Shown here one piece after another: positions 1 to 64,000 of a stretch of DNA of 64,000 nt. The position numbers and the translations under genes are program-made. The notes beneath the pieces are model-generated. The model saw only the letters and a program-made list of their open reading frames with translations, searched no databases and was not told the origin of the DNA. Position 1 is the first letter of the stretch. Every line of letters begins with the position of its first letter. Origin of the DNA: Isoetes taiwanensis (Eukaryota > Streptophyta > Lycopodiopsida > Isoetales > Isoetaceae); the NCBI GenBank assembly GCA_021234155.1, contig JAJEKV010000060.1, forward strand, positions 3,704,451-3,768,450. Reading direction: 5' to 3'.

Positions 1-490
1 GAATTTAGCTCAAAACCTATCCATCCTTCGAATAAAACATCTCCCATAATCTTGGCCGTCAAATTGAAATATACAAAGTATATGCCTTGTGCACCACATC
101 CATCCCTAGGGTTTGCCCTAGGGGCAACCCAAAAATATGCGACTAATGAATAACAAAATATTTCCTGCGAAAATGACGAGACATTCCGTCAAAAAAATGA
201 AAAAACCTAGATTCAAGACCAGAGTCGCGCAGTGCGGAATTTGAACTCTGATGCTCTCCTAAGCAAGGAAATACAACAGAGGTAATTTATTTATATGAAT
301 TTTGCTTTTCTTCAATTACGCTAGGCTACGGCAGGAATCAGACAAATGCTGGCCATTTCCAATAATTAGTTTACATATGCAATCGGTATGCTCCAATATG
401 TCTTCTTTGATGCGAAACGTGAAAGGAATTGGCTAAAATGCTGGCGCTTGGGAGATAGCCATCCCATTCTTTAGACATTTTTCTACAAAA
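1..490. other. Upstream flank of the PPR gene
   Basis: AT-rich sequence with no open frame or repeat that I recognise. It contains the 5' leader of the PPR gene; I see no convincing TATA box at a fixed distance from the start codon. A promoter is expected here by position only. Confidence 0.4.
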
Positions 491-3364
491 ATGCAGTTCA
501 AAGAGCTGCTCAGTGATCTGGTTTGCCAATCTAATAAGCCAACCTTTGCTGTATATTATAATCTGTTGAAGGAATTTGGCTGTTCAAAACTTTTGGCTGG
601 GGGCAAATGGGTCCATTCTTATATCATCACAAGCAAGATTGGAGAAGAAGGCATTATAGGTGATTATCTTGTTCAGATGTATGACAATTGTGGGAGCATT
701 TTAGATTTAGAGAAATTGATTGATAGGAGGCCAGATTCAAGCCAAATTGCATTGAATAGGATTGCCGGAGCATATGCTAAACAGGGGCGTCGGAAAGCGT
801 CTTTTCAAATCTTAATCAAAATGCAAATCGATGGTATTAAAATCAATGGTGCTACACTTGTTACCTTTCTAAATGTATGCTCTAGTCATGTGGCCCTTGG
901 AGTTGGCAAATGGGTACACGCTTACATTGTTGGCATTGAATCTCAACCTAGTATTATTGTGTCAAATGCAATCTTAAATATGTATAAGAATTGTGGATGT
1001 ATATTACATACAAAATCAGTGTTCGATAGAATTTCAAATAAAAATGTGGTCACGTGGGCATCCATGATTGCAGCATATTCCCAGTGTGGATATTATACAG
1101 AGGCTTTACACCATTTTTGGAGAATGAAAGATGAAGGCCTGAAACCAAACAAGATTGTATACGTATGTGTCCTTAATTCATGTGTCTGTTCAATTGCCCT
1201 GCAAGAAGGAATGCTGATTCATGCTTGTATCATTGCGGACAGTGTTGAATCAGACACCATTGTTGGGACTGCTCTTGTCAGTATGTATGCCAAGTGCGGG
1301 AGCATATCTGCTGCATATTCAGTGTTTGATGAAATGACAAAATATGACATAATTGCATGGAATACTATGATGATGGTCTGCGCTGAATATGGACATTATC
1401 AAGAGGCGATTTCCCTTTTTAATCACATGCACCTAAGTGGGTTGCAACCAGACCAGATTACCTTTATTACTGTCTTTGATGCATGCTCTCTGCCTTCAGC
1501 TTTCTCAGACGGTAAGCGGATGCATGCGCATTATATAAATAGTGGATTGAAGTCTCATGTAAATATTGGGAATGCCCTTCTTAAGTTGTATGATAGCTTT
1601 GGTAGTTTGGTGGAAGCTCAAAAAGTCTTTGATCAAATGAAAGAGAAGGATGTGGTGTCTTGGACTGCTTTGATTGCAGTCCATGCAAAATATGGGTTTA
1701 AGAAGCATAGTATCCACTGCTTCAAAGAAATGCATGCCACAGGAGTGAAGCCAAACCAGATTACATTCATCACAGTTTTAGATATACTAGCATTAGAAGA
1801 GGGTAAACTTATTCACGCTTTCATTCTTAAAAGAAGACTGGAAACAGAACTGCTTGTTTCAACAGCACTTCTAAACATGTATGGAAATACGGGGATGGTA
1901 AATGATGCTCATATTTTATTTGTGAGAATTAAAGAATGTGACATTATTGCATGGAATTCCATGATTACAGCATTTGGGAATTGTGGACATGCCAAGAGTG
2001 CTATGCAATATTTTTATCAAATGCAAATGGAAGGAATGAAACCAGATAAATATACTTTTATAGGTATTTTTAATGGATGTTCCAGTCCTGCAGAATTAGC
2101 AGATGGAAAGCTATTGCATTCTCATGCTATTTCTAATCTTTTGGCAGCAGACACCTTTGTAGCGAATGCACTTCTGAACCTCTACGGCAAATGTGAATGT
2201 TTACATGACGTAAGTTTGGTGTTTGATAATTTGCTTCACAAAGATGTAGTATCCTGGAATCTAGCAGTTGCTGCCTACGTGCATTATGGGTATCCCGAGA
2301 AGGCTCTTAAGGTTTTCCAGAATATGTTCGAACAACTTATTCTTCCAGACAAGGTATCGTTCATAAATGCTCTTAGTGCTTGTAACGATTTTCATACATT
2401 GGCAGAAGGTAGATTAATTCATGCAAGCATAATTGGAAATGAATATGTCCTGGATGTTGCTGTTTGCAATTCTCTTATCAATATGTATGGAAAGTGCGAA
2501 AGCATTGATGAGGCCAATAGGATCTTCAATGAGATTCCTCAACGTGATGTATCATCATGGAACACAATGATAGGAATATATAACCAAAATGGGCACGGCA
2601 ATGGTGCTCTTATTCTCTTCCAAGAGATGGAGGACAGAGATATCGAACCAGACATCGTTACTTTTGTAACCATTCTTGATGTTTGTGCTACTTTGGCAGC
2701 TCTAGATAGAGGTAAACATGTCCACAACATGATCAATGAACAAAGGATGGATGCTGTGGTTGCACTTCCACTTCTAAACATGTATAGCAAGTGTGGATGT
2801 CTAGATGATGCCCAAAGGGTGTTTGATAAAATGGAGGAGCATGGACTGTTTTCCTGGAATTGCATGATCTCATCATATGCTCAGCATGGGAATGCCAAGC
2901 GGGCTTTACATCTTTTTCAATTGATGCAGCAAGATATAAAGCCAGATAAGATAACATTCATTGGGATTCTTTGTGCATGCAGTTATGCTGGCTTGGTCAA
3001 TGAGGGTCATAACTACTTTGTTTCAATGAATAGAGATCATGGTGTGGCGCCAGCAGTAGAGCATTATGGATGCTTAATTGATATGTTTGGACGTGCAGGA
3101 CATCTGGATTATGTGGAAGACTTTATCCAGGTAATTCCTTTTCAGGACAGTACCATTGTCTGGATAATGCTCCTTGGTGCATGCAGAAATTACAACAATG
3201 AGAAACAAGGGCAGTATGCTAGTGAACGGATTTTAGAATTGGATCCATATAACTCTGCTGCATATACAACACTTTCGAACATTTACGCCCGACATATACC
3301 CTTGGCAACCTCAAGCTTAATGATGCTGCAATGCTCTTTGGAGCATCCTGATCATATAACATGA
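491..3364 (+). CDS. PLS-class pentatricopeptide repeat protein, C-terminus truncated
   Basis: Uninterrupted intronless frame of 957 codons. PPR proteins of this class bind single-stranded RNA in mitochondria or plastids and usually direct RNA editing or processing. The P-L-S triplets repeat with a period near 100 residues: the W of the W-N/T-x-M/L-I motif is at residues 189, 290, 391, 488, 589, 690 and 789, each followed by G-x-x-x-x-A and later by a G-K-x-x-H and M-Y-x-K-C-G signature. A diverged first unit lies near residue 88. The E motif starts at W891 but ends after LSNIYA near residue 938; the last ~19 residues do not look like an E domain and there is no E+ or DYW domain. The inverted copy near 60.3 kb shows the same sequence after this point, so the truncation predates the duplication. 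No clear transit peptide is visible, so organelle targeting is inferred from the family. It could be a functional E-truncated PPR or a recent pseudogene whose frame is still open. Confidence 0.85.
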   Translation: MQFKELLSDLVCQSNKPTFAVYYNLLKEFGCSKLLAGGKWVHSYIITSKIGEEGIIGDYLVQMYDNCGSILDLEKLIDRRPDSSQIALNRIAGAYAKQGRRKASFQILIKMQIDGIKINGATLVTFLNVCSSHVALGVGKWVHAYIVGIESQPSIIVSNAILNMYKNCGCILHTKSVFDRISNKNVVTWASMIAAYSQCGYYTEALHHFWRMKDEGLKPNKIVYVCVLNSCVCSIALQEGMLIHACIIADSVESDTIVGTALVSMYAKCGSISAAYSVFDEMTKYDIIAWNTMMMVCAEYGHYQEAISLFNHMHLSGLQPDQITFITVFDACSLPSAFSDGKRMHAHYINSGLKSHVNIGNALLKLYDSFGSLVEAQKVFDQMKEKDVVSWTALIAVHAKYGFKKHSIHCFKEMHATGVKPNQITFITVLDILALEEGKLIHAFILKRRLETELLVSTALLNMYGNTGMVNDAHILFVRIKECDIIAWNSMITAFGNCGHAKSAMQYFYQMQMEGMKPDKYTFIGIFNGCSSPAELADGKLLHSHAISNLLAADTFVANALLNLYGKCECLHDVSLVFDNLLHKDVVSWNLAVAAYVHYGYPEKALKVFQNMFEQLILPDKVSFINALSACNDFHTLAEGRLIHASIIGNEYVLDVAVCNSLINMYGKCESIDEANRIFNEIPQRDVSSWNTMIGIYNQNGHGNGALILFQEMEDRDIEPDIVTFVTILDVCATLAALDRGKHVHNMINEQRMDAVVALPLLNMYSKCGCLDDAQRVFDKMEEHGLFSWNCMISSYAQHGNAKRALHLFQLMQQDIKPDKITFIGILCACSYAGLVNEGHNYFVSMNRDHGVAPAVEHYGCLIDMFGRAGHLDYVEDFIQVIPFQDSTIVWIMLLGACRNYNNEKQGQYASERILELDPYNSAAYTTLSNIYARHIPLATSSLMMLQCSLEHPDHIT

Positions 3365-3975
3365 ACTCAGAAAGGGCACAGATTTGCAAGCAAATTAAGA
3401 CCTGATAGGTTGTACAAAAATGTAACAGCCTGCAACATGCATAACAGGGAAGGTGAATTTTAACAGGTCAGACATTACAAAGTTTTGGATATTGCTGTCC
3501 ATCTCACCTCATAAAGATACTAGTGGCATTTTAACAGAAAATACCAAGCCACAAATTGCTGAGAGCACAACTAAACTGAACACTTGGCAAAACTGAGGTA
3601 CAAATTGCTCAGTGCGCAATTAAACTTAACACTTGGCAATACTGAGATTTGGGAATGCAAAACGTGCTAAATTCATATGTATACAACCTCATCTCTAAGG
3701 ACTCTCTTGCACATCATGTACAAGATCTATCGTAAGGCAGGAGATTCTTGTATGCATATTTTCTCATCTGACATAATGAAGTTCATTGTGCAGCTCAATT
3801 ATTAGGATTTATGATGAAAAGACCATAATGGTTCTGTCTCGGCGATGTATGGAATAAAATAGTAGAAGCTAACTTGCTACTCATCTCCCTACTTTTTTGT
3901 ATTTAATTTTTGTTATCTAAAAATCTCATCCAGGCTTGTTATTTAAAAATTTGATGGAAAAATAATAGCAAAGTA
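3365..3975 (+). repeat. PPR 3' flank shared with an inverted copy at 59595-60478
   Basis: The 600 bases after the PPR stop match, with substitutions and small indels, the reverse complement of about 59595-60300. Shared landmarks include the run ending in AACAGGTCAGACATTACA (about 3458-3479) and the paired 'caaattgctgagagcacaac' stretches. The match shows DNA-level duplication of gene plus downstream flank rather than a retrocopy. Confidence 0.8.
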
Positions 3976-4060
3976 CCTTACAAATTTTTTTCAAAGACCA
4001 TCATCCCATTTTTTAATGGCATCACGGTATGACCCACCCATGATTAATGGTATGTTTACT

Positions 4061-4087
4061 GGAATAGAATAGAATAGAATAGAATAG
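4061..4087. repeat. (GAATA)n microsatellite, LINE tail
   Basis: About five tandem GAATA units. Read on the minus strand this is a CTATT tail directly after the LINE 3' UTR, typical of LINEs with short tandem-repeat tails instead of poly(A). Confidence 0.75.
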
Positions 4088-4240
4088 GATTTTTATCGTC
4101 CACGGAGACCAATTGGCCTATGGGACCCAAACACCCTCCAGGCCTAAAGGGTTGTTTGGGGGAAAAACTGTGACAGGAATAGGTTTGCTGTCAAACTGTA
4201 CAAATACAAATACAAATATAGACAGAAATATGTACATGTA

Positions 4241-6130
4241 TCAAGTAAGTGCCCGAGGACCAAGCTGATCTCGGCGATCCATGATCTCTTGAATGTATGA
4301 GCCCAACCTCCGTACCGAGCTCATGCTCAGCATCTCATGCAGGGGCTGGCCGGGACGGACCAGCTCAGCATAGCATATCCGAATGTCATCATATGCCGGG
4401 CAGCTCTGAAGTGTGTGGCATTTGTCTTCCACAGCTCCAACCTGGCAGCGTTGATAAAGCCTCTCCTGACGCAACTCCCCAACCCATCTCCCTGTCTCAA
4501 TCCGGCGATGGTGTGCACTTGTGCGGATAGAGGCAATGGATCTGCGCTTTTTCATGGGTAGATGAGTGCGCAGGTAGCATTATGGGCCCCGCTCCAACAT
4601 GAGATTTATGTGGCATTGATAATATGCCGTCTTGACTTGTTCAAGGGTGCTGGCATCCCATAGCTTACTGAGGAAGCATGCATCAAGGTACTGTCTGAGG
4701 CTGCGGCGATCTGCCTCCATTTGCACTTGGATGCACTTGTGCTCCTGCACATTCCATCTGGCCAGCCACTGAGCTCTCTTTTCCCGCCAACAGGCTTTTA
4801 GGCGTTGAGGGCCCATTGCCATAGTGTAAGTAAGGTTAGGGAGACGAGCATCGTCCATGCTGACCACCTTTTGGAAGTAGACGATGTGTCCGTCAAGAGC
4901 CCCCTTTTGAAGAGCAAGTAACCTGTTTCCTGCAGCAGTATCTGGTATGAGACTGTGGACTTCACCCCCAGGGCCCGTGCCAAGAAAGCTTTCTGCACCT
5001 GCTCCAAGTCATTCCAAGTGGCGAGGGAAATCACGGGGCCCCAGACCTCGACTCCGTACAAAAGCACAGGTTCTACTAGCACCTTGAATGGGTGCGATTG
5101 GTGAGTCCAATCATACAGCTCTGCCTTGTGACTATTGTTCTCCATTGCATAGTGCCTTCCAACCTGCTGCAGCTCGCAGCCGGATGGAATTGTCCCAGTT
5201 CATGGCCGACGGGAATTCCACCCCCAAATATTTGTAAGTGGGCACCACTTCAACATTTTGGCCATGATAAGTGAGGATTGGAGGTCGTGGCTGGCGTGCG
5301 GACGATACCAGAACCACCTTGGTTTTGGCTAAGTTGACAAGCATGTCAGTCTCCTGGAAAAATGTGTCTAGGGCATCGAGATGGCATTGCATGTCTGCCT
5401 GAGTGTGTGTTAGGAGGTCCACATCGTCAGCATAGATCAACTGCCTGATGATCTGGTGCAGGAGGTGAGCCCCAGTGCCTCCATTATCAGCGAGCCATCT
5501 CTCCAGCTGATCAATATACAGGCCAAATAGGGCGGATCCTGATACTGCTCTCGAATGGTTGGCCCGCTGTTTGTAGCCGGCCGGTGCATATCTCATATAA
5601 CCTGTACACCGCATTCTGCAGTTCGATAGGGACGTCTAGCTGCTGCAATCTTGCCCACAATTTTTCCCGAGGCACAGTGTCAAAAGCCTTGGTGAAGTCT
5701 ACGAAGCAGTAATACAGATCTTGCCGACGGTTCCTGCTATCCTTAATCAGAGTCCGCAGCGTGAAGATATGATCTATGGTTGAGTGCCTCGGCCTAAATC
5801 CAGCCTGTATGAGTGCCCGGACTCCTGCTGCCTCTGCCCATCCTATCAACTGCCGCTCGAGGATCCCGGCGAGAAGCTTTGCAAACACTGAGCTGATCGT
5901 GATGGTCCGGTAATTGGCCGGGCAATGCGGGTCTCCTGCCTTATAGATTGGGACAACCCTGCTAGTGGTCCATTGCGGGGGAAAACTTTCCCGCAATGCC
6001 TTGTTAAACATGTCGGTCAATACCGGTGCCATGGATGGTCCTGCCCGCTTGAGTAACTTCGCCTGCATGCCATGAAGGTCTGGTGCTTTTCCATTGGCTA
6101 GGCGTTGTAGCCCTTGTGCTACTTACGCCT
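4241..6130 (-). pseudogene. LINE ORF2 reverse transcriptase, frameshifted
   Basis: Read right to left, fragments in order are: RT fingers (NGKAPD...DMFNKALRE, then GDPHCPANYRTI and FVDFTKAFDTVPREKLW) at 5511-6068; RT palm with catalytic YADDV plus KTKVVL and YKYLGVEF at 5132-5614; thumb with LLYGVEVWG at 4798-5145; a linker at 4580-4867; and a zinc-knuckle-like tail (CQRCQVG, then H-x-L-x-S-C) at 4241-4555. The usual RQGCPLSP block between fingers and palm is missing near 5540, where a short deletion shifts the frame. The gene would copy LINE RNA at a nicked target site but cannot be translated as it stands. Confidence 0.8.
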
Positions 6131-6547
6131 CGTGATTTCTAGTGCGGGGCCTGTTGCGGGGTAATGCCACCCGTGCACCCTCGAGGGTTATAGAGCTGCT
6201 TTGCGGTATTGCCTCCAGCAGTGCAGGTGATGTTTTCTGTGGGCGATGCGGCCTCCCGGAGCACTCTCAGCTAGAATGTCACGGGATGGCGTTCGGGGAG
6301 GAAGAACATTCTGTTGGCCGGGGCACATGTACACGGCCTTTCTAGCCTAAGTCTTGCGGTATTGCTTCAACGCATCCGTCGTGAAACAGTCACGTGACTT
6401 GGCGAGCCGACATTTGCGTTCTTTGCACTTTCGACATCGAACCAGATTTACGTGCAGAAAGGCCGTAGCTCTCGAGGTTTGCATGGGGCGACTTCTCCCA
6501 AAACATCTCTGGAATGGAAGATGAACAGGGAAAGGCTCAAAGAGCAA

Positions 6548-6985
6548 AGTGTGAGGAAAGATGATATGTGTGGAGCACCTAATGAAGATGCATTAAAGAC
6601 ACGTGACTTTAGAGTTATTTATTGCATAAAGCCTCCGAGTTATTTAATTGCATAAATAAATAAATTAACTAGCACTAGGGCAGGCTTAGGGCACGGGGTC
6701 GAGTTTGGAAGCGTATTTACTTTTTTATTGACTGTGGACTACATAAAAGCACATTAGTTATATGCTATTTTCCTGTGTGATTGACTTCGTAGCAAGTTCA
6801 TAATTGCCACTTTTCTCTTATGTCATTGACCTCGTTGACATTTTCATTTAGAAGCTATAGGTTAACACCCCCTGTGTTGGTTCATATCTACGTTAACATC
6901 CCATGTGTTGGCTCATCTCTGAGTCATTTAAAATTGCCTTGAAAATTGTTTGAGGAATAGAAAGTGGAGAAATAGATGGGGATGG
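6548..6985. other. Spacer before the copia element
   Basis: AT-rich, no gene seen. Its last bases contain ATAGATGG (6972-6979), which also directly follows the far LTR of the copia element at 12492-12499 and marks the target site. Confidence 0.5.
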
Positions 6986-7536
6986 TGTTAAACAATGTGA
7001 GTATGAACTTAGAGCAATTATTCTAAGTAGATCTATTGGCAACTAACTTCAGATAAGCTAGTTAAGCTATACAAAAGCCTTAACTATTGATTTCAAGTTC
7101 AAACACATTCAATCACAATGGTCAATAATACAACCATAGTAATTCATAAAAACATTCTCCTTCTCATGATCGGGTCATTCCCCCTGATGCCGAATACAAC
7201 TTAGGTTTACAATCTATGGATCGAATCCTTGCCGCTTACAAGCGGTTTCGGATCAATCCAGTTCGGTCGCCTCACCTGTAGGAGATCATTTTCCTTATAT
7301 AACTATAAATAACTGTTCTTATCTTTATGAAAAACTTCTGACTTTAAGATTTAATAAGGTTTTAAACTTTGCCCATTTTCGTTATACAGCTTCAAACCAT
7401 TGCCCATTAAACCATGACTGCTCTCGAATGTCTTCACCTGTTAATATACCCTAGTCTCCTCCTCAACCATTGAACTTCTTCTTTCAACTAGTGTTCCCCT
7501 TTCCACATCTAACTATATCTAACATTAACATTTTCA
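6986..7536 (-). repeat. Copia 3' LTR
   Basis: Direct repeat of 11932-12491, the 3' LTR in element orientation. Plus-strand ends are TGTTAAACA and ACATTTTCA. It would supply polyadenylation for the element. Confidence 0.92.
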
Positions 7537-7547
7537 CATTCCCCTTC
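7537..7547 (-). other. Copia polypurine tract
   Basis: Reverse complement reads GAAGGGGAATG directly before the 3' LTR, the expected primer for plus-strand DNA synthesis. Confidence 0.8.
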
Positions 7548-7591
7548 ATGTTAGATATATCTGAAACTTGATCTGCAACATTGAACTTAAC

Positions 7592-8197
7592 CTATTTGCA
7601 TTTTATCTTCTCTTCAGTATTTCCAGTATTACTGTCATCTTCCCTCGGATTTGCAGTTACAGGTTTGCTTACACCACTATTCTTCATCAATTCAATTTCT
7701 GTATTTCCTGTAACTCTGAGATCTTCCTCTGAATTTGCTGTTATAAATTTGTCTACACCAATATCTTTCTGCAATTTTATGAACCTGTGCACTGGAATAA
7801 CCTTAGTCAAAATGTCTGCAATTTGTTCAATGGAACTTATGTACTCAACTGCTATTATTCCTTTTGCAACCATATCTCTTATAAAATGCACATGAAGCTC
7901 AATATGTTTAGTTCTCTCATGGAGAACTGGATTTTTGGCTATTGCCATGCAACTCAAGCTATCAATAAACAATGTGGTAGGCTTTTGTTGCTCAGACCCT
8001 AATTCTGCTAACAATCTCCTTATCCACACTATTTCTCTGGCTGCTAATGAGGCTGCATTGTATTCAGCCTCTGCTATGGACATTGCAATGCAACCCTGCT
8101 TTTTACTTCTCCATGAAATCGTGCTTCCTCCAACTTGCAGAATGTAGCCTGAGGTTGATGCCCTAGTGTCCACATCTCCTCCCCAATCTGCATCAGA
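7592..8197 (-). pseudogene. Copia RNase H, separated by one stop codon
   Basis: Continues the RT frame after a single TAA. SDADWGGD (read through from 8197) gives the first catalytic acid; STISWRSKKQ, AEAEYNAA and FIDSLSCMAIAKNP (E and D of the active site) follow, then the HIELHVHFIRD block typical of copia RNase H. The tail is a degenerate acidic repeat (TANSEED, TANPRED). Without readthrough the enzyme is not made. Confidence 0.85.
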
Positions 8198-9991
8198 TTA
8201 TGCAGTTAGTTCAAGATTATCATTTGAGAATGTTAGCCCTTTATTGCTAGTTCCCTTCAGGAACGTGAGCACATGCTTTGCTGCACGCCAATGTTGCATA
8301 CCTGGGTTATTCCCAAATCTACTCAACATATTAACACAATAGGCTATATCTGGTCTTCTGCAATTTGCTACATAAAGTAAGCATCCCACCAATTCTCTAT
8401 ATGGATAATGTTCCATCTCCAACATCTCCTTTTCAGTTGTAGGGCATGAATCTAAAGTTAATTTCTGACCTGTTACCATAGGAGACCTAACTGTGTTGCA
8501 TTCCATCATTCCAAATTTTTGTAACATCCCTTGAATATTGTTGTTTTGAGTCAATGTGATCCTTTTGTGCACTCGATCCCTGCATACTTCAATTCCCAGA
8601 AATATTTTAAGTGGCCCCAAATCTATCATTTTGAACCTGTTGCTCAGCAATTGTTTGCATTGATTTAAACATTGTAGATTGTCACTCACCATAATATTAT
8701 CATCAACATACAATGCAATGATGCAAAAATGAATTTTCTCCCTAAACACATATAGATTACCATCATTTTCTAGTTTGTTGAAGCCTTGTTCTCTCAGAAA
8801 ACCATCCATGCAAAGGTACCATTGCCTTGGAGATTGTTTGAGCCCATAGACTGCTTTATTTAACTTCCACACCTTGTCCTTACCTTGTTCGAATCCTTGA
8901 GCTTGCTGCATATAAAACTCTTCATGTAAATCAGCATTTAAAAAGGTTGTATTGACATCCATATGGTGAAGCTCAAGATCTAGTGCATTTGCAAAAGCAA
9001 GCAAAACTCTCAAACTAGTTAGTTTGACAATAGGTGAAAAGGTCTCGTCATAGTCAATACCTTTTCTTTGAGTGAAGCCTTGTGCAACCAAACATGCCTT
9101 GAATTTTTGTTCTCCATCATGACCTGTCTTTACCTTGAACAGCCATTTATTCTTGACAATGTTTTTATTTTTAGGCTTCTCTACTAGTTCATATGTTTGC
9201 GTTCTAGCAAATGACCTCATTTCGTCTTCCATTGCAAGCTTCCATTGACTTGAATTTTCTGAATTCACTGCTTCCTCATAATTTTTAGGCACACTAGGCT
9301 CTAAAATTGCCATAATCTCACTGATTTCAATATTTAGAGTTTGAAATCGTTTTGATGTACCAGCAGGGGTTCTCCCATGTTTCTCATAATCTATACCATC
9401 AATTCCTTCTCTCAATCTTTCTACCTCTGTACTTTTCTTCCTTTGAGTCATTTCCTTTGCATCATGGTCCATAAGTTGATTTCCCTTCTCAGCATTTTTT
9501 CCAAGATCAGCAAACTCTATTCTCTCTTCTTCTCTACTGTGATCTCTGGAATTTTCAACAGTGCCATCATCATCTTCTCGTGCATTCTTTATATCAGTAT
9601 CATTATGATCTATGCTCCCAAAAAGATCATGTCTGCTGTCAATTTCCTTCCTATTCTTGTAGAGAATATTTTCATTGAACTTAACATCTCTACTAATGAT
9701 AATTCTCCTCTCCTCTGGATTATAAATTCTATACCCCTTGGACAGTTCATCATACCCAACCATATACCCTTTTACAGCTCTATTGTCAAGTTTTTTTCTT
9801 ACCTCCTTAGGTACATGTGAAAATGCCATACATCCAAATGCCTTTAAGTATTCATACTTTGTGCTTGTCTTACTCCACAACATTTCAGCAATCTGTCCAT
9901 TTAGACTGGAAGAAGGCAATTTATTTTGGATATACACAGCTGCTCTTACTGCTTCTTCCCATAAAAAGTTAGGTAGCCCTGATTGTTTCAT
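8198..9991 (-). pseudogene. Copia integrase C-terminus and reverse transcriptase
   Basis: Open for 597 codons. The N-terminal 150 residues are the integrase C-terminal part (LPNFLWEEA, AFGCMAFSHVP, KGYMVGY, IYNPEERRI). RT begins near residue 230 (NSSQWKLAMEDEMRS, NKWLFKVK, FSPIVKLTSLR) with HHMDVNTTFLN, VYGLKQSPRQWY and the catalytic LYVDDN. It ends at the nonsense TAA (8198-8200), where copia elements normally read Y-S-D-A-D-W. It is out of frame with the preceding gag-integrase frame by a small indel near 9988, at a place where the family is one continuous polyprotein. Confidence 0.9.
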
Positions 9992-11915
9992 CTTACACAG
10001 TCCAAAATGTACCTATTCTTCCTCTCAGCCACTCCATTCTGCTGGGGAGTGTGACTGCAGGTGATTTGCCTTTTTATACCCTTCTCTCTGCAATATCTTT
10101 TAAAAATGTCATTGACAAATTCACCACCACGGTCTGTTCTCGAGCATTTGATAACTTTCCCTGTCATTCTTTCAGCTTCTGCTTCATAAATTCTATAGGC
10201 CTTGTAGGCTTGACTTTTTTTTCTAAGGAAAAAACACTTAGTAAACCTAGAATGGTCATCAATGAAAGTAATGAAATATCTTCTCCCTTGCATACTTGTT
10301 ACATTAATAGGTCCACAAAGATCAGAGTGTACCAGTTCTAGCAGATCTTCAGCTCTTTCATGTCTTTTGTGAAAGGGTAACCTTGTGCTTTTTCCTACCA
10401 TGCAACCAAAACATACAAAGTCATTCAACCCTGCAGCAGTGATCAGACCATTCTTAACCATTACTTTAATATTTTCTATGTTAGCATGTCCCAATTGCTC
10501 ATGCCATAGTTTTAGTGTTGGAATCTCCACAGAATTTAAACTTCCAGCCAACATTCTGTTATGAAAACCAAACAAGTTGGCAACACGCTTTGCAAGAAAC
10601 TTAATTTTATTATTTTCAAATACTTTACAACAGTATTTGTCAAATATAAGCTTGAAGCCCATATCAACCAACTGGCTGACTGAAATCAAGCTCCTCACTA
10701 TATTTGGAACTGACAAAACATTATGCAGATTCACAATATTGCCTTCAAGGTCATATAACTCAAGCATTCCAGATTCCTTGACCTCTTGCAGCTCACCATC
10801 ACCCATTTGCACAAATGTGGAAAACTTGTTCTTCCTTTCTTTGAGAGCATCAGTAGATTTAACTACTGATCTCTCAGCTCCACTATCTATCACAAGCATA
10901 TCACTGATTTTGTTAGCTTTTTCGTTGGAAACAGAGCATGCAGCAAATTTACATACCTCAGCTTCAGGGTCTTCATCCTCAGTACCGCCATCTTGCGCTA
11001 GATTTACACTGCTGGTGCCCTCACTCCTTTTCATGTTGCTTGTTCTTTTGCCAAAACCAGAATCTCTCTTGTCTTTATTTTTATTTCCAATTCCTTTAGG
11101 GCTAGAGCAAGCAGCACCTAAATGTCCAAGGCCCTCACAATTAAAGCACATGTTTTCTTTCAGCTTTGAACAATTGTTTTTTAAATGTCCATATGCATTA
11201 CAACCATAACAAGGTCCTAATTTCTTTCTTGCATTTCCCATTCTGCCTTTCTTTCTGCCTGCAGATAGGACCTCTGAGTTTTCTTCTTCACCTTTTAATA
11301 TTTTCTGTTGCTCAATTTCAGTTCTTATCATAAGCTCAGCCTTTTCTCTATTTCTAGCTACTATTCTAACTAATGTAGACAGTTGCTCAAACTCAGAAAA
11401 TGCTCTTGACAAGGAAAGCACATGAAAGTCTTTTGTTATTGGAACTCTAGCTGCCTCCAGATCTGTGACAATATTATCATACCTTTGAAAGAAAACAGTT
11501 AGATTATCTTCCTCCTTAAATTTTAATCTTCTCAGCTCCCTGTCAAGCAGTTCAATTTGTGATGAATTCTTCACTTCATAGTTCTTTATCAAAAAATCCC
11601 ACATCTCCTTGGGTGTTTTATTTTTTATTTTGAACATAATACTAGAACTAAGCTTACTTGCAATAATGCATCTTGCCTGATGTGTCCTTCTTGTGTTGCT
11701 CCCACTTCCAGCAACATTTATAGATGCCTCGCACCACTGTCACGTGAGTTTGCTGTGCTGCTTTCACCTTCTTCAGTACTTTCTCCAATCGCCAGATCCC
11801 AAAGATCTTCAGCCAGAAACACGTCCTTCATCCTTTCCTTCCATGCTTGAAATCCTGCTTCACCTTGAAATATCTCAACTCCATTAAGTAGTGAAGAACC
11901 AACTCTAGTTGCCAT
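9988..11915 (-). pseudogene. Copia gag, protease and integrase core
   Basis: The gag start is at 11915 (MATRVGSS...), broken by a frameshift between 11718 and 11637, then open to 9988. Two CCHC knuckles are visible (CYGCNAYGHLKNNC and CFNCEGLGHLGAAC). The protease active site is IDSGAERS. The integrase zinc module is H-x-x-L-G-H...C-F-G-C, and the catalytic core shows HSDLCGPI, FIDDHSRF, RTDRGGEF and HTPQQNGVAERKNR (D, D and E). The frame ends 8 residues later at a frameshift. Confidence 0.92.
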
Positions 11916-11917
11916 TT

Positions 11918-11930
11918 GGCTCTGATACCA
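11918..11930 (-). other. Copia primer-binding site (initiator tRNA-Met)
   Basis: Reverse complement TGGTATCAGAGCC sits one base inside the 5' LTR. This is the standard complement of the 3' end of plant initiator tRNA-Met. Confidence 0.95.
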
Positions 11931-11931
11931 A

Positions 11932-12491
11932 TGTTAAACAATGTGAGTATGAACTTAGAGCAACTATTCTAGGTAGATCTATTGGCAACTAACTTCAGAT
12001 AAGCTAGTTAAGCTATACAAAAGCCTTAACTATTGATTTCAAGTTCAAACACATTCAATCACAATGGTCAATAATACAACCATAGTAATTCATAAAAACA
12101 TTCTCCTTCTCATGATCATTCCCCCTGATGCCGAATACAACTTAGATTTACAATTTATGGATCGAATCCTTGCCGCTTGCAGGCGGTTTCGGATCAATCC
12201 AGTTCGGTCGCCTCACCTGTAGGAGATCATTTGATATGATTCGACCTCCTTATATAACTATAAATAACTGTTCTTATCTTTATGAAAAACTTATGACTTT
12301 AAGATTTAATAAGGTTTTAAACTTTGCCCATTTTCGTTATACAGCTTCAAACCATTGCCCATTAAACCATGACTGCTCTCGAATGTCTTCACCTGTTAAT
12401 ATACCCTAGTCTCCTCCTTAACCATTGAACTTCTTCTTTCAACTAGTGTTCCCCTTTCCACATCTAACTATATCTAACCTTAACATTTTCA
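11932..12491 (-). repeat. Copia 5' LTR
   Basis: Direct repeat of 6986-7536 and the 5' LTR in element orientation, adjoining the PBS. It should contain the element promoter. Confidence 0.92.
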
Positions 12492-13317
12492 ATAGATGGA
12501 TTCTATATCCATCTACATAACATTTATCCATCACCTTACGTGTACTTAGTGTGCATTATTGTAGCATCCTTGAATTGTTTAGCTTTCAACACTCAATTGG
12601 CTTCTTGGGTATAGGTATGTTTATAGATAGATAGATAGACAAACAAATACATTTTTTTTAATCTGAGATCTTCACAACGTTGTTGTAATTTTTATTTTTG
12701 CTAGTAAAGTATTGATGTATTTTTGCATCTAGAAGACATTGTCATGTAATTCACAGAAGAAAGATAGCTCAATTGTCAAATCTATACAAACCCTTCGACT
12801 CATGCAACTAGATAGGACAAACTACAATTACATACGACAAAACCATTTGAAGAATCCTTTATGTGTAGGAAACATACAAGGTAGTTGTAACTGCCTTCTA
12901 AAATGAACTTCGTCTCTTTGTTCAAGCTTAACTAGTTTGCTGAAACTTGTTCTTATGTTAGGCCTAGAAAATTAAATTTAAAAGGATGGACCTTGTGGAT
13001 GCCCGTTCATGTTTCCAAAATATCCCAATACATTAATTATTCCAAGATGCACACCTACCACAACCTTCATATGCTACATATTTTACAAAATATGCAGGGC
13101 AAAACCCACCACAATGTAGCTTTAGTTACCAGAATTATTAATGCATCCAAGGTTGTTGCAGGAGTACAACGAAGCAATTATGTACGAATATTTATAGCAA
13201 TGTCCATGCTAGACTAGAATATATGTCACCAGAATATGTCAAGAGTATCATGCTCCTTGAGCAAAACTTGCCTAAAATTATATGAAAAACATGTTTGAAT
13301 ACACTATCATAAAAGTT
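12492..13317. other. Spacer without genes
   Basis: AT-rich. A short ATAG microsatellite lies at about 12620-12640. No coding signal or further repeat recognised. Confidence 0.5.
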
Positions 13318-13718
13318 TCTAGGACTCTCTAGTTACAAATCCAACTTTCCCTAGAGAACTCTTCCATTCCAAGCATTCATTTGTACCAAGCTGTGAAGAA
13401 TTTGAAACTCAGATTGTAGAATCTTAGTTGGAGGAATACGTTGGTGACAAAAATTGTCTGGCAGCAGGGATTTTTCGGGTACATTGTGAATGGAATGATC
13501 ACTACATATATGTCAAGGTTTTCTCTGGATAACTGGATCAGTTGATATCATATGGATAGTTTAATTTCTGTTGCACTTGAGAGGTAATTAGTCCATTCTA
13601 ATCTAAATTCTACTTTCCCCTCATCTTTCTCGTTCATATCTATTTTTCTCTCTTTCTTTTCGGCCATCCCCTGCTTAGTTCGAATTTTTCTCCCCCTTGT
13701 TGGATCCACCTGAACCTC

Positions 13719-16278
13719 ATGATTATGGAAACTCATAAGAATTTTAACCTAAATGCCAAAACTCTTCCTATTCTCCACTGTTTTCTGGCGCCTCAAGACG
13801 AGGATTAGGCTCTTTTGCTCTCAAATTTGAAAGAAATCTCCAACAAAAGCTCCAATTTTTTACCTTTTGAAAATTTTGGAGATATCAGTCTGTGCAATAA
13901 CAATTTAACGAATCCCCTCGTGCGATCACACGCCCGGTTTGAATAATTACTCGAAAGATCCAAGTCTACATGGCTTCACTCCCACAATTGATCCTAACAC
14001 CGATCCTCGAACCTTATGGACTGCCTCGACTTGCAAATGAAGTTCGCTTGGATGATGCCTGGGATGAAATTATTCAACAAGAGTGGCCTCAATTGAACTC
14101 CAAACTCGCCACTGTTCATGGTATTTATTTAAACTCCCCTATGGTCTTTGAAAAAATGAAATGCCCACAAAACTAACACATTTGACTTGAAAATTGACAA
14201 AACGGGAATATTGCTAATCTCGGTCTCACCTCCTTTCTTTGCAAAAAGGCCTTACCATTAATGCTGTTTATTGGTTAAGCTACCCATTTATCATGTTTGA
14301 ATGTGGTAGTCAGAGATCTGCAAATTTTCTCCTCCATAGTGGTAGCATGGTCTTTGAAAACTTCCATATCTTTTTCATTAAATGGAATCCCAAGCTATCA
14401 ATCTCTGAGCTGAATAATTATTGTGTGGCATCCACATCTCTCTATGGCCTAAGTCCAATTTGTTGGAGTGAAGATTCTTTCAAATCATTGTTTAACTCTA
14501 TTGGTACTTATGTTTCTACCGTCTATGCTCCTTATAAGCCACCTCTTGCATATGTCCAACTCGACTTATCTCCTTTCAATATTCCTTTCATTGATTGATT
14601 GCTTTGGCCAAAAAGCAATTTTAGAATTAAGATGGGCTGGTTTACCTCCAAATTGCAACAGTTGTTTAGCTAGATATTTTTGATATGCTGATTGCAAGAA
14701 AGGGAACAACTCAGTGGTTGCTGAAGATAAAGAAGTTTATAAAGATGTGAGAAATGGCATTGATATTGATAGGAATAGCACTAAGGACAAGGAATCAAAT
14801 TTCACCTGGACCAGTGTTAATGGCAGTGCAAAAAGAATTGTAAAGAAAAAATTAGAGAGAGAGAGACAGAAATCTCCAACTTTGCAAAGGAAAAATACTT
14901 TTGCAAGTAAATCTACCATTACAACTCAAATGACTGATGAGGAAAGGTATAGATTGAAAGGGAAAGCTAAAGTCACTTTCCACAATAATCAAAAATTGGA
15001 TCTTCATTCCACGTTATCTCATATTGCTAGAGATTCTAAGTTATTATCCAACAGCAAGTCTATTTTTCTTCATTCAAATCAAGCTGGCCTACATCTTCAA
15101 CCATCTGGCAACCTGTCAAAGGCACGAGAGACTCATTAACTAAGGAAATTCAAGACAAATACTCATTAAAATCCAACGAGTCAAACAAAAGCAAAGGCTA
15201 TATGGCTTCTAATGAACATATTTCCTCTGTATCCAATAAAAACTTTCAAAATGTTGGTGGATACAGACCTTCTACCTCAACAGGAACTAAGGTTCATGCA
15301 AATCTGCAATCCAAGGAGATTCAAGCCCCTCTTTCTTCAAGTAAACATGGCTTTAAGAAGGGAATCAAGACAACTCCAAAAAAGGCAAAAATTCTACATC
15401 ATCTTCTGAGGATGAGGAGGAGGTAATTTACTGTTCTAATCAATTTGCTATTTTTGCTAATAATTCTGCAGACCATATTGATCAAATGCATCTACAAATT
15501 GAAACTCGTGACCTTATTGATCATATTCCTTTATCTAAGCCCTCAAGTCCAAAGAATAAGATTATGCCTTCCAACTTTATACATCTAATTGACTTGTCTT
15601 TCCCTGATCCTATATGTAGCCCTTTCCATAAAAACTTTACCATTTCAAAAGACATTGCTATGCAGCTTTCTACAATTGATTTCTCAGTCAATAAAACAAT
15701 TGGACATAAAAACTTGGAAGGAAATATAACTCTGGGAGAAGGCAGATCAAGAGAAGAATCTGCTTCAGACATATGTACAAGACTTCAAAATGCGTAAAAA
15801 AGCAGGTTTATGAGTGACAAAGAGTATGTTCCCTCAAACTCCCGAAGAGACAATTGTGAAAGAAGGGGATTTTCCGAGAGAAACAAGGAACTCTTTTCCA
15901 GGCAAGTTCTCAATCCTATAAATCATAACTCTCATTTAAATATTGCTGCTAACATGAATAACGTTGCTGATGATTATCATATAAACACACATGTTAATAA
16001 GTTATTTGAATTCTTTCCCCGGTGGTGTTTCTTCCGACTATGAGAGTGATTTTGATAATGTTAATAAAGAAAAAATAGTGGATACAAAAAATAAGAATGA
16101 CCGGGATCAAGAATGTTATCTAAATAATCCTCATCCCGCTGAAAAAACCAAAACTATGGAAAATTCAAAGAAAGCTAAAGGGAAGAAGAAAAATATCATC
16201 TCTACCCCTAAGAATTCTCCTGCTTGTAATACTAGAAGCAGTGGAAGCCAGATCAATCTACAAGGAGAAAACTCATGA
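13719..16278 (+). pseudogene. LINE ORF1-like (DUF4283-type) protein, copy A
   Basis: Start ATG shared with copy B. A DUF4283-like RNA-binding region is readable: GIYLNSPMVFEKMKC, IFFIKWNPKLS, SLYGLSPICW, AYVQLDLSPFNIPFID and GLPPNCNSC, ending in a knuckle-like C-x-x-C...C. A lysine- and serine-rich polar tail follows, ending SPACNTRSSGSQ. Copy A has a TAG where copy B has CAG near 13807, several frameshifts, and a TGA at 14681-14683 in the knuckle region that copy B shares. Such proteins coat LINE RNA. Family assignment rests on motif spacing, not a database hit; a domesticated gag-like gene is possible. Confidence 0.6.
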
Positions 16279-18299
16279 TGCTAGAAAAACTTATATTTAC
16301 AATATCATAGAACATGCATTTGGGCCACACCGATGTCGAAACAAGAGATTTCCTATTGGTGGGAAATGGATATACAACAAGGCAAAGGACAACTATACTA
16401 GGTATTTCAGCCTCCACATAGTGAAGATTAAGGCAGAACCAAAAGAGGGGGTGTTGACCCTCAACCTGGCTAGAGAGTCAAACACAAGAAGCCAACTTGA
16501 GTTTATGCTCAAGTTGGGGTTAGAACCTCCAGATCACTTAAGGTGATAAGTCTACACAAGAATTTCTCAAAGAAAAAACTCAAATATCAAGCATTCATAC
16601 CTTTCCCAATTCAAGAATATGGAACCCTCACTCAAATTGATGTGGCTCTCATAGGTGGATTGATTTCCAAGGTCAAATCATTGTGACTTGTACAGAAAAG
16701 TTATAGGCAAGCAAGGGAGAAGATCTTGACCAAGTCTGAGTTCTAGTCTGCAAGATATTCGATCTCAAAGTTGGGTCAATTTTTGGTCAATACCAGTCAA
16801 AACTACAGGCAGATCTCAGAATTTTGTAACTTGAGTTGCAGATGGAATTTTGAAGAGATTCCAAAGCAGAGGTGAAGTATAGGTCCCAAAGGTGAGGGGC
16901 ATGCAGTCAAATCATATTTTGGATCATAAAAACTATTTTTTGGCACTGTTTTGTGAATAACAGTCTAAAATTGTATCAGACAGAATGCAAAAAATGATAA
17001 CTTGAGTTTGGAATGGTTTTTTTTCGAACTTTTTGTGCACACAGGTGCAAATATGATGGGAAAAGAAGGGAAGTGGTCATATGCAAGAAAAGATGATAGA
17101 ATATCTTACTGTAAAAATGTTTGTGAGGCAAAAATACTAAAGGATCATGACAGTCAAGTTTTTAAATACTTGGCGTGGCAATTTTCATTGATATGAAGGT
17201 AATACAAGATGAATAGAGGTCTCAGGATCATAAATCAATCATCAAAATATCTCAGGAGGTCATAAAATAATTTCATAACAGGAATATCAGTCCAATTCCA
17301 CAAATCGAACTGTGGAACACTCAGATACTTCATAAACGTCTTCAGATCATGCTCAACATGTATCAATGTTGAGGTTTGATGCATCCGGGCCTTGAAAAGT
17401 TGTGTGTCGATCACCCCCATTATATTTTCAAATTTTTATGAATCCAGAATCTTAGGCTTTGATTATGGGTTTGTTGGGTAGCTAAGAGGTGGGAAGAGAA
17501 GATTCGGGAGGAATTTAAGGCAGAAATTGAGGCCTCTGGCCGATTCGAAGGTTTTTTCTAAGTTTAGGATTCATGGAGGGAATCTCGCGAGCATCTTTCG
17601 AGTATATTTCGAGATTCTGGCCTTTTAAAAAATCAATTTTCAATGGTTTAAATGGAAAAATCAACCTTTGGGTTTTGGGAATCTTCTGGGGATCTTTGAG
17701 GATGCCTTCCAAAAATTTGGGAGCATATCTGGTCCTGCCACGTGGCATAGGAAATCCTTATGGTATCTAGAATGATACCTAAGTTATTCACCTAGGGTTT
17801 TGATATTCCATAATAGGGTTTATTTTCCAAAGGCAAAGGCCAAAAAATGGGATGGGAATATGAAATAGAAATGAGTTTATGATGAGATGAGGGAAGAGTT
17901 GAGGAATCAAGGCAAAAAATGAGAGAAGGCATAGGGGAATGGAGATGGGGAATAGTTTGGGCAAAAGATTCTAGATTACCATGGGGTCTTCCAAACTCTA
18001 ACTTCCAATCTTCAAAAAGTATCTTCCAATCTTCTTACCCAAAATCTTATAAGCATCCTTTGACCTCAAATGAAGTATTCTTTATGGGCGTTGACCTTGA
18101 AGATAAATATCCTTTGACCTTCACACCAATGTTGACTACCAAGTTCTTCTTTGGCTTAGCCTTCCTAACTTCAACATATGAACCAACAAGGGGGCTCAAA
18201 TAGGTTGGCATGGTAATCGGGAAAAGGTGAAGACGACCCCCAGGGTGCTTGCAGCTCAGAGTTTATTCGAGAAGTTTGTTAACTATCATGCTGAGAGTA
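16241..18299 (+). pseudogene. DUF7869-like protein N-terminal fragment, copy A, split by solo LTR
   Basis: The readable start (KTHDARKTYIYN, NKRFPIGGKWIYN, then a divergent reading of the TILGISAST segment) is interrupted at 16446 and resumes at 18195 with AQIGWHGNREKV, ending at SLFEKFVNYHAES where copy A stops. The C-terminal two thirds, present in copy B, are absent. The fragment cannot be functional. Confidence 0.6.
16452..18188. mobile_element. Solo LTR, 1737 bases
   Basis: Begins TGTTGACCC and ends GAACCAACA, so the termini are TGTTG/CAACA. It is flanked by AGGGGG at 16446-16451 and 18189-18194. Copy B of the surrounding unit shows the unoccupied site (aaaagaggtgggctcaaa at about 22180-22197). 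No coding domains, PBS or second LTR are present, which fits a solo LTR left by recombination. The TSD is six bases, or five with slippage in the G-run. Confidence 0.8.
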
Positions 18300-18728
18300 C
18301 AAATTAACTTGTGGATTTATCTCTAGCACTTCCTCTTAGCTCTAGGACTCTCTAGTTACAAATCCAACTTTCCCTAAAGAACTCTTCCATCCCAAGCATT
18401 CATTTGTACCAAGGTGTGAAGAATTTGAAACTCGGATTGTAGAATCTTAGTTGGAGGAATTCGTTGGTGACAAAATTGTCCGGCAAAAGGGGATTTTTCT
18501 GCACATTGTGAATGGAATGATCACTACATATATGTCAAGGTTTTCTCTGGATAATTGGATCAGTTGATATCATATGGATAGTTTAATTTCTGTTGCAATT
18601 GAGAGGTAATTAGTCCATTCTAATCTAAATTCTACTTTCCCCTCATCTTTCTCGTTCATATCTATTTTTCCCTCTTTCTTTTCGCCATCCCCGCTTAGTT
18701 CGAATTCCCCTGGGATCCACCGAACCTC

Positions 18729-21700
18729 ATGATTATGGAAACTCAAAAGAATTTTAACCTAAATGCCAAAACTCTTCCTATTCTCCACTGTTTTCTGGCG
18801 CCTCAAGACGAGGATCAGGCTCTTTTGCTCTCAAATTTGAAAGAAATCTCCAACAAAAGCTCCAATTTTTTACCTTTTGAAAATTTTGGAGATATCAGTC
18901 TGTGCAAGAACAATTTAACGAATCCCCTGTCTGATCACACACCAGTTTGGAATAATTACTCGAAAGATCCAAGTCTACATGGCTTCACTCCCACAATTGA
19001 TCCTAACACTGGGATCCCTGAACCTTATGGACTGCCTCGACTTGCAAATGAAGTTCGCTTGGATGATGCCTGGGATGAAATTCTTCAACAAGAGCGGCCT
19101 CAATTGAACTCCAAACTCGCCACTGTTCATGGTATTTATTTAAACTCCCCTATGGTCTTTGAAAAAATGAAATGCCTGTCAAACTCGGTTGTTATCTTGA
19201 AAATTGACAAAACGGGAGTTAATATTGCTAATCTCTGGTCTCACCTCCTTTCTTTGCAAAAAGGCCTTACCATTAATGATGTTTACTGGTTAAGCTACCC
19301 ATTTATCATGTTTGAATGTGGTAGTCAGAGATCTGCAAATTTTCTCCTCCATAGTAGTACCATGGTCTTTGAAAACTTCCATATCTTTTTCATTTAAATG
19401 GAATCCCAAGCTATCAACCTCTGAGCTGAATAATTATTGTGTGGCATCCACATCTCTCTATGGCCTAAGTCAAATTTGTTGGAATGAAGATTCTTTCAAA
19501 TCATTGTTTAACTCTATTGGTACTTATGTTTCTACCGTCTATGCTCCTTACCTCTTGCATATGTCCAACTCGACTTATGTCCTTTCAATATTCCTTTCAT
19601 TGATTGCTTTGGCCAAAAAGCAGTTTTAGAATTTAGATGGGCTGGTTTACCTCCAAATTGCAACAGTTGTTTAGCTAGACATTTTTGATATGCTGATTGC
19701 AAGAAAGGGAACAACTCAGTGGTTGCTGAAGATAAAGAAGTTTATAAAGATGTGAGAAATGGCATTGATATTGATAGGAATAGCACTAAGGACAAGGAAT
19801 CAAATTTCACCTGGACCAGTGTTAATGGCAGTGCAAAAAGAATTGTAAAGAAAAAATTAGAGAGAGAGAGAGACAGAAATCTCCAACTTTGCAAAGTAAA
19901 AATACTTTTGCAAGTAAATCTACCATTACAACTCAAACGACTGATGAGGAAAGGTATAGATTGAAAGGGAAAGCTAAAGTCACTTTCCACAATAATCAAA
20001 AATTGGATCTTCATTCCACGTTATCTCATATTGCTAGAGATTCTAAGTTATTATCCAACAGCAAGTCTATTTCTCTTCATTCAAATCAAGCTGGCCTACA
20101 TCTTCAACCATCTGGCAACCTGTCAAAGGCACGAGAGACTCATTAACTAAGGAAATTCAAGACAAATACTCATTAAAATCCAACGAGTCAAACAAAAGCA
20201 AAGGCTATATGGCTTCTAATGAACATATTTCCTCTGTATCCAATAAACTCTTTCAAAATGTTGGTGGATACAGACCTTCTACCTCAACAGAAACTAAGGT
20301 TCATGCAAATCTGCAATCCAAGGAGATTCAAGCCCCTCTTTCTTCAAGTAAACATGGCTTTAAGAAGGAATCAAGACAACTCCAAAAAAGGCAAAAATTC
20401 TACATCATCTTCTGAGGATGATGAGGAGGTAATTTACTGTTCTAATCAATTTGCTATTTTTGCTAATAATTCTGCAGACCATATTGATCAAATGCATCTA
20501 CAAATTGAAACTCGTGACCTTATGTAGGATATTAAGAGAAATTCTTCAATTGTCACAAGCAATGGTCTAGCAAGATTATCAAATTCAACAATGTACTTCA
20601 AAACAACTAGTAATCTTAGTGGAAAGCCAAGTTATGGTCTCTAATTTCCACTAGATTGCACCATCTACTCTTTGCTATTATGCAATCACAGAACAATACT
20701 CAATATTCCAAGAACACAATTAATGTAATGGTCAATAATTCCATTCAACCATTATATTACTGTAGCAGCTCGATATTGTTCATCAATCCTATTATATGCT
20801 CGGGTTCATTTCAAATCCGATATGGTCTGCACCCAAATCATCTCCATACGCCCCTGTATAGTTATTTCATCTGTTCTCCATACTTGTAGTGCCCAATCCG
20901 GCGGTTAAGGCCTTTCCAATCTGGGTTTCAACTTGATCGACAATATCCCACAGACGTCAATGTAGAAATCAGCTGTCTTCGACAATATCCCACATTCATT
21001 CTCATCAAGCACATAAAGCACATAAAGCACTTATATACATAAAGCACTCATTTGCTTGCATCTCTAACTGTTCAATACGAATCTTCAACCTGTAAGACCA
21101 GTACAACCTACTACCACTGCTTCTCATAGGTTGTTCTTGTAGCTACAATATATTCACTGCCACTGCTTCTCATGAATATAAGATGCATATAATATAACCT
21201 GATCCACTGCCACTGCTTCTCATGGATATTTGTCTGACTTATTAAGCTGAAATCTCATCACCTTATAGATCATATTCCTTTATCTAAGCCCTCAAGTCCA
21301 AAGAATAAGATTATGCCTTCCAACTTTATACATCTAATTGACTTGTCTTTCCTTGATCCTATATGTAGCCCTTTCCATAAAAACTTTACCGACATTGCTA
21401 TGCAGCTTTCTACAATTGATTTCTCAGTCAATAAAACAATTGGACATAAAAACTTGGAAGGAAATATAACTCTGGGAGAAGGCAGATCAAGAGAAGAATC
21501 TGCTTCAGACATATGTACAAGACTTCAAAATGCAGAAAAAGAGCAGGTTATGAGTGACAGTGAGTATGTTCCTGAAACTCCTGAAGAGACAATTGTGAAA
21601 GAAGGGGGATTTTCCGAGAGAAACAAGGAACTCCTTTCCAGGCAAGTTCTCAATCCTATAAATCATAACTCTCATTTAAATATTGCTGCTAACATGAATA

Positions 21701-22014
21701 ACGTTGCTGATGATTATCATATAAACACACATGTTAATAAGTTATTTGAATTCCTTCATGGTGGTGTTTTTCTTGACTATGAGAGTGATTTTGATAATGT
21801 TAATAAAGAAAATAGTGGATACAAAAATAAGAATGACTGGGATCAAGAATGTTATCTAAATAATCCTCATCCCGCTGAAAAAACCAAAACTATGGAAAAT
21901 TCAAAGAAAGCTAAAGGGAAGAAGAAAAATATCATCTCTACCCCTAAGAATTCTCCTGCTTGTAATACTAGAAGCAGTGGAAGCCAGATCAATCTACAAG
22001 GAGAAAACTCATGA
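18729..22014 (+). pseudogene. LINE ORF1-like (DUF4283-type) protein, copy B
   Basis: Best preserved copy. The first 222 codons are open to 19397 and include LPILHCFLAPQDEDQALLLS, PYGLPRLANEVRLDDAWDEI, VVILKIDKTGVNIANLWSHL and FIMFECGSQRSANFLLHS. One extra T near 19395 then shifts the frame; copy A keeps the frame here, so that lesion is private to B. A deletion near 19550 and the shared TGA at 19686-19688 follow. The polar C-terminal half (19719-22014) is split by a solo LTR at 20523. The final 233 codons are open and end NTRSSGSQ. Same role as copy A. Confidence 0.6.
20523..21260. mobile_element. Solo LTR, 738 bases
   Basis: Starts TGTAGGATATTAAG and ends AATCTCATCA, with perfect 5-base duplications CCTTA at 20518-20522 and 21261-21265. 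Copy A (about 15515) preserves the empty site reading gaccttattgatc. Inside, CCACTGCTTCTCAT recurs three times between about 21112 and 21225. No internal coding region remains. Confidence 0.88.
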
Positions 22015-24312
22015 TGCTAGAAAAACTTGTATTTACAATATCATAGAACATGCATTTGGGCCGTCACCTGATGTCAGGAACAAGAGATTTTCTATTGGTG
22101 GGAAATGGATATACAGCAGTGCAGTGACAACCATACTAGGTATTTCAGCCTCCACATGGTGAAGATTAAGGCAGAACCAAAAGAGGTGGGCTCAAATAGG
22201 TTGGCATGGTAATCGGGAAAAGGTGAAGACAACCCCCAGGGTGCTTGCAGCTCAGAGTTTATTCGAGAAGTTTGTTAACTATCATGCTGAGAGTATGCCT
22301 CACAAAAGTGCGGTTGATGAAGAGGGATGCAGGAAAGTAGTTCGAATGTTGCCTGCATATTTCACACAAAAAGTGATTTTACAAATGATCAACAATCTTC
22401 TAGAGAAAATGGGTGTGGACAAGATTTCACAATCAGCTTTCAGCAAGCTTTGGAGTAAGCATTTTTCAGATGTCAAAAGAATGCAATATAATAACTTCTA
22501 AAAGTGCAATATATGCGTGGATTTGTTAGATAAGCTCGAGAAGTCGAAGCTTGAGGCAGAAAGATCAGCGGTTCGGAAGGAAATGAGAATTCACACGATG
22601 GAACAAATGTCATGTCGATCAACATACTGGATGTGGAGATGCTTGTCTATAATGGAACCAGAGAATTTCTATGCGTCATTCATGACAAGATCGATCAGCA
22701 AAAAAACTATTTGCCCCAGTTTAAGGCTATGCCAAAGTCTGTTGCAAGGTCTTTCCCACTGCAAATCTCACTAGCTGGATTCATAACTCATGGCCAGGGA
22801 GCAGTGCATCACGGCCATTTCACATTAGAATTATGGGGTGATGGTCCAAACTTCCATGTTGGTAGCATTGCAAAAGCATTGCGCAATTTGGAACATGGTT
22901 TTAATGAAGATGTTCATTCTTATAAGCCATTGCAACATCTCTCCAAGGCATTGCATGACATTGGTCCCACGAAATTAGAGAATTTGACCATATGAAGGAT
23001 GAATGGGCCAGCACCTTCAATTCGTGTGAACCCAGTACCGGGGCGCCGACTATCCAAGAAGCTACTCTTGCAACTTGACAATTGTGCTGGCCAGAATAAA
23101 AATAGATACTTGTTTCCATACTTGTTGTATCTTACATGGGTTGGAGTGTTTGAAATGGTCTATGTTGGTTACTTGATGCCTAGCTACACTCATGAAGACA
23201 TTGATGCAATGTTTTGGCATTATAGGATCAAATTGTGGAAAAGTGATGTCACCACCTATCCGAGGCTTTTGGAGCTATTTAAGCAGTGTTCTTGACCTCC
23301 TCCTATTGGTTCATTGATACAAGAAGTCCCCGGCCGGAAAGAGTTCATAGAGGATTATGCTCGCGAAGACCTTATTGGACATAGTGCTCCATTGCAATTT
23401 AGGTTTTGGGTGAAGAATGGAAAGCCAATAATGCAATACAAGATGAGGGCTGAAGATCTTGATCTTATGTGGAAACCGGAAGATAAGGATATATTGATTT
23501 GGAAAGAGGACGTGGCCAGTGAACGAATGGTGCCGACGGGAGAGCCTAAGGCTATGAAACCATTAGGAGAAGTGAAGGACTGTGAACGTACTATGCAAGG
23601 GATAATGGAGTATATAAAGTACTGGGAGAAATCCTTAGCAGATAAACACATAGCACCAGAGAGGAGAGCGTGTAATGAAGCACTTGTAAATTATTGGAAT
23701 GAATTTCATATACTTTTAGGGAGTTTGGACACAAGTATCAGCATCCTTCGAGAGGGTTGGCTACCTCAAAGTCAATGGAGGCTCGACCATTGTCAATTCC
23801 AACCTGATCAGCAGCCGATCCACTTGATGCCAGAGGAGTCTGAAGAGGAGGTGGAAAAGGATGAAGAGCACTATGTTGGACCTAGAAAAGAGCGTCCCAA
23901 GTATTATGGAATTGCTCCATATGATCCTAAGATGGATTTGAAGAATGACCAATATTTGATCGTCAGGCCATCAGATGAAGATACTTATCCTATTTGGTTA
24001 GGGTATACCATCTCGAGTGTTTGTAAGGAAGCTAATAACCCTAATACAAACAAGGTGCGTGTGGAGTGGTGGCGCCCAGTAAGTGGAAAAGGAGTCATTA
24101 CTGGAAAAGAGTGCTACAAAGATTGTTTTAATAAGCAATGGAAGTATGATGCAAGTGATCCGCCCCAATGGGTGGAAATAAAATACGTGTTGATGTCATG
24201 GAACACCAGAAAGAGCAAGGTGGATCCAAGAAAGAGGTACATGAAGATTCCAATCTCTATGAAGGATAAAGTTCTGAAGTCACTAGAGAAGATAGACAAA
24301 CAAGCAAAATAA
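21977..24312 (+). pseudogene. DUF7869-like (transposase-like) protein, interrupted by stops
   Basis: Readable order: KTHDARKTCIYN; NKRFSIGGKWIYSS and TILGISAST (an N-terminal block of the type G-x-x-V/I-C...LGIS); a TGA near 22160; AQIGWHGNREKV; a TAA at 22499-22501; a frameshift between 22590 and 22612; then one frame to 24312 broken by TGA at 22993-22995 and 23293-23295. The core holds QLDNCAGQNKNRY and SYTHEDIDAMF, the D-N-C-x-G-Q-N-K-N and H-E-D-I-D signatures of the eukaryotic DUF7869 group, which I regard as likely transposon-derived nucleases. The last 330 codons are open and end with a basic tail (KVLKSLEKIDKQAK). The second TGA may be a decayed CGA. Family name from memory; function unknown. 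Confidence 0.6.
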
Positions 24313-24921
24313 AGTATGAGAGTCCATGAGTATCTTATGATGTGAATCTTACTTTCATTGTAATCCTACTTTCAGTGCATTTTCATTGTATTTATGCTTT
24401 CATTGTAATCTTACTTTTAGTGTATGAGTATCTTACTCTACTTGAATGTGGAATACTGGCTTGTGATTAACTAAGTTACATCTACTTGAGTTACATCTAC
24501 TTGAATGTGGAATACTGACTTGTGATAAGTGTTTTGTAATTTGAGATCTATTAGAATTAAGGCTGATAATAAAAAATATTTACATGCAATTCCACATTGT
24601 TGAAATTGGGGTTGTCACTATTTGTAAATTTCAAAATGATGGAATAATTTCAAAATAATGGAATCGTGGTTCATAACCTCACCACCTCAATTCCATCCAT
24701 CAGCATCATACATGCTTCATAATTCATATTCTCTTGCCTTACCATCATCTTCCCTAGCCAAAGTTGGCAAAGAGTCTTTTTTCTAGTCAAAACACACCAT
24801 TCATACATCACATACCCACCATACATCCACCACCTTCAAAAAGCAAAAATTTCCACTCAATTTGGCTATTTCCATAGTCTAAGATCATCTTCTCTCTCTA
24901 AAAGTTAAGCTAGAGGGGTGA
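24313..24921. other. AT-rich spacer
   Basis: No gene. Short direct repeats (tacttgaatgtggaatactg, twice between 24435 and 24515) are visible. Confidence 0.5.
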
Positions 24922-24930
24922 TAGCATGCT

Positions 24931-25187
24931 AGGGTGTACCATCTAAAGTACTTTTTAGGGAGTGCGAAACTACCCAGAAAAGTACCTAGCACTAGGTACT
25001 GGGAACTTGCATAAATGCCGCAATAAAAAATAAGTTTGGGAGTTAATTCACTTATTTTCATCTCTAATAGTATTGTTATCCTTTAGTACTATAGATTGGC
25101 ATGTTATTGACCCTCAATTCAAAAAATTTACCAGTTTTAAAAGTACCCAGTGTAGGTACTTTTGAGGGTTCCAAAAGTGGTACACCG
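24931..25187. mobile_element. MITE-like element, 257 bases
   Basis: Termini are AGGGTGTACCA and TGGTACACCG. TAGCATGCT flanks both ends (24922-24930 and 25188-25196) and would be a 9-base TSD; because AGCATGCT is palindromic it could also belong to the inverted repeat. Subterminal AAGTACTTTT and AAAGTACCC motifs mirror each other. No coding capacity. Confidence 0.55.
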
Positions 25188-25299
25188 TAGCATGCTTTTT
25201 CCCAGAGAGAGAAAGTGCACATTTCCCTCAAACAAGCATGGAGAAGCAAAATGTCCAAGATATTGCATAAAAGATCCATGGTTATGTGCACTAGTGCCA

Positions 25300-25640
25300 A
25301 TCTGTCCACATCATCAAGTGCCATCCACATAATCACCCAAGCATATCCATGTCATCGTACACATGTCACCTACCACAAAAATTCTGTTTCAAATTTTTTT
25401 GACCTGAGTAAAGTCATTTTTACACCTTAGGTGACATGACATCATTCCATGATGCCATATCATCTCTAAGTGCTTCCACATCATCATACACATGTCATCC
25501 ACATCACCTCCACTTCATAGAAAGTTTTCACTAGAAAAAAAGTCATTTTGCCACCTTGCTTGACACATCATCACTCCATAATGCCATGTCATCACTAATT
25601 TGCCAAATCACCCCACCAACTTGCCACATCATCAAATTTG
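25300..25640. repeat. Degenerate CCACATCATC-rich tandem repeats
   Basis: At least two longer units recur: the stretch from AAAGTCATTTTTACACC (about 25410) and that from AAAGTCATTTTGCCACC (about 25540), both followed by CATCA(T)TCCAT(G/A)ATGCCAT. CACATCATCA-type words occur many times between. No coding function. Confidence 0.6.
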
Positions 25641-25840
25641 ACATCCATTTTGAGCCAAAAAATCAAATGCTCTTTTTTTTTTTGCAAAAAAGATTCTCCC
25701 ATCTTGAAGAGCATCAAAAAAAATTCCTTGTCAAAAAAAGATTTTTTGAAAAAGACCTCATATTGACCTTCATTTTTAAGTTCTTGGCAAATAAAACCAC
25801 ATCACAAAATGAGGTTGTGTTTGAAAGGGGAGGCGCTCAT

Positions 25841-26066
25841 GATGGCGATTAGGGCAACACACTAGTTCCTTAGCAATGTGGTCTCGAGTTCGAGACCGCC
25901 CAGAATCGCACTCGGTACTGTTGGGGGTCAAATCCCAACAGACGCATGTAAGGTGGTTGGGGGCAGGGCCCAACCAAGCAATGTAGTGTGGCGTGTGGTC
26001 ACATGTCCAGTTGGATGCTGCCTAGTGGCGTGACGTTAAAACTATTATCTATCTATCTATCTATCT
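25841..26066 (+). mobile_element. tRNA-derived SINE-like element
   Basis: AGTTCGAGACC (25887-25897) matches the Pol III B box, and TGGCGATTAGGG (25843-25854) is an A-box-like sequence 44 bases upstream. The element ends in a (TATC)n tail at 26043-26065. GCTCAT occurs just left of the start and just right of the tail as a possible short TSD. Box A is imperfect, so assignment is moderate. Confidence 0.55.
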
Positions 26067-26345
26067 TTTGCTCATAACTCAGGATTTCGGTGTCAGATTT
26101 GGGTGTTCTTGGGCTCTTTGGAAAGCTCGTCGCATGATATTTCCGTCGGTGTATTATTTGTATGATGATTCTTCTATTTTGGTGGAAAGAACTCGCCTGA
26201 CAGTCCCGGCCCTCTTTTGGCGGTGCTAGGATTTGGCTGCAATTTTCTTTTGGCCATAACTTCTGCATCTGGTGGCAGTTTTGGGCGTATTTGGGATGTT
26301 GGAACGATCTTTGAGTACTCCATCCGATGATGCTTAATCTTCTCA
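26064..26345 (+). repeat. Tandemly repeated LINE 5' UTR
   Basis: Two diverged ~184-base copies, one starting at CTTTTGCTCATAACTC (26064) and one at TCTTTTGGCCATAACTT (26248), share 'gtg-cagatttgggtg/gcagttttgggcgt' and a GATGAT(G)CTT-like end. Such monomers often act as LINE promoters; here that is inference. Confidence 0.5.
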
Positions 26346-26398
26346 GAGATTAGCCTATTGGGAAGGACTGTTCAGCTCTGAAACCTGCCCCCCCTTTT

Positions 26399-28180
26399 TT
26401 GGTGGAGATGACAAGATCCAGTCGCAGCCCGCCAAAACATTCTTCTGGTAGTTCTACCATAGTACATGGAGGAATTGGAAAAGAATATGCTGCAGATTCT
26501 CCCAGAATAAGTGTTCGTGATGCACACAAAATGGCTCGCGAGGGTGCTCTTTCGACTCCTGAGAGTTTGGTTTCTTCGGTGCACCTTAATCCTTTAGTGT
26601 TGCCTAACATGTCTTCTAATGGCACGAGTGGGGCCGCCTCAATTGAGACAGAAGCTCCATCTCTCTCCTCTTCTCAGTTACTTGTTCCAGTTTCTATTCC
26701 AATTGTAGTTGCCTCAACTACAGTTCACGCCTCTGCCCCTACGTCTGGTGAGACTGGAAGACGTGTTGAACACGTGCCATTGGAAAACTCTTCTGAAAGT
26801 TTCGTACTCCCAACACACATTGGAGGTTCCTCGGGTCGGGTGGGGTGCTTTGATCAACTAGCACCTCCGACAATCATTGGAAGTTCTGTGGGTCAGGCAA
26901 GACCCTCTTTGTCTGCTGAAATTGGATCTTGGCTAGCGGCACCTCCAACACATGTTGGAGATGCTTCATGTCAGTCAAGATCTCACGTGCCTGTAGAGTG
27001 CTCCTCTGGACATGCTGCACCTAATAGTGTTGCACAAGCGGCACCTCCAACACAGGTTGAAAGTTCTCTCACGCGGACTTCTCGTGGAGGTAGTGCTCGG
27101 ATGGTGGTGCAACCTACACAAACTGGTGTACCCCAGGACAAGTGGTGTGTCTAACACACGTTAGAGGTTCCTCAGGGCAGGAGGAGTTTCCCACTCTTCC
27201 CTCCTGGCAGCCTGGAATGACTTCTTCTTCCAAACCCTCCCCCCTCCCCCGTGAGCTGCATCGACCTCACCTTGGAGATCATCTGACACAGTGGCTCGAG
27301 TTACTGGTGTGCGATTTTCTGAGTGGCTTTGCACATGTCTCAGAGGCCATTGCCACCATGGTAGATAATAACAGGAAAGAAGTTGTGTCTTATCTCCACC
27401 AATTGCAAACCAAGCAAGACTCCATGGATGTCCAGCTCCCATCAGATGAAATCTTTTATGAGGTTCAGGAGTGCATGGCAACTTTTGAGCATTTTGAGGC
27501 TCCAGTGGTGCAGATTAGCCATGAAGATCATCGATTACATGTGGAGCAGTTGGTTACGTGTTCTGTGGTCTGCCATTTCACTGGCCCTTTCTTGGATCTG
27601 AAGCGCATGGGATCTTAGTTGTCTGGGCACGTTCATAAGCTAGGGCCTCCTGCTTCTCGATCTATCCAGCTTGTGGCAAAAGATCAACGTTGCATTCTTT
27701 TGATGTTTGAATCTCCTGAGCTAGCTGCTCAACTCATAGAACGAGGTGTTGATCCTCTTTGGAAACACTTTTTGCTCTATCAGCAGTATGTTCCTGGATC
27801 CTTTCCAGCTAAGCCAGATGCCTTACGTGCCCCCTTCTGGTTTGCTATTGAAGATTTTCCTCCGGAGCTATAGGATTCCAAGTTCATTTCTGCCATTGCT
27901 AATGAGATTTGACTCCATTTGCAACACTCCATAACCAATGGCATCACCAAGATTTGTGTTGCAAGGCCCATTCATCGTGATTTGCCTCAAACAATTGTTG
28001 TCCAGAGCGGGCCCATGTTCTTTCCATTTAAGCTGTCCTTATTGAATGGTCCTGAGCTAGCTCTCATGTTTCCTGACGCCCCTCTCTTTGTTCAATTTCG
28101 TAAGGTTCACCAGCAGGGTCCTCCACCTGCTCCTCCGGCACTCCATGCTCCTAGATCAGCTCCCACCTCAATGGATATCT
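26399..28180 (+). pseudogene. LINE ORF1-like protein
   Basis: An ATG at 26399 starts a Ser/Pro/Thr-rich region (251 codons) with imperfect repeats of APPT-H/Q-V/I-G-S/D. After a frameshift, a DUF4283-like domain follows: LVAKDQRCILLMFESPELA, FWFAIEDFPPEL and, after stops near 27871 and 27910, ITKICVARPIHRDLPQTIVV. A proline-rich end (PPPAPPALHAP) precedes ORF2. It would bind the LINE RNA. Several stops make it inactive. Confidence 0.55.
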
Positions 28181-28253
28181 CTCACACCCCAGTGGCTGCC
28201 TCCCCCTACTCTTCCAGTTGCAGCTTCCTCATCTTAGTCTCTAGATCACCAAA

Positions 28254-31200
28254 TGTTGAGACTGGCTGAAATTCAGAAGTTGCAGGAGAAAATTGAAGAA
28301 GCTTACTGGAATGCAGATGCAGTTGTGGCACTTCCAGGTCTCTTCTGGTTCTGTCTCAAGGATAACTCAGTTTCAGACCACCATCCGCAGTTCCTTTCAG
28401 ACGAGCCTCTGCAACAGCGACGGCCTGGACGGACATGTTTCTGCTTGAATGTAAAATTCTTAAAGGATGCTGACTTTCAAGAAGGTTGCAAGAACACTTG
28501 GACAACTACCTTCAACCGACGTCGAGGCATGGCTAGCATAGTGGATGCAATTGCGGCAGTCAAAGGCTTTGCCAAATAGTGGGGCCGAGAGACTGCAGCA
28601 ACAGGTCGTGCTTTATTGGACATCTTGTATTAAGACCTGCTCCATTCTCGACAGGGACTCCTTCCAGGTGTTCATGATCGAGATATTTTGGCACAGATAC
28701 AAGCATTGGAGGAGGAGCAAATCTAGCAGGCAAAGACGACGGCAGGTTTGCAGTGGTTTCGTGATGGAGACAGTTGTACAGGCTTCTTCTTCCGTGCGGT
28801 TAAGAGGCGTCGCATGACCTCAACCATATCCTCCATTTTTAGACTTTTTTTGCTGAGAAACATCTTCCCTTTCAATCAGAAATGTGAGATGCTATTTTGT
28901 CTAGGATTTGCCCCATCATCCCTGACGAGCAGCGCGTGTTAATAGAGGCAGCTATGACAGCTAATGATTTAGGTTTGGCAGTCTTTGAACTGAATAAAGG
29001 CAAATGCTCAGGTTTGAATAGTTTGCCAATTAGTTCTTCTAGGAATATTGGGAATGGCTGGAGCCAGATGTATATGATGCTTTCTGTGACTTTCGGCGGT
29101 CCACTGCTTTGGATAGAATTCTAAACACAGGTGCCATCTCACTCATCCCCAAGGTCAAGGATCCTCAGACTATTTCAGACTAGCAGCCCATCACCTTATT
29201 GTCATCTGTATATAAGATCTTTGTCAAGGCTTTTGCAGAGCGGGTGAAGAACATCTTGGCAGAGTGCATCTCAACAACCCAATTAGGGTTTCTTCCAAAA
29301 CGATGCATTCTGAACAATGTAACTGCCGCTCACGAGGGAATTTATTGGGCACGTAAGCAAAACCTTCCAGTTGTATACCTTAAGCTTGATTTTTCAAAGG
29401 CTTATGATTGTGTTAGCTGGGAATTCATGTGTCGCTATATGCTTAGACTGGGATTTGGGGAACAATTCACATCAGATATTATGAAGCTACATGTCTCTGC
29501 TCGGGCGACTGTTATATTCCATGATGAGCCGTCAGATGCCTTCTCACTCGGTCGTGGTATTCGCCAGGGATGCCCTTTAGCACTACTGCTTTTCACAATT
29601 GTCGCGGAAGCTTTGTCACAGCTATTCACCACCGCAACCACAGAGGGACTTCTCCATGGTCTTGCAATGGAGGATGACACACAGGAGGTTTGCAATCAAT
29701 ATGCAGACGATACGTTCCTCTTTCTAGTCGCTAATGCTGAGAATCTTGCAGCTGCCAAATTGCTCTTAGATGCTTTTTACTGGCTTCCGGAAGTGTACAG
29801 CTTTATGGACATTGGATACTCCGACTCTGGCGTGTGTTCATGATTATCCATGGAAATTACTTGCACATGGACAGACCATCAAGTTGTTGGGGATTCCAGT
29901 TGGCATCCATGTTACTATGGGAGCTGCATGGGAGGAGATCATTAAGGGTTTGGAGAAGCACTACCGCAAAGTTGTCTCTTGTGGGTCGCATTACAGTGGC
30001 CAAGTCAGTCCTTAGTAGTACCCATGTTTATATGGCATTCATACTGCTAGCCCCATAGAACAAAGTACGTGATGGGCGGGTACTGAGGAAGATGTTGTGA
30101 TTAAGGTGGCGTGATCGAAGTGCATCCTTCCCAAATGGGCAGGTGGTCTGGATATGATGGACTTCTTACTGCAGAGCAAAGTCCTTATTTCAAAGTTCAT
30201 TTGGAGACTCCTAAATAGCGAAGGTGATTCTCCTGGTTTACGCCTTCTTAAACAAGCTCTTGATCACTGTATCATTCTAAGCAAAAAGGCTGTCAAACCA
30301 GTCCTACCTTGAGCATTATTTCAGACTCTGCAGCCTTTTCCAAGTGCTTCTCCATTTTTGTATGGCTTGTTAACAGCATGGGAGGCAGTCAAACATCTTT
30401 TCTGGCCATGCCCCTCCATCCACACCCTATTAGAGACTCCATGGTGGTGGGCACCACTGCCTCCAAACCCCTCAGCACCTCCATTGGCAGCATCAGTTCA
30501 TCCCCTTATATAGAGACGATGGATTGTGGCAGGCGTTGTCTCTATTCAAGCATGGTATGAAGCGGGTCGCCTACTATCTTAGCCTGAATTTGAGGCAAAG
30601 TCCCTGCTCTCTCGTTGGGCTGTGTCTCTATGGGAGAAGGTTGCAGAAAATTTGTCTCTTGTAGTGCAAGTTGGTGTTGCTGAAAGAGTGCCATGAGACT
30701 GTCATGAAAATATTCACAAAGGCAAGCACTTTGTCAGATCAGTATATCGCCTTCTTTTAGTACCACAGTCCCTCCAGTTGCCAGATGGGTGGCACCTACA
30801 AGTTCCACAGCACAATTTGTGTCGTACATGGTGATGGCTTTGGGATAGGTTGATCCACCCTAAAGTCTCTGTACTATGGTGGCAGGCAGGTGCCTGCGCG
30901 TTAACGCCTTCCGACATCACTATGATCCTCGCATATCTGCGGTATGCCCGCTCCGCCTTTCAACGTTGAGACTCTTGAGCACTGTCTCTTTGATTGTCTC
31001 GAGGTTTAACCAAGGCTACAAGGCTTGTTTAACAGTACATTGGACTGCCGATGCATCCTCTTGGCATCCTATCCTAATGCATGGCCCTCAGCTAAACAGA
31101 GGGCATTCCATTTTGGTTCTGGTTGGCTCCTATGGTCGATATGGGAGCGTCACAGACACCACATCTTCCAATGCATTTATTCATCTGTAATGTTGTTATT
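28254..31200 (+). pseudogene. LINE ORF2: endonuclease remnant, RT, C-terminal region
   Basis: The readable endonuclease piece ends SVSDHHPQFLSDEP (about 28366-28410), the SDH active-site tail; the earlier catalytic blocks are absent between ORF1 and this point. A linker (TTAGLQWFRDGDSCTGFFFR near 28735) leads into RT. RT is best preserved at 29199-29843: TQLGFLPKRCILNN, VYLKLDFSKAYDCVSWEFM, GRGIRQGCPLALLLF and the catalytic NQYADDTFLF. IKLLGIPVG follows at about 29880. Downstream frames are broken to about 31200. Confidence 0.8.
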
Positions 31201-31298
31201 GCGGTGGCCCAGAAAAAAAATACTGACAGCCTATGAGTGCTCCTCTCTTGATTCAGAAATGATGGAACCTTTTGGCTTTCGTCCTAAAAAAAAAAAAA

Positions 31299-34189
31299 TT
31301 AAGTTTTTGGGATTCATGCATGTGGGGCAGCAACGGGCCGAATCCCACGTGGACATAGCACGCTCAATTCAATTATGAATGTTTTTGCAGGCCTTATATA
31401 CCCGAGCCACTGTTTTTGAAAATGCCCGTGGGATATTGTGTTCAAAATTCTCAAGAACCCTAAAAACTTATCATGCCAAGATCCGGCCTTTTGTCTCGAT
31501 TTAACTGCCTAATCATAGCTAAACACTCCCGAATCCATCTATTCTAAGCCAAGAACCCTTAAATTAAGCTAAAGAACAAGGATTTGGGCCGGATTTGCCA
31601 AGAACAGGCCGGAAACAGGGGATAAAGAAAGGGGATTTGTGTTTACATATTTTTTGAGGGCTTTGGGCGCAAGAAGTGATCAAGACATCTCTGATAGAGA
31701 CCGGTTTGACTGACTGTAGCTTGAATCTTCCTTCCTTGCTTCATAAATCCATGGATTACTTGAAGCAAATTGCTTAAATTCTACTGTGTGATCTTTTTTT
31801 ATCCTATGCCCAAGACATCAGAGCTTGGGAATCATTTGATTGACTGTATGCTATTCATGTAATGAAAATCTAACCCTTGGCATTGAAATTATATTCAATT
31901 TGCATTCAACATTGCAAAATGAGGTAAAGTAATAAAGACATGTCAGAGATGTCAGAAGTTCTCAAAAAAAAAAAAAAAAGATCACTAAAATTCGACCTGC
32001 AAAAATTTGCTTGCTGTTTTGGCTTTGTAACACTCTTTGTGCAAAAAAATTGAATTTCAAAGCATTCTAGCATATTTCTTTGCCAAAAAACTTGTTGAAT
32101 CCTTGTGTGCAGACCTGTTAGAGATAGGATCAAGTGTCAGAAGTTAAAAAAGACTCATACTTTTAGAGTTGCAAATTTTAGCTCACTGCCAGGGATATTG
32201 ACCAAGTTTTGACTTGGTCAGGACTGCAAATTTGAGAGATCTCTGCAAATCTACTGGCATCTGACTTTTGGCTCTAGATTCATTAGCATTTATGCTGTCT
32301 TTTGAATTGAAATCATGTCAGAATTCGAACCAGCTGGCAAATGGCATCAGTTTTGCTGAAGACACTTTTTTCTTGTTTTGGGAAAGCAGTGCTAATTCAT
32401 TTTTATGAGCTTTCTTTTTGCAATTTTCTTGCACAGAGTGGTTGTCTAAAGCAACCTGGAGGTTCTAAGCCATTGAGGTTGACGGTTTTCCAGGAACACC
32501 TTCAGCACTACGTTTCATGCAAACTAAAGATTTCATGCAAACTGAAGTTGGAAAATGATATAAATGGGTAGCTAATTGATAGAAGTTAGGGAATCAAGAA
32601 AGGAGAGGAAGCTAGAAGGAAGAATTCGTTGCAGAGTGAGCTTGTAAGCAGTGAGTACATGAAGAGCCTTCTGGATTTATTCTTTGAATGCTTACAGTTT
32701 ACAATTGGTGATTGTTTGCGTGGCTAGATCCTGTTGTTGGTACCTGCTTGAATAGATGTTTTCTTGCAGATAGTGTAGATCTGTGGTGGATGTAGATCGA
32801 ACCTAGGCTGGTTGTGTTTGTTATAAACTTCTGATTTTCACTTCAAACCTGATCAGTGCGTTTGTTGCCCTGCTTGTTTTTGTTTTAGTGTTGCCAGGCC
32901 ATCCCCTGTTGTACGGTCAGACCTGGAAGGGTTTAAAGAGAAGACAGAGTCATGAATTTCCTATTGGTTTCTTATAGTTCTGGCTTCCTTCTCTGATTGC
33001 CAGCTGTGCTAATCCATCTTGCTATTAAGCTTGGAACATATTCGTGCTTGTAAGTTTTGTTTCATGCATGCCATTATTGATATTTTGGAACCCAATCCGT
33101 AATTCCCCAGCTTCTTTACCATTCATTGTTCTTTTGCTCAGTGGGTTCATATAGGATCTATTTGATGAAGCCTGGAATTGCAAATATCCCTGAATTAGAC
33201 TTTTAAAAATCTGTTAAATGATCCGGCCTTTTGTCAAGTTACAACTTCATTACAGTAAACCATTCGTAGTTAGATTTAGTCGCAGATAAAATAGGATATG
33301 GATTTAAATTCTTTTTTTTTTTTATTTAATAATAGTATGCTAGTCTATTGGTTGGGGTGGGTCTTGCTCTTGCATGGCTAAGTCTTGGGTTCAATTTTTG
33401 GTTTTGCACATCTGTTTTATGGCAAGTTTTCCTTTTGTTCCCATTGCACTAAAGAAGATCGCCACCTGTCTATTGGTCTTGAATTATAATCCCAAGTTTG
33501 AACTTTTGTTTGAGTCTTTGTATTTTTCCACATTTTAATACTTTGTTTGACTGAAGTTAGAAGTTATCCATCTTTTTAAAGCTAGATCATTCCTTTATTT
33601 TCCTCCTAGTTATGCATGTTGTTTTTGGCGTGTTATTATCTTGCATTTATAGGGGGTTGACATTGGGTTGCTTAGGAATATTAGATATTGTTTGCATGCC
33701 TATAATGCATAGAAGCACGTCATTGCATGTCATTAGGGTTTTTTTTTAGGTTACAAAAGGGCCTTCAAAACATGCCAACTAAGGGTGAGATTCCACTGCC
33801 GCAGATGGCAGTTCTCTGTTACACCTGAACTGCGTACCCTAAAAAAAAAAAAAAGACTGCCCCTGCTCGATTCCACTACATAAATCGCCTCTAGCTGAAT
33901 TGAAGTCGTGGAGCAAATCCGTCGGCGTTGAGGAGCACCTGTCAAAGATCTAGGTCCGGTAATTTCTTCCCACTGAATTGTCGGGGTCCATCCCCTGATA
34001 GTTATCCAGCAATTTGTGGCTTCCCCAGCCTCTCCCCAACGCTTCATATCATCTCCCCAAACCTAAACTATCGTTGCTTGTGGAATCAGAGAGCAACTCC
34101 GAAAGTTTGTAATCATTCGATTTGATTGGCTTACTGCTAAAAGCCGGGCATTAACAGCCGCTCGTGGAATCTGGGCCTAGGCCAAATGA
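31299..34189. other. Gene-free spacer
   Basis: AT-rich, no credible ORF. It holds poly(A) tracts (about 31963-31979, 33841-33854) and a stretch at 33340-33430 with a weak tRNA-like A-box/B-box pair (GGGTTCAAT) that might be an old SINE. A compact hairpin-rich segment lies at about 33782-33840 (ACTGCC/GGCAGT and CAGTTC/GAACTG stems), purpose unknown. Confidence 0.45.
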
Positions 34190-34625
34190 AGGTACATGAA
34201 CTACCAACCAGAAATCAGAGCCTGACTGGTCCAGACAGCAAAACGATTATAATTAACCCACTGGATCACATTTTATAGCATAACTGTTGGTAGAAAAGGC
34301 CAAATGAGCTCTCGTTTAGTGCAATAAATGGATCTCATTGAGATCTTTCAAATCTTAGGTGCTTTGCACATATTTTGACCACTTGTGATTGTCAAAACTC
34401 AAAAAACTGTTGTTTTTAACATTTTTTACCATCCTGTGGGGCTGAAAGATATGCAAACCACCCAAGATTTGAAAGATCTCAATGAGATGTATCTATTGCA
34501 CCAAACAGGAGCTCATTTGGACTATTCTATTAACAATTATGCTAGAAAATGTGATCCAGTGAGTTAGTTATAACTATTTTGCTTACTGGATTTCTAGTTC
34601 TATTTTCTGATTGGTAATTCATATA
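34190..34625. mobile_element. Foldback element with ~190-base arms
   Basis: The left arm (about 34195-34375) and the right arm (about 34440-34622) are inverted copies. Shared blocks include CACTGGATCACATTTT with its complement AAAATGTGATCCAGTG, and TCTCATTGAGATCTTTCAAA with its complement. The central loop is ~65 bases. No TSD or protein found. Arms differ at many positions, so it is old. Confidence 0.7.
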
Positions 34626-34832
34626 ACTTAGTCGGTAGTTCTTAGAAAGCCCTTTTGTGATCTCAAGAAATTCCTAATGTAAAATGTTGCATCTTGCATA
34701 ACAATTGGCATCATCCGAAGCACTCCTGCCAGATGCCCCAGAAAAAAAGTGTGAATTGCGTCATTGATTCCCGCCTTTGAGTGGAGCCTCAAAGGACTAA
34801 CCGGGAGGCTCCCATGCTTTATATGGGCATTG

Positions 34833-34837
34833 TGTGA
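34833..34837. repeat. Chromovirus target-site duplication (left)
   Basis: TGTGA directly before the 5' LTR; the same five bases follow the 3' LTR at 50961-50965. The element is therefore one insertion event with both original ends. Confidence 0.92.
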
Positions 34838-36482
34838 TGTGACGTTCCAAGGGAATATACGCCATAAATACGTATATTCCTGGACCCGTCACCATACAAG
34901 TCTACCTAGGTAGCCTTGTATGCCTTGGATAAGTGGCAAGGGGTGCACATCTAAGTTAATTGTTTAACTTAGATAACCTTAGGATAAGGCCCATTCCCAC
35001 ATGGCCTTATCCTATTGGGCAACAGCCACACGGCCTCACCTTAGTGGTGCCACGTGGCATCCCACGTGGACCCACACCTATATGAGCTCTAACCCTAACC
35101 CTAGACCCTTTTCCCTGACCTAGCACCTGAGCTCTCATCCACGTGCCCGAAACCCCGTTTCGAGCACCGTTCGTCATAGTCTAACCTGGAGCAGCAGCCC
35201 CTGGAAGGTGTGTATGATCGTAGAGGGAGCAAGCCTTCGAACCACGTCTAGGAGCATGGAGACGCCAGGGATGGGAGGAAGCGCTTCTGGAGGAGGTAGG
35301 TTGAGTAGAGTTCATGTTAGTTCATCTGGAAGTTAGCACTCCAGATGGGTTAGTGATTCGTGTCTAGAGTAGAGCCACCCTAGATCCTTTTGTTGAACAT
35401 CTTGAACCCTAATCAAGGAACCCTAACTGTTAGTTAGCTATGTATGCTTACTTAGGTTAAGATGTTCATATGATATTGATATTGATCATGATGTGATGTA
35501 TGTGATATTGGTTGATCATGTGCTCCTCTTGTATTGGGAAGGGGGGTAGAGACCTAGGGCTATATGTAGTATGTGTAGATCCCTTAGTTCCTATTAGTTG
35601 CGGCCTGTGCATAGGAACCCACCGGGCTATGGAAGCTATGATGTGACTCAGCACTACACAACGGGGCTAGAGGCAAGATGGAGGGAGGATCCCTGCCGAG
35701 TGGGGGCTTCGGGGGATCCCATAGTGGGCTAGGCTTATGGTCGGTCACTTCGTGTGGGCCGAGCATGGGTCCGACACCTCCTGGGGCAATGGTGTTGCCC
35801 TGCCTCTCAAGAGTTGCAAGTGTCAGCTTGGCTCTTGTTTTGGGGGGTTCAGTCGGGTACGAATCGTGTGTCGCCACGATTCTCTAGCCGCCCGTGGAGC
35901 CTCTAGACCCCGGGAAGGGGAGATGCAACCCTTCCTACCTCGTCGGACCAGGGAGATGCAACCTGGAGTAGTCCCAATGGGTGATGCCATGGGATTGCGT
36001 ATCCGGAAGGTTAGAGTCATGCCACAGCTTGATCTAGCCCATCTGCAAAGTATGCACAGGAGGGGCGGATGGAGTGGTCAACCCTAACCATTGTCTTATG
36101 CCAGCCTCGCCATTGTTATGACTCGGTCTGCTCTATCTTGAGGCCTATCTAGTCAGTCGACTACCCTATGTGTCAGAGCCACGGGTAGGAGCTCTCATGT
36201 TTTATGGCATATGATTATGTTCTTTGCATCTATGGATGTGCGGTTGAGCTACCCTCGAGGTAGCCTAATTGTATTGTATTGCTAGTTCTGACGTGTTTAT
36301 GCTTCCGCTGTGATAGGAGCCCATAGGGGAAGGGCGCGCAAGACACCTTCGTGTCCCCTTCCCGCACTACGGAGGTTCCAGAGTGCGGGATAGATGGAGG
36401 GCCTGTGCGGTTGTTGAGCCGGACGGGGGATTCCCTGCCGAGTGTACGGCCGGGCGCCGTATGTTTAGTAGGGAGCGTCACA
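34838..36482 (+). repeat. Chromovirus 5' LTR
   Basis: Direct repeat of 49317-50960. It contains perfect inverted repeats near the start (34852-34880; 34981-34991 with 35003-35013), two CACGTG G-boxes (35051-35056, 35063-35068), a possible TATA-like CTATATGAG just downstream (about 35077-35085) and a double telo-box (AACCCTAACCCTA, 35091). Promoter elements are inferred from motif clustering. Confidence 0.95.
34852..34880 (+). promoter_or_regulatory. LTR-terminal hairpin, conserved with compensatory changes
   Basis: GGAATATACG, nine-base loop, CGTATATTCC. The same structure is at 49330-49358. In the diverged LTR fragment at 58874-58902 the stem is AAAATATACG/CGTATATTTT with the same loop length: two G-C pairs became A-T pairs on both sides. 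This suggests selection on the pairing or on a palindromic binding site. Confidence 0.65.
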
Positions 36483-36483
36483 A

Positions 36484-36495
36484 TGGTATCAGAGC
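36484..36495 (+). other. Chromovirus primer-binding site
   Basis: TGGTATCAGAGC one base after the 5' LTR, complementary to the initiator tRNA-Met 3' end. Confidence 0.95.
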
Positions 36496-36953
36496 GATGT
36501 TCTTGGTTGACCAAGAACTAGCATTGGCCATAACCATGAAAGTAGTCTAACAGACCTATAGGGGTGTGAAATAAAAATTTCCACCATCGAACCTCGAAAA
36601 TAGGGGAAAAAGTTTTCTCCTAGGTAGTGGGTCCGGAATTAGGGTAAGAAGTGAATGAGTCAAATTCACCTTCTAGTAAAATTGGAGTAAAAATTATGCA
36701 TCTGCATCAAATTTCACCTAAAATGGGTCGAAGAATCATGCCAATCGGAGACCTGGGTGAAAAATGGCGCAAATCCATAATTAATACTTCAAACTATTAG
36801 GAAATTTGAAATTCTAAAGGTATAATACGAATTTTAGTATATGTATTAGAAATTAAACATATATTAATAATAAGGGTACTATGGTGTAATTAATAAGGGG
36901 GGCTAATAAGTAGGCCTATTAATGGTAGGAGAATATTCCTAGGGACCCTCCTC

Positions 36954-36962
36954 TTTAAATAG
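36954..36962 (+). promoter_or_regulatory. Possible TATA box before the H3-like gene
   Basis: TTTAAATAG in a C/T-rich context 89 bases before the ATG at 37051, followed by a CT-rich leader. The spacing fits a Pol II promoter, but the LTR promoter could also serve. Confidence 0.35.
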
Positions 36963-37050
36963 TCTTGCCACCTCATTTTCCCTCCAAACTTTTCCTCCAC
37001 CTTATCTCTCTTGATCAGCCTTACGTCACCCGTTCTCTAGACCGTTAACT

Positions 37051-38145
37051 ATGGCACGCACGGGCGCATACCAGAAGAAGGCAAAAGTACCCACCTACAC
37101 TCGATGGCGACTTAGCAGCAGGTCGCCATGTCAAGAAGATCCCTGAGCACCTTCGACCTAAGCCGGGGGAAGGGGCCTTCTCCAGCAGCAGCAGCGACGA
37201 AACCTACCATGACGTTGAGGAGGAGGCACCTAGCAGTAGCTCTTCGTCAGCAGGCACCCAGAGAACCGGAGAATCCCATCACTTTGGGCCTTCGGACACC
37301 GAGGTGGAAGAGCAGGTGGAAGAACCTGTGGAGGAGCAGCCTCAGCACCAGACCCAGGAGGCGGGCCCTTCAGTGCCCAAGAAGAAGGGCAAGGAGAAAG
37401 TTGCGGAGTGGCCGGAAGAGAGGGCTGCGAGGAAGAAGAGGGAGCGCGAGCGGGAGCTGAGGGAACAGGAAAGAAGGACGAAGAGGAGGAATGATCGGCC
37501 CCGGAGGACCGTAGTAATTGAGGAGCCTCCCCGGCGTGAAGAAGAGGAGGTGGAAGAAGGAGGAGGCGACGAGGAAGAAGAGCAGGAGGAGGACGCTGAC
37601 CCAAGGCCACCTTATCCAAAGTGGCCCGAGCCACCTAAGGTGATAAAGAAGCAGAAGGCCGGCGAAAGCGACCGTCACTCTTGGCGAGGAGCGCCGCCTC
37701 AGCCGCCTCAAGGCGATTAAGAATACCCGCCTTTGGACGAGGTATAACGACCGGCACGCCGTAACGTCCAACGCCACGGAGGGGCCAGCCACCAAAGAAG
37801 CAGCCCAAGCCGCCGCCGCCACGACCCGAGAAGCCAAAGAAGGTCCACCATGGGCCTAACTCTCCGCACGCCCGAGTTTTTCGGGAGATTAAGCACTTCC
37901 AACAGTGCACTAATCTCCTGATTAGGAAGGCGCCCTTCGAGCGGCTCATGAGGGAGGTCATGCAAGAATTCGTCACCGACTATAGGGTGACGTCGCTAAC
38001 AACTAGGGTGCTACAGGTAGCTGCGGAGGCCGAGCTCACCCAGTTGTTCGAAGAGGGAAACCTCTGCGCAATCCATGCGAAGAGGGTGACCCTGATGCCC
38101 AAGGACTTGCACTTGGCGCGTCGCATCCGCAAGGAATACCCTTGA
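37051..38145 (+). pseudogene. Histone H3-like protein encoded inside the retrotransposon
   Basis: Start and end lie in one frame (365 codons), but two small indels throw the middle into the next frame. The N-terminus reads MARTGAYQKKAK, sharing MART with H3. The middle (about 37140-37720) is a Ser/Glu/Arg-rich charged tail with acidic runs, and a proline/lysine-rich segment follows. From 37765 to 38145 the histone fold is open: FREIKHFQQ (alpha-N), [16 protein letters not shown] (alpha-1), TDYRVTS (loop 1), [15 protein letters not shown] (alpha-2), [15 protein letters not shown] and LARRIRK (alpha-3). Against canonical H3 as I remember it, about 40 of the last 64 residues match with no gap. 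HFQ..TNLLI recalls CENH3, but loop 1 has canonical length. The long tail is unlike any host H3 I know. The indels imply this copy is inactive unless translated unusually; the origin looks like capture of a host H3 or CENH3 gene. Confidence 0.88.
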
Positions 38146-38297
38146 GGATGCAATTTTGTGTAAATTAAAGTAACTGATAAATTTTCCCCCTATAAATATA
38201 AAATTTTGTTTTGCAATTGGTATTAGATAAATTGTTCCTTGCATTAGATAATTTCTTTGGAAAATTATTAGTTTAAAAAAAAAATGCGCGAACCCTC

Positions 38298-38571
38298 GAA
38301 ATCGGGTCACACCAAGACAGACCCACCAAGGCCCACGACGCAGGGCTTATGCCGCCCGACCCGGTTTCGCAATTTTTACCCCAATCCAAGCCCAATTCAC
38401 GCAGGAAAAATTCCTAGTTAGGTTAGAATCGTCCAAATAGTCATCCTAGCATTTCTAATTTTTCTAAAATCTTCAGCAGAACTTAGAAAAGACCCAAATC
38501 GGGTCACACCGCGCAGAAACCACCTGCGTCCGCGACGCAGAGGCGAATTGCGCGCTCTGACCCGGTTTCGC
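38298..38571 (+). repeat. Two direct copies of a dyad-symmetric block
   Basis: Each ~75-base copy (38298-38370 and 38496-38571) starts AAATCGGGTCACACC and ends GACCCGGTTTCGC, so each is also an imperfect inverted repeat. They lie 175-450 bases upstream of the TATA box at 38745 and could be binding sites for a regulator. Confidence 0.65.
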
Positions 38572-38744
38572 CCATTTTCGCCTAGATTGACCAATTTGAC
38601 CCAACAAACTGCCAGGTAGTGTTTCTTGCTTTGTTTTGCTTAGAATTGCACTTCATGGTAGCTCATTTGGACACCTATAGCCATAGAATAGAAGTCCTCC
38701 CCACCAAGAACCCTTGTGCACGGAACCCGAGGCGTCGCTAAGTC

Positions 38745-38754
38745 TATAAAAAGG
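38745..38754 (+). promoter_or_regulatory. TATA box of the second internal unit
   Basis: TATAAAAAGG in a C-rich surrounding, followed after ~30 bases by pyrimidine-rich sequence and a ~90-base leader to ATG 38863. This is a textbook plant core promoter layout inside an LTR element. Confidence 0.55.
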
Positions 38755-38862
38755 GGCCTCATTTGTCATTTTCTCCCCATCTAAACTGCTCTCAGGCCTT
38801 TTGGCGATTTTCCAGCTCTCTACTCATCTTCACAAATCATTTTCCATAGCTATTCCTGTTCA

Positions 38863-40342
38863 ATGGCGCCCTCAAGCTTTGTTGTCCTCCTGATCAAGTC
38901 TTCCATGTCTTTGATCATCTCTTTGATCTCCATGCCACTCTGGCTAGAACTCCATACTACACCGACATCATTTGCCAATATGATCAGCAGATTCTACCCT
39001 GGGAAGTTAGCTTGCCACCTAGGGGAGGGAAATGGGTTTCCTTAGACTCTCTTACCCAAGCCATAGGTGGGGATCCAGGGCAAGAGTAGGTCAGGGGATA
39101 GAACCCAAACATGCCGCACTACATGACCTCGTAAGCATCATAGGCATAGATACCTCTCAGCCCAAGCGGCCTTAGCCTTGTTCATGCAAGCAGGGCAAGA
39201 CCAACCAACCAGGAGCCAAATTCAACCCTTGATTTGGCACCTCTCGACACTCCGAGGCGCTGCTTAGGTATTCCACGAGATCGAGATCATGAGTACTAAT
39301 ATTACGGCCCACATCGAAGCACCTATGTTGCATTTGAGCAGATTACGAGGAGGAAGAGGAAGAGAACCCAAGTTGGGAGATAAGGGAGGCAAGAAGGATG
39401 GAGAGGCGCCTAGCTCGGCAATAGGATGTGCTAAGGCGGGACTTGAGCCGCCAATAGGTATCATCACCCCCACCCCGGTGATCATCGGCCCACGGCGAGT
39501 ACATATTCGCCACCCACATCCTCAACCTCCCCTATTGCCCGAGGAGGGCCTCGTGGATCGACGAAGCTCCTAGGCCTAATTGCACAAGAACGGGGGTAGT
39601 GACTTCATCGACTACTCCTACCAAGAAATTCCAAGGGAAGTAGCCGAGCGACATTCCTATCACTTTGAAACTATGTCTGACATCCAGCATACCAACGTGA
39701 TAAGGCGATGTATCGCAGAAGAAGAACCCATCATTCCGTAAGAGGAATTCCGGGAGATCCAAAGCAGGTTGTACAAGCCGGAAGAGGCCCAAGCCCAAAG
39801 AGACCGGTCGCGCCCATGAGTACGCCGAGAAGCTTCTAGCAAAGATCAACTTGGAGAATGCAACTACTATGTGGAGAGACCACGAGGATCTTATGGCATT
39901 AGATATCTTCGGCGAAGCAGCTGGGAGAAGAGGTGCGGGCGCCGGGGGCGGAACCAAGGGCAAATCACTCGTGTACTATCTTCCGCCCTTAACCAAGGGG
40001 CGATGATAGTTTTCCATAAAGAATTCAGCCCAAGAGGTGAAGAGTCCGTGGCACTCCTTATAGCACTTTTCGGGCTTTGGGCAAAGATGCAGAATAGATG
40101 TGAAAGTAGACCATGTTATCCTCTTCAAGAGATCAGTAGCACTTCATGCTCTCGACTTCGCAAGGGGCCACCTCAGGGATGCGCACTTGTCAGTAGTAGC
40201 GGCAACTGCACCAGAACTTCCGGCACCACAGATGGCAAGAGCATTGGAAGGAGGATCGGCGGCAAGAATCCTACAGAACGTCGGCAAGGGCATAGGATTG
40301 AAGAATGTCAAGAACTTCTTCAAATCCATGAGGAGGCACTGA
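38863..40342 (+). pseudogene. Unassigned accessory coding block before gag
   Basis: An ATG at 38863 opens a 60-codon frame, while the neighbouring frame reads more protein-like (DHLFDLHATLARTPYYTDII, then PWEVSLPPRGGKWVSLDSL). Later pieces in shifting frames: YSYQEIPREVAERHSYHFE, EYAEKLLAKINLENATTMW, then MKVDHVILFKRSVALHALDF to the stop at 40340-40342 (...KNFFKSMRRH). I recognise no family. Total size suggests a protein of up to ~490 residues before decay. It precedes gag proper, which starts beyond 40560, so it may be an extra gene or an extended gag N-terminus. Confidence 0.45.
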
Positions 40343-40560
40343 TAAGAAAATTGCTTTGTTAATTAAGTAATTGTACTGATATTCTCTTCAGTTATTATCA
40401 TGTACTTTTATATATATTAATTAATGTCTTATCATGATCTTAACTTATAAGTGGAATTTTCATATGATTTCTTTTATGACTAACATCAATTCAATTGTAA
40501 GCAAAAATGAATACTGTGTAACTTAATAACAAGCATTGATGATTAATCCTTGCAGCAAGG
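40343..40560 (+). other. AT-rich, intron-like spacer before gag
   Basis: 218 bases, strongly AT-rich, between two GC-rich coding blocks, ending TTAATCCTTGCAG directly before coding sequence. The 3' end looks like a plant splice acceptor; no clear donor chosen. A spliced junction into gag is possible. Confidence 0.4.
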
Positions 40561-42150
40561 AACACAGGCTCAGGTTCTCAAGGCCAAGGCCGACACCACC
40601 AGTGGGTACCCAGAAACCTATTTGGACGTGATCAAGATGACAACAACGACGAAATGACGCCGGAAGCAATCAACGCAAGGCTCGTCCAGATGAGGAACCA
40701 GATGCATCAGCTGATCCACTGGGCCACCCCATTGATGAATGCCCAAGAATATGCACCTGCTCCACCACCACCTCCACCGCTACCTCAAAGAAGGCATCGA
40801 GGAAGGTCCACAAAGAGGGGCAGGACAATCGGGGAATGTCGAGACAAGAAGAGGAAAAAGGAGAAACAGTAAGGAGTCCAACACCACCTAGCTCCAGCTC
40901 ATCGCACACTTCGAGCATAGCCAAGACAGTTCTAGCTCGAAAAGTGAGTCCCGACACCCACGTAAGAGCCAGGGCAAGGAAGGAAGATGATTATCAAAGA
41001 AAGTTGACAAAGGCTATGAGCAATGTGTGGAAGACTAGGAAGTTGGATCGTTCGTATGGAAGGACAAAGTCGTATGGAGGTTTTGACGAGATGGAAGAGT
41101 TCGCAACTCTTATGGCATGAAGGATAAGGATATAGGGAAGGTTGCTACAAGAAACTTGATAGGAGCAACTAGAATCTGGTGGAAAAGCTACGAAAAGTCC
41201 AACAAGCTCAAAAGGAAATTCAGATTCAAGACCTTCAAAGAAGGCCTTTCGCAGACATTATGTGCCTAGGTCACATACTAGCGTGCAGATCCAGCCAGCT
41301 TCTACATATTGAACCGGTACCTTGTCGGTAGCAAAGTACACGAGGAATTCATGCAACTCAGTTCCATGTTCCCGGAGTTTCGAAAGGCAAGCGGTTGAAA
41401 CTTACATTGAGGGATTGAACAAGAATATCAAAAGGCTAGTCCGAGCAATCAACCCTAAGTCAAAGGGCGTAATCGGGATAAAGCCATAAGTTTGAAGAAG
41501 CTCCAAGAAACGCCAAGTGAGAGACAAATCGGCCTTCAAAGGAAAGTCAACGGGCAAAGCATCAAGGGCAAAGAATGAGTAAGCAATCAGCAGCTACGCC
41601 ATCAGGAGGCCAGCAGCAAGGAAGAGCTCAGGGTAAGAACTTTGGGGACCGTAAGCCGCAGAATGCATCAGGGGGCAGCATGTTAAAGCGTATTCTAGAC
41701 AGCCTGACGAAAGAGAAGAGACAGGAATGTATTGAGAAGAAGCTATGTTTCAGTGTGCTTCCGGCCCGTGGCAATCAACACATGATTGCCCATTCGCCAT
41801 GCAAAGGGCTTTGGCGAGCTTATGGATTGGGATTCACCGACGGGCGGATGAAGACGACGACGAAGATGAGGCCCGTGACTTCATAGATGGTGAGTGCCAT
41901 ATCCGTGCAAATATTGAGTCTCCGTGATATAGAAAAATCACGACAAAGGATTGGGTTGGCTGATGGAATCATAGATAGCAATCCATATGTAGTCCTCATA
42001 GACACAGGTAGCTCTCACAACTTCGCCTCTCCTAGGCTGGCTGCCCTAATGAAGAACAAGGTATTGAAGTCTAAGCCAAGGCCAGTTGCTATGGCAAACG
42101 GCCATTCTCGCACATTAAGGGGAGGAGGATTACATTCACATAGACCTTAG
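40561..42150 (+). pseudogene. Chromovirus gag and protease, frameshifted
   Basis: Gag pieces: INARLVQMRNQMHQLIHW and a proline run (40680-40790), capsid-like RIWWKSYEKSNKLKRKFRFK (about 41170-41230), VETYIEGLNKNIKRLVRAI (about 41395-41450), a degenerate CCHC knuckle (LCFQC...HDC, about 41745-41800). The protease active site is VLIDTGSSHNFASPRL (about 41994-42041), in the aspartic family. At least five frame breaks and several stops separate the pieces. Gag would form the particle and protease would cut the polyprotein. Confidence 0.75.
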
Positions 42151-42477
42151 TGGAAGTAAGTGGCCGATGGGGGGCGAGATCATGGAGATTGGAAGGTATG
42201 ACCTTATAGTAGGAATGGAGTTCCTAAAGCCAAATAAAGCAATGATCGATCGACCGCGACCGCAATGAAGTCGCCATGACAAAGACCGGACGGCACCACA
42301 TTCATAGTGAGAGGTAAGAAGACAAACTTCTTCTATGCAAAGTGTATTTCTTTGAAGCAACTAAAGGAAAAGTATAGAAAGAAATAAGGTGGATTACATT
42401 TTGAGATTGGAGGCAATCGGGCCCAATAAGCGTGGATGGGAATGACCAAAAGGGGAAGCAAAATGCCCAAGCCAAGA

Positions 42478-43140
42478 GCAAGGCTTATTTCAGAATTCAA
42501 GGATGTATTTCCTGATGAAATCCGAGCTACCACCTTATAGGGTGTGGAGTGTGAGATCACATTAGCACCGGATGCTAAGCCTACCAGCAAGGCACCATAC
42601 GATGAGCACACCGGAGTTGATTGAGCTCAAGAAGCAACCTCGTGAATTGCTTGAGCTTGGTTTTATTAGAGCAAGTGTGTCTCCTTTGAGCACCCATACT
42701 CTTCGTAAAGAAGAAAGATGGGAGCTTAAGAATGTGTGATAGACTATCGCCAACTCAACAAGCGCATTTAAAAGAATAAGTATGCATTGCCAAGGGCAGA
42801 TGATTTGATGGACCAGCTCCAAGGAGCAAAGGTATTCTCTAAAATTGACTTAAGGTCAGGATACCACCAAATAAGGATAAAGGAAGAAGATTAAGACCGC
42901 CTTCAGAACGCGGTATGGTCACTTTGAGTTTACAGTAATGCCCTTTGGATTGTCGAATGCTCCAGCAACTTTTATGCGCCTCATGAACGACGTCTTCAGG
43001 GATTTTCTAGATGAGTTTGTCATTGTCTTCTTCGACGACATTCTAGTCTACAGCAAGTCCATTGAAGATCATAGTCAGCATTTGAGAAGGGTGTTAGAAA
43101 AGTTGAGGCGGCATCGTTTGTATGGAAAGCTCTCCAATAT
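42478..43140 (+). pseudogene. Chromovirus reverse transcriptase, N-terminal part
   Basis: Motifs in order with frame breaks: [84 protein letters not shown], then an open frame with [20 protein letters not shown] and the catalytic FFDDILVYS. The frame is cut at ...YGKLSN by an insertion just before the expected K-C-E-F motif. Confidence 0.88.
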
Positions 43141-43929
43141 GTAGCATTATAACAGGGGGTTTTTTTTGTGATTTTATACGCTTTTTGGCATGGTTTTTAT
43201 ATGATTTCATGGGCGTATTGCACGAGGCATACTAATCAGTATATCTAGAGTGCACACTGGATTCTCATATTTAAATGGCATTTTATCTATGGTTTTGCAA
43301 TGGTTTTGCCTTGCATGTTTTTGTTCCTTAAAAACTTAATTAATTTAATTTTATGGAGGCCATGCAAGCAACGAGGCATTCAACTTTAGGGTTGGAGTTT
43401 AGGGTTCGTGGAGAAGGGATTTAGAGGACCATTTCTGGCAGTTTTGTTCTCGCTATGGCCACAGTTCTCTGATAGCTATTTGGCGATGGCATGAATGTCG
43501 TATCACACTAATGGAGCCCAGGATCAAAATTTTCTTGTCCGGCATCCAAAATCCTGGACGGGATTCCACCCGCCAATGTCTTGTCCGCCTGCCAAATCAT
43601 CAGAGAATCGTGAATAGGAGTTGCTTGCTATGAACATATCGAGTTCTTGAACAGTCGATTCGATTCGCTTTTACAGCTTGCTTGCTCGCCATGACCGTGT
43701 TTGATTTACAAAAAAATTACGGGACAAGCTTCAATTCCCCTACCAAGCTTCTAGGTTTTTACTAGTGAAGGGGATTTAGAGAACCAATAGGTAACGCAAA
43801 ACCACTTCAGTTAGCAATTCATATGAATTATTCGCCTCGCAGATGCTTTGGCATATGAATGATCTCGATTTGATTCAGATTGCCGCAGCTGCCTCGCTTT
43901 TTCGCTACTCCAAACGCTGAGAAGCTTAG

Positions 43930-44960
43930 CCGTAGATGGGCTTAACCGTTGTTGCTTCTATTCATCAGCCAAAGAAGCCAAGTTTTTGAGTTGTTTGACA
44001 ATCTCGTGCATCATCACATGGGAAAACCGTGGTCACGAGGGATGGGCTCGCGAATAAAGAAAGTTGAGTATATCTCGCATTATTACTAGCCTCGTGAATC
44101 GGTTGCAATGATATCGGGTATGCCTAATCTGAAACGCTTTGATGGTCAGGTAATGTCTTGGAGATATGCAAGATATGTCAAACCAAGTGAAGTGACATTC
44201 CTTATCGTCCTTGTCGCATGCGACCATGCAGTTTAGTGGATGAAGGACGAAGACACTTCATATCTATGAGGGAGAACCATGGCATCATACCGGATACTGC
44301 CACTACAGCTTGTATGATTGACATTCTCGGTCGATCAGATATTTGCTTGAAGCAAAATAATTTACTCCGGCGTATGAAACCGTAGATTATTTATCGGAGA
44401 TCTTTGCTTACAGCCTGTAGAACATATGGAAATGTGAAGCTAGGTCAAGAGTGCTTTGATCAAGCTATTGAACCGGATTTACACGATGCAAGTGGCTATG
44501 TTCTTATGTCGCATTTACTCCGATCTTTGTATGGTAAAAGATGCCGAGAAAATTGAAGAACTAAGGTTTCATGCACATGATTGGAAGAAATCTGCCAAGG
44601 CATGGATAGAGGTTAATAATAAGGTGCATGAGTTTATTGTTGGTGATAAAAGTCACCCCGAGTGATAAAATATCTAACATGCCGAAAATGTTAAGTAATA
44701 AACCGGTTATACACCAAAGCTTAACATGGTATTGCAAAGAAATGACGATGAACAAAAAGAAGATGCTTTGTGTGGACACCGCGAGAAGTTAGTCAGAAGC
44801 TTATGGGCTTGTCAAGACGCCTCCGTGTACTCTTATATGAGCCACGAAAAATCTTCGAAAGTGTGCATGGATTGTCATATTGGAGCGTAAACAAGTCCGG
44901 GCCGAAGATGCAGAGTTCTCGGCTCCAATATGGCGGTGCACATTCTCGGGTTCAGCTTTT
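43930..44960 (+). pseudogene. DYW-class PPR gene relic
   Basis: Fragments in order: VKPSEVTFLIVLVACDHA (about 44175-44230), TACMIDILGRSD (about 44305), GNVKLGQECFDQAIE, DASGYVLMSHL, then an E+ block IEELRFHAHDWKKSAKAW and NNKVHEFIVGDKSHPE (44600-44665), then ALCGHREKL (HxE zinc motif of DYW) and KVCMDCHIGA. The final D-Y-W is not readable. The host gene would edit organelle RNA. Many indels; unrelated in detail to the PPR gene at 491, which lacks E+ and DYW. Confidence 0.75.
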
Positions 44961-45342
44961 TGCTTTTTGTTCTTGTTTTTTTCTTGCGAAGGAGCCAGAG
45001 AGTTCCGGCCCGTGCCCCCCTGCGCCTCCACAGCCCAAGTCGCCCTTACCCTTGCTCTATGATCCCGAGCTCATTCATTTTTCGTGTTCTTTTTTCCCTT
45101 TCGCCTACAAGGCTCCACAAGTAATTTGTTTTAGTTTCATTCACCTTTTGGGTTCGACAAGTGATTTGTTTTAGTTTCATTCACCTTTTTGGTTCTGGCT
45201 ATGGACCTTTTGTGATTGCTGGAAAAAGATCTAATACTTCAAGTATTTGAAAACTATAGCATCTCGACAATCGATATTATAATACCATATCATGGTTATT
45301 TTATTACCATTTCATATATATATGTTGTTTCATATTGTATCC

Positions 45343-46270
45343 GATGTATTATTACAAAGATTTTACCCACTAAACAACTGCAGGTGTGTCAACTTGGATA
45401 TTTATAGGAAGCAAATAGAAATAATCAACACAATGAAATTGATATTTTATATCACAAGGATTTGTATGTGGAAAGCCGCAGATTTATTTCATGCTTTTTA
45501 GAAAGAAAATCATAGGAGTTTTGCATGTTTTACATGTTTCTAATGTTTGCTTTTTTTTAGGGCCCCGGGGGCCCAAAAATTTTTAGTATAACAACCAACA
45601 CATAACTACCATTAACATTAATTAACACAACCATTGGGTCCAACACATTTAAATTAAAATCCCCCTTAGACCCCCTTTGGTTTGGGTGCATATTCACACT
45701 AAGTGACGAGGGGCAGCGAGAGCCCCTATAATTATATTTTGCACGCATAAAATCAACACCATATAGTATTTTGTTCAAATCTTATAGTATTTTGCAAATC
45801 TTGTTATACAAGATAGCAAATTTTGTACTTGCATACCCCACAAACGAGGAACTTTACGTACGGTGTAGATTAAGGAATAAGAGGTGAATATGCCTATCCA
45901 ACAGCTCAGGTCTCTGAGTCACCCCGCGGTGAATATGCACCCAAACCAAAGGGGGTCTAAGGGGATTTTAATTTAAATGTGTTGGACCCAATGGTTGTGT
46001 TAATTAATGTTAATGGTAGTTATGTGTTGGTTGTTATACTAAAATTTGCCCCTTCGCCCTAAAAAAGCAAACATACGAAAAACATGTAAAACATGCAAAC
46101 TCCTATGATTTTCTTTTCTAAAAGCATGAAATAATCAGGCCTTTCCACATACAAATCCTTGTGATATAAAAAATCAATTTCATTGTGTTGATTATTTCAT
46201 TTGCTTCCTATAAATATCCAAGTTGAGCACCTGCAGCTTGTTTAGTGGGTAAATGCCGAATAATACATCG
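45343..46270. repeat. Large foldback with ~350-base arms
   Basis: The arms at 45343-45697 and 45929-46270 are inverted copies with few differences: GATGTATTAT at the left end mirrors ATAATACATC at the right, and the inner edges are GGGTGCATATTCAC and GTGAATATGCACCC. The loop is ~230 bases. No protein coded. Arms are close to each other in sequence, so it is younger than the one at 34190. Confidence 0.8.
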
Positions 46271-46279
46271 ATAACCAAA

Positions 46280-47180
46280 AGAGTGGAGTATTTGGGCCAA
46301 AGAGATCTCCAATCGACCCTCGCAAAGATTGAAGCAAAGAGTGGATTGGCCAGCCCAAAGAATGTGGCGAGGTAAGAAGCTTTCTAGGTCCCAAGGGTTA
46401 TTACAAAAGTTCGTAAAGGACTTCGCTAAGGGGGCCCCCCTTGACTCCGGACCTCACTAAGAGTGTTAAGGTGAAAGATTGGAGAACACATTGGTTAGAA
46501 AATGTCCAAGCTTCATTCTAAAAGCTTAAGGAGGCCTTAACAACAACACGACTGCTAGTTCCGCGAGATCCGCATAAGGACAAGATAGTAGCAATGTGAT
46601 GCAAGTAAGATATGTGAGTCCTTATGCGAAGGAAGAGGCAATAGCTTATGATCCAAGTTAGGTTGAACGACACCGAAGCAAAATACTTATCCAAACCACA
46701 TTCAGCAGTCCCCAGCTACGCTCTGGAAAGCCTCAGATTTGGAGGCACGACGGTTTGGGAGGGAAGCTCTCGCTAGATAATCGATCACCGTGAGTCTGTT
46801 AATACATCTTTTTACCCAAATCCACTCGGACCCAAGGCAAAGGAGGTGGATGGAATTCCTAGAAGAGTATGATCTTTGAGATTGCTTATAAGCCGTAAGT
46901 TGAATGTGGTCGCCGATGCTCTTTCTAGAAGACCTCTTGAGACCAGAACTCATTGTAATGCTATATCAACTCTTTCGAGTGGGTATGGCAAGAAAATTGA
47001 GGAGACATTACCATCTGATGGTGATTTCAAGGAGGTATGGGAAAGCCTCTCTAGGGAGGCTAGAAAACGTATAAGGAACGAAGAAGCCTTCAAGCATTAT
47101 AAGAAGGAAGGCAACTTGTTGTACCATAAAAATAAGTTGTGTGTGCCCTCGAATCGCCGGTATAAGGAAGCTAATTCTTC
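46280..47180 (+). pseudogene. Chromovirus RT C-terminus and RNase H, decayed
   Basis: VEYLGQ resumes RT, then AKIEAKSGLASPKNVAR and FVKDFAK, then RNase H traces up to RRWMEFLEEYDL (about 46838-46877) and SRKLNVVADALSRRP (about 46887-46935), the usual RNase H end. A linker (EEAFKHYKKEGNLLYHKNKL, 47080-47140) leads to the integrase zinc module, which is broken. Confidence 0.75.
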
Positions 47181-48491
47181 ATGACACACAATGTACAGCC
47201 CAATAGCAGGGCATGCGGGTTTTTTTATGAAGACCTACTTCAAGATTCAAGTAGCTACTTCCGGCCGAGAATGAAGAAGCGTGATAGCAAGATATATTCG
47301 TGGAGTGCCGGTTGTGTCGGCAAAACCAAAGCGAGCAGCTTCGAATTCCGTGGAGCTTTGGAACCTCTAGCGGTCTTAATGCGGCGGGAAGTGGTAAGTA
47401 TGGATTTTATCACAGGACTTCCCAAGACTCTTCGAGGCAAGGATGCATTGATGGTCGTAGTAGACAAATTATCTAAGATGACACATTTTGTGCCTTGTAG
47501 AACTACCGACATAGCATTAGATACTGCCAAGCTATTTGTGAAGGAGATTTTTAGGCTCCATGGCATGCCTCGGGAGATAATATCTGATAGAGATTCCAAG
47601 TTTATGAGTGCTTTTTGGCAGGACCTCTTCAGCACCATTCAGACGAAGCTCTCCATGAGCACGGCATATCACCCCCAAACAGATGGTCAGACGGAGAGGA
47701 CGAATCGAATCTTGGAAGACATGCTCAGAAGCTTTGTGTGGAATAAGCAGTCTAAGTGGGATGAGTACATCCACTTGGTGGAATTCGCCTACAATAGTGC
47801 CAAACAGGAGTCATCTCAGATGTCTCCTTTCATGGTAAATTACGGGTACCAGTGCTTAACCCCAGACACTTGGCACAATCCCGTGTCAAAGGTTGAAGTG
47901 TCCCAGCAGATGCTAGGAGATATGCAGAAATTGGTGGAAGAAGTGAGGGGTTACCTCCTAGCAGCAAGAAGTCGGTAGAAGAGTGTAGCCGACAAGCACA
48001 GGACCGTAAGAGAGTTCGAGGTAGGCGATAGCGTGTGGTTGAAGATCAAGGTCAAGCAAGCTAAGCTTTGGATTGGGAGTTGCAAGAAGCTTGCCCCTAG
48101 ATGGGCTGGTCCGTTCAAGATTTTGGAGAGAGTGGGCTCCCAAGCCTACAAGTTGGATCTTCCGGCCCATCTCAAAGTTCACAAGGTTTTCCACGTAAGT
48201 TTATTGAAAAGGCACAATCCTAACCCTGATGAGGTCTTGGATACTCCAACTTTGTTGGAAATGACGGAGGAGCAAGTTGAAATCGTGCCTGAGTTACTTC
48301 TTGATAAGTCATTCAAGAAGACTAGGAGGTCTCAGTTCCTCCAGTATTTGGTCAAGTGGAAACACTTGCCCGTGGAAGACGCGACATGGGTATTGAAGCA
48401 GGATTTGGAGAAGCAATACCCAGAATTTATGAAGGAGTTTGATGGGCGAGTCGTCTCCGACTTGGTCGACCCCGACTTGCCAGGAGGTTAG
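47181..48491 (+). pseudogene. Chromovirus integrase with C-terminal chromodomain
   Basis: One frame with a single TAG at 47976-47978. Catalytic core: VSMDFITGLP (D), EIISDRDSKFMSAFW (D) and YHPQTDGQTERTNR (E). Then AYNSAKQESSQMSPF, LAPRWAGPFKILERVGSQAY and HKVFHVSLLKRH (GPY/F module) and a chromodomain-like end: VEIVPELLLDK, FLQYLVKWKHLP, DATWVLKQDLEKQYPEF. In chromoviruses this domain steers integration to marked chromatin. The TAG probably replaces a glutamine codon; everything after it is open to 48491. Confidence 0.9.
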
Positions 48492-48576
48492 CTTAGTATG
48501 TTCTTAGTTAGCCTCTAGCTCTGGCAGATGTATTCTAGCTAGTGGAATACATATGCCAGAATCTTGGACCATGTGG

Positions 48577-48890
48577 GCGATGATGAGATAAGCCTTTAAG
48601 GCGTTCTCTAGACCAAGAGGTGCGCATGACCAATAGGGTCATGCGAGAGAGAGAGGAAAGGCATGGTGCGCGATGATGGGACATCGGTCGGATGCTCTCT
48701 ATGCCACGATGTGGGGGTCGCACACCTGGCCATAGGGAGGTCATGGTGAAGGTCAAAGTGATCATGTGCGATGATGGGATCGTGAGACGTTCCCTAGCTT
48801 AAAACCCTTGGGGCATGATGCACTAGGGGTAATTTTCGGACCGCAATCGAAAGTACAAGGTAGCACTTGATCATGGGCGATGATGGGATC
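48577..48890 (+). repeat. GCGATGATGGG minisatellite before the 3' LTR
   Basis: GCGATGATG-(A/G)-G-A occurs at 48577, 48670, 48768 and 48877 (spacings 93, 98 and 109), each in a similar context (GATCAT or CATG before, GATC after in two). Sits between the pol stop and the PPT. Confidence 0.6.
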
Positions 48891-49306
48891 ATCTTAAATG
48901 GTCCTTAAGCTCAAATCCGAAAGGGCCATGATCGAGTGCAAGGTATGGTAAGGGGGGTGGTCCCCTAAAACCATAAACTCATTAATTAAACTAACGTAAT
49001 GTGCTCCATGTGCAGGCAAGTGAGAAGGAGCTTCAGGTGGTGGGGCGACATTTACGAAGATGGGGGAACCATAATTTAGATTATGAACCCTAATAACTCT
49101 TATAATAATGTTTTGAATTATTGTAAGAAGTAACCTTGTTAAGGCTATATAATTTTGTATAAGTACAAATATAGCCTAAATTTTGACATTTAACTTTAAT
49201 AGGAAGTTGATCGTTTAAATTAAACTTAAGTGCATGATCTTATGTTGTTTTGCGGGGATAGATAGGCTTCGTCACCTTAGCGCAATGCCGAGGGACGGAT
49301 TGTCCT

Positions 49307-49316
49307 AAGGGGAGAA
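49307..49316 (+). other. Chromovirus polypurine tract
   Basis: AAGGGGAGAA directly before the 3' LTR. Confidence 0.85.
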
Positions 49317-50960
49317 TGTGACGTTCAAGGGAATATACGCCATAAATACGTATATTCCTGGACCCGTCACCATACAAGTCTACCTAGGTAGCCTTGTATG
49401 CCTTGGATAAGTGGCAAGGGGTGCACATCTAAGTTAATTGTTTAACTTAGATAACCTTAGGATAAGGCCCATTCCCACATGGCCTTATCCTATTGGGCAA
49501 CAAATTACCACGGCCTCACCTTAGTGGTGCCACGTGGCATCCCACGTGGACCCACACCTATATGAGCTCTAACCCTAACCCTAGACCCTTTTCCCTGACC
49601 TAGCACCTGAGCTCTCATCCACGTGCCCGAAACCCCCGTTTGGGCACCGTTCGTCATAGTCTAACCTGGAGCAGCAGCCCCTGGAAGGTGTGTATGATCG
49701 TAGAGGGAGCAAGCCTTCGAACCACGTCTAGGAGCATGGAGACACCACGGATGGGAGGAAGCGCTTCTGGAGGAGGTAGGTTGAGTAGAGTTCATGTTAG
49801 TTCATCTGGAAGTTAGCACTCCAGATGGGTTAGTGATTCGTGTCTAGAGTAGAGCCACCCTAGATCCTTTTGTTGAACATCTTGAACCCTAATCAAGGAA
49901 CCCTAACTGTTAGTTAGCTATGTATGCTTACTTAGGTTAAGATGTTCATATGATATTGATATTGATCATGATGTGATGTATGTGATATTGGTTGATCATG
50001 TGCTCCTCTTGTATTGGGAAGGGGGGTAGAGACCTAGGGCCATATGTAGTATGCTCCTAGTGTAGGTCCCTTAGTTCCTATTAGTGCGGCCTGTGCATAG
50101 GAACCCACCGGGATATGGGAGCTATGATGTGACTCAGCACTACACAATGGGGCTAGAGGCAAGATGGAGGGAGGATCCCTGCCGAGTGGGGGCTTTGGTG
50201 GATCCCATAGTGGGCTAGGCTTATGGTCGGTCACTTCGTGTGGGCCGAGCATGGGTCCGACACCTCCTGGGGCAATGGTGTTGCCCTGCCTCTCAAGAGT
50301 TGCAAGTGTCAGCTTGGCTCTTGTTTTGGGGGGTTCAGTCGGGTACGAATCGTGTGTCGCCACGATTCTCTAGCCGCCCGTGGAGCCTCTAGACCCCAGG
50401 AAGGGGAGATGCAACCCTTCCTACCTCGTCGGACCAGGGAGATGCAACCTGGAGTAGTCCCAATGTGATGCCATGGGATTGCATATCCGGAAGGTTAGAG
50501 TTATGCCACAGCTTGATCTAGCCCATCTGCAAAGTATGCACAGGAGGGGCGGATGGAGTGGTCAACCATTGTCTTATGCCAGCCCCGCCATTGTTATGAC
50601 TCGGTCTGCTCTATCTTGAGGCCTATCTAGTCAGTCGACTACCCTATGTGTCAGAGCCACGGGTAGGAGCTCTCATGTTTTATGGCATATGATTATGTTC
50701 TTTGCATCTATGGATGTGCGGTTGAGCTACTCTCGAGGTAGCCTAATTGTATTGTATTGCTAGTTCTGACGTGTTTATGCTTCCGCTGTGATAAGAGCCC
50801 ATAGGGGAAGGGCGCGCAAGACACCTTCGTGTCCCCTTCCCGCACTACGGAGGTTCCAGAGTGCGGGATAGACGGAGGGCCTGTGCGGTTGTTGAGCCGG
50901 ACGGGGGATTTCCTGCCGAGTGTACGGCCGGGCGCCGTATGTTTAGCAGGGAGCGTCACA
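49317..50960 (+). repeat. Chromovirus 3' LTR
   Basis: Near-identical to 34838-36482; differences are scattered substitutions and short indels (near 49503, 49637 and 50040). Ends CGTCACA, followed by TSD TGTGA at 50961-50965. Confidence 0.95.
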
Positions 50961-50965
50961 TGTGA

Positions 50966-51842
50966 GAAGCGAGGACTGATCATCCAACATAATAGATTGA
51001 TGATGTTCTAACGATTATTGAAATTTTTACTTTACATATATGCGATGTTTCTTACAAGGCATATATACTCACTTAGACGTAAGTCTAACTTGTGTGCTTT
51101 TAGATGTAGCAAAATGACCCATAGCTACCTTTTAGGGAAGGTTGAGGTGGAGCTAGCTGAGTTTTGGGATTAGTTAGAAGGATGCTAGATGTACCAGGAT
51201 CACAGGAGCAAAGAAGAGGCTTTTAGTTGTCTGTCTCACTTTTTCTTGATTAGGATTGTCAAAACTCATGAATCTCTTTCTAAAGATAACTTGCCGTCTT
51301 GGTGTGACGCAAACGACTATTTTTGCGTTGAAGATCAGAAATCGAAATATGTACTTCCAGATTCGTCCAATGATAAAGAACCATCAGATTTAAGGTTAGA
51401 ACATATTATTAGCTAGATTTTGAATTTGACTTAAATAGTTCAAGTAGAAGAATGAATTAGTAAGCTCCCAGAAGCTTCACATTGTCTCTTCTTTGGACAA
51501 TTCCTTCGACCTTCGCCCTCAATCTTGTTTTATGATTGAAGTTCTCTTTTCGTCGGAAGCTTTGTCGGTTTCATGCGAGCCCAATTCTAGAATGCCATCG
51601 ATCCAAGCCATTGGATCGGGATTCAAGAATGGGCGAGCATGCATGTCTCGCATTGCATGCATTGCCTGCATATTCTGCTCCTCTGGTTCATTAGGAGATT
51701 GCTATTTCTTGTAGGGTTCTTCATTGGCTTCTCATCATCGCTTTCTCATCTCTCAGTAGTACCTTGATTCCCACCCTCCCTTAATTTTTTGTATACTGAT
51801 ATAAATGTTGTTTTTCCTTATTGTATAGCACACGTGACCAGC
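50966..51842. other. Spacer without recognised genes
   Basis: A 75-codon open frame at 51189-51416 has no recognised motif. The reverse strand at 51490-51714 is open with a methionine-rich stretch, also unrecognised. Otherwise nothing seen. Confidence 0.4.
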
Positions 51843-52131
51843 CCCTAGCTTTTCGAGGTTTTGTGGCATGGAACGCTTGAACAATCCCTCACTTTTCAAG
51901 GTGGTTGTTTTCTTATCATTGTGTTCTAGTGTTGGTGGTGTGCAGGTTTAGTAGGGTGCGTGACTGCAGTTTCTCCTTCCATCGTGGATTTTTTTGTTTG
52001 ACCATTTTTTGCAGCCTTATGTTTTGTCAAGGTCCCTTGCCGAGGGTTTATCGCTAGGATTTTTCCTCGAAAACCCGACCGTGAGGTTTTTTAATCCCGA
52101 CAATAAGCTCTCGGTAGTATACAAGCCGACC
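51843..52131 (+). repeat. Dispersed repeat, copy 1 (interrupted)
   Basis: Matches 63706-64000 from CCTAGCTTTTCGAGG through AATCCCGACAATAAGCTCT to ACAAGCCGA. A TIR element splits it at 52132 and the match resumes at 54911 (TCTATAG). Probably the end of an LTR of an unrelated retrotransposon family. Confidence 0.8.
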
Positions 52132-52506
52132 CATTAGGGCGGATTTGGGGTCTCAAAATGGCCTCCTATCAGCCATTCCACGTCATATTTCCGCTCCTTT
52201 TTTCCCATGCCACCTAGGATACCAAAATCTCATCATTACAAATTTACTTGGAATATTCTCCCGGAATAAGGGGGGTCGTGCATTCATGGCGCCATATGTA
52301 TTTAATTCTGTTGGTTGTCAGACAGACTGATGCAACACGTGTCTCTTGGTTTGTCAGATACCAAGCGTGCGCGTCATCGGTTCTTGCGCTATTTCATTTA
52401 GAGGCCATGGCCATACAAGCTTCCCGCCTTCCACATTTCAAAATTTGAATGTGTAGGTTGAAGCTTTGTATCAGACTTTCATTTCGAGGCGCTGCGGCTG
52501 CGCCTT

Positions 52507-52712
52507 ATGGGTGGTTCACATGGAGAAGCTTAGGCCCTCCGCTGAGTTCTAGCGGAGTCAGCACTGATTAAAAAATTCAGCGTTGCATCAGCTACGCAAG
52601 TTGGATCTTGCGAGGGCTGATTTTCCAAAACGGGGCTGAATTTTTTTGCCTCAGCCCAAGTTCAGCAGGTTTTAAGCCAGTGTTTCGCAGTTCGTCCATG
52701 TGAACCCAGCAT
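52507..52712. mobile_element. Small nested MITE-like hairpin element
   Basis: GGTTCACATGGA (52513-52524) and TCCATGTGAACC (52695-52706) are exact inverted repeats 170 bases apart, with an internal stem CTCCGCT/AGCGGAG. Ends and TSD are not resolved. Confidence 0.45.
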
Positions 52713-53360
52713 TACATATGCAAAAAAAAGGGACACACTAAATTCGCATGGTGTGATCCACTTTCTTATTTGTTGTCAAATTAAAATTAAACACAAGTAC
52801 TCATTCCTATTTGTATCTAAAATGCTTTACCACTCATTATCCCTTTTCAAAGAGCATATTATTTTTCAAGAAGGATCACACCAAGCGAATAGTACATATG
52901 CAACAAAAATGGAACACACTAAATTCGCATCGTGTGATCCACTTTCTTATTTGTTGTCAAATTAAAATTAAACACAAGTACCCCTTCTCATTTAATGCTT
53001 TACCACCCTAAGTGCATAAAGTTATTAGTCCTTTTCAAAGAGCATATCTTTTTTTAAGAAGGATCACATCAATCATCCTATTTGCATCTAAAATACTTTA
53101 CCAACTCTAGTAGTACATAAAGTTATTAGCCTTTTTAAAAAAGCAAACACTTTATCAATAAATGAGCACGTCACATATCCACACTTAACTTCAAATAAGA
53201 CACATATATATTTCTTTTGTTAAAAGATAATCAAAGTAATTTTACTATAGGAAGTCATCTTTTTCCAAAAAGATCACACCAAGCGAATTTTTTATAAGCT
53301 AAAAGGTTGGAATGTACTAAATTCGCATGGTGTGATCCACTTTCTTGTTTGTTGTCAATA
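52713..53360. repeat. Three direct copies of a ~180-base repeat
   Basis: ACTAAATTCGCATGGTGTG followed by ATCCACTTTCTT recurs at about 52737, 52918 and 53317, with a fourth partial at about 54073. Each unit ends with GGATCACACCAAGCGAAT or a variant, which is the near reverse complement of ATTCGCATGGTGTGATCC, so adjoining units can form a hairpin. Confidence 0.65.
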
Positions 53361-55078
53361 GATAATAACACCAAGTCCCTCATCAATAGTCTCCCATTTG
53401 TATATAAAATATGTATCATTCCAAGTTATATTATGTTTTATGAACTAAACTTTTTCAAAGAGGGTCCCAAAGCAAAATACAAACACTTAATCAATAAGCC
53501 AACACTTTACCAACAACCAAAGCTTTATCAAATAAGATTTTTTTATTTTATCAAACCTAACAATGTTTCCATATGTGACACTTTGAGTTAACTGATCCAA
53601 AGGCTCATGAAAGCGACATTTTATACAATATATATTTGGAGCTTTTGTGTCGTGGCATTAGTAAACACCTCTAATGGAGCAAATATTTTGTAACTCATTT
53701 TTTCAACAACCCGGGATGCACGTCTTATCAAACATTTCTTCATTGCAAGGACCATTCTCATAAGGCTTGCACAATTCGCTTAAAAGAGGTCATGGGACGA
53801 CTTTCAAGCTCGGCTCCCACAACTTTACAACGTAAAACTAGATGCCCATTGCCCTGAATGTATATTTTGGAAAAGCATGTCTCTTATATCCATATGTTAG
53901 ACAACAACGATGCTAGTAATGCTTTTCCCTAGTCTCAAATCCTCGACATCTGATAAATATAGTCCAAAGAAAAATATTTGATTCAGTGAGTGAATATAAA
54001 TCAAGAAGAGGGAAGAAAAAAGAAGCAAGGATCACATGACGCGAAATCTCACTACACATTTACAAAGTGCATATGCATTTTCGCATGGTGTGATCCATGT
54101 ATTATTGAGGGTGCAAATTTGCAAATATCCTCCTCTTCAAATCCCTTCCCCCCCTCCCTTCCCTTTTTTTTTTGCAATATACTATCCATAGCATTTATTT
54201 TGAACCCTATAGTTCTACCTATTCATTGCGTATGAATGTCGCTTCGGCGATGTAACTCCATAGTCACCCTTCGTTAAGGATAGCATTCTCACCCACGAGC
54301 CTATGGATAGATATCCTTCCACCGTCAGATCGATCGGTCATTGAATTGTAAGAATGAATGGCAGGGAGCAATACGATGAATGGGAAGAGCTGAAAAGTAG
54401 GAAAACTTCAGAATGAAAATTTGGGTAGTAAAAACATGGCATGTAACGTACGTTTGCTTGTCCGCACATCGCCTCGCCGTTGTTGCTTAACTCTATGCTC
54501 GCCCAAAACACAGACACTATTGGAGACTTGGATTCCAAATGAAGAGCTTAAGGCGAGAGGGATGCACGTGACGGCGCTAATGTGAACAATGGAAATCTTG
54601 GTGCCAAAATTTGATAAGGTGGTTGGTGCATGTGGGCATGTGCATAGTAGGCGGGAAAAGTAGCCATTATTTTGGTCCGCGATACGATTTTCGAAAAATG
54701 CGGGCCATTAATGTGGTTGCAATGAATGCACAAACATGTCCTATGAAATTTCGCCATGTGGATGCCAAGTAAGCCTGCTCCTCTTTCTACTTGCCAACTA
54801 ATACTGACTTTGGAAAAAAATGCGCAAACATCATTGGTCGCGAGAAACATGACGTGGAATTCTGGCATCCAAGATATGGGCCATTTTGAGACCCCAAATC
54901 CGCCCTAATGTCTATAGTAGGGAATATCTAGTTATTATATTATATCTAGTGGGGGTTTCATCCTAATAGTAGGGACCCATTGTATAGTAGCATTTGTATC
55001 TTCGGTGTGGTCTTTTTCTGCTTTGTGTATTGCATGTACTGTCATAGGTCAGTTTTCCCTCCACGAACATTAAAATAT

Positions 55079-55101
55079 ACTTCCTTCCTTCCTTCCTTCC
55101 T
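55079..55101. repeat. (TTCC)n microsatellite
   Basis: Five tandem CTTC/TTCC units. Confidence 0.8.
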
Positions 55102-55289
55102 GTGTTTTTCATTTTTTTGGTGGGTAGCTTGCAAATGTATCCACTCTAAAGTATTGTAGGGAACTGCTGAGATGAATGAAAAACCTATCCATCTATGCAA
55201 AAAGCTACAAAAGAGAAGATTTTATGTATGGGTTTTTGTATATTTTCAAGCAGAATTTAACTGTTGAAATCTACAATCAACATTGTCTT

Positions 55290-56035
55290 TTATTTCCCCA
55301 TAAAAATGCCCCTCTTCAAATACAAGCACATGAAATTCCCATCGAAGGTGGGCAATTTCCTAAGTGGCTTTGCAAAAATGTTCAACAAGAACTCAATTTC
55401 ACTTTCCAGAATTGCAAGAGATGCAATTTTTTTGATGTCTTCACATTGTATGTATCCCTCACAATCCAACACATATCCATCTATGTAGGCCACAAAAGTT
55501 GCTCACTATCCAAATGAGCATTCATATGTATACATCCCTCATATTCTAACAACATATCCATCTATATAGGCTACAGTTGTTGCTCATTATCCAAAAAGAA
55601 CATTCTTGCTGGTTTTCAATACTGCCTTCAAAAGGCTTTTGCTAACACAAGCAAGTATTGGTACTCCATATACAATGCTCTTTGCAATTCTATGTTTCAT
55701 CCTCCTTTTCATCATCTTCATCAAATGTGACCAACCATGCCACTACACAATATTTTGTATTTGATTGATTGAATCATACAACTATGCTAAATTTAAAATT
55801 TAGTTAAATTCAACTTCTTCTACAAGGACTACCTCTTCCTTTACACCTTTGCCTGTTCCAATAATTGTGATCGGCTGTGTCTTTTAGTGCATTGTTTCTT
55901 GGGGTTCACATCTTCTTCTCCCTATGCATTCCATAACATATAAATGCGAAATACATTCATTTACCTTCCTTATATGTCCACAACTCTCCCACCCTCACCC
56001 CCCCCAAAGCCCTTGCCCAAGCCTGTCTTACTGTT
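55290..56035. repeat. Duplicated block, copy 1
   Basis: Matches 58918-59620: the GGAATTCCCATCGAAGGTGG-type start, the TTTTTGATGTCTTCACATTG segment, paired ~85-base units with CAACACATATCCATCTATGT, and TGACCAACCATGCCA. On the minus strand it lies just downstream of the PPR pseudogene at 56041. No gene recognised. Confidence 0.8.
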
Positions 56036-56040
56036 CCATC

Positions 56041-57290
56041 AGAAAAGGAATTACCTGAATAAAGTCTTCCACATTATCCAGATGTCCTGCTCGTCTAAAT
56101 GTATGAATTAGACATCCATAATGCTCTACTGCTGGCATCACACTATGATCTCTACTCATTGAAACAAAGTAGTTATGATCCCCATTGACCAAGGGAGCAA
56201 AACTGCATGCACAAAGAATTCCAATGAATGTTATCTTATCTTGCTTTACATCTTGTTGCATCAATTGAAAAAGATGTAAATCCTGCTTGGCATTTGCATG
56301 CTGAGCATATAATGAGATCATGGAATTCCAGGAAAACAATTTATGCTCCTCCATTTTATCAAACATCCTTTGGGCATCATCTACACATCCAAACTTGCTA
56401 TACATGTTTAGAAGTAGAAATGCAATCACAACATTCATGTTTTGTTCATCGATCATGTTGTGGACATGTTTACCTCTATCTAGAGCTTTCAAAGTAGCAC
56501 AAACGTAGAGAATGTTATTACAAAAGTAACGATGTCTGGTTAGGTATCTTTGGCCGCCATCTGTTGGTTGAGAGTAAGAGCACCATTGTCGTGCCCATTT
56601 TAGTTATATATTCCTATATTGTGTTCCATGATGATACATCACATTGAGGAATCGCATTATACTGTTGGCCTCATCAATGCTTTCACCCTTCCTGATAAGA
56701 GACTTGCAAAGAGCAACATCTAGGACAAAATTTAATTCTTTTGCAATTAAGCTTGCATGAATTAATCTGCCAGTGTATGAGCAGTAAGGGCATTTATGAA
56801 CGATACCTTGTCTGGAAGGCTAAGTTGTTTGAACATATTCTACAAAACTACAAGAGCCTGTTTGTGATACCCATAATGCACATAAGCAGCAACTGCTAGA
56901 TTCCAGGATATTACATCTTTGTAAAGCAAATGATCAAATACCAATTCGCATGTAAACATTCACATTTGCCGTAGAGGTCCAGAAGTGCATTCCCTACAAA
57001 GGTGTCTGTTGCCAAAAGATTAGAAATAGCATGAGAATTTCCACCTGCTAATTCTGCATCTCGTTTTATTCCTTCCATTTGCATTTGATTAAAAAACTGC
57101 AAAGCTCTCTTGGCATGTCCACAACTCCCAAATGCTGTAATCATGGAATTTCATTCGATAATATCACATTCTTTATTTCTCGCAAATAAAATATGAGCAT
57201 CATTCACCATCCCCATATTTCCATACATGTTCCAGTCTTCTTTTAAGAATGAAAGCATGAATAAGTTTACCCTCTTCTAGTGCTAGAAAA
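56041..57290 (-). pseudogene. PPR pseudogene 1, inverted partial copy of the PPR gene
   Basis: Read right to left it matches the intact gene from about 1788 to 3155. The best frames are HNMIDEQNMNVVIAFLLLNM, FDKMEEHKLFSWNSM and KITFIGILCACSFAPLVNGD (56028-56492), and MITAFGSCGHAKRALQFF at 57144. Internal deletions (for example about 1845-1873 of the gene) and frame breaks. Its 3' side is joined at 56036 to the duplicated block, missing ~850 bases that pseudogene 2 still has. Confidence 0.9.
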
Positions 57291-58759
57291 ATCTTTATTG
57301 ATTGCATTGCTCTATTATATTGGGCATGTTTGACTCCTTTTCCTTTTTAGCTTGTGTTGCTAGGTTTGTTAGATCCTATTACGAGAAACATCTTTCTGCT
57401 TGCATGGATATATTATATTTGGGCACTTGTTTTGACTTTCTTACTAAAAACTTTTCTGCTTGCATTGTACAATCACTATAGACTATATTAAACCTATTTT
57501 CCTCTTTGCCATTCTGGTTTGATCTTGTGGCTCTATAGTTCTTCCGATAGAGTGGCTCATTCTTCTGATAGAGTGGCTCGTCTCAAAACGTTTTCTTTGT
57601 GTCATAGGGACTTAGTAACTTTGTGTTATCCTTTGACTTGGTATTTTTTATGGTTTCTCAAGGTATTGTCTTGGTATTGTGGTTGGGTTTTGGTGCTGTC
57701 TAGGGGTATCGACATTAGACTTTTTTTGTTTAGCACACTCCTTAAACGTTACGTTGCTTCGTTCAGTTCTAGGAACATGTAGGGGTTTTTTCATCACACA
57801 TGGGATTCAATGCTGTGGTTTGAAGGTTATTGCATGCGCATGAGCAATGGATTAAAGATCGACGAGAAACATTCTCGTCTTAGGTCGGTTTGCCTTTTTC
57901 TTCAACTTTGCCATCTTTTCTGAGTATTGACTCGAATTGACCTCGCCCTCCACTTTGAGTTCGAATGCATTTCGAACTGTTTTCTCCTTTACCTTTGAGT
58001 GGATTTTCCTTTGCCCCTTTTTCCCGCCCTGATCATTCATTTTTCCTCCGGGTTATTTTTCTTCGATATAAAAATTTATCTTTTTTCGCATTTGTCAACC
58101 TATTAGCTAATGTGCAGTTACAGAGCAAGAGGATTTTTGTCTTTTTCGTAGATGATTTTACAAACACAATGTCTCTCAATTTCCTATATCAGACTCAATT
58201 TCCTACAAACTGCAACGGTCCAGGTGAACTTCTATGTTCATTATTATGATGTTTCTAGAGCCAGAACTAATCGAATGCATGACAACAATGGCCTCTATTT
58301 TACCTTTGTTTCTATCTTCATATTAGCATATGATACTAATGAGACTGTGGCATATATTGCGTACATATAGTAATCAATTCAAAATGCCAAAATTATGTGC
58401 ACCCTATAGACGATATAGAAGACATGAATGCAATGGGCCCATTAGACTAAAAGCGTTTGTGCCTTTATTGCTAGCTTTGTCTACAATACATAAGAAGCTA
58501 AGCACTTTAGACCATCCAGCAAATTATAATTAAAATGTTTTAGAAAATACAAGAAAACAAAATCATTCTGTGGGTCTATTAAGCCTTCCTTCTTGGGAAT
58601 CATAGGTTCATTGCTATTGCACAATAAATTTAAATTGTTGAGCTGGTAATATCATTTATCAATGTTCCAATGATATGACACCTAACTCGCTTTGATGCCC
58701 ATATTATGCAAAGATTGTAGATGGCACCCCTGCGTTTAGCACCATACCTAAGGTTGGCT
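57291..58759. other. Spacer without recognised genes
   Basis: T-rich on the plus strand. A frame of 87 codons at 57519-57782 contains a duplicated SSDRVAH/R motif and no known domain. Nothing else recognised. Confidence 0.4.
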
Positions 58760-58917
58760 AAGGTTCTATACGTAAGGTTGGCTAAGTTAATATATATAAT
58801 GACTTAGCCATGCCCCCTCCCCACAGTAATACATACAAGGCTACTAAGGTAGACTTGTATAGTGATGTGGGCTAAAATATACGTGTTTATATCGTATATT
58901 TTAAAAGAACATCACAA
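58760..58917 (-). repeat. Diverged chromovirus LTR start
   Basis: The reverse complement from 58917 reads TGTGATGTTC, the hairpin (58874-58902), then CACTATACAAGTCTACCTTA and GTAGCCTTGTATG, matching the first ~110 bases of the chromovirus LTR with many substitutions. Only the LTR beginning is present. Confidence 0.75.
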
Positions 58918-59620
58918 AGCACAAGGAATTCCCATCGAAGGTGGGCAATTTCCTAGTACAAGATTTTAGTGGCTCTGCTAAAAAGTTCAACAAGAACTCA
59001 ATTTCACTTTCCAAATTTGAAGAGATGCAAACTTTTTGATGTCTTCACATTGTATACATCCCTCACATTCCAACACATATCTATCTATATAGACCACAAA
59101 TGTTGCTTACTATCCAAAAAAACACTCTTGTGTATACATCCCTCACATTCTAACAACATATCCATCTATGTAGACTACAAACGTTGCTCCAAAAGAACAT
59201 TCTTGTTGATTTTGAATACTGCTTAAGATTTTTACGAGCACAAGCAAATACTACTACTCCATATACAATGCTCTTTGCAATTCCATGATTCATCCTCCTT
59301 TCCATCATCTTCAGCAAATGTGACCAACCATGCCATTACACACTATTTTGACTTTGATTGGTTGAATCATACAACTGTGCTAGATTTAGTGAAATTCAAC
59401 GTCTTCTACAAGGGCTACCTCAACATCTTTGCTTATTCCAATAATTGTTATCGGCTAAGTCTTTTAGTGCATTCTTTGATGGGGTACACTTCTTCTTACT
59501 ACACATTCCACAATATACAAATTCAAAATACATTCATTTACCTTCTTCATATGTCCACAACCCTTCTTTTTCTCTCCCAGCCCCTGCCTGAAGCCTGCCT
59601 TACTGCTAGTTCCATCAGAT
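58918..59620. repeat. Duplicated block, copy 2
   Basis: Matches 55290-56035. Ends in a 47-base direct duplication (AGATTTTTAGATAACAAGCC with AGCCTGCCTTA, at about 59595 and 59642). Continues into the PPR 3' flank homology (to 60478). Confidence 0.8.
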
Positions 59621-60477
59621 TTTTAGATAACAAGCCTGGAGCCTGCCTTATTGCTAATTCCATCAGATTTTTAGATAACAAGCCTAGATAAGATTTTAGA
59701 TAACAAAATTTAACGGCGCAGATAGATGATTTGTCTTTTAGTAGCAAGTTGAAGTTAGCTTCTACAATTTTATTTCATGTGGTATATTATAAATTCTAAT
59801 AATTGGACTGCGCAATAAACTTCATCATGTAAGATGGGAGAAATGCATATAGGAATATCCTGAATATCATGCCTTATTATAAATCTTGTATATGATACGG
59901 CAAAAGTGTCGTTAGAGATGGGTTACACACATATGAATTTAGCACGATCTGCATTTCCCAAAATCCAATGTTGCCTAGTTTTTATTTAAGTTGTGCTCTG
60001 AGCAATTTGTGCCTCAATATTGCCAAGTGTTCAATTTAGTTGTGCTCTCAGCAATTTGTGACTTGGTTTTTTTGTTAAAATGCCACTAGTAACTTTCTGA
60101 GATGAGATGACCAGCAATATAGGTTTATGGTAGTGGCAAGGATCCAAACACTGTAATGTCTGACCTGTTAAAATTCACCTCCCATGTTCTGCATGTTGCA
60201 GGCTTTTACATTTTTCTACAACCTATTAGGTCCTAGTTTGCTTGCAAATCTGCGTCCTTTCTGAGTTCATGTTTAAACCTATATGATTGGAATGCTCCAA
60301 AGAGCATTGCACTGTGATTGAGGCTGAGGTTGTCAAGGGTATATCTCAGGCGTAAGTGTTCAAAAGTGTTGTATATGCAGTAGAGTTATATTGGATCCAA
60401 TTCTAAAATTTTCTCACTACCTTGTTTCTCATTGTTGTAACTTCTGCATGCATCATGGAGCATTATCTAGACAATGG

Positions 60478-61605
60478 TATTGTCCTGAAAAGGAATTACC
60501 TGGATAAAGTCTTCCACATAATCCAGATGTCCTGCATGTCCAAACATATCAATTAAGCATCCATAATGCTCTACTGCTGTCGCCACAGCATGATCTCTAC
60601 TCATTGAAACAACGTAGTTATGGCCAATGCATGCACAAAGAATCCCAATGCATGTTATCTTATCTGGCTTTACATCTTGCTGCATCAATTGAAAAAGATG
60701 TAAAGCCTGCTTGGCATTCCCATGCTGAGCATATGATGAGATCATGGAACTCCAGGAAAACAATCCGTGCTCCTCCATTTTATCAAACACCCTTCGGGCA
60801 TCATCTACACATCCAAACTTGCCATACATGTTTAGAAGCAGAAGTGCAACCACTCTTTTAAGAATGAAAGCATAACTAAGTTTACCCCCTTCTAATGGTG
60901 GAACTCTGTATATCTCAAGCGAGATGTGGTTAATGTGGCCGGCCACATTAACCACTGGTTAATGTGGCCAAAAAGTGGTTAATGTGGCCAAAAAAGTGGT
61001 TAATGTGGCCAAAAAGTGGTTAATGTGGCCAAAAAACCAGGCTTCAAACTGCGCGGCGGGGGCAAAAATTTCAATCGGCTGGTTCTTTCTACTCCATGGG
61101 CAGTTTGATTCGATCTAAAAACCATGCCAATCACTTTGTCTGCTCCTTTTATGCTAGATTGCTGAAGAGAGGAAGAGATTTGATGCAGAATGGAGCCAGA
61201 TCGACCAAAAAACGCCAAAAACAGTTAGTTTTTAGGCTACAAACCGCGCTGTTCTTCGTGGCTGATACAGGTGGCCACATTAACCACATCTCGCTTGAGA
61301 TATACGGCGTTCCCTTCTAATGCTAGTATATCTAAAACTGTGATGAATGTAATCTGGTTTGGCTTCACTCCTGTGGCTTGCATTTCTTTGAAGCAGCGGA
61401 TACTTTGCTTCTTACACCCATAGTTTGCTCATTGCAGTCCAAGGCACCACATCCTTCTCTTTCATCTGATCAAAGACTTTTTGAGCTTCCACCAAACTAC
61501 CATAGTTGTCATACAACTTACGAAGGGCATTTCCAATATTTACATGAGGCTTCAATCCACTATTTATAAAATGCGCATGCATACGCTTACCCTCTGAGAA
61601 AGCCT
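60478..61605 (-). pseudogene. PPR pseudogene 2, split by a Mutator-like element
   Basis: Right to left: 61605-61323 matches gene positions ~1500-1790, then the insertion, then 60888-60846 matches ~1798-1840, then a deletion jumps to ~2758 and the match continues to the E motif and 3' flank. Frames such as FDKMEEHGLFSWSSM and HYGCLIDMFGHAGHLDY are readable. The post-IYA sequence at about 60240-60350 is the same as in the intact gene. Deletion and frameshifts exclude function. Confidence 0.92.
60898..61313. mobile_element. Non-autonomous Mutator-like element, 416 bases
   Basis: Terminal inverted repeats of ~41 bases (60900-60940 and 61273-61313; core CTCAAGCGAGATGTGG) differ at two positions. 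Flanked by perfect 9-base CTTCTAATG at 60889-60897 and 61314-61322; the intact PPR gene has this site once (complement at about 1791-1799). 9-base TSD and long TIR fit a MULE. Next to the left TIR the sequence GTGGTTAATGTGGCC is followed by its own inverse, then by four tandem GTGGTTAATGTGGCCAAAAA units. No transposase. Confidence 0.9.
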
Positions 61606-61929
61606 CTGTGCATCAAAGTAAGCATAATTGTGTCTCCCGTACTCTTGTTCAAGACTGGAAACAAGAAGCACAGAAATGGTACTCAGCTAGGAAGAGTCCA
61701 TTTTCAGATTCAGATGAAAATAGTCAGGATAGGCAAGAGAATGTATAACAAAAGATAGTAAGTGGAATGGATTTATTGACAGGATAACAAGATCAAATTC
61801 TGGATTGCTCATCACCACATATGAACCATTACATGCATACCAGGCAAGAAGCTTCTTGACATCCACTGGGGTTATGTTGTTGTTCTTGATACATAGAATA
61901 AGAAATCCAGACACTGAGACCACTGTTCT

Positions 61930-62270
61930 ATGCGAGCAGTTACAAACTGTTCTTCAACCAGCATGGTGTTCCAGGGGTGCAGCGTTTCTGCAGACGGGGA
62001 GTTTTTGGAAGGGTACGAAGCAGATCCTTGGGCAGGCCATGGAAACCCTTTGCTAGGGTTGTGTTTGCTGAAACTCATATGGCCCAAATTGTGGAAGGAT
62101 GGTCAAGTTGGGATGCCTCTGAGAACGATACTAATGTGTTATTTGCAGAGTATAATAGCTATGGCCCTGGAGCTGCCCAAATTAATGATCGGATTTCTTG
62201 GTCTGTTCAGCTCAATTATACCCAGATTGCTGCTTTCTCTATTCCCGATTTCATTGATGGATGTTAGTGC
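61930..62270 (+). pseudogene. Pectinesterase C-terminal fragment
   Basis: Two frames: MVFQGCSVSADGEFLEGYEA (to about 62020) then, after a frameshift, SLGRPWKPFARVVFAETHM, GWSSWDASENDTNVLFAEYN, SYGPGAA and AAFSIPDFIDG. L-G-R-P-W-K with the invariant R, and E-Y-N-x-x-G-P-G-A, are pectin methylesterase signatures (cell-wall pectin demethylation, secreted). Signal peptide and catalytic QDTL/DFIFG blocks are not found upstream, so this is a relic or a last exon with damage. Confidence 0.8.
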
Positions 62271-63089
62271 CCCATGGTGGTTTGCTCTTTTAGAAGACTC
62301 CGGTGATGAAATGAACCAATATATCTCCTTATAACTCAGTTTGGATGTTCACAATCGGTTGTTACATAAGGACTGGAAAATCAATGCCTGTTACTTCTTA
62401 GATTCTATAAGACCTGCATATTCCCAAGCATGTGCGATTCTTGGCCCTTTGGTATTTGTAGTTGTTTACATGAATCAAAATTTCGTTGGATTCTGTTTTT
62501 ATGTTCTCTAGGTTTTTGCTCAGAAAGTTACGGCAGCTCTATGTGTGGACATGCTATGCTCCGCCACGAATTTTTCATATTAGAACTGCAATGGCAGCGA
62601 GGTAATTTTCCTTCGGTACTACTTATACTGATCTGGTTCTTCAAGTCAAGGTAATGACTTGCTTGCTACATATTAATCTATTTCATCTTAAAGTGTCTCA
62701 GTGTCTCGGTTATGGGCTCCCAAATAGTCCTTTTCTTAAAATCGCCCACTTTGGTCCTGAAACTTTTGTGCAAGAATGTGTTTTGGGCCTTAATGGCAGA
62801 GGAACTCCTGGCATCCTTCATGTCAATAAGCTATTTCCCTTTCCGCTCCTTTTGCAATTTCGGCTGTAGTGGTGGACTTCCTTTATGGCTAATAGGTAAC
62901 ACGACTGGAATGATTTATCCTTCTACTCAAACAATGCTAGAGACTGCAATGATTTGTCAAGCAATGCCCGGTGGCTGCAATAGCATTTGTCAGTTGTAGA
63001 GCCAAAGAATAAACATTCAGAGGGCTTTTCAACATGCAATAGCCTTTCACACGTACCCCTACAAGCTACATTTGTGCTGAGTTCATGGA
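62271..63089. other. Spacer without recognised genes
   Basis: Open frames at 62430-62654 and 62654-62999 have no recognisable motif. Nothing further seen. Confidence 0.4.
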
Positions 63090-63705
63090 TGTCATTTGAG
63101 CATCATGAAAACTAGATGCTCTGGGAAGGATTCCTCCTTTACCCGCCCCATTGGACCGGGGAGATGTAACCCGGAGTAGTCTCATAGGGTGATTCCATGA
63201 GATTGCGTCTCCGGAGGGCTACCACCACGCCATAGCATGATTCAGCCTATCTGCAAAGTGTGCACAGGAGGGGCGGATGGAGTGGACTACCCTATGCCAG
63301 CCAATGACGTTGCCACTATTCTGTCTGTTGGTATCCGGAGGCCCTGCCTGTCAGTTGACACCATTGAGTCTGAGCCGGGGATTAGACCCTTCATTTCTGA
63401 TGCACTTATTATGTTTCCTACTATTATGATGTGTTGTGCTATTGATGATGGGGCACCCTTAAAGGTGGCATATTATTTTATATATTATGTGCTAGGTGCT
63501 AACTTTTATGTACCCTTCCGCTGTATAGGATTCTCGTAGAAGGCATGGGACGAATGACACCTCCGTGTTCTTCACTTAGACACTTGGCCATCACAGGTGG
63601 TCCGAGGCAGACGGAGGACCCTTCTGTGGTGATGTAGTTGCCATGGGAGGGGAATTTTCTGTATTTATATGATGGGAGCATCATATAGATTTGGGGAGCA
63701 TCACA
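63090..63705 (+). repeat. Diverged chromovirus-type LTR, 3' part
   Basis: Matches the second half of the chromovirus LTR: GGGGAGATGTAACCCGGAGT, GATTGCGT-TCCGGA, ATCTGCAAAGTGTGCACAGG, AGGGGCGGATGGAGTGG, TTCCGCTGT and the end GGGAGCATCACA at 63705. Same orientation as the full element. Older relative, truncated on the left. Confidence 0.75.
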
Positions 63706-64000
63706 CCCTAGCTTTTCGAGGTTTTGTGGCATGGCATGTTTGAGCAACCCCTCGTTTTTCGAGGTTATTGTTTTCTTATCATTGTGTTCTAGTATTGGTG
63801 ATGTGCAGGTTGAGTAGGATGCGTGACTCGGGTTTCTCCTTCCATCGTGGGTATTTTTGTTTGACCGTTTTTTGCACCCTTATGTTTTGTCAAGGCCCCT
63901 TGCCGAAGGCTTATCGCTAGGATTACGAAAATCTAACAGGCAAGGTTTTTTAATCCCGACAATAAGCTCTCAGTAGGTACACAAGCCGATCTCTATAGAA
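63706..64000 (+). repeat. Dispersed repeat, copy 2 (unsplit)
   Basis: Continuous from CCTAGCTTTTCGAGG to CTATAGAA and homologous to 51843-52131 plus the first bases after 54910. Starts directly after the LTR relic and runs off the window. Confidence 0.8.

Follow-up and report, generated by a model that had tools for sequence, protein, structure and literature searches.

A histone H3-like gene under purifying selection in a family of Ty3/gypsy chromoviruses of Isoetes taiwanensis

We report that a family of Ty3/gypsy chromoviruses in Isoetes taiwanensis carries an open reading frame (ORF1) that encodes a histone H3 fold and that is under purifying selection. In our reading, ORF1 is an H3 variant gene that was captured long ago from a host H3 gene, probably not from the centromeric variant CENH3, and has been kept since; its most likely use would be to make element chromatin a poor substrate for silencing, and we give this reading a probability of about 0.5. 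That H3 was acquired long ago and has been maintained by selection is indicated by the copies of the family, by the dN/dS ratio of the fold and by a second group of H3-bearing ORFs. The window considered here is a stretch of 64,000 nucleotides of genomic DNA, for which a sequence-only reading had proposed a complete H3 fold inside a gypsy element flanked by a target site duplication (TSD). This location is correct: the fold lies between the primer binding site (PBS, from 36484) and pol.

The element in the window is a chromovirus of ~16 kb in which LTRs, TSD, PBS, reverse transcriptase, integrase and chromodomain are all present (Table 1). Its two LTRs are 97.4% identical over 1656 columns (22 mismatches and 12 gap openings), and we take the PBS (TGGTATCAGAGC) to be of the tRNA-iMet type. 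Decay in this copy has hit ORF1, ORF2 and pol. The interruption of pol extends over about 43200-46300 and contains an inverted repeat (45578-45685/45940-46047) and, as suggested by eye, a fragment of a PPR gene (VHEFIVGDKSHPE). The chromodomain, for which 'Chromo domain protein 1' (2dy8) is the closest solved match, seems on a by-eye reading to be missing two cage aromatics, the H3K9me cage of type I chromodomains having three; the two chromodomain types are described in the available passages of PMC6317226. Elsewhere in the window, the direct repeat pairs 13450-15527/18472-20533 and 6986-7536/11932-12491 are probably further LTR elements, and long inverted and direct repeats (84-97% identity, three stretches) are found at 1499-3655 and 56042-61603. 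A possible related LTR at 63.1-63.7 kb led no further: the match covers just 142 bases and no such PBS accompanies it.

Table 1. Features of the chromovirus in the window (positions are those of the window).
Feature	Position	Strand	Remarks
Target site duplication, left	34833..34837		TGTGA; equals 50961-50965
5' LTR	34838..36482	+	termini TGTGACGTTC...GCGTCACA; ends read from sequence
Primer binding site	36484..36495	+	TGGTATCAGAGC; exact in 35/40 sister copies
ORF1, H3-like gene remnant (start, charged linker, H3 fold)	37051..38145	+	frameshifted in window copy
H3 histone fold of ORF1	37765..38145	+	open up to stop; PF00125 E=2.5e-31
ORF2 remnant	38862..40362 (ends approximate)	+	sister copies ~507 aa, MAPSSFVRWYN...; broken in window copy
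Probable gag region	40543..41883	+	by position only; open stretches without Pfam match
Aspartic protease	41887..42265	+	PF13650 E=1.1e-5
Reverse transcriptase fragment	42881..43141	+	PF00078 E=5.3e-19
Integrase core	47175..47975	+	PF00665 E=1e-9
Integrase C-terminus and chromodomain (about 48288-48443)	47979..48488	+	PF24626 E=1.4e-23, PF00385 E=1.1e-11
3' LTR	49317..50960	+	pairs with 5' LTR
Target site duplication, right	50961..50965		TGTGA

The completeness of the H3 fold was borne out by profile searches. The frame 37765-38142 (126 codons) is open and matches the Pfam core histone family at E=2.5e-31 (108.9 bits against a cut-off of 26.4), which rules out a chance ORF, and the best relative in a search of solved structures with the window fold is histone H3 (E=1.4e-30); among the best 60 of 176 solved matches, 59 are named H3 and one only 'histone domain-containing protein'. 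Alpha-N, the three helices and the H3-type C-terminal bundle are all found by sequence. Compared with a host H3 gene, 55 of 92 fold residues are identical, which is near the 40/64 estimated by eye, and the 37 differences of the window copy compare with 34-39 across 39 copies of the family. The C-terminal bundle of the window copy (H3 residues 108-131) matches host H3 at all positions but 119, 124 and 125. The fold retains R49, R63, K64, R69, R72, R83, K115, R116, T118 and K122 of H3 and is altered at K56 (K56Q), F84 (F84V), E94, Y99 (Y99E) and 87-90 (SAVL to LTTR); its C-terminus reads KEYP where host H3 has GERA. The sequence-only reading had joined a MART start, a charged tail and the fold in one frame. 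This does not hold for the window copy, whose parts lie in different frames: the ATG at 37051 (MARTGAYQKK) meets a stop after 31 codons, the charged tail is open in a different frame (37049-37717) and the fold follows from 37765. It does hold for sister copies, which start with MARTKQTARK.

We searched the genome of Isoetes taiwanensis (1,658,258,908 bases in 1,110 sequences) for further copies, henceforth referred to as group 1. With the fold as the query, all 150 candidates that were scored, among them the window's own copy, gave matches of 89-100% identity, and a stop was noted in 13 of them (hand count). With a 3 kb DNA query reaching from the LTR end to ORF2, 39 of the 40 scored copies, again including the window's own, align unbroken from the LTR end at least as far as the H3 stop; the remaining match ends 13 bases before it. 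The H3 segment is present in each copy examined; because both queries include H3, neither can reveal copies that are without it. First-look candidates, which are unscored and do not represent copy numbers, amounted to 9,897 (fold), 9,022 (H3.1), 7,073 (CENH3) and 5,017 (DNA). We fetched 40 of the 150 loci, drawn from roughly the top 85 rows and chosen mostly for long frames. In the 31 fetched copies with both PBS and LTR end, the PBS starts two positions past the last LTR base, and the ATG of ORF1 lies 557-588 bases past the PBS (23 copies measured). A single frame of 360-385 codons leads from MART to the end of the fold in 27 of the 40 copies; the other 13 are without such a frame of at least 330 residues. 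Intact ORF1 consists of MARTKQT[A/Y/G]RK, a charged linker of ~270 residues and the H3 fold, the linker being made up in turn of a serine-rich and acidic/basic part, a conserved stretch and a PK-rich stretch. In copy L009, for example, the conserved stretch covers about residues 205-250 (by eye) and the fold begins at residue 279 of 370. The canonical N-terminal tail is absent, and group 1 keeps only H3 residues 1-10. An AlphaFold model of the whole ORF1 protein was poor (mean pLDDT 52.5). In a second copy, read as two pieces about 3.1 kb apart, the H3 ORF is followed downstream, on the same strand, by a single open frame that combines integrase H2C2, core and SH3 with a chromodomain; this frame is 93% identical to the window, and its integrase core scores 21.3 bits against a Pfam cut-off of 32.6. 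Overall, the 27 single frames and the 39 collinear DNA matches confirm that an intact H3-like ORF sits at the same place in many copies. A one-off processed pseudogene, for which a match of >95% to host H3 would be expected, is rejected by the identity of 55/92 and by the many copies at one element position, in agreement with the earlier judgement that the frame is no plain processed H3 pseudogene.

A further frame, ORF2 (~507 aa), starts some 690-790 bases past the ORF1 stop in group 1 copies. Nine of the 40 copies keep it open for 450 aa or more and give a dN/dS of 0.151, the other 31 being left out of this ratio; three of the 40 have no downstream frame of at least 110 aa. ORF2, which is seen for instance in L011, L021, L032 and L042, gave no match in Pfam or PDB. 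A low-confidence AlphaFold model (mean pLDDT 37.7) suggests repeated strand-strand-helix units at GGKWVSLDSL, DGEEYIFANDIL and other places. Scans of IMG/VR with the ORF1 and ORF2 alignments returned 47 and 69 pattern matches, respectively, and no confirmed relative. Among 23 copies (4 of 27, without an exact PBS, were left out of the leader comparison), divergence is 0.28 in the non-coding spacer behind ORF1, 0.16 in the LTR, 0.12 in the non-coding leader and 0.44 at synonymous sites of ORF1; the low values of LTR and leader could reflect recombination between copies or a function of the leader. Since the leader of the window copy contains at least four ATGs, translation of ORF1 by simple scanning is doubtful.

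Purifying selection acts on ORF1, and most strongly on two of its parts, the fold and the MARTKQTxRK tip. For the fold, dN is 0.031, dS 0.64 and dN/dS 0.048 (741 pairs from 39 group 1 copies; copy L036, whose frame is too short, was excluded, as were 19 saturated pairs from the dS mean), and the pooled ratio is 0.056 with a codon bootstrap of 0.031-0.089. The corresponding ratio is 0.047 for host H3.1 versus H3.3 and 0.028 for seven copies of the second group. By region (27 copies), dN/dS is 0.040 for the tip, 0.167 for residues 11-40, 0.161 for 41-200, 0.126 for 201-245, 0.170 for 246-278 and 0.057 for the fold, so that the dN/dS comparison proposed earlier yields about 0.05 for the fold and 0.13-0.17 for the linker; because copies were chosen for open frames and for similarity of the protein, dN is lowered in these figures, and dS is not raised. 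Fold variants common to at least three copies comprise 17.5 nonsynonymous and 79.5 synonymous changes, against 30 and 44 among singletons; in the linker the numbers are 97 and 154 for common variants and 254 and 120 for singletons. Such a pattern is what a gene gives that is selected in a replicating lineage and drifts in dead copies. Nonsynonymous sites of the fold differ at 0.03 (27 copies), as against the 0.28 of the spacer. If H3 had been captured by chance and were useless to the element, as in fungal hAT copies that decay, the broken window copy and the 13 fetched copies without a MART-to-fold frame would be expected; we nevertheless consider such a passenger very improbable, as fold dN/dS is 0.03-0.06 at dS 0.41-0.64, shared nonsynonymous variants are depleted, and the fold is retained in both of two groups whose N-terminal parts are very unlike each other.

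The second of these groups came to light with an Arabidopsis H3.1 query. Of its 150 scored rows, the top 15 are 136-residue H3 matches at 96-98%, and the other 135 match at 71-86% in frames of up to 567 codons. We read two of the 15 and eight of the 135 (L049-L056); up to 135 rows may belong to group 2. The ORFs of group 2 encode 409-430 aa from the likely start, with a different N-terminal domain fused to the H3 fold. Seven of the eight begin with MA[I/N][T/I]K[S/R]APDP, and the eighth, L056, has an identity of about 45% with the two copies it was compared with. All eight folds are nearly canonical (77-81/92 identical to host H3), and none of the eight copies has the ARTKQTARK tip at its N-terminus. 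Between groups 1 and 2, ORF1 is 40% identical over 215-219 columns, fold included. One group 2 locus (L057) also encodes a homologue of ORF2 (blastp E 2.7e-8 to 1.5e-12 with eight queries; 20-23% over 451-471 columns), and because both frames are alike across the groups the ORF1-ORF2 pair looks like an old unit. No gypsy pol was found among the open frames of this single locus of 8.9 kb, and none of three PBS strings in the 395-504 bases upstream of the likely starts of the eight group 2 copies. A 684-codon frame on the minus strand of L057 (6665-8716) encodes a divergent reverse transcriptase with a weak RVT_1 match (E=0.0015); it is probably a separate insertion and, by its motifs, perhaps Penelope-like.

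The phylogeny against H3, H3.3 and CENH3 that had been suggested with the sequence places the element folds nearer to H3 than to CENH3. In this tree (92 columns; rooted at the midpoint only, with a bootstrap that had not settled), all 48 element sequences fall together with a support of 94/89, just under the starred level, and three H3 rows adjoin them. Arabidopsis CENH3, a single row on a long branch, lies outside. Group 1 has full support and a branch length of 0.85; neither group 2 nor the H3 rows form a single group. Because the dN/dS of the fold is higher between the groups (0.17-0.20, with dS saturated in 106/273 and 22/39 pairs) and the branch of group 1 is long, there must have been a period in which the protein changed faster. 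Descent from CENH3, in which a centromeric chromovirus would have taken up a histone that targets centromeres, would account for the letters HFQ..TNLLI that are common to the element and Arabidopsis CENH3. We regard it as extremely improbable: identity is 41/92 to CENH3 versus 55/92 to H3, loop 1 has the canonical H3 length noted earlier and is two residues shorter than that of CENH3, and the elements group with H3 in the tree. On an overall reading of the 150 scored rows of the CENH3 query, no host CENH3 stood out. As far as sequence comparison reaches, descent is thus shown to be closer to H3 than to CENH3, and a single capture from H3 would be the simplest, if not a proven, reading.

The retained tip of group 1 raises the possibility that it is the active part of the protein, the fold serving only as an anchor. 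As a mimic of the histone tail, MARTKQTARK would be methylated or bound by H3K4/K9 enzymes and readers or by the element's own chromodomain, and would titrate silencing factors or join the integrase to chromatin. Consistent with this, K4, Q5, T6, R8 and K9 of the H3 tail (K5, Q6, T7, R9 and K10 with Met counted) are kept in all 27 copies in at least 12 DNA spellings, and the synonymous divergence of residues 5-10 is 0.69; MART was part of the copy choice and these five residues were not. The tip has a dN/dS of 0.040, as given above, and the same element encodes a chromodomain. However, fold and tip are under similar constraint, which for the fold exceeds the needs of an anchor, the eight group 2 copies are without such an N-terminal tip, and the chromodomain seems, by eye, to be without two cage aromatics. 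Moreover, A8 (Met counted) is Y or G in 8/27 copies and the serine behind K9 is lost in 27/27. We therefore consider a tail mimic unlikely. Seven of the 27 copies (e.g. L025, L042 and L047) form a sublineage with MARTKQTYRK, in which H3 A7 near K9 has become Y.

Retroelements are silenced via marks on histone H3. We favour a reading in which ORF1 leads to fewer silencing marks. The protein, presumably translated from the element RNA as its first long ORF, would pair with host H4 via the H3-H4 surface, as the kept residues suggest, and with H3 or itself via the retained four-helix bundle, and by binding DNA would enter nucleosomes. Such nucleosomes would have no K14 to K36 tail and, in the case of group 2, no N-terminal ARTKQTARK either; as most of the usual tail would be missing, element DNA that is new or lies nearby would be packed into chromatin that accepts silencing marks poorly. 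At the same time, element proteins could be recruited by the long linker or by the fused domain. Judged from the sequence, entry into H3-H4 complexes is likely and entry into nucleosomes somewhat likely, the latter being uncertain because contact or interface residues are changed in the window copy (K56Q, F84V, Y99E and 87-90). We prefer fewer silencing marks because both groups combine the fold with a replaced tail, even though group 1, with its K4/K9 tip kept, agrees less well than group 2 with an evasion of silencing. A different use would be that of a tether, the ORF1 protein in nucleosomes or on H3-H4 bringing the pre-integration complex to chosen chromatin through the linker or the fused domain. 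The conservation of the linker (dN/dS 0.13-0.17) would fit this, as would N-terminal parts that differ between the groups in the way adaptors would, and the presence behind ORF1 of ORF2, which reaches at least 450 aa in 9/40 group 1 copies and is recognisable in one group 2 locus; the integrase already carries a chromodomain, which speaks against it, and we think this use improbable, to a similar degree as mimicry. Tail mimicry and tethering are rivals of the reading by fewer silencing marks, and could act together.

More broadly, and more tentatively, we propose that an old plant retrotransposon lineage keeps H3 as a working gene and builds nucleosomes of its own specification. The tail would then take two forms, an ARTKQTxRK tip left bare at the end of a long linker in one group and a fused N-terminal domain in the other. 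If this is true, an LTR element brings its own chromatin to escape silencing or to protect or steer its DNA, and an element-supplied H3, with its tail mostly replaced and a host-like constraint on its fold, would amount to a direct attack on the silencing layer or to a new way of choosing integration sites. The copies would also offer a natural, diverse series of H3 variants selected for something other than host needs. In genome annotation, element copies can inflate H3 counts.

The element gene shares with host H3.1/H3.3 (L058, L059) the fold, the four-helix bundle and the start of the tail, and differs from them in that the tail after K9 is replaced by the ~270-residue linker. Core histones of viruses (the doublets of Marseillevirus and the H4 of bracoviruses) are alike in that a selfish genome carries its own core histone; their carriers, however, are free viruses, whereas the window element is an intracellular retroelement with H3 alone. 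In the open-access literature (most subscription journals and preprints lying outside this scope) our searches brought up no histone gene in any LTR retrotransposon. For plant LTR retrotransposons, extra ORFs ahead of gag have been described, among them the plant mobile domain, Transposase_28 and Athila ORF-1 (PMC6317226), and ORF1 resembles these as a sense extra ORF between LTR and gag of a Ty3/gypsy element; in the available passages of PMC6317226 the sole use of 'histone' concerns chromodomains, and in PMC7264820, also on extra ORFs of plant LTR retrotransposons, the word is absent. As far as the available passages go, the precedents for an H3 borne by a transposable element are fungal hAT DNA transposons. 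H3L of Pyrenophora tritici-repentis (PMC3538342) is, like ORF1, an altered H3-like gene on a mobile element; it is expressed, has tail insertions and changed helices, is neither H3 nor CENH3, and occurs in 26 very similar copies, for which the authors suggest drift. In Pseudocercospora fijiensis (PMC6710886), H3 was captured by a hAT element and 784 TE-borne H3 sequences are reported, a likeness to the many copies of the window family; all copies except the original are described as RIP-inactivated and mostly truncated, and the captured transcript as without retained function, whereas in the window family the fold is under purifying selection. The hAT transposase and terminal inverted repeats (TIRs) are absent here, and LTRs, reverse transcriptase and integrase are present instead. 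In contrast to Pyrenophora H3L, on a DNA transposon with TIRs in a fungus, the gene described here belongs to an LTR retrotransposon in a plant and combines deep diversity with purifying selection; it is thus found in another class of element, with evidence of selection that the available passages on the fungal precedents do not contain.
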